Positions 1-64,000 of a DNA stretch of 64,000 bases are shown here, piece by piece (the stretch's first letter is position 1; each line of letters opens with the position of its first letter). The position numbers and the translations under genes were made by a program. Under the pieces are notes generated by a model that worked only from the letters and a program-made list of their open reading frames with translations, made no database searches and was not told the DNA's origin. The stretch spans positions 70,537,287 through 70,601,286 of the forward strand of contig CM026426.1 of the NCBI GenBank assembly GCA_014871385.1. The letters are read 5' to 3'. This stretch comes from Ceratodon purpureus (lineage: Eukaryota > Streptophyta > Bryopsida > Pseudoditrichales > Ditrichaceae).

Positions 1-219
1 GTTTAATGTAATAATATGAATTCCTTTGTTTTTAAGTCAACGGTCTTCACAAACCTATGTGCACCTTTTGATGTTGATTAGAAAATGACTCTACTTTATA
101 TTAAATCTTGGATTTCATACTAATAATATCTTCGGCTCTTCTCAACTGTCAAAGAAATGCAGCTTAAATTGCCCATTGTGAATAACATATATCTCAGAAT
201 TAATATTGGTATAGCAAGG

Positions 220-345
220 CATGGTTGTCATAACAGACCAACCGTCTGTTAGTCCGTTAGTCCGTCATGGTGACGAGACACACCCAAATGTCTGTCCGAT
301 AAGGGCGTTGACCGGTTGACCCATGGTAAGGGTAAAACGTATTTA
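220..345 (+). repeat. hAT left ('a-type') terminal region
   Basis: It begins CATGGTTGTCATAAC and continues with blocks also found in the reverse complement of 22538-22663: TTAGTCCGTCATGGTGAC, then GTCCGATAAGGGCGTTGACC and CATGGTAAGG. The match covers the whole ~120 bp with scattered substitutions, so this is a conserved subterminal region that probably carries transposase-binding sites. Confidence 0.85.
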
Positions 346-353
346 CCCTGCGC

Positions 354-720
354 TCAATTAGTGCGGGCGCGTGTGCGGTTACAGCGAGTGCATGTGGGCG
401 CGAGCATCCGGGCGCGTGCGCTGTCACGGGCGCGTGCAGGAGTGCGGGAGAGCAAGGGTGCGAGCATCGTTTCGGGCGCGCGCGGGCGCGTACAAACGGG
501 CGCGAGCGTCGTAGCGGTCGCAATCTTGTTGACATTCGCGATCATAATTAACGAGCGCGATCATGTAGGCGCCAGCCTGGATCGGGCGCGATTGCTACGG
601 CAAATGCGCAAAGTATTGAGCGCGTGCGTTTGGGCGAGTGCGCTGCAGCGGGCGTGGGCGCGAGGGCGCAGGCGTTGCAGGTTAGAAGGGAAAGAGCAAT
701 ATTGGGCAACATCACAAGAG
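354..720. repeat. CpG-rich GGGCGCGAG-type array
   Basis: This is a degenerate array of words such as gggcgcg and gcgagcg, extremely rich in CpG and CGCG. It lies just inside the left terminus and downstream of the kinase gene. Open frames here are Arg/Ala-rich by-products. Similar arrays sit upstream of every TATA box in this element and inside the small element, so they are characteristic of the family. Their role (transposase binding, CpG-island promoter or both) is inferred. Confidence 0.75.
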
Positions 721-866
721 AGGCCATGCATTTCAGGAGAGGGCAATTGTGAAGTGCTATGTTTATTGAAAAGTATTGCAAAATTGTGGCTGTAAACCAC
801 CTACAAAGAATGTTCCTTCATACAACGAAGTAGGAATATCACATTGCTGTCACTACTTGCGTACTT

Positions 867-2420
867 CTAAATAGCATAGCGATAACAACATTCTGGGATT
901 TGGAAATTGTACAGAGGGGATGTTAGGGTAGCGTGGGCCAACTGCAAGGTGGAGCGGCTCTTGGGATCGGGATTTGCGAGCTCCTTCAACACCACTGCAA
1001 ATCTAGACTTTCCTGCTTCGTCCTTGAAAAGATCCGGGCCGTCCTCGTTATTCCAAATCATATTTGCTACCACTCCTACCGAGTACGCATCAGCAACCTG
1101 CATATATAGATGTCTCCTCCTTAGATTTTCGAATGAGGTCTCCGAATTTTGCTTACCATAAGTGTACCACAACTCCGGAGCTACAAAAAAACCACATTTG
1201 GTTTGGAGAGCCTTACGCGCCGCAGCAGTTGGATAACCATAATTTGAAGGAGTTGTCTCACAAGTGCAACTTGCAAGGCCCCAATCACATACTCCAATGT
1301 AAACTTGGTTCACTTTATCCTCTGGGAAGTGAAGCAAGACATTTCCCGGGGAGATGTCATTATGCAGCAAATACCCCTTATGGACCCGGTCCATAATACA
1401 GATTAATGCCCAATGGGTGCGGAAGGCATGAACACGATGGAGTGTTTCCCTGGGTTGATCCATAAGCTTCTCAATATTACGGTTCTCAATACCCTTTGAG
1501 ACTGTTGAATTTCGCTTGTGCAAAAAATTCTGGATACAATGCCCGTTCCACCAAAGCGTGTATGTTTCGATGGTCCAGTCATTGACTGCAAAGAACTTAA
1601 TAATGCCGGGATGGTCAATCCTGCAAACCATGGCTTCTATCCCAGTCTCGTGTCGGTACTTGGTGTCGTCCTCTGCCTTGGACATCTTCCCTGCAAAGAC
1701 ACAAGTCTCAGGTATGGTTTCCAGGCCAACAATACGTAATTTTTGGACTTTACCGTACCCGCCTTTAGTAGAGCCTGACAGCGGAACCACCTTAACCCCT
1801 CTTGGAACCGAGAGCATTGCTCCCCACAAGTATTTCTCCATTGCATTTTTGAGTCCAGCTTCATGCCATGGCCTCACCTTTGTCCTACTACTCAAGAATT
1901 TGCTGCACGCCATGTGGACAGAATCCAGCTTTCCTAACTCCCCTTTCTGCCCCTGCGTGTAGCCCTCCTTGGGCTTCTTGTGGACACACTCAAACACATG
2001 CACAATGTTCGTAGTGTTTGTTGTTATCTGTTGGTCCATCCACTTGCCGTAATGATAGTAAGCTGGACAATCATCATATTTCTCGGAATTAATCAATTTG
2101 CTCCACAAATAGAATTCCAAGTCATTCTTGAGTGCCGTAATTCCTGGCCCTCCCTTGTCAACATATGTTCGGATAAGCATCTCGCGTTCACGCAGTCGGT
2201 ACCACTCCACTGCCTGCTCCCTAATGAAATCCTGGTACCGAGGAGGTGGGTAGTCTGAGTCCTTCTCACTTGCTCGTTTCCGGTTCTTCTTTCCTGAGGA
2301 GCTCGATGATGAGTTTGAGCCTATTTGAGATGGTGCTGTGGAGGTTGCCACCACCTCTTTTCCAGGGGCATCAAGATCTACGTACGCGGGACGTTTTCCG
2401 GATCCACGAGAGAGCGACAT
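867..2420 (-). CDS. Protein kinase-like protein carried by the hAT element
   Basis: This is an uninterrupted 517-residue frame. The start MSLSRG at 2420 is chosen because the second copy begins with the matching MTLSRG; the frame stays open upstream to 2519. Residues 1-70 are a Ser/Lys-rich basic linker, followed by an unrecognised conserved region. A kinase fold starts with glycine loop GSTKGGYGKV (about 216-225) and AGK lysine (about 245). HNDISPGNVLL (about 353-363) replaces the HRD loop and keeps the catalytic Asp and Asn. DWG (379-381) replaces DFG, and APE is at about 414-416. All metal- and ATP-binding residues I can check are present, so activity is plausible despite HRD to HND and DFG to DWG. 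The substrate is unknown. It is the only clearly intact gene in the window, unlike the transposase beside it. Whether it is a captured host kinase or a long-standing passenger cannot be told from this sequence. Confidence 0.8.
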   Translation of the reverse strand: MSLSRGSGKRPAYVDLDAPGKEVVATSTAPSQIGSNSSSSSSGKKNRKRASEKDSDYPPPRYQDFIREQAVEWYRLREREMLIRTYVDKGGPGITALKNDLEFYLWSKLINSEKYDDCPAYYHYGKWMDQQITTNTTNIVHVFECVHKKPKEGYTQGQKGELGKLDSVHMACSKFLSSRTKVRPWHEAGLKNAMEKYLWGAMLSVPRGVKVVPLSGSTKGGYGKVQKLRIVGLETIPETCVFAGKMSKAEDDTKYRHETGIEAMVCRIDHPGIIKFFAVNDWTIETYTLWWNGHCIQNFLHKRNSTVSKGIENRNIEKLMDQPRETLHRVHAFRTHWALICIMDRVHKGYLLHNDISPGNVLLHFPEDKVNQVYIGVCDWGLASCTCETTPSNYGYPTAAARKALQTKCGFFVAPELWYTYGKQNSETSFENLRRRHLYMQVADAYSVGVVANMIWNNEDGPDLFKDEAGKSRFAVVLKELANPDPKSRSTLQLAHATLTSPLYNFQIPECCYRYAI

Positions 2421-2465
2421 ATTTGGAACAAAGAATTGTATGCTAAAAAATAAAATAAAATAACA

Positions 2466-2605
2466 TTCCCCCCCACCCGTTCTCATTGCTCCCACTTCCT
2501 GCAGTTCCAAGCAGAGCACGTGGAGTCATGAGCTAGGATAAGGAGCCACCTGGAAGAGAAGACTTTGATAAGTAGAAAATAAGGGTAAAGGGGAGCCTTT
2601 TATGC
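2466..2605 (-). promoter_or_regulatory. Promoter and leader of the kinase gene
   Basis: On the minus strand GCATAAAAGG (2596-2605) is a TATA box about 180 bp upstream of the ATG, directly downstream of the CpG-rich array at 2610-2815. The same arrangement precedes kinase copy 2, with GCATAAAAGG at 23185-23194. The leader word CATTCCCCCCACC is shared with the leader of the transposase gene. Confidence 0.65.
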
Positions 2606-2609
2606 TCCT

Positions 2610-2815
2610 CGCGGATGATCGCACCCGTAAGCGCGTACACGCGCACATATGGGGCCTGCACACGCGCCCGTCCTCAAGCCCGCGTGTGCGCGTCCGTGCC
2701 CGCGAACGCGCGCCTGTGCCCTTGTGCGCGCGCCCGTAACCCAGTACGCGCCGGATATCTCTACGTACCCGTCACCGTGCACGTGCCCGTCCCCGTGCAC
2801 GCACCCGGATATGCA
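2610..2815. repeat. CpG-rich array upstream of the kinase promoter
   Basis: A run of gcgcgcccg and cgtacacgcg words in C-rich orientation, immediately upstream of the kinase TATA box. It is related in composition and words to the arrays at 354, 6830, 12070 and 13115. Confidence 0.7.
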
Positions 2816-3026
2816 ACATTATATAAATTTATGACGAGGACATACTCGTACAATGAACAAAATACAAAAAAAATTCAATGGTAAATGGAAATATATTAAC
2901 CGCATTTCCGCACATAAATTAATATGGAGCACAACCATACAATTCTACTAAAGTAGATATACTAAACTTGGTTGTCTCTTAGTAAAAGTATAGGTCTACC
3001 TAATATGAAGGAACTAGAAAAAAAAT

Positions 3027-3030
<4 letters not shown>

Positions 3031-3070
<40 letters not shown>
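3031..3070 (+). repeat. 40-bp poly(A) tract
   Basis: Forty consecutive A lie between the upstream region of the kinase (conserved with copy 2 to at least about 3010) and the tail of the transposase gene. It marks a possible junction between the kinase unit and the rest of the element. The polarity does not fit a poly(A) tail of either minus-strand gene. Confidence 0.8.
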
Positions 3071-3072
<2 letters not shown>

Positions 3073-3911
3073 TAATTCTAACGTAGTATTCTTTTTGGCA
3101 TTTTAGCTGATTCATTTTATGGCTTAGATTTACTGCTAGAGCAATCGCCAAAAAAGTGACCACAGGATATTCTCCTCGTGTACTACGGGGAGGTTGTTTT
3201 TTCCAGGCCAAAGGGCGGCCCAATTCTTGCCGGATTATTACATCCTGGTCTGATGGCACGTCATCGCAATCCGGGTCTTCCTCCTTTGAGCGCTCGTTGT
3301 CACCTTCATCCTCAAGAGCAACGACCACTGGAGCTCGTACCTCTCCTTCAACCTCCGATGTAATATTGCGCACTTGAGTGGAAATTTCCCCCGTATCGCC
3401 ATCTCTTACCAGGCGCTTCATAGGCCTCTTCTTCCCTCCATTACAGATGGCTGTGATGCCATCCACACTCATTTCGCGTGTGCAAACAACCCCAGTTCCA
3501 GTAGATGGCCCACCTTCAGTGTCTATAGAATGGGAGTGGATCAGCTCCTGTTCTTTTGCTTGTCTTCCGTGTTCTCCCACTGGGTTCTTGTGACGGTGGT
3601 TTCCGAACAATCCTTTTTGTGGATTTCTTCACACCACGCTGGGCCACACTCTGTATGGCGTCGTCTATAGCTGGCGCTACGGCGTCTTAGTTGACGGTGG
3701 AGGCGCTGCGTTGACTACCACCAGCTTGATGGAGTGGAGGCCTCGTTGCTGCAGATGGTCTATGGAGTCTAGCTATTCTCGCACCCACCAAGACTGTGGG
3801 CCTCCGAGCCAAACCTTCATCCACATTTGTATCTGCTTTGATACCCGCTATCTTAGTGGGTTGTGATGGAGGTGTAGTCTGTGCGGGGATTGCGTGAACG
3901 GTCCTTCTCTC
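3071..3911 (-). pseudogene. Possible C-terminal extension of the hAT transposase, decayed
   Basis: Minus-strand frames continue past the acidic tail of the transposase with Lys/Arg- and Pro-rich, then Glu/Asp-rich sequence (for example REMSVDGITAICNGGKKRP). It ends in a short hydrophobic segment before the poly(A)/poly(T) tract. Stops and frame changes interrupt it. I see no recognisable domain. It could be part of the transposase or a separate degraded gene. Confidence 0.35.
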
Positions 3912-6501
3912 CTAAGCGGGAGGAATCTCTTGCGGCAAGCTTGAGTCTTCTTGTAGTGAACCTGCTCCCCAGTCACCCTCTTTACTAACGAGACCGGTCC
4001 AATGAGGTCCACATGCACCGTGTCCATCACTTCCATCACCCCCTTCGTCATTGTCGTCGTCATCATTGCCAACACGGTTATCGTTACCAAGATGGTCTTC
4101 ACTAGAGGAATCATCCGCAGCTCTGTCATTGTTATCGGGATTGATATGGACTGGAATAGCATCTCCTTGGTCACATGCGTCTCTTCCTTTTGCATTAGCC
4201 GCTTCATCAAAAACCACGAGTGTCGGTAATTCGTCTCCATGGATGTTCATGTCCGGGTTTTCTTGGTCATATTCTGGTTTATTATTGAAGTCATACGCAT
4301 CACCGTTATCACCGTGGTTGTTGCGGTCATGAGGATCGTTGCGATTAGCATCATCACCTACGTCGCCAATACCGTCATTGGGCCCATTCATGTCAACGTC
4401 ATCGCGATCATGTCCTTAGACATCATCATCATCATCATCATATGCGTGGTCATCCGGTATGCCCTGATCGTCCTCATCGTTGTCCTCTTTGCTTGTATCT
4501 CCCTCAGGATCTGACTCCTCTAACCATGCATTTTTCTCGTACCATTGGAGGGGTTTGGGCTTTTGTCGTTCTCGGAGGAGTCTGCTGTTCGTATAAATGT
4601 ACACCAAGGCCTCTGACTTCTCCACCCCCACGCCGTTGCGTACCTTGTTGTGGACAAACGAATACATGCTTCAATTCCGTTCACACGATGAAGCGGAGCA
4701 TACCTAAGATAAATTGCGCTTCGCAATGATTGCCAAGGGCCCGCCTCCAATCCTTTGCCACCATTGATGGGGTTCCAAGTTTGCTGCTGCAATATTGATG
4801 GTCACTTCAAGGCTGTAAGGGCCACATTCCTTGTCAAACAGGGTAATCACTGCCACGAGTTCAACAAATGGAATTTCCATTTGCCCACCAACGTGACCAA
4901 ACACCCGGTTGAGTGCCACCTTTGCTTCACCTATGGCTTGTAGGCCGCGATGTTTTTTGGTCGAAGGGTTCAATAGCGCCGCAGCATAACGACGATTGGT
5001 GTGCATCATGTCCCATCTATGGTTGAAATGTCCCTCCAGCCTTGCTACCATGTCCGGTGGGAAAAAGCAAGGGTCTCTTTGAAGACTGTACACGTGATCC
5101 TTTAGGTTGCTCATTGTAAACCATGCCTTGCCCATTGCTAGCTGGTTTCCATTGACCATTCTCAGAGCTACCGGGGCAGGTTTTACCATGTCCTTAAAGT
5201 TGCTACACTAATGCTAGAATCCATCATCACGGATTGTTTGACGTACTAGGCTTGTGCGTGCATGATTGCGCAACCCCTTGGCTTGGTTGAATAGACCGTC
5301 GACATACTCGAACCACTCCGGTGCCATGACCACTTGCTCCAAGGCAAATTTAACGTCCATAAGGCGGTCTATCATTAGATAATTACAAGCGAATCTGGTT
5401 TCAGCGGGAACCAGCGAGGACAACTTCAGTGAATGTCGGCGGAAAAGTGCCATAGGAACATGATGTTTCTTTATGTAATGACACACGTGTTTAGCTTTGG
5501 CGTCCCTTCCCCCGGTCCTCTAAGAGGAGATCTAGAATATGGGCACAGCATCCCTACTTGTACATATGGGGAAATTCCCTTGGGATATTATCCATGGCGC
5601 CAAGCATGTTGCTTGCATTGTCCTTAAAAATTTGGACAACATTTTGAGGGCCAATTTCTCGAATATAATTCTTCATCTCACCCGCAATGTATCCCTTTGA
5701 CTTTTTCTTGCCAGTCGTATCAACAGAACCAAGAAATACATTGCCTGCCGGACATACTAGCATGATATTCATCACTAGTCGACGATTCACATTATCCTAG
5801 CCATCTGAACAAATGGTAGCCCCGTATAACTCGGTTGACGTTTTCGTACGTTCATCAACCTTTGCCTTGATTTGCTTCTTTTTTTCCTTGATGTGCGTTG
5901 TTCGCATCACGTTATAAGAAGGGGGATTGTAGTCAAATCCGGCAGTCGACGTTGAGCTCACCGCCTTTATAAATGTTGGGTGCTTAACCACGTTGAATGC
6001 TACGTTGGATTCGTAAAAGAAGGATGCCCACAACATGTCCAGTTCCTTTCGCTTGAAGATCAGGAATGCTTCATTCATGTCCTGTTGCCGCAAGCTCCTT
6101 GTGGTATTCAAACCGGCCCTACAAGGCGCCGCACTACAATCAATTTTGTCCTCTTCGGTATCATTGTAGGAGGGTTCAGTTCCACCGTACAGAGTGCCGT
6201 GTGTGGAAGCACTAGTAAACGGACGTTGAACTGGTGCGGAGAATGTTGGCCTCATACCATCCATCTCCTCTGGTGTCAAGGGGCCGGGAACCATTCCACC
6301 GCAACATTGAAACTTCCTCTTCACTACGGTAGGTGCCATTTGGCAAATCCTCGAGGGATTAGGCTCGTCCCAATTGTAATGTTGAAAGCACCTAGCCTTC
6401 ACATACGAAAGGGTCTTTCTGCAATACAGACATTAGGCTTCCTTAATTGACAGTGACCCTTGCTTGAGCTTGACCCTAAACCATGGTGCCCACTCTCTCA
6501 T
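3912..6501 (-). pseudogene. hAT-family transposase, decayed
   Basis: The start ATG is at 6501. The N-terminus has a BED-like zinc finger (CLYC, later a His and Cys). A DUF659-type region follows (FFYESNVAFNVV, AGFDYNPPSYNVMR, then CSDG at the first catalytic Asp), with FKDNASNMLGA at the second. The hAT core continues with FIKxHH-like YIKKHHVPMALFR and PAETRF. The C-terminal dimerisation domain has WW at PHQWWQRIGGG, then a CERN motif, VHNKVRN and EALVYIYTNSRLL. The protein then runs into a ~200-residue Asp/Asn/Gly-rich acidic tail, unusual for the family. Frame 6501-5530 and frame 5486-3912 are each open apart from in-frame stops, with one single-base frameshift near 5490-5530. Stops at 5797, 5554, 5214, 5208, 4704 and 4668 all fall where Trp or Gln is expected, so this is a recent methylation-type decay of a complete gene. 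Confidence 0.85.
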
Positions 6502-6659
6502 ACCAAGTCTCCGGACGGCTGTAGCTGGTGCAACCGCTTCAACCGGTTCCATAGTGAATGATTAGGAAACACACCCCACAAATTGGACCTGTAGAACCTG
6601 AAGATTATTATCAGATATAATTTAGTGTGTCTGATAAATGCTTGACAAATTGATTTATG

Positions 6660-6806
6660 AAGAGAAGAATTTTTACATTCCCCCCACCTAAACCAAGTGA
6701 CTCCCCAAGCTACTAGTTTCAAGCAAGGAGCCCTCAAGGAGACCCAGGACATGAAACACGCAAGGAGGTAAGGTGGATGTCAAATAAAGGGAGCAATTTA
6801 TATACT
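6660..6806 (-). promoter_or_regulatory. Promoter and leader of the hAT transposase gene
   Basis: On the minus strand GTATATAAAT (6796-6806) is a good TATA box, downstream of the CpG-rich array starting at 6830. The leader contains CATTCCCCCCACC near 6675, shared with the kinase leader, and TTTCAAGCAAGGAGCC-like sequence that resembles the kinase leader. Confidence 0.6.
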
Positions 6807-6829
6807 GTAGCCCACTGTCAAGCGAGTGC

Positions 6830-7215
6830 TGTCCGGACGGGCGCGATCTAACAAGCGCGCGCGCACTGTGCAGATCGGACGCGCTTAGTAGCCAACGAGC
6901 AAGCGTAGGAGGGTGCTCGCGAGTGGAGGACCGTACGATGCATCGCGCGCAAGGGCAAACGGGCGCGCGCGAGAGCAAACGGGCTCACGCGAGTGCAGAC
7001 AGGCGAGAGCGCAAGCGTGCGCGAGCGCACGAGGGCGGGTGCACGCGTGCGCGATGCTTTGCGCGCGCGATCAACCATGCTTGCGCGATCAACCTTGCGC
7101 GCAAGCATAGTCGAAGCGAAGTGGGCGGGCGCGAGCGCGCAGAGGCTCACGAGTGCGGGCGCGTACGGGCGAGCGCGGACAGGCGTGCGAGATCGAACGA
7201 GGGCGTGCAATTCAG
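6830..7215. repeat. CpG-rich array upstream of the transposase promoter
   Basis: Dense gcgcgcgag, gggcgcg and gcgagcg words. Open frames in it on both strands are Arg/Ala/Ser-rich and not credible genes. It ends abruptly in an A-rich stretch at about 7230. Confidence 0.75.
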
Positions 7216-7520
7216 TGAGAAGAAATGATAATGAAAGGAAAAAAAAAAATTAAAAAATTAAAAAAACAAAAAATTTTGAACTCTATGAAGGTGAACATCT
7301 TTAAAAAATATTGAGCATCTTATTTAGATTTGAGGTTGTGACACATTTGAAGCCTGTTAACAACCCACTCCCTTCACACATGGCTAAGAACTGGGGCAAG
7401 TGGTCGACACGCTCTCTATGTGTCTGCCTTCTCAGTGGAAGGTAATTCCTTTTAAGTTAACGTGGGGCAGATTTAACTAAACCTATGGGATAAATTTTTG
7501 CAGTAACCGCGTTAATTCGG
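7216..7520. other. Spacer without gene
   Basis: A-rich low-complexity sequence (7230-7275) followed by about 200 bp of unremarkable unique sequence. I see no gene here. Confidence 0.6.
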
Positions 7521-7524
7521 TGGA

Positions 7525-7775
7525 AGAAGCACACGCGCGCATGCGGCTTTGTTGCAGACGGGCGCGAGCAGTTGGGCGAGCGCACGCTCAGGAGTGGACG
7601 GCGGGCGCGCGCGATCGGATGAGGGCGCGAGCGAGCATGGGCGGGTGCGCGTGCAATAAACCATGTGTGCGCGCGCGTAGTCGGTCCCAAGTGGGCAAAC
7701 GCGAGCGCGCCCAAGCGGGCGAATGCAAGCCTGGACGAGCGGGCGCGATCGAACGTGCGCGCGCAATCCAGTTAA
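7525..7775. repeat. CpG-rich array
   Basis: Same word family (gggcgcgagc, gcgcgcg) as the other arrays of the element, without an obvious TATA box next to it. Confidence 0.7.
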
Positions 7776-8209
7776 AAGCCCGTATACTGAAAGATAAAAA
7801 AATAAAATTAAGTAAAAAAGGGAGAGTAAGGACTAGAGTGAAAAATAAACGAATAGTATGGGAGATTGGTGGAACTACAAGTATATAACTAAACAAATCG
7901 AATAGGTATTCAAATGATAGGAGAATGTTAAAAAAAAAAAAAAAAAAACAAATTAAAGAGTGTAGGAGTATTAAATAAAATAAGATGGTATGGATGGGAG
8001 AGTGGTGGAACTAGAAGTATAAACAAATGAATTGAAAAGAGGATTATGTGGAGAAGTAAAGGGATAAGGAAAAACAAATGGAAGAGATAATCAAATCGAA
8101 GAAGCAAGGGATCAAGAGTCTAAATTGAAAAAGCAACAGATAATAATTAAGCATGACGGGTCAAGATTAGAAAGTGCTAGAAAATGAAGTGCTAGAATAC
8201 GACCGAGAA
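7776..8209. other. Purine-rich spacer
   Basis: A/G-rich low-complexity DNA with a short poly(A) run near 7929-7946 and repeated short phrases such as ggtggaactasaagtata (7869, 8005). No gene is visible. Confidence 0.55.
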
Positions 8210-8710
8210 CATACGGGCAAGTGCATACAGGGAGTGCATACGGGGAGTGCATACAGGCAAGCAAGTGCTTACGCGCGCGCGCAACGCCGAAGAGGCCAAA
8301 ACCATGCTGAGTTTTGGACAATGGAGGTTGCGCGTCGTTGCTCGCGCCCATGCGTCTACGGGCGCGATCAATTTGGGCGCCATCATATCGGGTGAGTGGA
8401 CCTCTGCGGAATTCAGAAACACTAACACCTTGGAATTTCCGCAGGCACAAGAGCGTGCGCGTGTGCTGCGGGCAAGAGCAGTCGGGCGTGTGCTACAGTA
8501 GGCGCGTGCAAATGACGAGATGCATTCCGATGGGGAGAAAAATTTCACTTCTCCGAAGGCAATGCGCGCGCCCGTTGATCGACGGGTGTGATCAGTTCAC
8601 GCGCGAGCGTAGGGGCCCGATTCGTTGTTCAGAACAAAGAGTTTTCGTCGAAAGTGCACGGGCTGGCGTGCCCGCGCGCGCGTGCATACAGGCGGGTGCA
8701 TGGTTTAAAT
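8210..8710. repeat. CpG-rich array with short direct repeats
   Basis: It opens with the near-repeats gtgcatacaggg / gtgcatacgggg / gtgcatacaggc (8220-8255) and continues with degenerate gggcgcg words interspersed with unique DNA. Open frames are composition artefacts. Confidence 0.6.
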
Positions 8711-9353
8711 CCATGCCTTCATTGAATTCAGAGTTTCACATCTAGAACTTGGAACAAATGATATATCATATTCCTGATTCAGAACTTGATGGTGTCGAGA
8801 ACTACCGGATCCGTCTCGAGTTTCATGTAGACATTCAATATCATATGTAAATGACAAATATAAACAGAATAAAATGGTACGTGAATTATTTTAAGTGTAG
8901 AATAAAGTGAGGATAGAAATAGTCTAGCACGTATACGGACTATCCGTGCACAACATTTTTGTGTGCACGAGAATTATGTAAACATTTATCATATGATGGA
9001 AGCGAGATGAGACAAGTGATGGAACGAACGACGTGTTTGGCAACCAAGAAAACAGAGGACCTATGCAAGGAGAATAATAGCGTCTTGGAAATCATGAACA
9101 AATCCAGAAAGAAAATTAACATCCATTGTTTTAATTTAAAAAGCATTAAACGTATCAATGTAACCCTAAACCAATCTAATTCCATATGCCTTCTACACGT
9201 ATTTATATTCGGATATCTTTTTACAAAAACGTAGTCTTCATTCATCGATCTCCACGACGTCACGTACAAAGGAACTCGTCTACCCTCCTTGTGTTGTGCA
9301 CGAGAGCTTCCCGGTGCACTACTTTCTGCCCCATCCCCAACAATGAGTTCCCG
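8711..9353. other. Spacer, no recognised gene
   Basis: Moderately AT-rich sequence. A 110-residue minus-strand frame (8940-9269) shows no recognisable motif. It lies just beyond the 3' end of the RING-type gene and may include its 3' untranslated region. Confidence 0.5.
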
Positions 9354-11780
9354 CTAAGCTGAACAAGTTCTCTTAGCTAGGCCATCTGCTCCAAGTATTG
9401 CTTCCATGAAGCTGGTCTCCCGCATTTGACGGAGCACTTCAAGGGTCTCCGGACTATGTTCTTTGCATAGGAAATCCTCGGCTACTTCCTCGATCTATCC
9501 ATTCGGATTCCACCATGTTCAAGGCACTAGCGATGTGGAGTTCCGTTTTGGTCATTTGATGCAGCTCCTTGTGCTGATCCGCAACTAATTTCCCTCTGGA
9601 ATTCCACTTAAACCCAAAAGGATGAGCGCCATATTGGAATGTCTTGTTTTCTTCATCCCAGTACCCACCAAGCGTTTGGTAAACAAAGCTCCTCCTTCCC
9701 TCGATTTTTTCTTCAGTCTCACAGCGTGTGAGCGTGTGGCAGATCCTTACAATCTCCTTAGGATTCGTGTCCCACCTCCACTGCGCGCTCATTTCATTCT
9801 TGTAGGTCGCGTGCTTTCCGATAAGCCAATTCCAAATCAAATCCTCACCCCACTTGTCCAGATATTCAGGAGTATTTTCCTCATTTTGCTCCCAATGAGG
9901 TGGCATCCAGGTCTCCAAGCCGAACTGCTCATAAAAACGCTTGTAGAAGGGGGACTTACATATTGCACACCACCGACGTATCATGGCATGGGAAATCAAG
10001 CACAGTGGATGATACATGCAATGACAGGATCCCAATGACCAGCCTCCTTCTGGACCGAATGGATTGGTACAAATGGGGCACTTGGTTCCATCCAACACAT
10101 ACTTTTGTGAATTGGGCTAGAGCAATCTTTGCTCTGCATTCTCAAGGACTTTCTCATTGAATGTTGCGGTCTTGTACTCCCACCCCAACTGCATCCAATC
10201 TTTATCCTTACTATTCATTGGTAAGTCGACAAGAAACATAACATCCTCATGTGCCCACGATGTAAGTCCGAATTCCCTCCTGGAGTTCGTCTTGAGGTAG
10301 TCATGGTCAATCTTTTGGAACTCATTGTAGATCTGTCTGTGACGGTCAACGTTCAGAATGCATGCAATCTTCTATTGGTAGTATTGTTTGCTCATCTGGA
10401 TCAGATACGTCTTGAGCAACTCATTGGTAGCTTGCAATTTGGAGGCAGTGGGTATAAAGGGGACCATAAGAGGAATCGCTGGCAGCGGAAATGACAAAGA
10501 ATCCTGAGTCACTTGAGAATCCACAAACAAGACTTGCTGCCCGGAAGGGTGCATCGATTGACTTGTTGATGCGAATGGGATCATTGGCCTACGAGGAACA
10601 CGAACGGGGGTATCTTCCAAGACACCGTGCGTGGCCGAATCAATGAAGGCATTCATTTGAGCCTCGTTCATTCCAGGGCTACCAGGGAGTGGAACGTGGC
10701 TTTCCTCAGGTACCCTAATTGGATTCCTCGCAGCTTTAAGTTGCTCAATCTCTTCATTCTACCTATGAATGACCTCATTCATCCTATCAGCTTCTTCCAC
10801 CATGTTCTGGATTGTCTTCTCCATCTAAACACTTATCGCATTTTTTCCGTTGAGCTGATTCATCAATGTGTCGCCTTGCTAGTCTTGGACATCATCCCAT
10901 GTTATTGTAGCCTCCAACTCAGTTGCAAACCTAGCGTCCTCATCTTCAATTACATTGCTCGGGCCCGCAATCTGTGGAATCAATACAAGAGGAGCTACAT
11001 CAACATTGCTTGGGCCCCCAACGATTGCTAGAGGAGGCTGATCAAAATATCCACCCCAATAGGATTTGCTGGCGGAGCACGATTCCTCGTCGACAAACAC
11101 GCAGCAAGATCAGGGTCCTTCTTTTTAATCCGTGTGATTCAAGCTTCAGCCGCCGCTCTTGTTTGCAACTGAGGGGGACGTGTTGGCGTACCATCAGAAT
11201 CAATATCTTCATCTGAAGAACTCCACCAAAGTGGCACTATTGCACCTCTTTTCTCGGGATCTTCCCAATATGGCCAGTCCACATTTGGAAATGTTAGAAC
11301 CCCTGTAGGTATAGCCATCTCTCGGAGACGCTGCCGGAGGCCAAGAGTCGACCGAATGGTCCTCCAATCCACCTCCCTATGAAGCGCGACCTCGGCATAT
11401 ACCATTCTACAAATAAAGAGAGGAATCTCGTTTCTCATGTTGATCTCCTCCCTGTATATAACCTGGTGCACCTCCAAACACCGTTGCCCGAACTGGCGGT
11501 TCTTGCAACATTACATGTTCGCCTTTTTTGTAGTACGATTGCGATTATGGCGATGCAACGGGAAATACTTCCCAATGTGGCACCATTCAATAAATTCCTC
11601 ACACGTAGCTAGAGTCCACGGTTGCGGTACGGCTTCCAACCCTCGAAATGTCAGCTTTGCAGGATTCGTTAGAACGTGAACCCTCTTACGTTGGTTGTTT
11701 CCATGCCTTTCCCGTCCTTCATCCTTTTCCCATTTCCTTTGTTCTCCCGCTGAGGGTGGATTCTGTCGTTGCTGTTCCAT
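9354..11780 (-). pseudogene. RING-type zinc-finger protein gene of the hAT element, decayed
   Basis: The start MEQQRQ is at 11780, about 275 bp downstream of a TATA box. The predicted protein is about 800 residues. The N-terminus is a basic region with CEEFIEWCHIGKYF, followed by a conserved domain (REEINMRNEIPLFIC, RSTLGLRQRLREMAIP), then a coiled coil (MEKTIQNMVEEADRM). The C-terminal third has a RING-like cluster CPIC, CHCMYHPLC, CAIC and a following W/Y-rich region. The stop is at 9354. A RING of this kind suggests E3 ubiquitin-ligase-like or protein-binding function, but the target is unknown. One frameshift lies near 11100-11140 and one near 9497. In-frame TAG stops at 10879, 10825, 10759 and 10117 all sit where Gln fits. 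Despite the decay, the reading frames remain well conserved. Confidence 0.75.
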
Positions 11781-11959
11781 CTTAGCATGAGGTAGATTGT
11801 TCTTCAAAGTCTTCCAAAAGCGCAAAATTAAAAGCCTACGATTACCCCAATACCACAATCACATTTACAAATTATAAACGTTTACAAGATTTTCAAATGT
11901 ACCACACAACCACCATATAATTTTCAAGAAAAAACGCGGACACGTATCAATGTGCTAGG

Positions 11960-12066
11960 ACCCACCTGAGTACCAAGCAATCACCTACCCGGAGGCTGTT
12001 GAAGGCAGGGTGCTCAAAGGGGGGGAGTGCAAAATGGGGGGGGGGGGGGATTGCCCTTTTATACTC
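11960..12066 (-). promoter_or_regulatory. Promoter of the RING-type gene
   Basis: On the minus strand GAGTATAAAAGG (12055-12066) is a consensus TATA box. The 100-bp leader is nearly duplicated at 13010-13112: caccaagcaatca-, gggctgttgaaggca- and ttttatactcac- all recur in order. It also contains a poly(G) run at about 12036-12049. Confidence 0.7.
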
Positions 12067-12069
12067 ACA

Positions 12070-12450
12070 GGCACCAGGGGACGAGCACGAGCATTTTGCT
12101 ACGGGCGCGAGGAAAGACCCTATGCGCGCGCACGAGCACTGTACGCACGGATTTGGTGGTGTATGCCTCCGCGCCTGCGCGGGTATCAACGAGTGAGAGC
12201 GAATACCATGGCAGGTATGTGACGGGCGCAAGCGTATTTTTATGCGCTCGCGTGGGTAGCGACCTGATCTTCATCGGGCGCGAGCGGGCTTCGTTCGGGT
12301 ATGGAAGGGGCGTGCGCGCGGTTATGGGTTGGGCGCAATTAGAGTTGTATAGGTGCGAGCGCAACCTTCGGGCGCGATCGCTGGATGGACAAGCGGAATT
12401 GCTGGATGGACGGGTATGAGCAAAGTTCTAGGACGGGCGCGCGCGTTATC
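12070..12450. repeat. CpG-rich array upstream of the RING-type gene
   Basis: Words gggcgcgagc and gcgcgcac recur, directly upstream (on the minus strand) of the TATA box at 12055. Confidence 0.7.
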
Positions 12451-12578
12451 AAAAACAGGCGACACCACAAACTAATACACCGTTAAAAATTAGAAGTAAA
12501 CAAAAAAGAACTTGCAAATATAGGGTAAAAAAAAAAAAAAAATTGTTTTGTAAATAAATCACTTCATTGTAATGTCAA

Positions 12579-13031
12579 TTACAGTGCCATGCACTCTAGG
12601 TAACGGTCCTCTAAGTCTTTCAAGTGCGTCTCAAAATGGTTCGTTTGAGCACTGGAGACAATATTGGGAACACAAAGTATTGCCATCTCTTTTTTCAGTT
12701 CTTTGATGAGATCGCCAATCTCACAATCAAGTTCTTTGACAGTTGTTTGGGTTGCCAACTACTCTTTAGTGGTTGGAGGCAGAGGCCGTCCATTCTTTGC
12801 GTATGCCACCAATTTGACTCGGCGAGAGATCCAATCCTTGAACAACTCGATCAGTTTCCGGAGACGCTTCAACATTGACCAAATAATTGTGTCCGTTCGC
12901 TGTGCAGTGCCTAGTGAAGTGGCACCATTTGTTAAACTCATGTACAACTTGATTTGTTGACAATTACATGCGTTGAAATTTATGTTGGACGGTACAGCGA
13001 TTGTTATGAAACCCACCGTAACACCAAGCAA
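12579..13031 (-). pseudogene. Small coiled-coil gene, fourth gene of the hAT element
   Basis: The minus-strand frame 13031-12579 encodes about 150 residues. It contains KRLRKLIELFKDWISRRV, then ELDCEIGDLIKELKKEM and THFETHLKDLEDRYLE, which look like a coiled coil. A single in-frame TAG at 12759-12761 sits where Gln fits. An overlapping frame (12766-12963) has VVHEFNKWCHF, resembling the N-terminal EEFIEWCHI of the RING-type gene, so the gene may be a shortened paralogue with a frameshift. It has its own TATA box at 13102. Function unknown. Confidence 0.5.
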
Positions 13032-13112
13032 TCAGCTAACCTCGGGCTGTTGAAGGCAAAATGCACAAAGTGGGGAGGTGCAAATCAGGGGAAGGGGTGG
13101 CATTTTATACTC
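13020..13112 (-). promoter_or_regulatory. Promoter of the small coiled-coil gene
   Basis: On the minus strand GAGTATAAAATGCC (about 13100-13112) is a TATA box. The region is a clear duplicate of the RING-gene leader at 11960-12066. Confidence 0.65.
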
Positions 13113-13114
13113 AC

Positions 13115-13440
13115 GGGGGGCGACAGTGTGGGCGCGCGCAGGCTGGTATTGTCGCGAGCAGATTGGTCCTACGCGCGCACGAGGTTCTCGTAGCCAATGT
13201 ACCTGGCGGATATAAGTACAAGCGCGCACGGGTCTCGGCGGTAGAGTTTCGGGCGAGAGCGTTATGTTACGGGCGCGGGCGACCCTGATCGCGCGAGAAC
13301 AAATGGGCGCGATCACTGCAGACGACGCGCGCGCGCGAGTACAGACAATAGGCGCGATCAACCCCAACTGATGGGCGCGAGGAGGCGCAAATACGCGCGC
13401 ACACGCAACGACGGGCGCCATCCCATGGTAAACAGTAGTA
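13115..13440. repeat. CpG-rich array next to the right hAT terminus
   Basis: Dense gggcgcg and gcgcgcgcg words between the coiled-coil promoter and the right terminal region. Open frames are Arg/Ala/Pro-rich artefacts. Confidence 0.7.
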
Positions 13441-13582
13441 AATTGTGAGGACAGTAATTTTACTCGCGCGGGGTAGCTCGTCCGATAAGCGTGTCCGATA
13501 ATCAGTTTAAAAATCGTCTGTCACGTCCGTCGTATGACAAGACGACAATTTTATGCCCCGTCCGTCCATTATGATAACCATG
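13436..13582 (-). repeat. hAT right ('b-type') terminal region
   Basis: Read inward from 13582 it begins CATGGTTATCATAATGGA and contains GCTTATCGGACGAGCT and CGCGCGAGTAAAATTAC. The same blocks occur in the same order from 20436 rightward in the smaller element. It shares only the terminal ~15 bp with the a-type end. Confidence 0.85.
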
Positions 13583-13590
13583 TTGCAAGG

Positions 13591-15299
13591 TAAGTTAGTC
13601 TGTTTAGGTTTATACGTATCCACTTTGAGTAACTTAGTGTTTTGGATGAATATTAGTAATGCAAGGTTTTACAATCTGCAAGTTTATGAATGTGTTGCAA
13701 GGCCTAAATGCGGTTTCATCAAGTATTTAGTAGGTTGGTTATGTCATTTCCAAATGTATTTTAATATACATTTTCATGTCTAGTTAGGTCATTTCTAAAC
13801 GTATTTTCATGGACTTAATTATTGTCTAGTTCACTTTAATGTTTTTTTTCTTTAAATCTTATATTTTATGTCTAGTTGACTTTAATGTTTTTATTTTTAT
13901 TTTTAAATTTCATACTTTATGGATAATGTTATAACCTACCTTTGATTCAATCCTTTTCTCTTCAAATTTTATTTTATTTTTCTACTTCACCCTCTTCTCT
14001 ATTGTATCTTTTTAGAGTCTTTGAACTTTCTACTTGCACATCTGTTTATTTTCTATGACATCCGGAACTCCAAAGCATTATGTTTTCCTCTCAAACGGCT
14101 GCTTTGGTGATTTCAGACTTTGACAAAACACGTACATGCATTGATGTTTTTCTTGATTTATTGCCTACTGATGCAAGTAAGCAAAGCACATTCAAAGACT
14201 TAAATTCGAAGATTTAAATTTTAAGGATAAACTGTTCACAAGCTTGGACCATTTCTTGAACTAAAACCTTTATTTTTTACTCTTAATTCAAACAACTATG
14301 AATATAGATTTTGTTACTTATGATTTATAAAACTTTCAATGAAAAGAATGCAAATCCATTATAGAATCATGAGGAAAAAAAATCTTGAGTTTTGAGATCA
14401 TATTTACTGAAATAATAATGTTTGAAGTTTTAGTTTAGAAATGTTTAATTTGAGTATAAATTATACATTTTTATGATATTTGATCCAAAAATTGTTCAAA
14501 GAAGTAATTTTTCACAATCAAAATGGTTTAATATATTTTAATATTAATATTGATATTTTTTATAAATTTAATTATTTGATTCAATTTTTTGAAAAGCTGA
14601 AATGAATGTAAACTTATTGGTGGGTACAAATTCATAATAAATTGGACTAATTTCCAGAAAAACCTAGTTCACTAAGGTTATATCTAGCAATACAGCATTT
14701 GTGTGAAAGTAAAGTAATAGATTAATAATTTGGAGTTCATGGAAGGAAATGCCTTATTCCAGTCTATACTAGTACTTTTGAAATAAAAAAATAGAAACGC
14801 TAAGACTGCATGTAATAAGCCACAACATTGTTTACATCTTCTTGTACTATATGCACGTAGTGGTACAACAAATATGCACATTTAAGTTTTGGGTTTACTG
14901 TTTCCAAAATACTACGCACAGTCTTCAACAAAAGACTCAATTGCTTTAATGTTTCTTTTAAACTTTATTGATGAGTTCACTTTCAGGTTATGATTAAAAG
15001 ACGTTTATTTTATTGGATTCTTTTCTCTACTTCACCGTCTTTTCTATTTTATTTTTTTTTAATTTATTACTCACATATTTGTTTTACTTTGAGTGAAATA
15101 GAAAACAGATTTGACCCAAATTGGTTTCATCCATTTTTTTCCACTTCTCCAACAACATAAGACTCCCGAAATAACACACAAATGACTTAATTCCATTCTC
15201 GATTTACACCATGCGCGCTAAAGCAATAGAGTTCTCTGGATAATAATCCTTTCTTCTCTTTTGATTTTCTTGTGCTTCACAATTTTCTCTCGTTTAAAT
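13591..15299. other. AT-rich intergenic DNA
   Basis: Outside the large hAT. Highly AT-rich, with short phrases (tagttcactttaatgttt-like) that anticipate the tandem array downstream. I see no gene. Confidence 0.6.
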
Positions 15300-17930
15300 T
15301 AGCATTTTAAATTGGATTTAGTTTAGTTCACACTCTTTAAGGTTTAGTTTACTTTAATGTGTCTTTTAAAACATATATTTTACTCATGACCCATCCATTT
15401 CTCATGCATTCATTTTTCATCCATCCACCAAAGGATTAGTTCACTTTCAAGTTCCTTTTAAATTTCTATAATAATGGATATAATTTTGATGTGATATAGC
15501 TTCAATTTATTTTTTTAATTTGGTCTTAATTGGATTCAGTTCTACGCACACTGTTTAGGGAAAGATTAAGTCACTTTCATAAGTTTCATGTTTCACTAAA
15601 ACATGATTTTTCATCCATCCATTTATCATCCATCCTTAAAAGAATTGGAACAAGTTGGTGTTTCTTTTAAATTTCAATCTATGAATGGATATTGTTTTCC
15701 ACCATGTATTGCTTCATTTTTCTTTTTATTTTTTTTATTTTTTATTGCTTTTAGTAAGGAATGTATACTATTTGAAGGTCAAGATTTGTTCAGCTTTAGG
15801 TTTTACTAAAACACAATTTTTCATCCATCCATTTATCATCTATCCTTAAAAGAATTGGAACAAGTTGGTGTTTTTTTAAATTTCAATCTCTAATTGGATA
15901 TTGTTTTCCACCTTTCCTTGCTTCAATTTTTTTTTATTTGATTTTTTATTGGGTTTAATTTCAACAATTAAAGATATTCTTTTTCACCTTGCCTTGCTTT
16001 AATAAAAAAAATTATTTTGATTTTATTGGATTTACTTCTGTGCACACTATATGCGGGTCAGGATTACCGTAGGTTAAGAGCAGGTTCGGCAAAAAATAAT
16101 TCCAAAAATAGCTGCCGAAAATTTTAGGATATTATTGGCAATTTTAGCCGAATATAATATGAATTATTTTTCGAAATTGCCGAAAAGTAAGAAATTTTTA
16201 CTTCTCACTAGAATTTTACCTCTAGTGGAATCTAATATGAATCGTGAAGGAGAGAATGTGCTCATTTTGTAATCCAATTCACTCACATTAGTTCACAAAG
16301 AATATGGGTTAAGAAGTAGCAAGACACTAAGTGAGGCTTTTCAAATGTGTTGTACACAGATTTTTGGAGTCCAATTGAGCATAGAAGATGAAGTTTTAGA
16401 GAACTGTGTTTAACTAACAAAAGTTGAGAAATCAATCCTTCTTCTACCTCCAACAAGTTTTATGTTAAAATGAGTCTTTATGCAAAAGATATGAACAAAT
16501 CATTGCAGCCATGTAAAGATCAAAAAAAATAAAAATGCATTCATAACAGTTTTTCGGAGGTCATTTGTGCATAGAAGATTAACTTTTTTGAAATTTAGTT
16601 GGTCTGAGAAAAGATTTCAAATCAAGTAATCTTTCACCTCCAACAAATTTTATGTCGTTTGAAGACTATATGCAAAAGTTATGTGTGTTATAAAAAAGAA
16701 GACTAACTAAGTGCTTCACCTCAAAGTTCACATTTCCCATATGCATTGTTGGACACAACTCCACTCCACTTGTATAAAGTAGAGAGCATTCTCACCTCAT
16801 CACTCACATCTAACTTATAATGTAATGCATGAATGTTGTACATTATACAAGCTCAAGTAGCAATGTAAGAAATGATTAAAGCCGATTTTTTAGAAATTTA
16901 AAAAGAAAGATGCCGAAATTTTGAATATACTCTATTTAGGTGCCGAACACTAAAATCATAAATTAATTAATTATTCGGCAAGAGAGCGCCGAAGCTGCTC
17001 TTAACCTACGGTAGTACACTTTGATGTAAACCCGAAACTTCATTTTTCATGCATCCATTTATCACCCATCCTTTGATTGATTACTTCACCTCAAAGTTTC
17101 TAATTAATTTCAATAATTAGAACTATTCTTTTTCACTTTGCCTTGCTTCAGTATTTTATTATTGATTTGATTTCATTTGGGTTTGGTCTAGGATGCATAC
17201 CATTTGAGGGTGACGATAGGTTCACTTTGATGTGAATGTGAAACTTTATTTTTTATCCATCCATTTATCATCCATCCTTAAAAGATTAGTTCACTTTGAA
17301 GTCTCTTTTAAATTTTAATAATTATAGATATTGTTTTTCACCTTGCCTTGCTCCAGTTTTCTTTTTTGTTTGATTTCATTTGGGTTTAGTTATGTGCACA
17401 CTGTTTGAGGGTCAAGATTAGTTCTCTTTGATGTGAATGTGAAACTTTATTTTTCATCCATCCATTTATCATCCATTCTTTGATTGATTACTTCATCTTG
17501 CATTTTCTTTCTAATTTCAATATTTACAGATATTTTTTTTCTCCTTGCCTTGCTTTAGTGTTTTTTCTTATTTGAATTTTGTTACGTTTAGTTCTGTGCA
17601 CACTATTTGAGGGTCAGGATTAGTACACTTTGATGTGAACCTCAAACTTGATTTTTCATGCATCCATTTCTCATCCATCCTTTGATTGATTACTTCACCT
17701 TGCCATTTCTTTTTAATTTCAATAATTATATTTATTCTTTCTCACCTTGCCTTGCTTTAGAATTTTTTTCTACTTGAATTTTATTGGGTTTAGTTCTGTC
17801 CACACTATTGGAAGGTCAATATTAGTTGAGTTTGATAAGAATCTAAAACTTGATTTTTCATCCATCCATTTATCATCCATCCTTTGATTGATTACTTCTT
17901 CTTTTCTTGCCTTGCTTTAATATTTGATCT
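15300..17930 (+). repeat. ~200-bp tandem repeat array, interrupted by a MITE
   Basis: About eight diverged units of roughly 190-215 bp share, in order: tctgtgcacactattt, gagggtcaggattag, ttcactttgatgtgaa, ttttcatccatccattta, tcatccatcctt and caccttgccttgcttta. The array is split between 16067 and 17011 by an inserted element. The units are AT-rich and non-coding; their divergence suggests an old array. Confidence 0.75.
16067..17011. mobile_element. 945-bp TIR element (MITE-like) with TA target duplication
   Basis: Terminal inverted repeats of 24 bp, starting CCGTAGGTTAAGAGCAG, are identical except for one base (16067-16090 versus 16988-17011). Flanking TA dinucleotides (16065-16066 and 17012-17013) duplicate the target: the undisturbed repeat unit at 17620 reads ggattagtacac, and the insertion splits it at ggatTA. 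TA duplication suggests Tc1/mariner-type mobilisation, but the long terminal repeat is not diagnostic. The interior is AT-rich and non-coding, with a direct repeat of ~150 bp (about 16343-16495 and 16546-16687, sharing gagcatagaagat-like and cacctccaacaa- words). Confidence 0.85.
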
Positions 17931-18063
17931 TCTTCCTTAGCATAATAATCTCCTTGAAGACAATTTCTAAATTTGTTATTTTCAGCATCGGCTGCTTTAG
18001 CCAGTCACTTTTTATATTATTCCACCCCTATTTGAATAGTGCTTTGATTTTTTTAAATTTTTT

Positions 18064-18453
18064 TTATGCTTTACCCTCTTCTTCATTTTGGATCCGCCAA
18101 GGCCCAATTTCAAAAAACGTTCCATTCTGTAGCAGCTGCCCATGGCTTCTCCCTTGCCGTCCCAATTCTCCAATCTCATAGTGTAGCACCAAAATCACAT
18201 CAAGAATAGAGGAAGGCGGAACCCAATCATCCCAGTAGGAGGCATACAGGATATTGCAAATTCGAGGCTCGGTGGCCACTAACGTTGGATCAAGGTCCAA
18301 TTGGCGACGCTGATAAACATGATGCACTTTCACTGTTACAAGCTTTTGGACATCCCTACCGCGTATCAAGCTCACACTGAACCTAAACCTTACTACTTGT
18401 ACCTTCCACGCACCAGCAAAGGATTCTACACCATGTACACGCGCATCCTTCGC
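18064..18453 (-). pseudogene. Conserved-looking coding fragment, unrecognised
   Basis: A minus-strand frame open from 18453 (after a TAG) to 18064, about 130 residues. It includes GVESFAGAWKVQVVRFRF, HHVYQRRQLDLDPTL, ILYASYWDDWVPP and ILDVILVLHYEIGE. Composition and hydrophobic patterning look like real protein, but I recognise no domain and there is no Met start. It may be an exon or a repeat-derived fragment. Confidence 0.4.
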
Positions 18454-18931
18454 CTAAGGTCCGTGTGCTGTATGTTTGAGTGTAATCCACAAACCTAACT
18501 CTATTTTCAATGGTATCCACCTCCCTGTTGTCGCATCCTTGTAGTTGAATATGACAACGCTCTGCACCTCACTTGCGGGAGATTCCTCCGTTGCCATGAT
18601 CTTCAGTTCGCAGACACACACACCGCACGCTGCTTGCGTCAGCTCTAAACAACTGTATCATTGTGCAATTCAGTTATTCCCGATCACGTACCCAAATAAA
18701 ACACTTACGTTTTCGTTGAGCTGTCAATTCAAATGGATAGCTTTAAATCTACAAGGAAAAATATAGCGTAGAAGATGGGTCAAGTTCTAGTTTACAATAA
18801 GTATCAGACGCAACTGAAGAATCCTGTATGCACAATTATCAACATGAAATTTACATCTGCAGAATGATGTCCACATGTCATGCTAAGAAACTAACTTACC
18901 TAGTCCACCTCTTCAGCAATGCCGAAGTATA

Positions 18932-19400
18932 GTGGGCACCGTTGGTGAACCTGCACAACAATCAATTCGCAACAGTATAATCAGCTTTGTGCTCAAGTTG
19001 TGCTACACCAATAATGAACGGCAAGAACACATTCCTCGGAACCCTGCTCATCACCAAGAATTAATATTGTATGAGAAATGGCCCATCATTTCTAATAGAG
19101 TCAAAGCAAAAATCTAAGGTGCAAACCTTGTCTTGAGCTTGCGTCAACTCTAAACAATAGCAAACTTTCAAACAACTGTTCTTAGCAAGAATTACCTTGA
19201 AGCACGTTACGACCAACTTCTGTAGGAGCATCTGCGGCCGCAAAGCTTTGTTGGCTACGTGCTGGAGTAACCGTTGGTGGTGGCGCTGAGTAAGCAACTC
19301 TCCCTTCATCAAGATGCCTCCATCAGCGGCCTGATGGCGCATCACTCTCTATATCATAATCAAGCTAAGAGATAAAAAAATTCCTTTCAAATAAGCCAAG
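18932..19400. other. Unassigned sequence with a short repeat
   Basis: The phrase cttgcgtcarctctaaacaa occurs at about 18628 and 19138, each downstream of unassigned sequence. No gene is recognised between 18454 and 19576. Confidence 0.35.
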
Positions 19401-19576
19401 TACAATGCCATGCTTCGGCAGTGAAGGTCAGTCACGGCCATCAAGGAGAAAAAAACATTGTCTATCCCAGTCTTGCAAGAGCACACTTATGACATAAGCA
19501 AAGGGATTCCAACTAGATACAATAAAAAATTTAGTTCATTGGGCTGGACAGGTGAACTGTTGATGAGGTTCACCAC

Positions 19577-20435
19577 ATGGCATCATTGGTAACATGTAAC
19601 CGAGCCATCATGTCAATGTCCTATGCTCGAGTATTCACTGCATTGAAAGGGCCTTCCAATGACCCGAAATGGTTTCTGATGGTTAGTGGAGGGTCCCGGA
19701 AATCAGTGGGACAACAACTACCAAGGTCATCCGAAATTGGGGACGACCAAGATGTGAGCGGATGTTTACAACTTCACCCAACAAGGAATGGGTTGGGCGG
19801 CTAGGTCTAATAGGTACGTCCGCCTATCAACCGGGAGAGGAGGAGACGGATACAAGGTTGACTAAGGTGAAACCAGAAGCAAAACCAGCTCGGGAGCCGA
19901 CTTCGGCATGATCGCACTGCAACTCACAATCCCAACAGGCAACCTCGCAACAAGCCCAACCTTCAACCGCCGGAGCCTCAGTCTTGCCTGAGACAGCCAC
20001 TTCCGTACACGGATTTCCGGATGATCCTTTCCGATTTCTTTGGGAAGACATCCGGGATGCACAGCATAACTATTAGTAGATTGAGTCACTGCTCCAGAGG
20101 GCCTGCAGAGCGCTGGACAACTACGAGCCAGAGATTATGATTTGAGAGATCGTGGCATTAAAGACGTAGCCCCAGCTCAGGGCAGAAAAGGAAGAGTTGG
20201 AGATCCGGGTGACGGATCTGTCAGAAGATTTGGCGGCCAAGAGCGAGGACGTATGGCGATTTCACGCAAATGAGGAGCAGATCCTTAATCAGATCCGGAT
20301 CCTAGTAGGAAAGCCAAGAATCGCTGTCAACAAGGTCCGCTAGTTTGACAATAATTTCAAGAGGGACAATGGCAAGGCCCACACAAAAAAGATCGCCACC
20401 ATTATGTGCAAATATGACAAGGTGATGACAAAGAC
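19577..20435 (+). pseudogene. Decayed coding fragments with a coiled coil, cut by the small hAT
   Basis: Plus-strand frames include IMSMSYARVFTALKGPS near 19610, and between about 20090 and 20435 a coiled-coil-like stretch (LLQRACRALDNYEPEI, AEKEELEIRVTDLSEDLAA, NEEQILNQIRILVG). Several stops interrupt them, including TAG codons. The reading ends exactly where the hAT element at 20436 begins, so the gene was probably broken by that insertion. No function can be assigned. Confidence 0.4.
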
Positions 20436-20754
20436 CAGAGTTGTTATAATAGATGGATGGGGCTTGGAATTGTCAGCTTGTCGCGTGACCGACGTGTTTT
20501 TACCAAACAATCGGACATCCTTATCGGACGAGCTCCCGCGCGCGAGTAAAATTACACACATCACAGTTTACTGCTATCTACCATGAGATGGCACCTGTCG
20601 CCGCGTCTGCTTGCGCGAGTAGGCACGCGCGCGCGAGCACTCAAGCGCTTGCAAATTTTTAAAAAAATAATAATAATAACAATTAAAAAATAATAATAAT
20701 AATATTTTTTTTTTTCCTTTGAGCCCTCGCACATGCGCCCGCATGCACGCATTT

Positions 20755-21060
20755 GAATTCTTGGGCCTGTTTGCACGCGCCCGAGAGCTTGCGCGAGACA
20801 TTCACAAAGAAGTTGTTCATTTCATTTTGGTGATAGTTCCTCCTTTGCGTGCGCCTGTCCACACGCGCCCGAGAGCTCGCGACGGACTTCCACCAAGAAG
20901 TTGTTCATTTCAATTTAATGCTAGCTCCTCCTTTGGGCATGTGCATGTAGGCATGCACACAGGAAAAATCAAGCACCTTAATGAAATGAACAACTTCCTG
21001 GTGGAGGTCGAGCGCGTGCCTGTGGGTATGCGTAGAAAAAACTAGCACAAAAATGAAATG
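20755..21060 (-). repeat. Subterminal tandem repeats of the small hAT (left arm)
   Basis: Units containing gaagttgttcatttcatttt, then gctagttcctcctttg-like and cgcgcccgagagct sequence, repeat with ~90-110-bp spacing. They are the reverse complement of the units at 21890-22540, so the element has long internal inverted repeats. Confidence 0.7.
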
Positions 21061-21889
21061 AAACCAGACTTCTAAAATTCATGTAGATATGTTCTTATAT
21101 GGTTTGAATCTTGATTTTCGTACTATTAAAATTATACTTGTTAAATATAGTTTTGTATTTTGTTCATGATTGCATTCATTACTTAAATATGTAAACAACT
21201 AATATTTCATGTTATTCTTGAATTTATTTACCATGTTTCATTCAATTGGCACATACAATATGTTTACATAAAAAATATAGAAAAAATAAAAATACATCAT
21301 GGAATGGGAATGATAAAATAAATAAATACATGATATTAGACTACGAATGGAAGAAAAGGAAAACGAGAAGATAGAATGGAATTATAATGAAGTCAAATGG
21401 GACGAGATGATAGAATGGAAGACAATTGGAAAAGTACATAAAAATAAAATATAGAATGGGAGACTAATTGAAGTCTAATAAAATAAATTAATACATCATC
21501 CGCTGGAAATAGAAGAAAAGGAAAACAAGAAGATAGAATGGATGAACAGAAAAATCAATAAATGAAAAGATAGAATGGGAGAAAAATGAACAAAGTCATG
21601 CATAAAAAGCCATCAAGTGTGATGAACAACATAGTCAACAATGGATTGACATTTACATAATTTTTGACTTAATCAATGCGAAGATAGGGGAAATGAATAC
21701 AAAGTGCACTAGTTTAAATAAAATTAAACTAACTCCAAAATATCCTACTAGTCTAATTATCTATGCCTTTTGCTACTATTTTGATTCCAATATCATATTA
21801 CAAAAATGTTTTCATTGGTCATTGATATCCATTACATCGCGTATTGAGCAGCTGCGCTTTTTGGTCTAGCAACAATTATTTGTGCATGA
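21061..21889. other. AT-rich filler inside the small hAT
   Basis: A-rich sequence with recurring phrases such as gaaaaggaaaacragaagatagaatgg (about 21353 and 21513) and gatagaatgg. No open frame of interest. Confidence 0.55.
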
Positions 21890-22200
21890 AAAATGCAATG
21901 AACAACTTCTTTGTGTAAGTCCAACGCGAGCTATCAGGCGCGTGTGGATGGGCGCGCACAAAGGAGAAGTTAGCACCAAATTCAATTGAACAACTTCTTA
22001 ATGGAAGTTCGGCGCAAGCTCTCGGGCCCGTGCGTATGGGCACGTGCGCACAGGCGCCCAAAAGTAGGAAGTAGCACCAAAATGAAATGAACAACAACTT
22101 GGTGCAAGTCTGGCACAAGCTATTGGGCGAGTGCGGACGGGCATGAGCACTTGGGCGCATACCGACGGGCAAGTGAAAAAAAAATAAAAAAAAAAAAATT

Positions 22201-22243
<43 letters not shown>

Positions 22244-22540
22244 GGGGGGGGATTTTTGTGCGTATGCGCGTCTGTTCGCGCGCAATGGAGGAACTAGCAC
22301 CAAAATAAAATGAATATCTTCTTGGTGGAAGTTTGATGCGAGCTCTCAAAGGCGTGCGGATGGGGCCATGGGCTTGTGCGGACGGGCGCGCACAAAGAAG
22401 GAAGTAGCCAGAAAATGAAATGAATAACAACTTGGTGGAAGTCCCGCGAGAGCTATTGAGCGAGTGCGGACAAGCGTGAGCACTCAGGCGCATGCAGACG
22501 GGCCCAAGTGCACGCGCGCGCAAAAGTCAGCACTAGATAA
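21890..22540 (+). repeat. Subterminal tandem repeats of the small hAT (right arm)
   Basis: About five units share atgaacaacttcttggtg, gaagtnnngcgcgagct, gcggacgggcgcg and gaagtagcaccaaa. They are interrupted by a 38-bp poly(T) plus poly(G) run (22205-22250). Open frames across them are repeat artefacts. Confidence 0.75.
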
Positions 22541-22663
22541 ATTTGTTTTATCCTTACCATGAGTCAACTGGTCAACGCCCTTATCGGACGGATGAGGGGA
22601 TGTATCATGTCACCATGACGGACTAATGGATTCACGGATGGTCTGTCAGTTATGACAACCCTG
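22538..22663 (-). repeat. a-type terminal region of the small hAT
   Basis: Reverse complement of this segment aligns with 220-345 nearly throughout, including GTCCGATAAGGGCGTTGACC. Confidence 0.8.
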
Positions 22664-22964
22664 GCTATAGAAGTATATGTAACCATAAAGTGGAACAGAA
22701 GAAAATTACAAAAATAAATAAATTAGTAGTGGATTTTTATATTTGTGTAAGATTTGACTATATAGATCATGGACTTGTACTTAAAACACAACTAAGTATG
22801 GTATTTCTGGCTCTAGAGCTTTGTATGGATGTACTCCATAAAGGTTTATGTGCGGAAACGCGATTAATATAATTCCATTTACCTTTTAAATATTTTGTAA
22901 TATGTGTATCATATGAGTGCCCCTTATTTACAAATTTTTGATTAGAACAAATTTTTGGATACTC

Positions 22965-23194
22965 GCGCGTGGTGACGGAGCACTTACGCGAGGGAGGCGT
23001 GGCACACGCGGGCACAAGGGCACACATGCAGGCACGGGTGCGTGCAATGGTGGGTCGCGCGCACACGCGTGGAAAGGGCGAGCCCCTCTTCACGGGCGCA
23101 CGTCCACCTGGTGATCGGGCGTGTGCCCACGCGGTGAACGGGCGCATGCACATGGTTTCAGGCGCAAGCCTCGGGCTAGGGGAGCATAAAAGGC
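22965..23194 (+). promoter_or_regulatory. CpG-rich array and TATA box of kinase copy 2
   Basis: A gggcgca/cacgcg array (22965-23170) is followed by GCATAAAAGG (23185-23194), about 150 bp before the ATG. Sequence from about 22755 to the ATG matches the inverted upstream region of the first kinase (about 3010 down to 2420). Confidence 0.65.
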
Positions 23195-23339
23195 TTCCTC
23201 TAATCCTTATTTTTTTACTTTGCAAAGTCACCTCTTCCAGGTGGCTCCTTGTCCTAGCTCGTGACTCAATGTGCTTTGCTTGGCACTACAGGAAGTGGTA
23301 GCAATTAGGTTGGGTGGAGGGAGTTTTTGTTTTGTTTGT

Positions 23340-24056
23340 GTTGTAATACACTATCAATCATGACGTTATCTCGGGGTTTAGGGAAACATCCTACTTATGC
23401 AGACCTCGATGCTCTAGGAGATGCGTTTCAGGCAATGTCTAAAACACCATCGCAAACTGGTTCCAACCCATCATTGAGCTCCTTAGGGAAGAAGAGCCGT
23501 AAAAGGGCAAGTGAACGGGATGATGACTACCTGCCTATTGCATACACCAACTTCATAAGGGAAAAGGCATTGGATATTTACCGTATTCGTTCCTGAGAGA
23601 TGTTGACACACAAGTATTTTACTGGAGACATCAATGGAGAAGCAAAATTAGAGGATGAGTTTTATCAAGTGTTTTCAAGGGCACTTGGGCAAAATGAAGT
23701 TTACAATGATTTAAATTCTACATACTTCCATTGTATGGAATGGCTGGACCAACAAGTAACAACGGATACTACAAACATCGTGCATATGTTTGAGTGTGTC
23801 GAAAGAAGCCAGAGGGTGACGACTGTTTGGAGGAGCAAAAAGAGATTATAATTAATCTGAGGTGGATCCAAGGCCAGTGTAGCAAGTTTTCAAGGTATAA
23901 GAGAAGGGTCAAGCCTTGGCATAGAGCCGCACTGAAGAGTGCTATAGAGAAACACATGTGAGGAACATTTGAAGCAGTTCCAAGAGGGATGAGAGTGCTT
24001 CCACTGTCAAGCTTTGCAAGAGGCGGATATGGTAAAGTACGGAAAGTACGTTGTTC
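23340..24056 (+). pseudogene. Truncated second copy of the kinase-like gene
   Basis: It starts MTLSRGLGKHPTYADLDA, parallel to MSLSRGSGKRPAYVDLDA of the first copy. It keeps the Ser/Lys linker, FIREKALDIYRIR, and WLDQQVTTDTTNIVHMFECV. A TGA at 23594 replaces Arg, and a frameshift near 23805 moves the rest to another frame (GQCSKFSRYKRRVKPWHRAALKS). A further TGA near 23957 sits where Trp fits. It breaks off just after the glycine loop (ARGGYGKVRKVR) at about 24056, where unrelated sequence begins, so the whole catalytic domain is gone. Confidence 0.8.
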
Positions 24057-24848
24057 GCGAGAATTAAGACACAGTGCTCCGTGAGGTGATGAATAATAAC
24101 TAGAGAGGGGGTGGTGAACTTAGTAGTGAAACTCACGGTATAGCGTCAATAGACCACAACACAGCCATGGGAACCAAGAGTCTGAGAGCAAGGAATTTGA
24201 ACCGTAAAATATTTAGGATGATCCAAGGAGAGCAAAGTGAACCGCCACATGAAGCAACGAGGGTTGGACCATAGCAAGACACCTTGCTTACTGTGACATG
24301 GTGCAAACAAGGAGGCTTTAAGTAGAGACGGGGACTTAGGTGGGTTCACAGTGAAAGGAGGTCAAATCATACATTCAGATACACACATAGCGAGTTTGAT
24401 GTTAAAGGGCATCACAAACAAGCAAGCAAGGTGAACAATAGAGCAATCAAGTACAAAAGGAGGTGGTGTATTATGTAAGCAAAACCAAGGTCGTCCAGGA
24501 GCACCAAGGCTTGGCGTACAAGGGGGTGACAAGCAGTCCAAGACTAAGACTTGATTCAAACCATAAACATGAGGAGTGTAAGTTCTATGCTGGCTACCTT
24601 GTTTATACTTTCTAATTCCGCTCATCTTGTTGTAACTACTAGGAGTCTACCGTCCAAGACTGGCCTTGTCTACCATGCTTAAAGCCGGGTAACATTTTTC
24701 CCTCTCTTGGAATGTGCGATTTGTCCCAGATTCTAGGTCAGCCACGCATTGCCTATACGTCGGTCTTCGATCAAGTCGGGTCTTCTCTCGAGGTAGCTGG
24801 ACGTGGCGTTGAGGAGGAGCTTGGTTTCCATATATGGCAGATATGGCT
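24057..24848. other. Unassigned insertion downstream of kinase copy 2
   Basis: Sequence unrelated to the kinase begins abruptly at about 24057, so this is probably part of another mobile element. A 87-residue minus-strand frame (24362-24625) shows no motif. I found no terminal repeat pairing. Confidence 0.4.
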
Positions 24849-25271
24849 TGTTAACCGGAGATTTATCCATCTCCCCTTTCCTAGTTTCCAGTAGCATTTT
24901 TCAGTTTTCCATCCATGACTTCGACAGTCATCCAGTCGACTGGATGAACTCTGTCACAGCCAACTTGGATGAACTCTGTCGTAGCCAACTGGATGAATTT
25001 TGCTAGACTCTTAAGGCAGGTTTTAGGGTTTTTGAGATCATTCCTCACTAGTGCACTCAGAGTTAGGAGAGATTGGGGAGACTTTATGAGCTACTGTACC
25101 ATGAATTTGGGGCATTTTTGACCCTCCTTGTACACTTTTGACTCACTTTTCCACTTCTTTGGAGTGTTTCCAGCATTGTATGAGTGTTTCAGCACCTAAG
25201 CTAGTTGGGTTTTTGTAGGGTTTTGATGGGTTGTGAAGGCTAGGGTTTTATAGGAAATCCTCCCTTTACCA
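24849..25271 (+). repeat. LTR of the GTCGGCT/gypsy family (copy 1)
   Basis: It starts TGTTAACCGGAG and ends CCCTTTACCA, matching the LTR at 38543-39027 and 44757-45216 in its ends and in the ggatgaactctgtcac-like 24-bp repeats. It is followed by the primer-binding-type sequence TGGCGACCATGC (25274-25285). The second LTR of this copy is not found downstream in the window, so the element is truncated. Confidence 0.75.
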
Positions 25272-25800
25272 TTGGCGACCATGCTTTAGTTCGTTCCATG
25301 TGAATCTCCTGCTGTTTGGCGGCTGTCCACACACTAGAAGGGTCCGTAAGTACACTTATTAGGGCTGTAGGGGTGCAGTACAAGCTGTCACGACTTTCTA
25401 GAGGTGCTGATTCTCAGTCCATAGGTGTCAACTCTCAGTCCATAGGCTGCACAGTTTCTGTTGGGTGTTGGAAGTCGCTGCACGTGTCTGCATTGAGGGC
25501 AGGCTGCAACCTCAGCACTGGCAGACTTTTTGTGTTCCACTCGACATCACTGGGGCAGCAGGCGGGAGGACAACGGTAGTCAGGTGTTTTTCCAAGGCGG
25601 AAGCACTCCTAATGTTACTGGAGCAGACCAGCACACGTCCATGGAGCAGTGACAACGGAGCGCATCTGTTGCAGACTGGAGGGCGTAGGTGCTGTGACGT
25701 TTTTTTTGAGGCAGATTTTTCATCATCCACCATAGTGAACTGAGGGCAGTTCATAGATCGAAAAAGGGGATACAATCTGATCTGTAACCTTACTACGGGA
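25272..25800 (+). mobile_element. LTR-element leader fragment
   Basis: Starts with the primer-binding site and continues ttagttcgttccatgtgaat, ctcctgctgttt and ccacacacta, which align with the leader of the complete element (minus strand, 44740 downward). It contains an aaaaaggggata word near 25759 that recurs in that leader. It stops resembling the leader before 25845. Confidence 0.6.
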
Positions 25801-25844
25801 GAGGAGGTTAAGGTAAAGAGAGGAATGAGAGCAAGGAGAAGACA

Positions 25845-26450
25845 GTGCCAATTGCAGATGATAATTGTGAGGAATTGGTTGTTCCTGAGAAGTCCTTGGT
25901 TCTGTCTAGGGTTGCAGTCTCCCCTTCAGAGAGCGTCGTTCAGTGCCTCATGAAGCTCAACGTCCGTAAGAGGTCCAAGAGTGTTCTCTCGCGCATTGAT
26001 TTCAATGCAATAAGAATGCATGAAGTTCAGTTCCTCCCACCCCAATACAACGGCGATGTCATTTTTGAGTTTCCACACTTGGGTGCTCACAGCCATCACT
26101 CTGCTGCAAAGCAGTTACGTGGAATGGATAGGAAGTACGATGGCCATTCCTAGACTCAAACAGTGACCTTTAATATTCAGAATGACTTGAAGTTGACATT
26201 CCGTTCTTCATCGTGCCTTGGCCATCTCCGTTGTGACAATGTCGACTGTGAATACTTGACACGTGAAAATAGGTTTGTTGTAGTAAACAAGACTGAGTGG
26301 GAGGAAATTCTGAGAAATTGTTCAAAGTTGCATCGACTCTGCCGCAAAGTTCAAGAGTAGTTTGCAAATCTTGCACCACTCCTTCAACCTGCGTTCCGCT
26401 TTGCCCTGCAAAGATATACTACGTCACTTTGGCACCTCACATGAGGTGAG
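25845..26450 (+). pseudogene. Zinc-binding repeat protein fragment, unrecognised family
   Basis: One frame runs from the Met at 25845 through two TAG stops: 26151-26153, where Trp fits, and 26358-26360, where Gln fits. It includes IRMHEVQFLPPQYNGDVIFE, GMDRKYDGHS, LTFRSSSCLGHLRC and NVDCEYLTR; the Cys/His spacing suggests a zinc site. I associate this pattern with uncharacterised transposon-linked plant proteins, from memory only. No catalytic function can be assigned. Confidence 0.45.
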
Positions 26451-26503
26451 CCTGCGTACACTTGGGAACTCACCACCACCCAGTAAAGTCAGGTGACAAC
26501 CGC

Positions 26504-26947
26504 GACATCGTCAAATACAGGGAGAACTTGATGAGCGAGCAAATGGAGTGAATTGCGTCCGCCACCAATTCCTCTATCGTCCTCGAGACAGCGAAGGAGT
26601 TGCTGGGCCCGTTACTTCTGGCTAAAGAGGATGAACCGCAAGAGATATTAGAACTGGAGGAGCTCGAACCTATCTTTGACCGCTGTAAGCATCTCTCATC
26701 TCCAAACATTAGAAATTGCATCACGTCGTTCAAGGCTGATCATTGCTTTGGGACCGTGGACATCATCAGAATGCTGCAAGGCTTCAGCAACTGGAAATAT
26801 ATCCAGAGCAACATGTTTCCGGGGCAAGGCGATGATGCAGAGAAGGTCTTTGTCTCCAAGATGTCTGAGGTAGGGCCGGGTAGTGGAGTGGATGTGGTGA
26901 AGCGGATGCAGAGTGGCGGTGACTTGGAGAACGTTGATCATGTTTGA
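26504..26947 (+). pseudogene. Acidic open frame, unrecognised
   Basis: The plus frame ending at 26947 contains ELLGPLLLAKEDEPQEILE, FDRCKHLSSPNIRNCITSF and DDAEKVFVSKMSEVGPG. It may be the C-terminal part of the zinc-binding fragment upstream, because the two are close and co-directional. No domain is recognised. Confidence 0.35.
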
Positions 26948-27040
26948 CCACGTCATGCGTGTCACGGAGTGGACAACGATGGCCTGCCACGTCAGTGACC
27001 CCGCATATTGTCGAATCATGACGATCGCAGCGTGAGACAT

Positions 27041-27641
27041 TGTTTACGGGATTTTTCCCCTTAGGCCAGTAGCAAGAGCAGTAAAACAGGGGGCAGGAAC
27101 AGTAAAATTGTAAGTTATTGTCTGGTAGTTAGTTACTGCATTTTGGATGAAGTTTTGACAATTGGATGGACGTTTGACTTGGATGAAAAATGGACAACTA
27201 GATGACGACGGCTAGGGTTTAGGGGGGGGGGGGGTAGTGAGGAGTGAGGCCTTGGCGGCTCTCACTCTCTCTCACTCTCTTGCAAATTTGCAGAGCTATG
27301 GAGGTTAGGACAATGGGTAGGAGGTTAGGAGAGTTGTGATAGTAGAGCAGGACAGTAAGGAGCAGGACTGAATGTGTATGGCAAGACTTAATGAGGAGAA
27401 GAAGATCTTTTTGATCATTGTACTTTGTGTGTATTGAATGCTGGGTTTGTTGGAAAGTGGGTATTGGATGAGCTTGTATGGATGATGACTAAGGGGCAGG
27501 TTGTGGGTTCAATTAGTACAGCCCACGAGCAAGATACTTAGAAGTAGCAAAGGCTAGGTGGGTACTAAAATTTTGTGGGTTTTCCTTTTTATTGGGACAG
27601 TAGAGTAGATTTCCAGGGTGAAGCTAAATCACCCTTTAACA
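27041..27641 (+). repeat. Probable 5' LTR of the gypsy element
   Basis: It starts TGTTTACGGG and ends CACCCTTTAACA, followed by TTGGCAACCATGC (27642-27654). This parallels the end and primer-binding site of the other LTR family (CCCTTTACCA then TTGGCGACCATGC). I found no matching 3' LTR after 34321, so the pair cannot be confirmed. Confidence 0.45.
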
Positions 27642-28541
27642 TTGGCAACCATGCATTACGTACAAACCAGGTGGCTCTTGCTGCGACCCTGCACAGCCCA
27701 GGACAGGTCTATAACAGGTGGACAGGCACAGTGGTCGAGGCACAGGATTACAGTCAGAGGAGGACCACAGATTCTACAGTAGGAGCATAGTTCGAGGCTG
27801 AGGGGAAATAGTTTCTGCATCTCGTGGGAGAGGAGCCAATGCCCAAGCAGTCAACGGAAGCAGGAGCTGAGGACAGCTCCAAAGCAGAGGGAGGATAGTC
27901 GCCGGTATTCAGGTTTGTCTGAAACTACTGTTGAATTGAGGCAGTAAGGAAAGGAACAGTAGGCTGCGTGAAAAATCAATAGTAAAAAGTAGCAATAAAA
28001 ATATAAAAATTACTAGTTAGAAGAAGGACAGTAAAAACGGTCGAACAGTAAAAGGTAAACAATAGAAACCGAGGGTAAAAATGATAACAGTATTAAGGAG
28101 TTAGGAAAATAGTAAGTAGCTTAGGAAGAAAAATGGAAAATGGAAAAAATTGAGAAAATTAAAACAAAAATTAGTGGACAGTAAGGAACTAGGAGAAAAC
28201 CTGTGGGAGAAACTTGCAAAACTGTAATGCATTGAAACTTGGAAAACTTGGACTATGCTAAAACCTGCGAAACTAAGGGCAGAAAACTATCTATAGTAGG
28301 ACAATAAAGACTGACAAGTCCCAAAGGAACCAAAGTGGAAGGGTGGCAAAGGGATGGACTGGACAGGAACCAGGAAACAAGTGGACTAGCATTCAACAAA
28401 CCAGAGGAGGGCTGAGGACAGGAGCCGACAGCACCTACCCAATAGTTTTGAAGGAGCAGACTCAGTTACTGGAAGCACCAGCCAAACCAAAAGAGCACTT
28501 GACCAAAGAGTACCAAGGGAAGAGCAGCAAAGTGCACTATA

Positions 28542-31265
28542 ATGGATAGGAAATACCCAAGGTGGGACAAGGAGGAGATAGCCAGGAGACAAGTAGCACA
28601 ACGGTTGGCAAGGTACGAACTCAGGGAGCAAAGAGCAGCAGCTGAAGTAGGAAAACCTATGGGAGGACAATTGAGTTCAGAAGAAAGTATAGCTAAAAGG
28701 AGAACCATGGACTTGATTGACATGGACCTGGTAGGAGAAAATTCGAGCCAGGATACATTACTTGGAGTAAGCAGGAGGATAAGGTCAGCAAGAGGAGAAC
28801 CTGGCCCAAGCTTCAAGAATAGGCAGGAGGATGAGGAAGAAATTCAGAAGTATGAGGGACATCCACTATCACCTAGGACCAGTAGGAGGGAATTCCCAAG
28901 GCCAGGTGAAGGAGACACATAGCATTGCTGGAACCCCCAGACCAGAATGACATCAGCGTATGACCATTACCAGGAGGAGGAAAAGAAAGGAGGCAGCAGA
29001 CCAGATACACCAAAACCACGGAGAAAACACTAGGTGATTTGGTACAGACATTGGTGAAGCTGGAGAAGAAATTAGAAGAAGTTCACATTGGAGATAGAGT
29101 TCAGACAGGAGCAGCATCACAGTTAGAAATGTACAAGACAGGTAAGTCAACACAAGTGAATTCCAGGAGACTAGTGATACATTTTGCAGAAGAGCAATTC
29201 CAAGGAATGGATCTAGAGGAAGATGAAGAGGACAGAAGACAACTGGAGGAGTTAAAGGCTCAACAACAGGCTAGAAAACAAGCAGCGAGAGAGTAAAGAA
29301 CCCAATAGGCAATGGAGGACGTGTACAAGAGACAGATGGAGGAGCTAGGCCAGGGAGCCAGGTTCAGAGAGACAATGGAGGCTTGGGAGGAAAAGAATCG
29401 GAAGGAGATTAAACTGAAGGAAGCCATGAAGCTATGACAGGAAGCAAAGAGACTCGAAGAGCATGACCAGGAGAAACAGAGACATGAGGCTCTTAGAACT
29501 TGGCATGAGGCTCAAAGAAGGGAGAAAATGAAGCAGGCTGCTGAAAGAAAAGAAGCAATGCAGCAGGACTTGTTAAGATAAGAGGCTCTGAGTTTATTAC
29601 AAGATGCACAGAGATTGGAGAAACAGAAGAAGAAGGAGGAAGAGATGAAAGAAGCTACCCGACAAGCGACCCTATACAAATGGCAGGAATACTGAGGGAA
29701 GAGAGCCAGAAACTCCAGGCCAAACCAAGGGCGGATCCGTGGGCAGGATATGACCATTCATTGGTCCAAGGGGATAGACGAGGTGATTTGAGGGAAGCAG
29801 AAGTGATGAAAGTACCCTACACAACAACTGCTATGCCGGTAAGACCAGGGGCAGACCATTTCCTAACCTCAAGGACTCGAGTGAGCCTAATAGGAGGAGG
29901 AGGGGTACATTCTACCTATGTGGATCACCTCACAGGTGACGAGTACAGACCAGAAGTCAACAGAACTGCATACTGGCCAAGCAGAGGAGCAGAAGCCGGA
30001 GGAGGAGTCCCCGATACAGGAACAAGATATCAAAGGCGAGCGGAGATAATGAGGGGGATGTCGTATGATACTAGGCCACCTGCGGGAATAGGGGTACCAA
30101 GGGATACAGTGGACAACAGTTATCCAGTAAGGCATGGTCCACGAGTCTACCCACCAGCTGCTAGACCCAGAGTACCACCAGGGACAGGGCCAGTTCTTGT
30201 GGCACAGAGGAAACCACTAACTTACTCCAAGTACAAGGAGGGGACGAATCTTGATGCTCATATACGGCAGTTCGAGAGGACCCTAGGGCACAATGGAGAA
30301 ACTGATGAGCAGGTGATAATCAACCTGATGAGTACCACTTTGCCCGACAAGGTTGGTGTTTGGTATGAGAATTTCTTGGAGAACCATGTCTACTGCTCAT
30401 GGGAGGATGTTAAAGCTGCTTTCAGGAGGACGTACAGAGACTAGACTACGGATGAGGCAGTATACAGGGAATTGAAGTCCTTCAAACAGGGGGAGAGAGA
30501 GAAGGTACAAGACTACTATGATCGGTTCATGACATTAATCAAATGTCTACAATCTGATCCAGGAGAAGGGTTTAGAATAACTAATTTTTGAGCAGGACTA
30601 CTGGAGTATATCAAGATTACTACCAATGTAGCTCTAGTAAAAAGCTTGACAGAGTTAGTGGATTTAGCCTTGAGGTGCGAAGAAAACTGCACTGACTCTA
30701 GTGGTTAACCCACCAAAATTGAGGTCAAGAAGGTAGAGACGAGCAGTATGACAGCCACAGCGACCAGGAAGGAACGAGGCTAGGAGACTCCAAGGAAAGC
30801 CTGTGGTATCTTCAAGAAACTATGACATGACGACGCCAGCTGTTGATACAGTCCAGCAAACCAGAGGGGGTCAGGTGCGAAGAAGGAAGGAGAGGAGCAT
30901 GTTTGTGTAAACGAAGTATCTGCTTCTAAACCCGCAGGAACTTACAGTTACAGCCAAGGGTACCAGAGACCACCGAACTCCTGGGCAGGCAGTAGTCAAC
31001 AGAGGAGTTATGGTGATCAACCACCGTGTTGCTTTTTGTGTGGAGGAGCAGACGACAGAAGCTAGAACTGCCCTAAGAAGGCACAATGGGATCATTTTTT
31101 GGCTGATGAGGAGAAGACGAACAAAAAACAAGATCACCACGTGAGCAATGTGGAGATTGAGCTGATAGAGGAACATAAAGAGTCAGTGGGGGTAGCAACC
31201 ATGACCAGAGCCCAGCATTTGAAGGCAAGACTGTTACCTAGTTCGGATGAGTCGAGGGAACCTTA
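28542..31265 (+). pseudogene. gag of a Ty3/gypsy-type retrotransposon, decayed
   Basis: The N-terminal part is charged and Gln/Glu-rich (28542-29670). The capsid core follows at 29680-30700: SKYKEGTNLDAHIRQFE, ETDEQVIINLMSTTLPDK, WEDVKAAFRRTYRD, then KSFKQGEREKVQDYYDRF. A zinc-knuckle remnant CFLCGGADDRS (about 31030) has Asp where the His is expected. Stops include TAG at 30442 (Gln expected) and TGA near 30589 (Arg expected). The order and spacing match the gag at 41181-42929. The element cannot make a full Gag. Confidence 0.75.
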
Positions 31266-31582
31266 ACTAAGAAAGGCCAAAACAAAGGACGACTGGCAAG
31301 AGGAAGAAAAAATTAGAAAGTCCTATGCTGGAAGCCTTGAAGGAAATACAACTTCGAGAAGAGCAGGAGAAGGTAGAGGCAGAGAAAGTCAAGGAGATTT
31401 TGAAAACAACAAAAAAGGAGGTAGAAGGCGAGGTATTGGATAATGAACGGGCAAGATTCCCAGTCTCGGACACCCTAGACTATAGCTCCAAAACCACACA
31501 GCAGGAATTGGGCGCAGAAGGGGAGACCAGTACAGAAGACCACGAGGAACAGTAGTATGCAACCCTGGTAGGGAGGAAGATT

Positions 31583-32373
31583 TTGGACAGTCCCATTACA
31601 GTCTCATTGGGACAGCTCCTGAAGATGGCCTTCAAATTGACAAAAGTTGTGAAGGCCTACGTGTTCTCGGAAATGATACAAGACCAGCACACTCAGCTAG
31701 AGCCAGCACCAAGCAAGAAACCAACAACTAGTCAACCAGGTAAGACTGATTTAATATTCAATCTGGCCATTGATGTTGACAGGGAACCGGCGGTGTTAAC
31801 TGTGCCGGTAGGCAATGGGACTTTGGAGAATGTCCTATTGGATGGAGGATCAGGTGTGAACCTAATAACTGAGGAGGAGCGTAAAAGACTGGGCCTCAAG
31901 AACCCACAACCTGCTCCATCCAGATTAGGAATGGCGGACCAGACAGTCGTTGAAATAACCCGGTGGGAATGATTCGTAATGTGAAAATTCACATCCATGG
32001 TATTCCTTACCTTATTACCTTGACTGTTATTAAAAATAAAGAAGTTAATGAAGCCTATAGTATGTTGCTAGGCAGTCCTTGGTTGATTGATGCTAAGGTA
32101 AACCACGACTGGGGTAACAACCTGGTCACTATCAGAGGTAATGGTACTCTAAAAACAATCTCGGTCAGTCAGCGAAAAGGGCCCAGGCCTAAGTTACCTA
32201 AAGTCCTAGTTTGCTATAATTTTATCGAAGGACTGACAAATGGAGACGAAGCCTTGTGGTTAGCTAGTGAACATGACTTACTCGCCATTGGAACAGTCAC
32301 TCTACCCCGAATGGAGCAGAATAAGGACCAGGACATCACTAAGGACCAAGACGAAACTAAAGACCAGGACTAG
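31583..32373 (+). pseudogene. Retrotransposon aspartic protease region
   Basis: NVLLDGGSGVNLI is the active-site DGG/DSG motif, and AYSMLLGSPWLIDAKV downstream is the conserved C-terminal flank of gypsy proteases. A frameshift near 31963 separates the two frames. In the family it matures Gag-Pol; here the break makes it inactive as annotated. The same segments occur in the element at 39932-40680. Confidence 0.75.
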
Positions 32374-32442
32374 GGACAAGAGGGGGGATCAGAGCGAGCC
32401 TACCTAAACCATTTCTACAACTTTGAGGAGGGCGACATTGAG

Positions 32443-32985
32443 GTGGACGACACACCAGCCCGGGAGAAAGTGAAGAAACTGAAGATTGCATCCTTGACCT
32501 TACCAGAGTCGGAGCAGCTACAAAAAGTTAATCTTGGAACAGAGGATGAACCCCAGTATTTGAAGATCAATGCAGCCATTAGTTCCGAGCAGGCCATTGA
32601 AGCAGAAGCACTGTTTAGGAAATTCATGGATGTATTTGCCTAGACCTATATGGACCTGAGGGGTATCCCACTTTCAATTGCGCAAAACAGGATTGTGTTG
32701 GAGAAGGATATACCACCTTTTCCTAGTCTAGATATTGCATGAATCCAAATTATGCGAGTATTGTGAAGCACAACATGGATAAACTGCTCCAAGCCCGATT
32801 CATTACACCAGTAGAGGATGCTACCTGGTTATCCCCTATTGTTATTGTTCCTAAGAAGAATGGGAAGTTGAGGATTTGTATTGACTTCCGTAAATTGAAT
32901 GCTGCCACTAAAAAGGACCCGTATCCATTGCCATTCACAGAAAAGGTGTTTGATTCCGTGGCAGGACAAGAGATGTATTCATGTT
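32443..32985 (+). pseudogene. Reverse transcriptase N-terminal remnant
   Basis: The spacer of 32443-32640 is followed by the RT fingers: KLLQARFITPVEDATWLSP, PKKNGKLRICIDFRKLNAAT and DPYPLPFTEKVFDSVAGQ. The frame stops at about 32985, before the YxDD active site, and integrase sequence begins within about 100 bp. The catalytic palm, connection and RNase H are deleted. Confidence 0.85.
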
Positions 32986-33045
32986 AAACCAAAATGGTTG
33001 GAGGATGTTTGTACTGTCCTTAAATCATGAGTTTTACAATAGGAT

Positions 33046-34280
33046 TTGTCCAAGGAGGAGAAGCAAAAATTGAACCTGAAGTTACAGCCCTATACATTGA
33101 TCCACGGATTCCTACACAAGAGGGGACATAATCTAGTGGTCAAGAGACTACTGGACTCGGTTCAAGCAGAAACAACGATGAAGGAGATGCACAATGGGGT
33201 AGTTCGAGGTCATTTTTTGGAAGATATCACCACTAGAAAATTTTTGGACGCTGGGTATTTTGGCCAGCAATACATCGGGATGTTTTGGAGTATTGTAAGG
33301 CGTGTGACAGGTGTCAGCGAGTAGGAGGCATGGCCAATACTAGTCGGGCAACCTTGGTCACCAGTATGTCAGCAGAATCATTAACAAAATGGGGGTTGGA
33401 TTTTATCGGGCCCATTAAATCCAGGACATCAAGAACAGGGAACATGTACATACTGGTGGCTACAGCTTATGCTACCAAGTGGGTGGAGGCAAGGGCGCTA
33501 AAAACTAATTTAGCAGCAGTCACTGCTATGTTTTTGTATGAGCAGATCCTTTCTACATACGAGTGTCCTTTGACACTTGTAAGTGACTAGGGTTCTCATT
33601 TTATTAATGAGGCTATAGAACACATGGTGGAGCATTTTCTGCTCCAGCATCGTACATCAACAACCTATTACCCACAAGGTAATGGCCAAGCAGAGTCAAC
33701 AAAAAAGGTGATTGGTCACCTACTGACCAAGCTGGTCAATGATAGGAGAACAGATTGGGATGAGCATCTTCAAACTGAACTGCTCTCCTACAAGACTGCC
33801 TACAAAGTCACTACAGGTTACACACCATTTAAACTGGTCTATGGCTTACATCCGTTAATGCCAACAGAGTACATAGTATCGACCAGGAAGACCAACTCTG
33901 AAATTGATTACGCACCAACAAGGGTGTTGGCAGCTAGGATTATGGATCTGGAGCAGATGGACACTTCAAGACTGGAGGCCCAGGAGGCAGTAGGGGCCAG
34001 GCAATGGAACAGAGCACTATGGAGCCAGCAACACTACAAGCAAAAAGATTTTCAAGTAGGTGATTATGTACTCTGGTATTTCAAGGGCCACAAGGAGTAT
34101 GTAGGGAAATTCAAAAGTCGGTGGTTTGGACCTTATAAGGACCAGTACAGACTCCCCAACAATAGTGCTCTGCTGGTCCAGGTAAAAAATTTCGAACCAG
34201 ACCCAGTATTGGTTAACATCAATAAATTAAAACCTTATAGGTTTTATGAGAAGAGTGTGGTAGAGACTTGGACAACATGA
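33046..34280 (+). pseudogene. Integrase of the gypsy element, decayed
   Basis: A His/Cys zinc site is seen as HNGVVRGHF and CKACDRCQR, across a frameshift near 33280. The catalytic core follows: WGLDFIGPI (first Asp), VSD then a TAG at 33588-33590 (second Asp), YYPQGNGQAES (Glu). The C-terminal part has TELLSYKTAYKVTTGYTPF and DYVLWYFKGH. From 33285 the frame is open except for the TAG, so the decay is light. Confidence 0.85.
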
Positions 34281-34308
34281 CAATTGACCAGAGGACTGGT
34301 CAACGAGC

Positions 34309-34321
34309 AAATGGGGGATAG
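34309..34321 (+). promoter_or_regulatory. Probable polypurine tract
   Basis: AAATGGGGGATAG directly precedes TGTCTAGTC, the expected start of a 3' LTR. The other element has aaaaggggataa in the same role. The following sequence does not match the LTR at 27041, so the 3' LTR is unresolved. Confidence 0.45.
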
Positions 34322-34349
34322 TGTCTAGTCACGGTTAGAGAATACAGAA

Positions 34350-34787
34350 TTGGAGGGTAAAAATGGCTATGAAGAACAAGGCAGTGAAGCATTGAACCAT
34401 CAGAAGGATAATGCAAACAATGAGAGAAAAATTAAAAATCAAAAGAAAAATGAAAACGAGCAAGAGGAAGGACAGAAGTCAAGGGAAGGAGACATGAAGA
34501 AGTTAATAGAAAAAAATAAAGAAAAGAAAAAAAATCAGAAAAGAGAAAAAATTAAAGAGAAAGGAGAAAAAGAAAAAACAAATGAGAACGAAGGGTTAGG
34601 AATTATAGGGTGCGGAGTAATGGAGATTGTACTAGTAGAAGTCAAGGTGATGGGACACTCAAGACTGCAGCCCATTAAGTTGGAAGAAGGACTGCATTCA
34701 TCCATCAAGCGGATTTCATCGATCGAGACTAAAGAGAGAAGGAGGATGGATGAAGACATTAGTTCAGGGAAGAAAATGGCGACTTAG
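34350..34787 (+). other. Lys/Glu/Asn-rich low-complexity frame
   Basis: A 145-residue open frame, extremely rich in Lys, Glu and Asn (KKNQKREKIKEKGEKEK), in purine-rich DNA after the polypurine tract. It may be part of a diverged LTR rather than a gene. Confidence 0.3.
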
Positions 34788-34932
34788 GGCAAACATCCGA
34801 AGTCCACACACATCACCAAAGGGGGAACTCCAACCTCACTTTCTGGAGTTGTTGTGAGAACAAAGCTAGCAACGAGGTATGGAGGGAAGACAAGATTAGG
34901 GAGAGAGAGTGGAGTTACAATAGAGAGGAGCA

Positions 34933-35065
34933 GCGTCTTCAGTTAGAGAAGGAGTGAAGACGCTGGCTCTATTGCTCCTCCCAAAGCCGCCGCTGCTCCG
35001 TCTCCGGGTGATGTCGCTGCTCCTCTTGGAGCAATCGCTCTCACTCCTTCTCTAACTGAAGACGC
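34933..35065. repeat. Inverted repeat, 25-bp perfect arms
   Basis: gcgtcttcagttagagaagg (arm begins 34933, ends 34957) returns as its exact reverse complement at 35041-35065. Shorter inner arms (attgctcc / ggagcaat) extend the fold-back. It lies just upstream of the first recognisable exon of the transposase-like gene. Confidence 0.85.
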
Positions 35066-38065
35066 TTAAGAAGGAAGAGTGCCTCGCTGGATGCTGCTGT
35101 TAGTTTGGGGATTGATGGGGTCGAGCCTCTATCACGTGTTCTAGATAAGACACAAGCAAGCATCAGTATTGCATTGAGTAGAAGAGTTTACGCCCTCAAC
35201 CAAGCAGACACGGTTTGTAGTCTTCGTCTTCACTAGAAGAAGAGAGGGGGTTTGTCTGACTATGTGAAGCAGTGTATAGAGGCTTGGTGGAAAGGTCAGA
35301 CTATGGTATCGCCGAACAAGAAGGACATTGTGTGGCACAGAGTAGGTTGCAAAGACTGGGCCGAGCGACATCCAACACATTATCTGTGTGAGACTCAGGT
35401 AAATTGTAAGACTCCAAAAAGAATTCATTTTTTTGGCAGAGCTGAATGCTTAGTCCTTGTGCTTTTGAGCTCTTGTTGTACAAAGAAGGTAGTAAAAAAA
35501 TAGAGAGTACTCGATATGAATTGCCCTGTAACTACTATACTGCATGTTCTATCTAGTCTTTGGTCTTAGATACATGATGTTGGAAAAAAAAGTCCTTAGA
35601 TAACCTCGGTCCATAGAGTAGCTGGGAGGTGTACTCTTTGTAAATTTAGCTTGTCATGTGGTCTCTCTAGAGCGAAACTTCACTTGTACTTATCGTATTC
35701 ATTGATTCTTCTAAAGGTCTTGTACTACTAACCACTAGGAATGAGGAGTACAGAAGTGGTTCTAAACGTATTCCTAGTGTTGTGTGATATCAAGTCAATT
35801 GCCTCTTTGTACATAAAACTACTTAGTGTTGTATCAATAGAGATTTAAAGTTATAGATGTACATTAGAAGTTCCTTCAATATACTTATCGTATAAAGAAT
35901 ACACTAGAGCATGTACATTGTTACCTTAATTAAGCATTCACAATTGAGACTAATGAGTTTCCATATACAATTTTGGCCGTTTTGTACTTAGAGTATTTTA
36001 GAGACCGACGGTACTCTTAAAACCCTGCCATATTGTACAAGTTGGTTCTTTAGTAAGTACTTATAGTAGCGTGAATTGTACACAATGGTTTTGAATGTAT
36101 GTGTCAATGCGTCTTTGTACTTTGTGGTAGTAGTTTGTTGCATTCAGTACAATTATGTACCATCTGTCCATATGGACCTAAGCTTGGGAGACCTTTTGTA
36201 CCTCATGGATTTGAGTATGTGTTTTGCAGACCACATTCTTCTTACGATTCAAAGAAGTCCATCCAGAATGCAGTGTGCGGCAGGGAGCTTTTGAGAAATT
36301 GAAGCCATGGTGGGTGCGAAAACTAAAGGAGAGGAATACATGTTGTTGTATATATCATGTTGAGATGGACATGATGAAGGTTGGATTAAGCAATCTCAGA
36401 GAGAAGTCTCGAGGACTGTATGCACAGATGACTTGTGTTTGTGACTATCAAGTGTGCAAAAGTAATGTGGAGGAGAGTTGTCATGCAGATGAAAATGTTT
36501 TCAAGCGAATAACCTTGATGTGGGAGTCTTGCGTGTGTCCAAAAGGGGAGTACGCTGTGTGGCATAGACTAGAGTGCCTTATGGGCGACCGTCTTGATTG
36601 CGGTTTCCATCTTCTTCATGTAAGTCCTCTAGAGTTGTCTGCTTCTAACACGGCCCTTGTGAAATGGAAGTGTTTTGAATACTACCACATGGGAGTGGAT
36701 GCACAGACTGGAAAAGTGAAGAAACGGCTGCGGGAGGCTTTCAGAGAGACACCTGCCCACAAATTCCTTTCATACATGGAGAAAACCATAACCAATTTCA
36801 TCACCCACAACTTCAAAGCACGGTGGCAGGATGAGCAGTGCCAGCTGATGATGAAGAACGTGCATGAGGGAGTTGTCATATCGCATATTGACTATACGGA
36901 GAACTATACTTTTGCTATCCAGAACGAGGTCCACAGCTTGTACTACTTCAGTACAAGTGTGACCATCTTGGTGCACATCACGCTTTGGAAGCAAGGTGAG
37001 CAGACCATGAAGCAAACTCATTTCTACATATCCTACGACAAGGCGCACGATTCAGCGTTTGTGGACCACTGTTTACTGTTCCATTGGGATTGGCTAAGAG
37101 ATTCGGGGTTGACTCTGGATGAGCACTGAGTGTACAGTGACGGATGCAGTGCCCAATTTAAGTGTGCAACAGCTATGTATTTTGTTGTTCGATACCCTGC
37201 GCTCCTATGTGGTTGTAAGATATGTTGGAATTACTTTGAATCGGCTCATGGGATGGGAGAATGGGATGGGGTAGGGGCTGTGGTAAAGAGGGCGCTTGCT
37301 GATGAACAAATTCAGAATCCCTTGAGGCCCTTACAGAATGCATCTCAAGTTGTGGAGTTTTTGGACGAGAAATATACAGAGCGTGTTCGCAGCTCATATG
37401 CACAAACCAGAATTGCTCCTCTATCCCGAGTATTCTGGTTGATTGGCAATACAGAAGTCAATCATACTGATAAGAGTGTGAAGTGTAACACTGTGCTAGG
37501 CTCGAAGAGTCTCTACTCAATCATGGGCTTTTCTATAACTGATCCTACCATGCTGAGAACTCGTGAGTTGTCTTGTTTCTGTAATCCCTTCATAGATGGT
37601 GATTGGACTGAGTGCTAGAATTTGTCACATGTGCAAGATTGGCAAGTCCAAAGGCTCCGACCATTCAGTGCAAGTGCCGTAGCTCATCAAATTGAAGAAA
37701 TTGACGAGGAAGCAAACTAGGTGTATGACGGCGTTTCAGAAGAGGTGGGAGACTTGGTGGACTTTGGTGACAACTTCATGATTCCAGCGGAAGAAGACAA
37801 CAAAGATGGGGTGGAGTTCTACATTCTCCAATGTCAAGCCAAGAAGTTCATCTTAACAGAACCCATGACTTACCTATGTGAGGGCGTGTTCACGGCCGTA
37901 GACATTGTGATCAGGGCAAAATACTACAAGAAGTATGGTCGTGGGGAGAAGACATATGTATTGTGTGACAGAGCAGTTGATGCACACGTTGATGCCTTTT
38001 TGGTTAGAGCTTGCAAATTTCCGATGGTTCTTGCTCCACACAGGGTAAAGGGTAGTCATGTATAA
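35060..38065 (+). pseudogene. Two-exon transposase-like gene with SDGCSAQFK motif
   Basis: Exon 1 (about 35060-35398) ends HPTHYLCETQ at a canonical donor CAG|GTAAAT; a good acceptor TTTTGCAG precedes exon 2 at 36230 (phase 0, intron 831 bp). Exon 2 has FEKLKPWWVRKLKERNTCCC, IDYTENYTFAIQNEVHS, YSDGCSAQFKCATA and WNYFESAHGMGEWDGVGAVVK. The DYxENY, SDGxxxQFK and HGxGxxDGxG arrangement suggests an RNase H-like DDE-type fold found in uncharacterised eukaryotic transposons; the superfamily is not certain. The frame is single, with four stops: TAG 35234, TGA 37127, TAG 37616 and TAG 37718. The three TAGs sit where Gln fits and the TGA where Arg fits. It ends at 38065. Confidence 0.65.
35399..36229 (+). 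other. Intron of the transposase-like gene, GTAC-rich
   Basis: 831 bp bounded by GT and AG. It is rich in gtac/tgtact words and AT, similar in style to the sequence at 51654-52600. No gene is seen inside it. Confidence 0.6.
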
Positions 38066-38537
38066 AAGATGTCAAGTGAAACGCAAAGGATATGTGAAGA
38101 TGCTTTGTAGAGTGGTGGGCGTTCAATGAAGATTAAGTACAAGTTGGTCCTTGAGTGTACACTGATTTCAAGGTAGTTTCTCATTTGACGTTGGTTTTAA
38201 AAGTACAGGTCCCGTGATGATACAAGTCAATCAAATGCTTGGGTATTTGTGAGACTGAAAGTGAGCTCCAGAGATATCCCGCTATCCAAGTGCTCCCGCT
38301 TTTTTTTGCTTTAGTCGTCTACTGTCTGGCATAGTAATCTGTGATTAAGAGAACCGGCAATCCCTTTCTTTTTTTCATTCTTTCTAATCTTCTTTTTATA
38401 ATTTCATTTCGTACCTTCTAATGTCACTCTCTTTTGCGTCCGTGCCTCTTCAATGTGGCTTGTTTCATGCTACTTTCACCCATTAAGTAGTATCACCCAT
38501 TCTGTATTTCTTTTTTCATTTTGAGTCAGGCAGGACG
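38066..38537. other. 3' flank of the transposase-like gene
   Basis: AT-rich. The 31-bp phrase gtttctcatttgacgttggt (starting 38177) recurs almost unchanged at 45387, beyond the inserted LTR element. The two copies would have been about 520 bp apart before insertion. Confidence 0.55.
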
Positions 38538-38542
38538 ATCAT

Positions 38543-39027
38543 TTGTAAAGGGAGGATCTCCCAACTAAATCCTAACCTTCACAATTCCATCAAAACCCAA
38601 CAAAACCCAACTAAAGTAAGTGCTTCAAACCCTCATAGGATGCTGGAAATGTACAATAGAAGTGCAAAAAGAGGTCAGAACTGCATAAAATGGGTCAAAA
38701 CAGCCCCAAAACATGGTACAGCAATTCCTAACAGCTCTCAAACCCCTATGACTCTACCTGCTCTAGTGTAGAATGATCTCCTAAAACCCTGAACCTGCCT
38801 CTTAAACCCCCTAAAAATTGACAGAAAGCATCCAGTCGGCCGGTGACAGAGTTCATCCGGTCGGCTGTGACAGAGTTCATCCAAGTCGGCTGTGACAAAG
38901 TTCATTCAAGTCGGCTGTGACAGAGTTTATCCAGTCGACTGGATGACTGTCCAGGACAAGGATCAAAACTGAAAGGAGTCTAAGGGAAACAAAAGGATAA
39001 GGGAGATTGGGAAATCTCCGGTTAACA
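38543..39027 (-). repeat. 3' LTR of the pol-less element
   Basis: Minus strand, starting TGTTAACCGGAG. It contains three to four ~24-bp repeats of catcyrgtcggctgtgacaga-type sequence. It is 485 bp and about 25 bp longer than the other LTR, mainly in that repeat. Confidence 0.85.
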
Positions 39028-39042
39028 TTATCCCCTTTTACC
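39028..39042 (-). promoter_or_regulatory. Polypurine tract
   Basis: Minus strand TAAAAGGGGATAA, immediately upstream of the 3' LTR start TGTTAACC. Confidence 0.7.
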
Positions 39043-39244
39043 GGTAGTTCTGTCCTCAGAACGCAAGGGACAGTGGAAAGAAGGGACAATGCCAAAGATC
39101 TAGAGTACAAAAAACTGCCTAAAACTAAAAATGTTTGGCAAGAAAAGTCATGCTAGCAAAAACTTGCAAGCCATAGGTCGTTACTACTAATGCTAATCCT
39201 TGATATGATGTTCCGCGTTGATGAAGTTTTTGCCGCTCGAGCCT

Positions 39245-39335
39245 TACGGTGGTGCTGAAATTGGAGACAGTCGGTTGTGTAAAAGTCGGCTGTGTAAAAG
39301 TTGGCTGTGTAAAAGACGGCTGTGTAAAAGTCGGG
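39245..39335. repeat. 16-bp minisatellite gtcggctgtgtaaaa
   Basis: About five near-perfect copies of a 15-16-bp unit (agtcggctgtgtaaa) in the 3' region of the element, one of several arrays built on GTCGGCT. Confidence 0.8.
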
Positions 39336-39789
39336 TCTGGCCTCTATAACTCATCATCCGCCAACCTTGGTGAACCTGCGGAATCAGATGTAGTGCAGCT
39401 CTGATGATCACCCTCAGAGTCTCCTCAAGAAGGCTGTAGCAGTCGGCTATGCAAGGAAGTAGGCTCGCAAAAGCAGCTGAGGGAACTACTTCCCTCAAAT
39501 GAGACTTCACTGTTTAGAACAGTGTAGACATGCTCTAGTGGCTAGATGTCGTGGCTCTTCAACTCCTCATCTCTAGTTGGCCTCATAAATCGCTTCCTGG
39601 TTGTAGCTGAGACAAACTCTAGCGGTCGGATCTGTCGGCCATGCTGAACCAACCGTCGACAACGTTGACCAATGTTGAGAGAGCCCTCTGGTGAGTGTGA
39701 GGTCGTCCTAGCAGCAAGGATGTGCTTCTGAAATCCAATGGCGTCATCTAACGCCTGTACTGGTACCTGGTACTCTAATGAATGGGTCT

Positions 39790-40065
39790 GCAGAGCTTGT
39801 CCAGAACTGACTTGCCAAGAGTTGGCTAGTCCAAAGTTGACTCCTCTGAATTCTGTGCTTGGAGAGTTGGCTCTGTCAAAGTTGGCTTTGTTGAAGTCAG
39901 CTGTAGCAAAGTCGGCTCTATCAAAGTCGGCTCAGTCAAAGTCGGCTCTGTCAAAGTCGGCTCTGTTGAAGTCGGTTGTGGCGACGTTAGCTCTAGCAAA
40001 GTGGGCTCGGTCAAAGTCGGCTCCGTGAAAGTCGGCGCTACCAAAGTCGGCTTGAACAAGATTCT
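39790..40065 (-). repeat. 15-bp GTCGGCT minisatellite encoding pentapeptide repeats
   Basis: About 17 copies of agtcggctctgtcaa with substitutions. On the minus strand, in the frame following the protease, it encodes repeated A(D/N)F(D/N)R units (ADFDRADFDR). These resemble the A(D/N)LxX pentapeptide-repeat pattern with Phe in the central position. It could extend the Gag-Pro product or simply be a satellite in frame. Confidence 0.75.
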
Positions 40066-40680
40066 TGAACAGCAAAGTATGGTAATCTTTGTTTTTGTCC
40101 GTCAATTCTTCGACAAGGGTGTAACAAACCAGCACTTCAGGCAGCTTTGGGGATGGCTGCATTTCTTGGTTAATGGAAATGGTCTTTACTGCACCAGACC
40201 CTCGAATGGTCACGAACTAGTCACTTTAGCATCTACCAGCCAAGGTCAGCCCAGCAGCATATTGTAAGCCTCATTTACCTCCTGGTTGCAAATAACAGTG
40301 AGACTAATGTTGTAAGGAATACCATGAATATGGATTCTTACATTCCAAATTAATCCAATTGGCTCGACTAATGCCTGATCAACCATGCGAAGCTGATAAG
40401 GGGCATAAGTATCAGTGGAGAAATCTAGTGAAATATGATTGGCGGTCGGCTCTGCAAGGTCAGCCGGTGGAAGTGGCTCAACCAAGTCGACAAACGCAGT
40501 CGGCTCTATAAGGTCAGCCGATTGAGGCGGCTCGACCGAGTCGACGTACGCAATCGGCTCTGCAAGGTCAGCTGGTTGAGGTGGCTCGACCAAGTGTACA
40601 GGCCCATTTAGCTCGCTGGCACGGTCCGGCAACACTTGAGCCTTCAGATACCGTGAAAGGTTAGGAGCCATTGCCAGCAA
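39932..40680 (-). pseudogene. Protease region of the pol-less element
   Basis: VRIHIHGIPYNISLTVI and EVNEAYNMLLG match the corresponding segment of the gypsy protease. PKLPEVLVCYTLVEEL parallels PKLPKVLVCYNFIEGL at about 32195. A frame change occurs near 40240. The N-terminal part contains three ~60-bp GTCGGCT-containing repeats (40440-40590). Confidence 0.65.
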
Positions 40681-41180
40681 TTATGCTAACGACACGGTAA
40701 TTGGTGTTCCCAAAATCTGGCGGCTGATTATCTGGACCAAAGTTTGAGGTTGGGCACAATCCTCCGTGGTTGCTGCAAGTGCCTACTTTGCGATGTCCTG
40801 TAAGTAGTCAGGGTTGGGAAAACCAACCCAATCACCATCCAAAATTTGTCTTGCAGGGGCATTAGCTGCCAAGTCAGCCCTGGCCGACTTCCGCTTTTCC
40901 TCCTCAGCTCAACAAGCCAGCTCATTCTCCCTATTTATCTCTTTTGTGAATGCAATGAGCTCCTTCCAAAAACTCTCCTTCTCCCAATCAGCCTTCGTTT
41001 TCGGCTATCTTGGTCTCGGCCCGTTAACTTCCTTATCTTCCGAGGGTAGACCATCCTTCACCCTGGCTGCTCCGGTTAGCGTGACTGCCACCCCTGGATC
41101 GTCTAGGTCCTGCAACTCCACACTATTGACACCCACAGTATGAGTATAGTGTTTTTCAGAGGCCAGTAACTACTGAAACT

Positions 41181-42929
41181 TCAATCGTAATGGACAGTTA
41201 CGCATTTGATGATTAGTGCCCAAACAGAGGTAGAAGGCATCGTTTCTGCTAGAACTGCCATTCTGATATCCCCTAGGTCAGCTGTTGACAAGCTTCCCAG
41301 AGCTGCTGGCCTGTTCATGAGCGGAGACTGCGTTGACTCCCACTGTCGGTTTGTCTTCCGGTTGGCAGTGTCTGCTCCGTCTGTCGGGACTGGCGTGGTA
41401 GTAGACTGGCTATTGGTCGGCTCTGTCCTCTTAGGCTGAAAGTACATGTTCTTCCTTGAAGCATCTGTACAGTTAGTCTCGCAGCGTCGTGCTAACTCCT
41501 TTAGTTCCGTCAAGGTGTTGGCTATAGAATTGCTAGTGGTCACCTTCAAGTAATCCAACAGTCCTGCCCTGAAATACGTCAATTTAAATCCTTCACCCAC
41601 CTCAGTTTGGAGACACTTGACCAGTTTCATGAAGCGCTCGTTATAGTCTTGGACTTTCTTCCCTTCACCCTGTTTGAAAGTCCGCAGCGTCATGTACACC
41701 TGCTCATTTGAGTCTTGTTCTCTGTACCGTAGCTTAAATGCCTCCTTAGCCTCCTCCCAAGTGCCGTATGGATGATGGTCTTGCCAATCATCAAATCAGC
41801 ACTGGGCCTTGTCGACTAGGGTGGTCCCAAATAGTGTGATGATGACAGTTTCATCCGTGTCACCATTGAACTAGGCGCACTTGTCAAAATACCTGAGATG
41901 TGCATCAAGATCACATCCCTCCTTGTAGGCTGTGTACGGTAACTGTTTCTGCTGTGCGCTGATAGGTGGCTGTCGGGGAGCTGATCTGAAGTCGAGTGGT
42001 GAGACCGAGGGATGCACCACTGGTGTCACTGGATAATGCGCCCGGATGTGCAGAACAGATGGCCCAACGTGTGAACCTCCAGAAACTACGGTGGTACTAT
42101 AGCCGACACATGCGGCAAACCGTGGCGTGACTGTAGGCCGCCCAACGTAGGTAGTTCCAAGGACTGCACCGCCAAAGGTCGACTCTGCTAATTCTCAGGG
42201 ATATCTTGCTAACTAAGTTGGCTGCGTAGACTAGTACACATTGCCTGGAAGATGATCCACGTATCCTGGAAGCCGATGTGCGGTCGAGGAAGTCGCTGCA
42301 AGAAGTGGTCCAAGTGCGCTCCTGCCCAACAATATGTCTAGTGCGGGAGGAAATAGATATGGGGGCCTTGTAGTGATCCCCTCAGTCTGCCCCTGCTCTT
42401 GCCTCCTTTGTTGTTCCTTCCACAGGCCCTGCAGTTGTGCAAGTTCCTGCTTCTCCCGTTGAAGCTGTTCTTGTTCCCTTTGTTGTGCAGCCAACTGATG
42501 TGTTGCCAACCGCTGTGCTGCCTCCCGAACACGACGGTTGAACTGAGTCTCCACTAGTGTCGGGTGCTGCTGCACTGGCCACTGTAGTGACGATGCTACT
42601 TCCAACGGTGCACTTTGCAGCTGTCTGGCCCGCTCTCGCTTACCTAATAGGTCGGCTTTGAATGCTGCAACTGCCCTTCGGTCTTCTTCCTCTTGCTCCT
42701 ACTCAGCCTGAAGTCTGAACTCGTCCAAAAAGTGAACATTCTTACTAGGGCCGCCCTCGGTGTGGTTAGCAAGGCCCTGCTCCTGAACTGATCGATTCTT
42801 CGTTTCCTCCAACTTCTGCCTCATGTTTGGAAATGCAGCTGGCAATGTCTCAAGAGTTGTTGGCACGCGCCGGAGATTTTGGTCGGCTACGTAATTGAGT
42901 CGGCTCCGCTTCCAAGTCGGCGCTGCCAA
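41181..42929 (-). pseudogene. gag of the pol-less element
   Basis: All parts lie in one minus-strand frame: a Gln/Glu-rich N-terminal segment (42605-42231; QREQEQLQREKQELAQLQ), the capsid core (about 42000-41700; YKEGCDLDAHLRYFDKCA, TWEEAKEAFKLRYREQ) and MTLRTFKQGEGKKVQDY (41699-41181). In-frame stops include a TAG at a Gln position and a TGA at a Trp position in the core. It is homologous to the gag at 28542-31265. Confidence 0.75.
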
Positions 42930-43110
42930 TACCCCAACTTGGCCACTAGGGTCGACGCTGCCTCAAAGTCAGCTCTGCCAATATCCCGACTTGGCCATAG
43001 GGTCGGCTCTGCCTCAAAGTTGGCTCTGCCAGCAGCTCGACTTGGCCACCGCATTGGCTGTGCTCTTGAGTCAGCTCTGCCAGTAGCTTGACTTGGACAC
43101 TGCGTCGGCT
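42890..43110. repeat. ~57-bp GTCGGCT-containing tandem repeat
   Basis: About three and a half units of gtcggctctgcctcaaagt plus cccgacttggccac-type sequence in the 5' part of the internal region. Confidence 0.7.
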
Positions 43111-44739
43111 CTACAAATGTTTGCTGCGTCTGGCGTCCTTCTTTGTTGAAGGTACTGTAGTCATCTACTGCAGTGGAGAAATCTTTGTTGAATGGCGCAG
43201 TCCTTCTCTTGTCCTGATATCTCCTGGGAATGTTAGCTTGATCAGGATGACTGTTCGGTCTATCCCCTTTTTCAAACTGCCTTCCTTCTTCAAATCGGCT
43301 CTCCTTTGTCCTCCCATCTGATGATGAAATGGCATTTTTGACCTCCCTGTTAAGAAGTTCCCCCTCCTACTGAGCTGCACTGCCATGTGAGCTAAGTCGG
43401 CTGCATACCTCAGGTGAAGTTGGCTCTGTTGAGTCTGTTGTCTGCTCCTCAATCTGTAGCAGGCGTTTGTACCTCTCCATAGCTTGTCTCTTAGCTTGCG
43501 GATCGTTTGAGTCACCTTCCTCCATGGGTGTGAACGGCTGGTATTGGCGATGTTGTAGTAATCAGTCGGCTGCGTTCAGTCGGTTGTGTGTTCTTCCTAG
43601 TCTTGGCGGTTGTTACTCTCTGTCTGCTGTGGTCGGCTCTGCTTGTCCTCCTCCAATCAGTTAGCTACCAATACTTGGCTCCTTCCCTTACGTTCTTGTA
43701 GTCCCTGCCCCTTTAGCATTCATCGACCCAGCAATTGGCTGTGTGGTCTAATTAGTGTTTATAGGCACTTTTTTTTTTTTTTTTTTATTTTAAGAATTAG
43801 GAACTGATTAAGGCAGTTCTACAAAGTTGCTTCTAATTAGTTCTTATCCCCTTTTTCAAACTGTAGTGACTCTTAGGATATCCAGTCGAGTAATTATAGA
43901 CTGGTAACAGTGTTGACAGTACTGGAAACAGAGTTTTCCTTCTACCCAAATGCACTCAGCAACTCAAATTACCAATCTATTCTAACATGTGCCAACCTCA
44001 AGTCCAGGTCTCAAGTGTCAACTGACGTTTCCAACACGACATCCCATAGCCGATCGAGATCCTCAAATCAAAGTTCGTAGGACCGACCGAGGTCCCAAAT
44101 CGAGGTCCCAAATCTAGGTCCCCAAATTCAAAATTCAAATTTCTAAGATCCTAAATTTTCGGATTTGAGATTTGAAATTTGAAATCCTAAAATTTTGGGT
44201 TACTTACCTTTCGTCCATTTTTACAGTGGAAGTTCAGAGCTGACCTGTAGCCGACCTATCCCCTTTTTTGAGTTGTGACAGCCCTCTGTTCACACGGGTC
44301 AACTGCATGCAAATCTAGTCCTCCAATCTTCGTAGCACCTGCGCCCACCAGCTTGCAACAGAGTCGATCTGCTGCTACTGCTCCCTCGACAAGTGCTGGA
44401 CTGCATCCATCGGTGTACCAATGTTTCTACCCCTAAAAACACCTGAAACTTCTTTGCCTTCACTGTTCCTCTCTACTGCAACATATCATCTCCCGATTGG
44501 TTGCGGTAACCCTGCCACTGGCTTAAACAGCATCTGCTGACCTCAATCTACCACTACAGTGACTACTCAGAATCAACCAGGGACTGTTCAGTACCTCGAA
44601 ACTTCAGTATCAGCAGTTCAGCACTCCTAAAGACTCCCGATAGGCACTGCTGCACCTCTGCAGACCCAATTTCAATACTTCAGGATCTCTAAAGTGTGTG
44701 GAATAGCCTACAACAAGCAGGAGATCACATGGTACGAAC
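43111..44739 (-). other. 5' leader of the pol-less element
   Basis: Non-coding or poorly coding leader between primer-binding site and gag, with three aaaaaggggata words (minus strand at about 43260, 43848 and 44258), a poly(T) run at 43770-43790 and a minus-strand frame at 43165-43515 without recognisable domain. It aligns in part with 25272-25800. Confidence 0.5.
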
Positions 44740-44756
44740 TAGAGCATGGTCGCCAA
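44740..44756 (-). promoter_or_regulatory. Primer-binding-type sequence
   Basis: Minus strand TTGGCGACCATGCTC just after the 5' LTR end TTTACCA. The same sequence follows the LTR at 24849-25271. The matching tRNA 3' end would read GGTCGCCA, which I cannot assign. Confidence 0.7.
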
Positions 44757-45216
44757 TGGTAAAGGGAGGATTTCCCAACTAAATCCTAACCTTCACAATC
44801 CCATCAAAACCCAACAAAACCCAACTAAACTAAGTGCTCCAAACCCTCATAGGATGCTGGAAATGTACAATAGAAGTACAAAAAGAGGTCAAAATTGTAT
44901 AGTATGGGTCAAAACAGCCCCAAAACATGGTACAAGAGTTCCTAACAGCTCTCAAACCCCTATGACTCTACCTACTCTAGTGTAGAATGATCTCCTTAAA
45001 CCCTAAAACTGCCTCTTAAACCCCCTGAAAATTGACAGAAATCATCCTGTCGGCATGTGACAGAGTTCATCCAGTCGATTGTGACAGAGTTCATCCAAGT
45101 CAGCTGTGACAGAGTTTATCCAGTCGACTGGATGACTGTCCGGGACAAGGATGAAAACTGAAAGGAGTCGAAGGGAAACAAAAGGAAAAAGGAGATTGGG
45201 GAATCTCCGGTTAATA
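44757..45216 (-). repeat. 5' LTR of the pol-less element
   Basis: 460 bp, about 90% alike to 38543-39027 by eye, with small differences in the tandem repeat and TG altered to TA at its outer end. Confidence 0.85.
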
Positions 45217-45221
45217 ATTAT

Positions 45222-45727
45222 AGTTCTACATTTTGCTGGATGTTAGATACTGTAGTTTTTTCCTTTTTGTTTTGGGCCTTTTATAGGGAGCACTAGATAG
45301 CGGTACCTCAAGAGCTCATATCTGAGGATAGCTGTAATAAACAGAATGTTGGATTTGGGAGGTATTGGTTATGGTGAGAGGTTTGTTTCTCATTTGACGT
45401 TGGTTTTAGAAGTACTGGTTGGTGTTTAGACAAGTACTAAGAGTAATCAAACAATACCATTGAAAGTACTTTTATGATCTGAAATATTGATTCGCTGCCT
45501 CAAATTATTGCCTGAATTTATAAACTCAATTTAAATTCTTCTCTTTTTTACTGGAGTGTGTAATGTTTGTTGTAGATGAATGCTACTTCCTTAATTGCTC
45601 AACATTTTGCAGTTGGCCTATTTGTAAGTACAATATATCCAAAACATGTGCAAAGACAAAGTCTACAGCCCTACAGACACTAGATAAGCTGATTGACACT
45701 TCAAAAAAAAATCCGTTTGTACGTACA
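45222..45727. other. Intergenic DNA
   Basis: AT-rich, with a repeated gtttctcatttgacgttgg phrase at 45387 and an aataaa word near 45337. No gene is seen. Confidence 0.5.
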
Positions 45728-45922
45728 TTAAGGATAGCCGCATGAAAAATACACTAATTTGCAAATGTGTGTATACTTGAGAAAATCGTGAAGTTCAAGC
45801 AAAATGCCAAAGTCATCTACTCCTACGGGGTGTGCAGGGGGCTTTCGGACTGGAAGTGGTACTGTACCGTCTCTACACTTAGCAGTTTTGCACTTACAAG
45901 TAAATTTAGGCAAATTTGGATC
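45728..45922 (-). pseudogene. Post-SET tail beyond a TAG
   Basis: In the same frame as the last SET exon, DPNLPKFTCKCKTAKCRDG carries the three post-SET cysteines that complete the active-site zinc. It is separated from the SET domain by one TAG where Gln would fit. Without readthrough the enzyme would lack this site. Confidence 0.6.
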
Positions 45923-48767
45923 CTATTTACAAAAATCTGTGCCATAGTCCCATGTTAGTTCCTTTCTAGGATATATAATTCGACTAGCAAAGAATGCCAC
46001 ATGGTAATTCTGGTGAACAACACTCTCTACTGACACTGGAATGTCCACTTGGTTAGAATCTTTACATCTGTAGGACAAAGGCTCACTATCAGGGCACAAC
46101 GGATTGGATTCAAGGTAGGGGCGGCCTATATTTAGATAATGGAATTAGAATCTAACCTGTGGTTCAAAAATCTGGCAACATTTCCAAATCGAGCACTATC
46201 CAAGCACAATGCGTTGTTGTCGTCCAAATCCCGCTCTATGGCCCAATCACCATTGAGTTGCAAGCTATAGGATTGACCCCCATCTACCCCCGAGTTTCTA
46301 AACATTTTCTCAGCATTAGTTAAAATCTCTTCCGTCAATTCAAAAACAAACGCACCTCTAGGTACAAGCTCACATGTCCAAATCCACCATCTTGTAAGGG
46401 CTCTACAAAAAACATCTATTCGATACTTCATCCTCTGCTGAACAATACGATTGCAACAATCATAACGACACCTACACTTAACATTGGACTCTTTAACAAA
46501 TGGACGAGGCACATGACCCTCACAAACTTCATTTCCATTTAGACACCGTGAACCCTTCTTACAGTAGTTAGCATCGCTGGTGTTGAACTGATCAAGAGCC
46601 ATGTCCTCCAAAAGTCCTTTATTGCTGTAGCGGACTCCACCTAGGGACTGCACTTGGCATGCACATGTACCACTTCCACAGAGACATTCCAAGGAACACA
46701 AGCAGTGGTCCTTAGGGCAGAAACTCTCTAGGGTGGTAAGTACCTCGGACTGGTCATAGACCACACTAGAGTTGACATACTGAAAATAATGCATAGCAAT
46801 ATGAGATCGACCAACAAGGATAGGCACCCTCTCGAGCCCATTAGAAAGATCTTCAAGATCATACCAACTGTCAGCCTGGTTGAATCGCATCCCACCAGAC
46901 CACCTTTCCCAAGTCATGATGCAAAAAAAACGTTGTGCAAGAAAATATCCAGCATTGGAGCAACCAACTACCTACTGCACAGGTATTCAAGAACTGAAAA
47001 CATCAAATAATTCATCAAGGAACAAACTTATAAAAAAAAACATCAACGCTAAGGGATAAACGGAACATCTCAATTGTGAACAGTTCTCGTTAGAGGGGCC
47101 TCATAGATGAGGTATGATATATGGAAGTACCTGCACTGCCTAATCATCCAAGCATACTAGTGGACTTGAATATATGATAGAAAAAACCAAAAAAAAACAA
47201 AAATGATGCATAGTAAAAACAGTCCACACTCCAACCTTCATTCTATGTGGCACCTCTCCGTCTCTTTGGTAAGAGAGCGCCACCTACCTTATCACCCTTC
47301 CCCGTCTCCCCCCGTTTAGGCTTAACCTTGGTCGAAGAAGGAGATTCTTCCGATGCTCGCTGGGCCTCCTTCGCAGTGCGTGCTCTAGTCTGCACTAGTC
47401 CCTCTGCAACAATTGGGCTACCACCCCCTCGGGCAATCTCTGTAAGCTCCTTATAGGTCGTCTTCTTAGCCGCGTAGATGTTTTCTGGTGCAATATGATT
47501 CGCTAGTGTTGTGTCATCGGACACGCTTGGACTTGCCATCTTTGCCCTTAGCTTGAAAGGAGACCTAGAACTCTCCAATACCGATTTCGTCCCCTTCGCT
47601 GCGGGTTCCCCCTCCTTTCTGGCAGGCTTCCCTTCTTTTGCTACTCCGGGCTCCCCTTCTTTTGACTCTGGCTCTATTTGCTTTGTTACAGGAGATCCTC
47701 CCTTTGTGGCTGGCTCCCCTTCCTTCCCGCATTGCTCTCCTCCCTTCACATCCGGCTCTCCCCCCCCCCCCTTCGCCACGGGCTCCCCTTCCTTCCCCAC
47801 CTTTGCTTTGCGTCCTCGCAAGCATTGGGATCCTGGTTTTGCTGGGATGCTCTTTCGAGCCTGCGGTGATGACTTCCCTCTCCTTGCCCTTCTCCCCCTC
47901 TTCTACCTACAACTTCCCCTCTTCCCGCTTTTCATTATCCTTCTAAGGCAGTGGACTATGGCCCGCTCCCGAGGCCGGGCTGACTCCTCCCAGTAGGCTG
48001 CCTCCTCCTCCCAAGGGACACCTGGTTACTTCCGCTTGGGTGCAGCCCCATCTTCCCATTAGAGTGCTCCCTCCTCCTCCCATTGGACTGCTTCCTCCTC
48101 CTCCTGTTGGGCTGCTGCCCCCTTCTTCCGCTTGGCTGCTGCCCCCTCCTCTTGCCAATGTATTATCTCCTCCCGTTGCCTCGCCGCCTCCAACCACTGG
48201 GGTCCCGCCTCCTCCCCCTGCATTGCCGGTCTGGTCAACCTTGAACCACTCAATGCCATACAGTGGAGATGGTGTCGTGAGAGTGTCTCTAGGCTGGGCT
48301 GCTAATGCTACCAAGACGGGTTGCTCGGTTTGATCACCGTCGTCACAAGGTCCATCCTCAACATCCTCAACATCCCCCGCCCCCTCCTTGGAATCTGCGC
48401 CGTCCTTGTCATTGGTACCAAAAATAGTAGTGCCATAGCTGGAATGGTCTCTTGACATCTTTATCTCTTCTTCATCGTCCGAAGAATCTTCCCCAGACTC
48501 CAAATCGGGTTCTGATCCCTTCAAAGGATTGCCACCCATCAAGACATCCATCACCACTCCCTCAACCGGCTTCACTTTTCTTCTTTCTCGCCTCTCTTGA
48601 GACTGCGCTGCCTTTGCCATCAAAGTCGCTGCCTCCCTGTATCCCTCACCTTCCCTTGTTGACCAATCTGCCTGACTTGTCTCTCTCTCCACGCCGCGAC
48701 TAAAGTTGCCCAACGCTGAAAGAGGTGGTGCAAACCTCAAGCTGGAGCTTACCATAATACTCAACAT
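45923..48767 (-). CDS. SUV39/SUVR-like histone methyltransferase (pre-SET/SET), possibly non-functional
   Basis: MLSIMVSSSLRFAPP starts at 48767. Exons 48767-47943 and 47821-47243 encode a Gly/Ser-rich acidic then Lys/Glu-rich region whose splicing I cannot define. Exon 46917-46157 encodes the pre-SET domain (DLSNGLERVPI, DHCLCSLECLCGSGTCAC, KESNVKCRCRYDCCNR) and part of SET, ending GNVARFLNH. A donor CAG|GTTAG at 46156, acceptor CCTACAG at 46068, phase 2, joins it to NHRCKDSNQVDIPV, HVAFFASRIIYPRKELTWDYG. A TAG at 45923-45925 cuts it before a post-SET CKCKTAKC, which remains open to 45728. Family members methylate histone H3 Lys9. Departures: ECN is ESN (a zinc ligand Cys lost), and NHSC is NHRC. 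Whether it is functional is doubtful. Confidence 0.7.
46068..46156 (-). other. 89-bp intron in the SET domain
   Basis: On the minus strand, AACCACAG|GTTAGATTC and TTTGTCCTACAG|ATGTAAAG. It splits the codon after Asn-His of the catalytic NH motif in phase 2. Confidence 0.75.
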
Positions 48768-50285
48768 TAGACTTTGTAGACACTACAAGGGATACTGTGT
48801 CCTAATTGACAAAATGTTGATAGAATTTTGTCAATCGTGGTGTCAATTAGGGTACCTTGATTCGGTCACATAGTTGACAGTTTTCTGTCAGTTTGAGTGT
48901 CATCTTGGACAAAATTACACGTAGGATTCATCGTTCGTCAGAATCCTTGCCACTCTGGAATTCCGAGCCATGTCAGCTTGCAGGTTTAACTTGATAATTT
49001 TCTGATTCTTGAGGTAGATTCTGTAAAGTTCAAGGAAGGTTCGTCATTTTGGAAAGATCATTTACATTATCACTTGGTAATTCTTTACGCGCTCTTTCTT
49101 TACTGTGAATATGGTTATTTTAAAATTAGTAAGATTCTCCGAAATTTCGGCTTCAGCCACTTCGCTGTGCACAGGTGTCGATGTCTGCTGTTTGAGTGTG
49201 TTTTAAGATCCAGTAGTTCTAGTTTCCTCTCAATGACGTGTTTTCATTCTGACCAATGACATTCACAGTATATGGATGATGTGGCATTTTAAAAAAAAAA
49301 ACTAATACATAATGAAATGTTACTAGTGTGTTGTGTTCACACTGTTCCAATATTTCAAAGCATTTAGAATTCTGTTTTTCCGGTAGTTCAGTCAGTTATC
49401 TAGATATGTAACAAAAATCAGGTTCTCGATCACTTTGTATGCATGTATTATACTCCCGACAATTATGCCTCCCCTATGTTAAATGAAATCACTTCAACAC
49501 CTGTGAATCATACAAAACATTTCGCATTTTCCAATTGTACTGTTAAAGCTCTTGTGCAACGTAGTATTTAAAGTCTTCCCGAAGATCTTCTTCTTTCCTT
49601 GCAAAATTAATAGACCAGTGTAGGTTTCCAAAAGGAATCACTCTCAGTGTCTTCTCGCCTTCTTCTTAGCGCGCGCTTGTTTTATCACCGGTCGATTGCT
49701 CCCAGGTACAGCGTCAGGCTCTACAATCACTCAAAACACTCGAGCGATGAGGACAGGCTACTGGTCATTTCTGACAAGATTATTGGTTATACCAAAATTC
49801 ACGCAAACACAAACTTTCTCCAACCAAATTCGAAGCGACAATATAACGAGTACGCTTGTAACTACTGGGATACACTGATCCATCTAGACAAGATTTGGCC
49901 ACATCATACGCGTTCAATCCTAAATAATGACCTCCCAGGTCTACAGGTTCTCAAGCATGAATTGATCCGGATACCTCAATTTTCATGGAATCTAATTATT
50001 TGATATATTCTTCTGTAAATGCCTCTTGCAGATAACCCACAACCTGATCCAGAGGGAGGACTACAGATTTCTAATGCTGCGGTACCTTTCGAAGCGTTAT
50101 GTGTAAACTCCTTAGACATTCAAAACTTCATGCCAAATACAACGAAGATCCATAACAGCTAAATCAATGATAGTAAAAAGAAATACTGCTCTCATGTAAA
50201 CGTCATAGTATGAAACGTTATATTCCAGCTCAAATATCCACAGAGCGTTCACAATTAAAAGCTAAAAACGCTCGTAAAAACACAC

Positions 50286-50402
50286 CGGAAAAGGAAAGCA
50301 ATTCGTGACTTCCAAAATGCTTCCAATATCAAGTCCAAGCAGCTGACCAGTCACAAGCGCGGGCATACACTCCTTACAGTGCTTAATAATCTTCAACGCA
50401 AC
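50286..50402 (-). pseudogene. eIF3h: Captured eIF3h exon 2
   Basis: Minus-strand exon of exactly 39 codons: [20 protein letters not shown], then [19 protein letters not shown]. This is the start of the MPN domain of eukaryotic initiation factor 3 subunit h. It is bounded by a TGTGCAG acceptor and a donor GTGTG at 50285. eIF3h is a non-catalytic MPN scaffold subunit of eIF3 in translation re-initiation. The rest of the gene is absent from the element, so this is a capture, not a working gene. Confidence 0.85.
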
Positions 50403-50558
50403 CTGCACAAACCATAACGCCACCATCAAACCCTATCGGAACACTAAACCAATTCCCGAAACCACACAGTCCACACACGCACAAACCACAAAAAAAACCC
50501 CACACATTTAACCAACCACCACCAAATACAAAATCGGCCGATCCACACACCAACATAC

Positions 50559-50645
50559 CAGTCCTTCAATCTGCACCACACGCAACGGCACGACCTCCGC
50601 CTCCACTTCTGCTGCCCACGCGAAGGAACGCAACGGCGCAGCTAT
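50559..50645 (-). pseudogene. eIF3h: Captured eIF3h exon 1
   Basis: 29 codons ending VVPLRVVQIEGL at a canonical donor CTG|GTATGT (phase 0), joining across a 156-bp intron (50403-50558) to exon 2. The plant-type N-terminus AAPLRSFAWAAEVEAE precedes it. The codon at the expected start is ATA, so the start ATG has apparently been lost by a G-to-A change. Confidence 0.75.
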
Positions 50646-51653
50646 CAAACAAACAACCCGGGTCAATCACCAACCATTCAATCAATCCCCCTTCTCACAA
50701 ACGCAAACAAACCATCACGAAACGAAACGCTAATCGACATGTTCTGTCCAAACCCTAGTGACGCTAAAACTCTCAAACAGAGCCAAAATGCACCAAAACG
50801 GAGCGGATTTGGACATAATATGAATTACCAGGAGTTCAAGTATCATCAATGTGCTAATTCATATGTGCATTTGAGTATTTATTTTTAATTCTTTGAAGGA
50901 CATCGACATGTTACATCGGAAATTCTTTCTTCAAGAAGCCAATGTTGTCTTCAAACCACACGGAAAGAATCCGTGAATATAGGAAAATCACTCTCTGAAT
51001 CTTGATTTAGTTAATTTAAGAGAATCTAAGTTACTCCAAAATGGGCATACAAACCACGCACACAACCAATAAGCAAAATAAAAAAAAGATATCTGGGTCA
51101 CACTAATTACTTAGAACTACACTAAATTTTAGAGTAGTCCAGGCTGCGATTGACACATGTGAAATTCTGCGGTGATAGAGTTACTGCAATATGGAATATG
51201 GTGAAAGAGAGAAGGCAAAGTTAGACGACCGTTATTAGCTCTTTCCAGCAGGTAGAAAGAAAAAAGGGAGGAAGGTATAAAAATATATGGGTCCACCTTC
51301 GAAACTTCCCTTCACTTTTCTTGTGTAAACTTATTTTCCGCAAAATGTTTACCAAGTTGTCAAATTTGCTTTCACATCGATATAATTTTCGTGAAGTGAG
51401 CTGAAACTCGAATAGAGTTGGAACGGAAATTTGTGAATTCGTCCATTATAAATCGGAGATCCAAGATTTTCCTAAGATCCGTCGACTTTTTATAGTCCAC
51501 GCTGCAAAGTGCAGCTCTAATTGACACGGACTTGACAGAATTTCAAGATTCTCAGCAGTTGACAGAAACTGCGGTCAAAAATGATCGTTCGTCATCTTGG
51601 ACATTTTCGTGTCATTTTTTTGTCATCTGGACCCCCGTATACTTGTAGTGAGA

Positions 51654-52600
51654 AGTTGTAAACAATGTAGTAAAATACACAAGCACTCTAGGATGTACTA
51701 ATGAACTAGTACTATATCTACCTATAAGAACTAGACTAATGGAGCTTCTGTACCAAGCCGGAGTATTTATTGTACTCCCTAAATTCTATTGGATTAGTGA
51801 CAAACCTAGACGTCTTTTAGTACAAAGCGGATAGAAGACAAGAAATACCTGTTGTAGCTCCGTCAAGTACAGTGCTCACTGCGTACAAGGGAAGTTAGTA
51901 CATTTTCAACCTAGACTTTGGATCTGGAGTACACAAAGTACTTGCTGTAGTTGGTTGCATGTACCTAAATACTTAACACTCTGTACAAAGAGAAAATTGT
52001 AAGACCTACTTTAAACCGAAACGTACTTTGCAATGTACACTAATCTGTGGATCACATCAAAGTACATCCTTGGAATACCCTTTCTTCTAGGCTAGTACAC
52101 TAAGACATCTCGTGGACACATACTCCCCATGACCCCAATTCAACCCTTAACTCTTCCATCGCAGTTTATGTACACATCGTAATTTCTGAGTGCAAGTTTA
52201 GTACTACTAGAGAACTTTGTGTACTCTTCTTAGAAGCCAACCCTGTATCAACCATACATCTAAGGACAAACTACCACAACTCAAAGTTCACTAAGACACT
52301 TGCAGACTCAAACGGACATGATAGGATACACAAGTGCAAGGGAGAAGGTACATTACCAAACTTTCCAATATTTCCTACAGAGTAGTCTACTGGATTTACA
52401 TAGTGTTTCATTACAAAAGTTACACTATGTACCAATAGACAAGGCTAGACTACTCAAACCAGTAACCGAGGCCATATACACATATCTTTGGGGACTGTAG
52501 GCACTTAGAGACCACAAAAGAACTTATAGTCTAGAACACCCTAAACCGCAAAGCATCAGAAAGCAGTGGCGGACTGTGAAGGTTACATTAAATGTCGAAG
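51654..52600. other. GTAC-rich sequence upstream of the SET gene
   Basis: Before the CACTA insertion this lay directly upstream of the SET-gene ATG. It is rich in gtac/gtact words, similar to the intron at 35399-36229, and encodes no recognised gene. It may hold the original promoter of the SET gene. Confidence 0.45.
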
Positions 52601-52609
52601 ATCGAAAGT

Positions 52610-54545
52610 CACGTAACCTTACCATCCAAGGGCATAAGCGCCCTAGCTTGGTCTGTTCTCTCTTGCAGCATTCTTCTTCTCTCCTCAGCCAATCCCAACA
52701 TCAACGCCCTCTCTAGTAGCTCTGCAGATGGCTCCCCCTAACCAAAGCTCCGATGCCAGTATGGATGGGACAACTCTCCGCACCCTTCCGTCACACACTT
52801 GCAACTTCGTACATACAACACCAAAGCACAGTAGGGATGGTACAGATGCTTACAAGAGCTAACAACTATATCATTGAGGAAATAGAAAATTGCACAAGCT
52901 ACAAGGAGTAATTCGAATGAACTTGCTCTCATCGGTGACATCAAACTCTACTGTAGCCGGATCTCCAAGTGCATACACCATTGGCTGGAGGCTCAAATTA
53001 GCACCACTCCTTCCCTGTTTGAGGGCAAATTTCTCTGCTGCAAGAGCATCGAATTGTAACTATCCAGTTTCTAACCCCCTTGTCGGCAACTAGATCTCAG
53101 CCTCTGCGGATTTCAGCTCTTCCCTCGCAGATGCAGCCTTCACATCTTCCCCCGCTAATTGTTCTTGGATTCCCTTGATTTTGATATTCTCCTTATAGAC
53201 GTTGGCCCCTTGCTCCTCTAGTGCCTTGATCAGCGCTACCTTCTGTTCCTCTTGCTTCTTCAGCGTCCCTACACCCCATTCCGACTGTTTGCTCCTCCAA
53301 ACTGCGCCATCAAACCTATGTGCTGCCTTCTTCTTCTCCTCTTGCTTGTGCTTCAGCTTTGAGTGTATCGCTGCCATGAGACCTTCAACAACTCCCTCCA
53401 GCTGTAACGTCCTCCTGCAGACATATTCATGATTCCCTTGCAGACTCAAGCCCACCATCCCCCTCACCATATCGTTGTAGTCTTCCTCCACTCCGAACTA
53501 TTCCGTAAGACCCTGCTCCCTCCCCCTCCTTCCGTCGACCCTGCTCCCTTCCATCGATGCCCTGCTCCATCTTCACCTTAAAACCGCCCTCGACCTTGAT
53601 TCTCCGCCATTCGTTCCCTTGCACGTCAATCCTTCCCTTCTCCTCCAGAGTCCTGGACTCTGCGATCTTCTTGCGGAGCTCATCAAGCTTGACCCGATCT
53701 AGTTGATAGCAATTTCTCTATCGCTTATTTGTTTCCTCTCCAAACGCGCACCAATTGACGCAGCCTCCACCCTCCTCATACTCAAGAGTGACCCCCTCAG
53801 CAAACCACACTATGATGAGGTTGGGGGTCGCTTCTTCTACGTGTTGGTAGAGAATGGGATGCAAGTACTTAACTCTGTCGAAGACCTCAACCTTGTCACA
53901 ATTCTGCTAGCAAAAGCCACTTTGCCCACCATCTCCATACGATTTTCCAAACAATTTCCGCAATGAATCAACGCGAACGGTACTCCTCTGAAAGTGATGC
54001 GGATTTTCTCCTTCATTCTAGAGCCCAAATTCCTCCTCAAAATCCCGTCTCTTCGGCTCTCTTGGTGGCTTCTTCAACCTCGGGATCTCCTCGTCTACAT
54101 CTTCTACGCTGCAGAAAGCTCTCTCAGACCTCCCGACCGACTTTCCCCTCATCTTCGCGCTAGCCTTCGCAACTCCCTCTCCTTGGCCCCTTGCCGTAGC
54201 TCCTCCTTCTCTCTCACATGGCTCCGATGTAGTCGCTGCTCCCCCCTTTGGCGCTACATTGTTGTTGGAGCTGTCGCCTGCTCCACCTCCTTTCACCCCC
54301 GACCTCGCCTTCTTGTGCGCGGACCGCAACTCGCCATGTTCGTCGCAACACTTGCCCTGCCTCCCACTTGCCCTCGCCGAACCGCTTCTCCCGACACAAG
54401 CACTGGCTGCGCTACCATACCTCCCGCTCATGGATTGATCCATGCTAAACCCACCTCTTGGCGCACAATCCTGGCCAACAACTAGAAACTTGTACATAAT
54501 AGCAATGCTGGGGCTCACAGCGAGCGCAATGGCCCCAAAAATCAA
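52610..54545 (-). pseudogene. Coiled-coil / zinc-site protein gene, decayed
   Basis: N-terminal Gly/Arg/Ser-rich region (54545-54018), ITFRGVPFALIHCGNCLENR near 53990, then a coiled coil (53491-53090; HKQEEKKKAAHRF, LKKQEEQKVALIKALEE). The C-terminal part has SLQPMVYALGDPATVEFDV, ITPCSLC, a cysteine/histidine cluster SCKHLYHPYC, CVTEGCGELSHPYWHRSFG, and ends after GEPSAELLERALMLGLAEER at 52610. The cluster resembles the RING-like C-terminus of the hAT RING-type gene in placement, but is a different zinc pattern. Several frames are needed; the TAG at 52738 falls where Trp fits. Introns cannot be separated from frameshifts. Function unknown. Confidence 0.5.
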
Positions 54546-54569
54546 GACTAGTTCCCCTCACCCCACACA

Positions 54570-54662
54570 TCTCTCCCCTCCCCCTACACCGAGCTTCTCC
54601 GCCCACACACCGAGCCTCGTTGCCCACACACCAAGCCTCCCCGCCTACACACCAAGCTCAGA
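54570..54662 (+). repeat. ~20-bp cacaccgagcctcsccgcc minisatellite
   Basis: Four imperfect copies of a 20-21-bp unit (cacacaccgagcctcgttgc) at 54585-54660, inside C-rich sequence upstream of the coiled-coil gene. Confidence 0.65.
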
Positions 54663-54984
54663 CCAACTTTGCAAAACCCTAGAGACTTTGCACAACCTTT
54701 CCCTCACGCGAGGTGCAAGACGATGGTTATCTGTGGTCACCAGTCACCAATGCTAAGAGGATCCGTAGTTTCCGGTGATCACCAGTTGCGTCCATGAGTA
54801 ACCTGGATGGTAACCTCCGGTCAACATTTCATAAACCCTGGATGCGGTATTAAGCCGACACATCACTCACAAAGTTTTGTCCTTCTCTTAGCGCATTCAT
54901 GACATGTAAGTACTATAAAATGTTCTTTTAATTTGATCCCCAAATTCATTAATGATTCATAGCATCCTTTGTCCAGAAAAAAAT

Positions 54985-56236
54985 ATAATAAGAAGAAGAA
55001 GAAGAAGAAGGAGGAAGGAGGAGAGGAGGAAGAGGAGGAGAAGGAGGAAGAAGGGAAGGAGGACGAAGAAGAAGAAGAAGCAAGAAGGAGGAGGAGGAGC
55101 GAGGAGGAGGAGGAGGCGGAGGAGAGGAGGAGGAGGAGGAGGAGGAGGAGGCGACGGAGGAGGAGGAGGAGGAGGAGGAGGAGGGGAGGAGGAGGAGAGG
55201 AGGAGGAGGAGGAGCGAGGAGGAGGAGGAGGAGGAGAGGAGGAGGAGGAGGAGGAGGAGGAGGAGGAGGAGGAGGAGAGGAGGAGGAGGAGGAGGAGGAG
55301 GAGGAGGAGGAGGAGGAGGAGGAGGAGGAGGAGGAGGAGGAGGAGGAGGAGGGAGGAGGAGGAGGAGGAGGAGGAGGAGGAGGAGGAGGAGGAGGAGGAG
55401 GAGGAGGAGGAGGAGGAGGAGGAGGAGGAGGAGGAGGAGGAGGAGGAGGAGGAGGAGGAGGAGGAGGAGGAGGAGGAGGAGGAGGAGGAGGAGGAGGAGG
55501 AGGAGGAGGAGGAGGAGGAGGAGGAGGAGGAGGAGGAGGAGGAGGAGGAGGAGGAGGAGGAGGAGGAGGAGGAGGAGGAGGAGGAGGAGGAGGAGGAGGA
55601 GGAGGAGGAGGAGGAGGAGGAGGAGGAGGAGGAGGAGGAGGAGGAGGAGGAGGAGGAGGAGGAGGAGGAGGAGGAGGAGGAGGAGGAGGAGGAGGAGGAG
55701 GAGGAGGAGGAGGAGGAGGAGGAGGAGGAGGAGGAGGAGGAGGAGGAGGAGGAGGAGGAGGAGGAGGAGGAGGAGGAGGAGGAGGAGGAGGAGGAGGAGG
55801 AGGAGGAGGAGGAGGAGGAGGAGGAGGAGGAGGAGGAGGAGGAGGAGGAGGAGGAGGAGGAGGAGGAGGAGGAGGAGGAGGAGGAGGAGGAGGAGGAGGA
55901 GGAGGAGGAGGAGGAGGAGGAGGAGGAGGAGGAGGAGGAGGAGGAGGAGGAGGAGGAGGAGGAGGAGGAGGAGGAGGAGGAGGAGGAGGAGGAGGAGGAG
56001 GAGGAGGAGGAGGAGGAGGAGGAGGAGGAGGAGGAGGAGGAGGAGGAGGAGGAGGAGGAGGAGGAGGAGGAGGAGGAGGAGGAGGAGGAGGAGGAGGAGG
56101 AGGAGGAGGAGGAGGAGGAGGAGGAGGAGGAGGAGGAGGAGGAGGAGGAGGAGGAGGAGGAGGAGGAGGAGGAGGAGGAGGAGGAGGAGGAGGAGGAGGA
56201 GGAGGAGGAGGAGGAGGAGGAGGAGGAGGAGGAGAG
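54985..56236 (+). repeat. GA-rich microsatellite, ~880 bp of pure GGA repeats
   Basis: AAG and AGG repeats with interruptions run from about 54990 to 55351, then (GGA)n is uninterrupted to 56233, about 293 units. It is purine-only on this strand, so it can form triplex or G-quadruplex structures. Long open frames (poly-Arg, poly-Glu, poly-Gly) are by-products of the repeat. Confidence 0.95.
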
Positions 56237-56914
56237 GGAACTAAAGAAAAATAAATATGAAAAAGAAATAAATAATTAATGATAGAAGCGAAAGAAAAAA
56301 ATAAAAATAAAAAAATAAAATAAAGATGAGTGAATAGAAGGGAAATAAACTAAAATATCGATAATGATAGAAGATAAGGAAAACAAAATTTAAAAAAAAA
56401 AAAAAAAATGAAAGAAAGGAAAGGTTAATATAATAATAAATAGTTTTTTAGAAAGGAAAAAAACTAGATGTTCAGTGAGGAACTTTTCTTGCCTAAAGAT
56501 ACTTCAAAGTAAATTTTGTAGAGAGTGCAATAAAATTGACTAAACCTTCGTCGAAGTCACCTTCAAATCCCTTATTTAAAAAATGTAAATGTGGCAAAGC
56601 CTTCCACATAAAACTACAAATAACTTACCTAAATTTTATCCAAACAATTCGTACCATGTAAAAAATTTAAAGTTGTATATACATTTAGTTTTAGCACGAA
56701 GGGTCAAATATTTTGTTGCCTCATTTATTAATGCCCAAAGTTGACATTCTTCAAGACTTATTTAATTTCTAAAAATACCATAGCTTCCTTACTTCTAAAC
56801 GATACATGTTAACCATGTTCACTTATTTCCAAAAAATACAAAAGTATCATTATTCATTCGAAAAAGCGACACGAAGGTGTGGAAGCATTATCTTTTTTCT
56901 TTTTTCTTTTTTTT
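56237..56914. other. AT-rich DNA, no gene
   Basis: A-rich sequence without a credible frame, with a run of ~17 A near 56392. Confidence 0.6.
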
Positions 56915-57171
56915 ATTCAACTGCTTATGTATTTGATTTTGATAACTTATTCTTTTTATCACTTTAATATTAAATTCTAGTCCCTTATGTACTTGATTTT
57001 AATGGCTTTTCCCATTTGTATTTGTTTCTAAATTTTTTTTAAGTATTTTTCTTTTATTCAACCCCTTATGTATTTCATTTTGATAGCTTATTTTTCATTT
57101 CATCTTACTTTATCTTATTTTATTTTTTCATTTCTTTTCAACTCTTTACGTATTTGACTTTGATAGCTTAC

Positions 57172-57204
<33 letters not shown>

Positions 57205-57400
57205 CAAATTCAACCCCCTATGTATTTGATTTTGTTAGCTTATTGTTTTTTTCATTTTTTTGAATTATCTTTTTTTTTTTTTTTTTTTTTTTTTTTTCAA
57301 CCCCTTATATAGATGATTCTGGTAGCTTTTTGGATTTGGTTTTTTTTAATTAAACCCCCTATGTACTTGATTGTGTCAGCTTATTGTTTTTTTTTATTAC
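56915..57400 (+). repeat. ~80-bp AT-rich tandem repeat
   Basis: Six to seven diverged units of ccccttatgtatttgatttt, then tgatagcttattctttttt. Two units carry poly(T) runs of about 28 (57178-57205 and 57271-57297). Confidence 0.7.
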
Positions 57401-59323
57401 TATTTTCTAAGAAAACACATCTAAAATAGTTTACTTTCTAAGAACGTTTACCGTTACATTATTTAAATACACATTCATATGTGTCTATTTACTTGCATGT
57501 ATTATACAACCATTTAATAAGGTAAAGGGTTCAATATGTCCTATAGAATTACAACTAAAATAGAGATTAATTTCTTTCATGGCAAATCTAAAAAAAAACA
57601 ACATGTCTTACATTTCGAGTTATAGTGAACTTCTTTCTACTTTAATAAGGTTGGTTATTAAGAACACCCAACAAATTATTTATTCATAGGTTCCACGTTA
57701 AAATTTTAACAAACTTTCATGTTGATGAATATAGTTTTTTTTAAATGCATTTTTTTAGCATAAAGTGTAAACAACAGAATGCTTCAATTAATCATGCACT
57801 TAATTTTTTATCAGAAAAGAAAACTCTTTTTGTCATATATACCTCACATTTAGAAAATAACCAATTATACAAATATAACATATTAAAATTGCTTCATATA
57901 ATTCTTTAGAATGCCTTTTCTTCTATCACTAATAACCAAGACATTTACTACATTGCTAAATATCACAATAGAATGTCCATATTGATCCCCAAATTCCTTT
58001 TCAAAATTCATTTACATTACATTATATTATTCTGATTTAATTTATATCTATTCTTATCTTCATAAAACTTTTTAAATCCAATCACTCTATCAAAATATTT
58101 TTCATCTCAAATTCATCTTCGAAAAATGGTGAAGGTATCACTTATCCATAGCTCTAAGATGTTTATTAAATTTATTGTTTTTAGAAGTAGGATGAGGATA
58201 CATTATGCGAGAGATGATTGTGTAGGATAACAGCACAGTGACACCTGGTATGGAAAATCTAGGATGCTTACAACCCCATTCAAATCTGATCCTACCACCA
58301 AGGCTCAAACTCCCTTCCCGCCAAGCCAGAGTCTTTAAATTTGGCCGGTGCCAACATCCGTCAAGCTGGATCATGGGCTTCCCAGATCACGACAAATCCT
58401 TTTGTGTCAGTTCTGGCCATCGCCATTGGCTGATCTTAATCCCGAAACCCAACTACCGAGAAATCCGAGCAACGGCTAAGATCAATAGCGATAGTGTACA
58501 AGAAGTACATATTTGTACTCTTTGGTCCCAACAATACACAATTGTTTTGCCAAAACTGCACTACGTCTAGCCCTCTAAACAGAAAGAGACATACATTATA
58601 TGTATTTTTTGTCGTTTAGGGTCTTACTGTTTTAAGAATGCGAGGACTTTAAGTTTTAGTAAAGTCAAACTTATTGTTGTGGTGAAATGCGACTTCCTTA
58701 ATTCTGCAAATCAGATTTATAGTATGTCGAAAAAATAGATTAACTGTTTAGTGAATGCAGATTCATTGTGCTGCTTGTTCAGCTAAGGGCTGATTGAACT
58801 CTCATTGAGAATGTTGTTTCATGTGCCTCAGTACCAAGCCTACATGTTGGTTCTGAGCTGATCTTGCTGCTACTTCACCTAAGAGCTAGTTGCCCCATTT
58901 ATTGACTTTAATATACCGTGGCCCGGATTCAAGCCCCGTTGCAGGCTCTGAGCTTGCTTTGATGTTGCTCCATGTAAGGGCTGCTTGCCCCATTTTTTTT
59001 GTAATTACATTTTATGGTGCTAGAAACTCCTAATTATACCAACAACCAATAAAATCAAAGTTGTTGTTGCAATAAAATAAGAGTTCCTGAATTTTGTAAA
59101 CCAACTTCACAGTCTATCAAACAACAAAATTTACTGATTTCCAGATGCGGACTTACTATTTGGACAAAAAGAGACTTGCTCACTGAGTAAAGAATTTATT
59201 GGGCATACAAACATGGAAATAAAGTTCGTACGCTAAACACCTTGTAGTGCCCCTTTTAGTCTCACTACATCATAGTTAATTAAAGCCATGAATACATACG
59301 TTTCTATGAAGAAATATAATTCT
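57401..59323. other. AT-rich DNA without recognised gene
   Basis: 58138-58570 carries overlapping short frames of less AT-rich sequence (for example RQARVFKFGRCQHPSSW) with no domain. 58850-58995 contains a ~120-bp duplicated segment (ctgagctgatcttgctgcta / ctgagcttgctttgatgttg, each with cttgccccatttattga- or ttttt-type ends). It could be a short interspersed element, but that is not shown. Confidence 0.4.
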
Positions 59324-59939
59324 CTACATCTCAAGGTGCTTCAATAAGCCTTTTTCTATGACTTGCTTCATGTTGATAAAGCTAAAACTAGCAACATGTA
59401 TAAATGTATCTGAATCCAGATCAAACCCACAAACAACTGTAAACAAATAGTACAAGTGCTTACAATTGGCCCATTGACCTCGCTTCTCCAATGCCTTCGT
59501 CGTCATCTCCTTAAAATTTGGGCAAGTGCACGATGGTAGTTGGAAAATAGTCAAATAGTATTGCTAGACCTTTGGAGGCTTGCCGGAATCCATTAAGACA
59601 ATGCATTCCAAAGCTCGGGCTGGAAGTATGCACAACTTGCACACCTTCACATTCATCAAAAGGGTAGATGCACAATTATTGGAATGTTTGATCGACGGGG
59701 CCTTCTTCTTGCGCTTGATATTCTTCCTCGAATGACGACTAGGAAACTCATCCGGGTATGCCGGCGTTGGGTAAGTCGATAAGTTCACTACCAATGGCTT
59801 GTCTTGAAAGAGTCTCCTCGGTGACATCTCCTTTTGCTATGGAAGTCTGAAGCCAGCATTCTCTAGTGACAGTATGTCTTTTGCACTCAAATTTGTGCCC
59901 AGCTTGATAGGCCATACCTCCGAGAAAGGTAGTATGCAA
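59324..59939 (-). pseudogene. SWIM-type zinc-finger protein fragment
   Basis: PSCTCPNF and WANCKHLYYLF form a CxC...CxH SWIM-type zinc site (about 59515-59440). Upstream is a basic segment (HSRKNIKRKKKAPS). Frame 59827-59324 is one frame, broken by a TAG at 59564-59566 where Gln fits; the part at 59939-59748 is in another frame. SWIM sites occur in MULE transposases and FAR1-type proteins, but the rest is too short to assign. Confidence 0.5.
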
Positions 59940-60999
59940 GGAGAGAGCGGAGAGCAGAGAGCGGAGAGCGGAAAGCAGAAAATGGAGAGCAAAAAATTGA
60001 CCTCTTACAAAAATTTTAATAGTGAAATATATCCTATAACCACGGGAAAATACTAAAATAAGGCATTTATTTTTGGTATTATTTCATGTAAAGGGGTGTA
60101 ATTCCGTAGATTTTGTACCCAAACTGCTTCACTTGACTAGATTCATTTTAAGGGGTACAAATTAGGGCTGATGTCATGATGATGTCATGTATACATTCTA
60201 TTATTTGTGGTCTAACATGGGATCTGAGTACAATGTCCTAGACTTATTCTTTTAGATCATATTAGTAATTGTCACATCGTGATATGTAATGAATTATTGT
60301 GAATGTAACATATCCATACGTATTTTCCCATATGCACTTTGAATAGCAATTAAAAACATATTTCACAAAATTTAACCCCTAAAAATCCTTGACTATGTTT
60401 CTGAAAACTTAGCCTAAAACTACAATTTCTGGTCCATATGATGAGTAGGAATCAAGAAGGTTATTTTTTAAAATTTCAACCGTAAGGTCTTGAAGCATAA
60501 AATAATATGGATGTCCACATAAAAATGAACATTTTTGACCGTATGGATTGGTAGATAATTGCATTTGAAGTTCCAAATTTTTTTTTTCACGCATACCTGA
60601 GAAGATCAGCCGTGTTTGACTGCTGCTTATGCAAAATTTTTACATTGGAGAGATCGAGATTTTTTTACAATGAGATTTACATGTACGTTAGGTATCCAGG
60701 TATCAAACTTGAGAACAAGTGCACAATCACAACCTAGAGAAATAAATGTTGCAAAGAGAACATGCGATAAGTTCTTGAATGCGTACTTTTCAATTTATAT
60801 TTTCCTATGATCACAAATTTGTTGTAAATGTAAATCCAAATGGTGAAATCATAAATAACACTGTTACATTGAAAGGAAAAAGAAAAAAAAAAAGAAAAAA
60901 AGAAAAAAAACTAAAATAGAAATAAATAGTAACACGGATCACCGAAAATGTATATTTTATCAAAAAAACTAGAAAAGGGCAGGGAGTATAGGGCCGGGG
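59940..60999. other. AT-rich DNA, no gene
   Basis: Includes an 8-bp gagagcgg-type microrepeat at 59941-59995. No credible frame. A-rich stretches near 60880-60915. Confidence 0.55.
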
Positions 61000-61390
61000 T
61001 GGTCATGGGGCCAGAATGGGCCCACTGTAGGGAGGGGATCGCGGAGACTGCGCGGGGGAGTGGCGCCGTTCGGAGACGGGCCACTGCGGCGGACTATGGC
61101 AGGAGGCGGGAAGAGGGGGTAGCAAAGCGGGGTGGGCCTCGCCTTCTCCCCGCCAGTGGAGGATGGGCAGGGGAGGATGGGCACGGGAGGAATGCAAGGC
61201 CTTCCCTTGCATAGGGTTGCCCTTTTGCAACCTGGCAGCGACCCCAGGTGGCCCCGAACCGCCTCTCCTCCTTGCCATTGAATCTCTGCTTTCCATCCTC
61301 CACTTCGCTGGCCTCAGGACCCCATTTGTGGCACATCCCTATATCCGTGCTTTAGAATCTCCTTCGTCTCCATGCACCTAAATGCGTCTC
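61000..61390. other. GC-rich island, unassigned
   Basis: A sharp rise in G+C with ORFs on both strands (GRRREEGVAKRGGPRL, PPLPILHWRGEGEA) that are composition-driven. No domain. Possibly a CpG island or an inserted fragment. Confidence 0.4.
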
Positions 61391-61985
61391 TGTACCAAAC
61401 AAACTTGGCTGAGAGCAATCTCTAAGCACCTCATTTCATGTACACTGAACTCTACACATCGGATATGCACCAAATTATTTTTCCATAGTTCATTTGGTCA
61501 TAAACTATGAAATTTTTGTAGTGCACTTTTCACACAACCTACCTTTCTTAGGTAATGATATATATATATATATATATATGTATATCTATATGAATGTGTA
61601 TATAACCTCAAATAGTTTTGGAATATTAGAACAACCATAAAGACAAGGAATAAAAAAAGAATGAACAAAGCCTTTGTTTAAGGGAAAACATAATAATGAT
61701 TACAAAAATGTATCAATGGGAACAAGAAATTGACAAAGCTAAAAAAATTCATAAGAAAACAAACCCAAATGCCACATTTAAGTAAACTCGGACTTAAAGG
61801 TAAAAATTGTATCTTGAGTACACTTTTATCATGAATGCAAGACCGTGAGATCACACGATGATATCATGGGCTGTATCACAAAAATGCACTACATACTAGT
61901 TTTCAGCCAAAGTTCAGACAATGTTGCACAAATTAAGCTCAAGATATATTTATTGAAGGATAAGTTTGTTTACAGAAGGTGCAGT
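61391..61985. other. AT-rich spacer with a TA microsatellite
   Basis: (TA)n of 10 repeats at about 61559-61579, otherwise AT-rich DNA without gene. Confidence 0.6.
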
Positions 61986-61991
61986 GGGATC

Positions 61992-62594
61992 CTACAATCC
62001 ACCATTACTACGTAACACTGTTTCAATGTGCCACCTCTCAATCAATCTACGCTTAAACTTTCCGTCCTTCTGATTACTACGCAGGAACTCCTTTATTGAG
62101 GCAGAATACTTTAGCGGCAGAATGAACGGAAGCAGCGCTGTTGCTACGTCAAGAATCACGTATGCTGCATAGGGTAACGTCATTTCACCACTCCACGGCG
62201 TTGGAAAGTAGCACGCCAGGTCTCCATTGAAAACATGCCTCATTGACTGGTCATCAACTATCAGAATTTTGTCTGGACGACAGAAGTGCTTCCTCTTCTC
62301 ATCCGTTACAAGTCTGGATAGCTCCTTATCACAAAAAGGATACAAATGCGGCCTGGAACAATTGTTTCGTCCATAACAGAAGAGTAACCTTGACCTCATC
62401 TCATTGGGTAGGAGATATCGAATAACCTTACTTAGTCGTGCGGGGGCCATGGAGGACCATATACCAAACTTTGAAGTTATTGAGAAGTATCCCGAAGAAT
62501 TCCAGAAGACCGGGACGAGCCATAATGTTGCTCGAATTAAAGCAACGGGGGGTGCACTTGATATAGTGCTCAAAACAAAGCAATCCGTTAACAC
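61992..62594 (-). CDS. FCP1/HAD-phosphatase-like fragment
   Basis: A 200-residue open frame (61992-62594). SRPHLYPFCDKELSRLVTDEK and KILIVDDQS...FNGDLACYFPTPW resemble the C-terminal FCP1-type HAD domain (conserved Lys, hydrophobic strand and DD motif). A second fragment at 63281-63670 carries LSRTLLIDDSW, AIYPITW and STLLPWL in the same order. The catalytic DxDxT of the N-terminal half is not seen, so it is partial. The family dephosphorylates phosphoproteins such as the RNA polymerase II tail. It is bracketed by palindromic GGATCCTAC motifs. No start can be chosen with confidence. Confidence 0.45.
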   Translation of the reverse strand: MLTDCFVLSTISSAPPVALIRATLWLVPVFWNSSGYFSITSKFGIWSSMAPARLSKVIRYLLPNEMRSRLLFCYGRNNCSRPHLYPFCDKELSRLVTDEKRKHFCRPDKILIVDDQSMRHVFNGDLACYFPTPWSGEMTLPYAAYVILDVATALLPFILPLKYSASIKEFLRSNQKDGKFKRRLIERWHIETVLRSNGGL

Positions 62595-62672
62595 ATAGCA
62601 CTATAACCTTCCTCAAAACGTCTCGTCGCTGTGGACATAAAGCACCGCCAGATATTATAAACAACATAATGG

Positions 62673-62690
62673 ATTGTAGGATCCTACAAT
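62673..62690. promoter_or_regulatory. 18-bp perfect palindrome ATTGTAGGATCCTACAAT
   Basis: Exact self-complement centred on GGATCC, 80 bp upstream of the FCP1-like frame. The core recurs at 62756-62775 and as half-sites at 61987 and 62914. Role inferred as a protein-binding site or terminal repeat relic. Confidence 0.7.
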
Positions 62691-62755
62691 TCCAAAATAA
62701 AAACTACTGAGCAAAAGCAAGGAAACCTAAATTGGCACCCTAGTTTATCCATGGG

Positions 62756-62775
62756 CATCGTAGGATCCTACGATG
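62756..62775. promoter_or_regulatory. 20-bp perfect palindrome CATCGTAGGATCCTACGATG
   Basis: Exact self-complement with the same GTAGGATCCTAC core as the palindrome 65 bp away. Two unrelated flanks making symmetric palindromes around the same core are unlikely by chance. Confidence 0.7.
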
Positions 62776-63280
62776 TGGATAACTGGATTCATCCATATTT
62801 GGAAGGTCCCTCATTCACGTCTAGACCATAGCTGCTATGCATCACTCTGCATGGCCGCGGAACTAATGTATAATTGAGGGTTATAACACAGCCCCCCCTC
62901 AATGTTTGTGGTTTGATCCTACAATCATAATTACAAGTTGCACTCTCTTTGTAGTGAACACAATACTGTTCACACAACCTGTGGATAGAATGTTGTTACA
63001 CATGGATTCAAAAAGTTGAGGTATATTCTACAAGTTTATGTAGAGTAGAAATTTCACAAAGTGTGGAACTCAATAAAAATATTGAAGTAGCTAGTGAATC
63101 GTTCACAGTTCAGTGCTTCAAAAACTGAAGCCCACCTTGTTGACCGATATTTACACCTTTTCTTCGAGAACTATATCCTCGGTACTATGTGCATCCTTGA
63201 AGGGAATGAAACAAAACTTTACAAAGTATACATGACACCTATAACACTAAATTTGTATGTGTATTGTTCAAGATGATGAT
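62776..63280. other. Spacer, no gene
   Basis: Contains another gatcctacaatc half-site at 62914-62925. No credible frame on either strand. Confidence 0.5.
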
Positions 63281-63670
63281 TCAGTTGTATGGACATCCAA
63301 CGAGAATGTCCCGAGCCATCTGAGATTATAAGTCCTTCTTATAGTCAACAAATCCAGTCTGAGGGTGATTTTTACGGACATATGTCCGGATAGGCTAGCT
63401 AGCAACAAACATAGATTTGAGCCAAGGAAGGAGAGTGGACATGAGGAACTGGTCCTCACGCTCCCCCCTCCACGTAATGGGATAGATTGCATCATTGAAT
63501 ATTGAGATGATTCTTGTACCAGCTGTCGTCAATGAGCAATGTACGGCTGAGGTCAACATGCTCAAGCTTACTGTGGACCTTCTTAAGGTCCTTAAGCATG
63601 ATTTTCTTGTCTCGGTTGTCCACATTAGGTAACTCAGCTTGATAGTCTCGGACTGCGTGAGCACTGTTAG
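63281..63670 (-). pseudogene. FCP1/HAD-phosphatase-like fragment, frameshifted
   Basis: KKIMLKDLKKVHSKLEHV, DLSRTLLIDDSWYKNHLN, AIYPITWRGEREDQFLM, STLLPWLKSMFVA and HPQTGFVDYKKDL appear in order across three frames, with stops between. They correspond to the C-terminal half of an FCP1-like domain, with conserved Lys and DD. It is related to the fragment at 61992-62594 and lies in the same orientation, suggesting a tandem pair of repeat-derived copies. Confidence 0.55.
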
Positions 63671-64000
63671 GTGCTTAGAACACTATATTCATTAAATTGA
63701 GAATTTCGCATGTTACACTTTGTCTATCACCTTAAACCAAAGTCCACATTTTAAGTATATACTAATACTTGGATATAGTTTCTAATCTGACAAGTACAGA
63801 GGAGTATTCAATCCAATTGAACTTCAGGCTTGCCTCATAGTCCTACACCTTGTATTATGGATATCATATGTAACCCTTAAATGTATTGGGAACTTTGAGA
63901 ACACAAGGAGAACGTTTAGGGGAACGTTCTAACAACGAAGACCCTGTGTAAACAAAACCTACAAGAAATTTCTTTAGCTTTGCTAGGTACACCTACATAA
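63671..64000. other. Window end, no gene
   Basis: AT-rich sequence without recognised feature. Confidence 0.5.

Follow-up and report, generated by a model that had tools for sequence, protein, structure and literature searches.

A 13.4-kb hAT element with kinase and RING-type genes in Ceratodon purpureus

A unit of 13,363 bp in Ceratodon purpureus, spanning positions 220-13582 of the 64,000-nucleotide stretch analysed here (the window), belongs to the plant-type hAT family and holds, between one pair of ends, a transposase gene, a protein kinase gene, a gene for a RING-type protein and a small fourth open reading frame (ORF). The initial annotation had read this arrangement as a single hAT element, and the ends, the target-site duplication and the homology of the genes support that reading. 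We consider it probable that the unit is the degenerate remnant of a large hAT transposon, formerly autonomous, which encoded a DUF659-type transposase, a kinase, a RING-type protein and a small fourth product. Because its transposase and RING genes carry stops and frameshifts, this copy is dead as an autonomous unit.

Ends of the unit and a second, cognate element

The left terminal repeat (CATGGTTGTCATAA, 220-233) and the right terminal repeat, which is inverted relative to it (CATGGTTATCATAA, 13569-13582), match at 13 of 14 bases, with one mismatch. Membership among hAT elements is indicated by these short terminal inverted repeats, by an 8-bp target-site duplication at the exact ends and by the transposase, in which DUF659 scores in the window itself (E 3e-17) and the hAT C-terminal dimerisation domain scores in relatives. 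The inverted repeat alone does not rise above chance, since its local score of 13.0 lies below the maximum of 15.5 from 500 shuffles, and a scan of the window that tolerated as many as 3 mismatches found 5 matches versus 7.3 expected. The two copies of the target-site duplication (TAGCAAGG at 212-219 and TTGCAAGG at 13583-13590) agree at 7 of 8 positions. At one fixed pair of ends, such agreement has a chance probability of 0.0004 if all bases are equally frequent and of 0.002 if they are drawn from the AT-rich flank.

The unit can be delimited because its ends show end-specific homology to those of a second, gene-poor element that lies inverted at 20436-22663 (minus strand). The left end (220-373, plus strand) comprises the terminal repeat and a subterminal region that recurs at the second element's left end; the right end (13394-13582, minus strand) is built correspondingly. 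Left against left, the two elements score 86.5 (maximum of 500 shuffles, 14.0), with 217-373 aligning to 22666-22511 at 78% over 157 bp; right against right, they score 87.0 (maximum of 500 shuffles, 17.0), at 74% over 185 columns. Cross comparison of left with right ends yields scores of only 10-13. The earlier claim of one unit bounded by terminal repeats, target duplication and end-specific homology is confirmed.

Within the window this was the one further element seen with cognate ends, and no target duplication was found at it. A segment from the 3′ end of the RING gene lies between its ends (about 21690-21843; score 46, the highest of 300 shuffles being 23.5). A further match, to the 3′ region of the transposase (42.5; shuffle maximum 19.5), was discounted because it is an A/T tract. 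Just beyond the second element's left end stands a second, decayed kinase copy (22773-24058, plus strand), which retains the upstream region and the 5′ part only, and no transposase or RING gene was found beside it within the window. Self-comparison of 13.6-54.9 kb at E 1e-8 revealed no long terminal repeats.

These neighbours bear on the possibility that the unit is a nested or chance composite, formed when another element, bearing the kinase or the RING gene, landed in a simpler hAT element. Such an origin would fit the observation that the homology shared by both kinase copies stops near 2989, a little short of the 3′ end of the transposase gene, and that the neighbours of the second copy differ. 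However, all four genes of the unit lie on one strand, the RING segment recurs in the second element, and one narrow scan (a 10-base exact inverted repeat plus an exact flanking repeat of at least 7 bases) found no nested unit inside. We therefore regard a composite as quite unlikely.

The four genes and their decay

The transposase gene (3170-6552, minus strand) carries 10 in-frame stops and 2 frameshifts, is 75% identical to P0048 and aligns to it across the regions of both PF04937 and PF05699, which P0048 and P0050 carry. The protein kinase gene (867-2420, minus strand) is an open frame of 517 amino acids in which the HND, DWG and APEL motifs are kept. The gene for the RING-domain protein, of about 800 amino acids (9280-11780, minus strand), has 8 in-frame stops and 2 frameshifts, is 65% identical to P0017 and, as judged by eye, still encodes the metal ligands. 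The fourth ORF (12579-12941, minus strand), which the initial annotation labelled a coiled-coil gene, has 120 codons and one in-frame TAG, and a Pfam search with it gave no match.

Assignment of the kinase to the eukaryotic protein kinase family draws on a predicted fold and on catalytic residues. The columns K247, D357, N362 and D381, which we take to be the catalytic Lys, HxD, Asn and DxG positions, are invariant in alignment A1. Foldseek matched a low-confidence model (mean pLDDT 57) to PDB kinases with probability 1.00, although TM-scores by query were only 0.20-0.28. In the window the Pfam Pkinase profile scores 27.0 bits, short of the cut-off of 31.7; in P0001 it scores 40.7 bits. For the RING gene, the match in the window is itself weak (E 0.016), zf-RING_2 scores above cut-off in the relative P0035 (4.5e-7), and the nearest relative, P0017, matches nothing in Pfam at E 0.01. 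When the model of P0017 was compared by Foldseek, RING domains made up most of the top matches, although no match had an E below 0.001. This model and the ligand pattern seen by eye are consistent with a RING domain, and the protein was probably an E3 ubiquitin ligase. A 5′-UTR intron, suggested by a GGTGGG motif, was considered and dropped, as the relative P0008, inspected by eye, seems to continue in frame across that region.

Searches of the protein database gave 16 relatives of the kinase (9 of which cover at least 90% of the query), 31 of the RING protein (19 with such coverage) and 118 of the transposase, 65 of which were used for its tree. In each of the three gene trees the window copy belongs to an isolated clade, marked with a star and distant from the database rows that come next, together with P0001 for the kinase, P0017 and P0023 for the RING protein, and P0048 and P0049 for the transposase. 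Parallel isolated clades of this kind are expected if the genes travel together. All five of these nearest relatives come from the source ‘ena’. None of the 47 kinase and RING matches comes from uniref or nr, and 3 of the 118 transposase relatives do. The absence of the kinase and RING relatives from these collections is what one expects of transposon genes, if proteome annotation omits them. The relatives of both genes are known from short contigs, the longest measuring 1.1-5.8 kb. Scans of viral contigs with the kinase, RING and transposase sequences found no relative. Genome contigs gave none for the kinase, and for the transposase they gave a single contig of 3.6 kb, labelled a Halorubrum MAG, which is presumably a eukaryotic contaminant. 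A search of Rfam gave no match, and no tRNA was found.

Transposons often capture genes, and the kinase and RING genes could be passive cargo, taken by a hAT element from the host or from other transposons and useless for transposition. The second kinase copy, with neither of the other genes found nearby, agrees with this idea. Fungal TET/JBP genes, moreover, are judged in PMC12730594 to have been transferred passively between transposons. Against it stand the membership of the kinase and RING genes in multi-member families that share the isolated-clade pattern of the transposase, the lack of uniref or nr sequences among their matches, and signs of past constraint on the kinase. The two kinase copies differ at 115 of 231 third codon positions and at 149 of 464 first and second positions (chi-squared 19.7, P 9e-6), an excess at third positions which indicates past coding selection on the kinase. 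Passive cargo is therefore an unlikely account of the gene set.

The contrast drawn earlier between an open kinase and a decayed transposase and RING gene is real. The latter two together carry 18 in-frame stops and 4 frameshifts (2 of 20 stop rows, at 9497 and 5493, are alignment ends and were excluded), and the kinase holds none of these 22 disruptions (binomial P 0.006). ‘Intact’, however, describes the kinase only in part. Its frame is open and its catalytic motifs are present, but an in-frame deletion near 1413 has removed five residues (RAKLA in P0001) that are present in all 12 relatives of A1, and it departs from the consensus at 37 of 147 conserved columns, versus 20 in P0001. It also carries 42 unique changes versus 24 in its nearest relative (two-sided P 0.036, uncorrected, one of three tests). 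Of the other sequences in each family, mostly long ones entered these comparisons: 10 of 15 for the kinase, 17 of 30 for the RING protein and 11 of 117 for the transposase. The corresponding counts of departed columns, 30 of 152 for the RING protein and 60 of 239 for the transposase, reflect in part mere missing ends, as the read-throughs stop before the C-terminus. The kinase count is free of this effect.

The open frame and the retained motifs could mean that the kinase was kept by the host (domesticated) or was a young addition, as had been suggested. The loss of five conserved residues, the changed conserved columns and the surplus of unique changes all argue against this, and we judge such a history very improbable.

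TAG accounts for 12 of the 18 in-frame stops in the RING and transposase genes, and five stops, four of them TAG, fall at near-invariant tryptophans. Recoding of stops was rejected, given that the kinase frame has no internal stop, that TAG also replaces Gln, Glu and other residues, and that relatives have ordinary residues at these positions. Decay by deamination of methylated CAG/CTG is not claimed, because CWG depletion (1.14 for the kinase, 1.13 for RING and 0.68 for the transposase) fails to separate the kinase from the RING gene.

CpG arrays and upstream regions

It had been proposed that four minus-strand genes each follow their own TATA box and CpG array. This holds for all four: the kinase (array and TATA box at 2590-2830, the TATA box at 2598-2604, in a region homologous to that upstream of the second kinase copy), the transposase (6797-7215, with CpGs almost all in one 2-bp register), the RING gene (12057-12470) and the fourth ORF (13103-13420), all on the minus strand. 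Strong CpG runs also occur where no gene follows, however, at the left end (340-700) and in two arrays (7420-7870 and 8170-8770, within 7420-8770) with no recognisable gene downstream, and so the arrays are not specific to genes. Four weak runs, of 11-12 CpG per 150 bp, lie inside genes. A promoter set shared by all four genes was rejected, as only the RING and fourth-ORF promoters are clearly homologous (z 24.6), and other pairs reach z 0.4-5.4.

Possible roles and comparison with known systems

The matched ends, the target duplication, the genes between them, the homology of the kinase and RING genes and the finding of relatives in the database for three of the four are direct observations. 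The preferred reading of a once autonomous transposon suggests further that the whole unit was moved by cut and paste through its transposase, which would have mobilised short derivatives, the second element among them, as well. To judge from fold and precedent, the kinase and RING protein may have acted for the element, most likely by countering host silencing or by tuning the stability and timing of the transposase, and might have done so through or near the CpG arrays. We tentatively propose that a plant-lineage hAT clade carries a conserved set (kinase, RING E3 ligase and small fourth protein) serving as an anti-silencing self-defence module or a transposition switch, with the 2-bp-phased CpG arrays as cis targets, and that non-autonomous members keep arrays and ends and borrow the proteins. 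A hAT-encoded kinase and E3-ligase-like protein would suggest that such transposons manipulate host phosphorylation and protein turnover in addition to DNA methylation, and would open to testing a connection of silencing with ubiquitin signalling.

The usual description of hAT elements is that of transposons with one gene. Although extra genes are known from other transposons, we found no report of a kinase and RING set in a hAT element; in searches of the open-licence subset of PMC we noticed no hAT element with either gene. Plant DUF659-type hAT transposons, which include the Physcomitrium patens protein P0121, have the same transposase family, but the 47 kinase and RING relatives of the 13.4-kb unit include none from uniref or nr.

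The initial view that such cargo has no counterpart was nevertheless too strong, the nearest precedents being fungal. According to passages of PMC12730594 that mention no kinase or RING gene for hAT, Puccinia hAT7 elements carry TET/JBP dioxygenase genes, and rust-fungal IS3EU elements carry alpha-kinase and TET/JBP genes. Like the unit described here, Puccinia hAT7 elements place a hAT transposase and an accessory enzyme gene between transposon ends, but they are fungal, with a 7-bp target duplication and a different accessory enzyme (PMC12730594). IS3EU elements are likewise DNA transposons with a kinase gene beside the transposase, although they belong to another superfamily, make a 6-bp target duplication and encode an alpha-kinase, in contrast to the typical eukaryotic protein kinase family here. 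Arabidopsis VANDAL elements are of the MuDR superfamily (PMC12730594) rather than hAT. They too are plant DNA transposons with an accessory protein, the anti-silencing protein VANC, whose target regions in noncoding DNA are, according to PMC10398659, rapidly diverging tandem repeats that are comparable to the CpG arrays of the present unit.

Boundaries of the large element

The ends of the large element, at positions 220 (left) and 13582 (right), share a 14-bp inverted repeat in which one position is mismatched, and are flanked by an 8-bp duplication identical at 7 of 8 positions (chance 0.0004 to 0.002). By itself, the terminal inverted repeat scores no better than shuffled sequences. The left end aligns with the left end of the second element (20436-22663) at a score of 86.5 (shuffle maximum 14) and the right end with its right end at 87.0 (shuffle maximum 17), whereas comparisons of left with right ends between the two elements score 10 to 13. 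Because each end is homologous to its own counterpart, 220 and 13582 form a cognate pair, which encloses 13,363 bp. The single delimited unit proposed in the initial annotation is thus borne out by repeat, duplication and end-specific homology together.

The genes, their decay and their probable shared membership

All genes of the element lie on the minus strand. The kinase frame (2420 down to 867) is open over 517 residues and encodes HND, DWG and APEL motifs; the best of its 16 relatives is the database protein P0001 (66%). Confidence in its structural model is low (mean pLDDT 57), and the fold matches listed for it, with low TM-scores, are to kinases or pseudokinases. The transposase gene extends from 6552 down to about 3170, shows DUF659 homology and is 75% identical to P0048; this relative and another, P0050, carry both DUF659 and the hAT dimerisation domain. 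The transposase family and the P0121 protein of Physcomitrium patens suggest the label 'plant-type'.

The RING gene extends from 11780 down to about 9280. Its alignment with P0017 (65%) covers 98% of the query, and 19 of its 31 relatives span at least 90%. Evidence for the RING assignment is mixed among family members. The ligands are still encoded in the window copy, as judged by eye, and its match to RING models appears only at E 0.016. The relatives P0035 and P0029 match such models, P0035 above the cut-off, while P0017 has no match to them at E 0.01. Most top Foldseek matches of the P0017 model are RING domains, none of them reaching E 0.001; the predicted structure has a largely helical, mostly confident N-terminal region, and residues 313-365 and 449-483 form long helices. 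The fourth ORF (12941-12579) has one in-frame TAG and no match in a Pfam search, and its promoter duplicates that of the RING gene.

Decay of the transposase gene amounts to 10 in-frame stops and 2 frameshifts and that of the RING gene to 8 and 2, together 22 disruptions in what we take as 5.9 kb, versus none in the 1.55-kb kinase frame (binomial P 0.006). Among the stops of the two decayed genes (3687-11513), 12 of 18 are TAG, and near-invariant tryptophans are replaced by stops at five sites. Judged against selected outgroup rows, unique changes number 49 versus 17 in the nearest relative for the transposase (P 0.0001), 31 versus 23 for the RING gene (P 0.34), and 42 versus 24 in P0001 for the kinase (P 0.036), whose conserved columns are changed at 37 of 147 positions versus 20 in P0001 on the same basis. 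The kinase also lacks five residues found in all 12 aligned relatives. The kinase described initially as intact therefore keeps its open frame but not all of its conserved residues, and the proposal that it is useful to the host is not supported. Because of these losses and the excess of changes over P0001, its freedom from disruptions is not good evidence of host benefit.

Just beyond the second element lies a second kinase copy (22773-24058, plus strand), which is truncated and decayed but retains a homologous upstream region. The two copies differ mainly at third codon positions, which shows past constraint, not present use. In the kinase tree, with 29% of columns filled for the second copy, its nearest row is P0001 and not the kinase of the large element.

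Whether the genes belong together is argued from both sides. In all three gene trees the window copy and one or two 'ena' proteins form a starred, isolated clade, with path lengths to database rows of 0.39, 0.61 and next 1.39 (transposase), 0.56 and next 1.36 (kinase; second copy 0.97), and 0.47, 0.96 and next 1.84 (RING); these parallel clades speak for shared membership. The second element, whose target duplication is not recognisable, contains a RING 3' segment between its ends, inverted relative to them, and one narrow scan found no nested unit inside the large element; both count for membership. Against it count the second kinase copy, with no transposase or RING match found close by in the window, and the short contigs on which kinase and RING relatives sit. 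Given this balance, we consider one inserted unit carrying these genes highly probable, and a conserved gene set less so.

CpG arrays and other window features

CpG-dense arrays precede all four genes, as initially described, but others stand where no gene follows, so the arrays are not gene-specific. In five of the 10 arrays examined (340-700, 6820-7215, 7520-7770, 20536-20960 and 21880-22540), 69-95% of CpG pairs lying 10-60 bp apart have an even distance, a share that none of 200 shuffles reached; the corresponding range is 45-59% for the three coding regions and for five further CpG-rich stretches of the window. Across tens to 200 bp these arrays stay in a single 2-bp register while their sequences look different, and in the transposase array 732 of 768 pairs (95%) at 101-200 bp still have even distances. 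The kinase array (64%) and right-end array (59%) show a weaker excess, and the RING (46%), 8200-8710 (47%) and second kinase (38%) arrays show none. Register and composition are compatible with a degenerate GC-dinucleotide tract. Such a tract might be under selection, perhaps because it adopts an unusual DNA structure or binds proteins, or might be a by-product of 2-bp slippage.

Elsewhere, a GGA/GAA-type microsatellite of more than 1 kb (54900-56300) is nearly purine-only (GC skew 0.979 and AT skew 1.0 at 55001-56000). Related retrotransposon remnants lie in opposite orientation at 29545-32370 and 40088-41963, the latter with Retrotrans_gag above cut-off. An ORF at 46135-46971 has a SET domain above and a Pre-SET domain below cut-off, and two adjoining ORFs at 36215-37615, lacking significant Pfam matches, possibly represent another transposase, as judged by eye.

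Possible function and known systems

We infer that the whole unit would be cut and pasted by its transposase, that the second element may be a dependent derivative, and that kinase and RING protein might act for the element. An anti-silencing role, suggested by precedent, and control of the transposase or of cell-cycle timing are about equally open. In PMC10398659, VANDAL elements encode VANC anti-silencing proteins, which act on noncoding tandem repeats that diverge rapidly.

The initial view that such a set has no known counterpart goes too far in the light of PMC12730594, in which DNA transposons of 11 lineages, including hAT7, carry TET/JBP genes and IS3EU transposons carry alpha-kinase genes. 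The hAT7 accessory is thus a TET/JBP gene, where the large element has kinase and RING genes instead, and the IS3EU accessory is an alpha-kinase, whereas ours is a typical protein kinase. The listings from our literature searches, in the open-licence subset of PMC, showed no hAT element that combines a RING protein with a typical protein kinase. Accessory genes in DNA transposons are already known, and what would be new here is the combination of a typical kinase and a RING gene in a hAT element.
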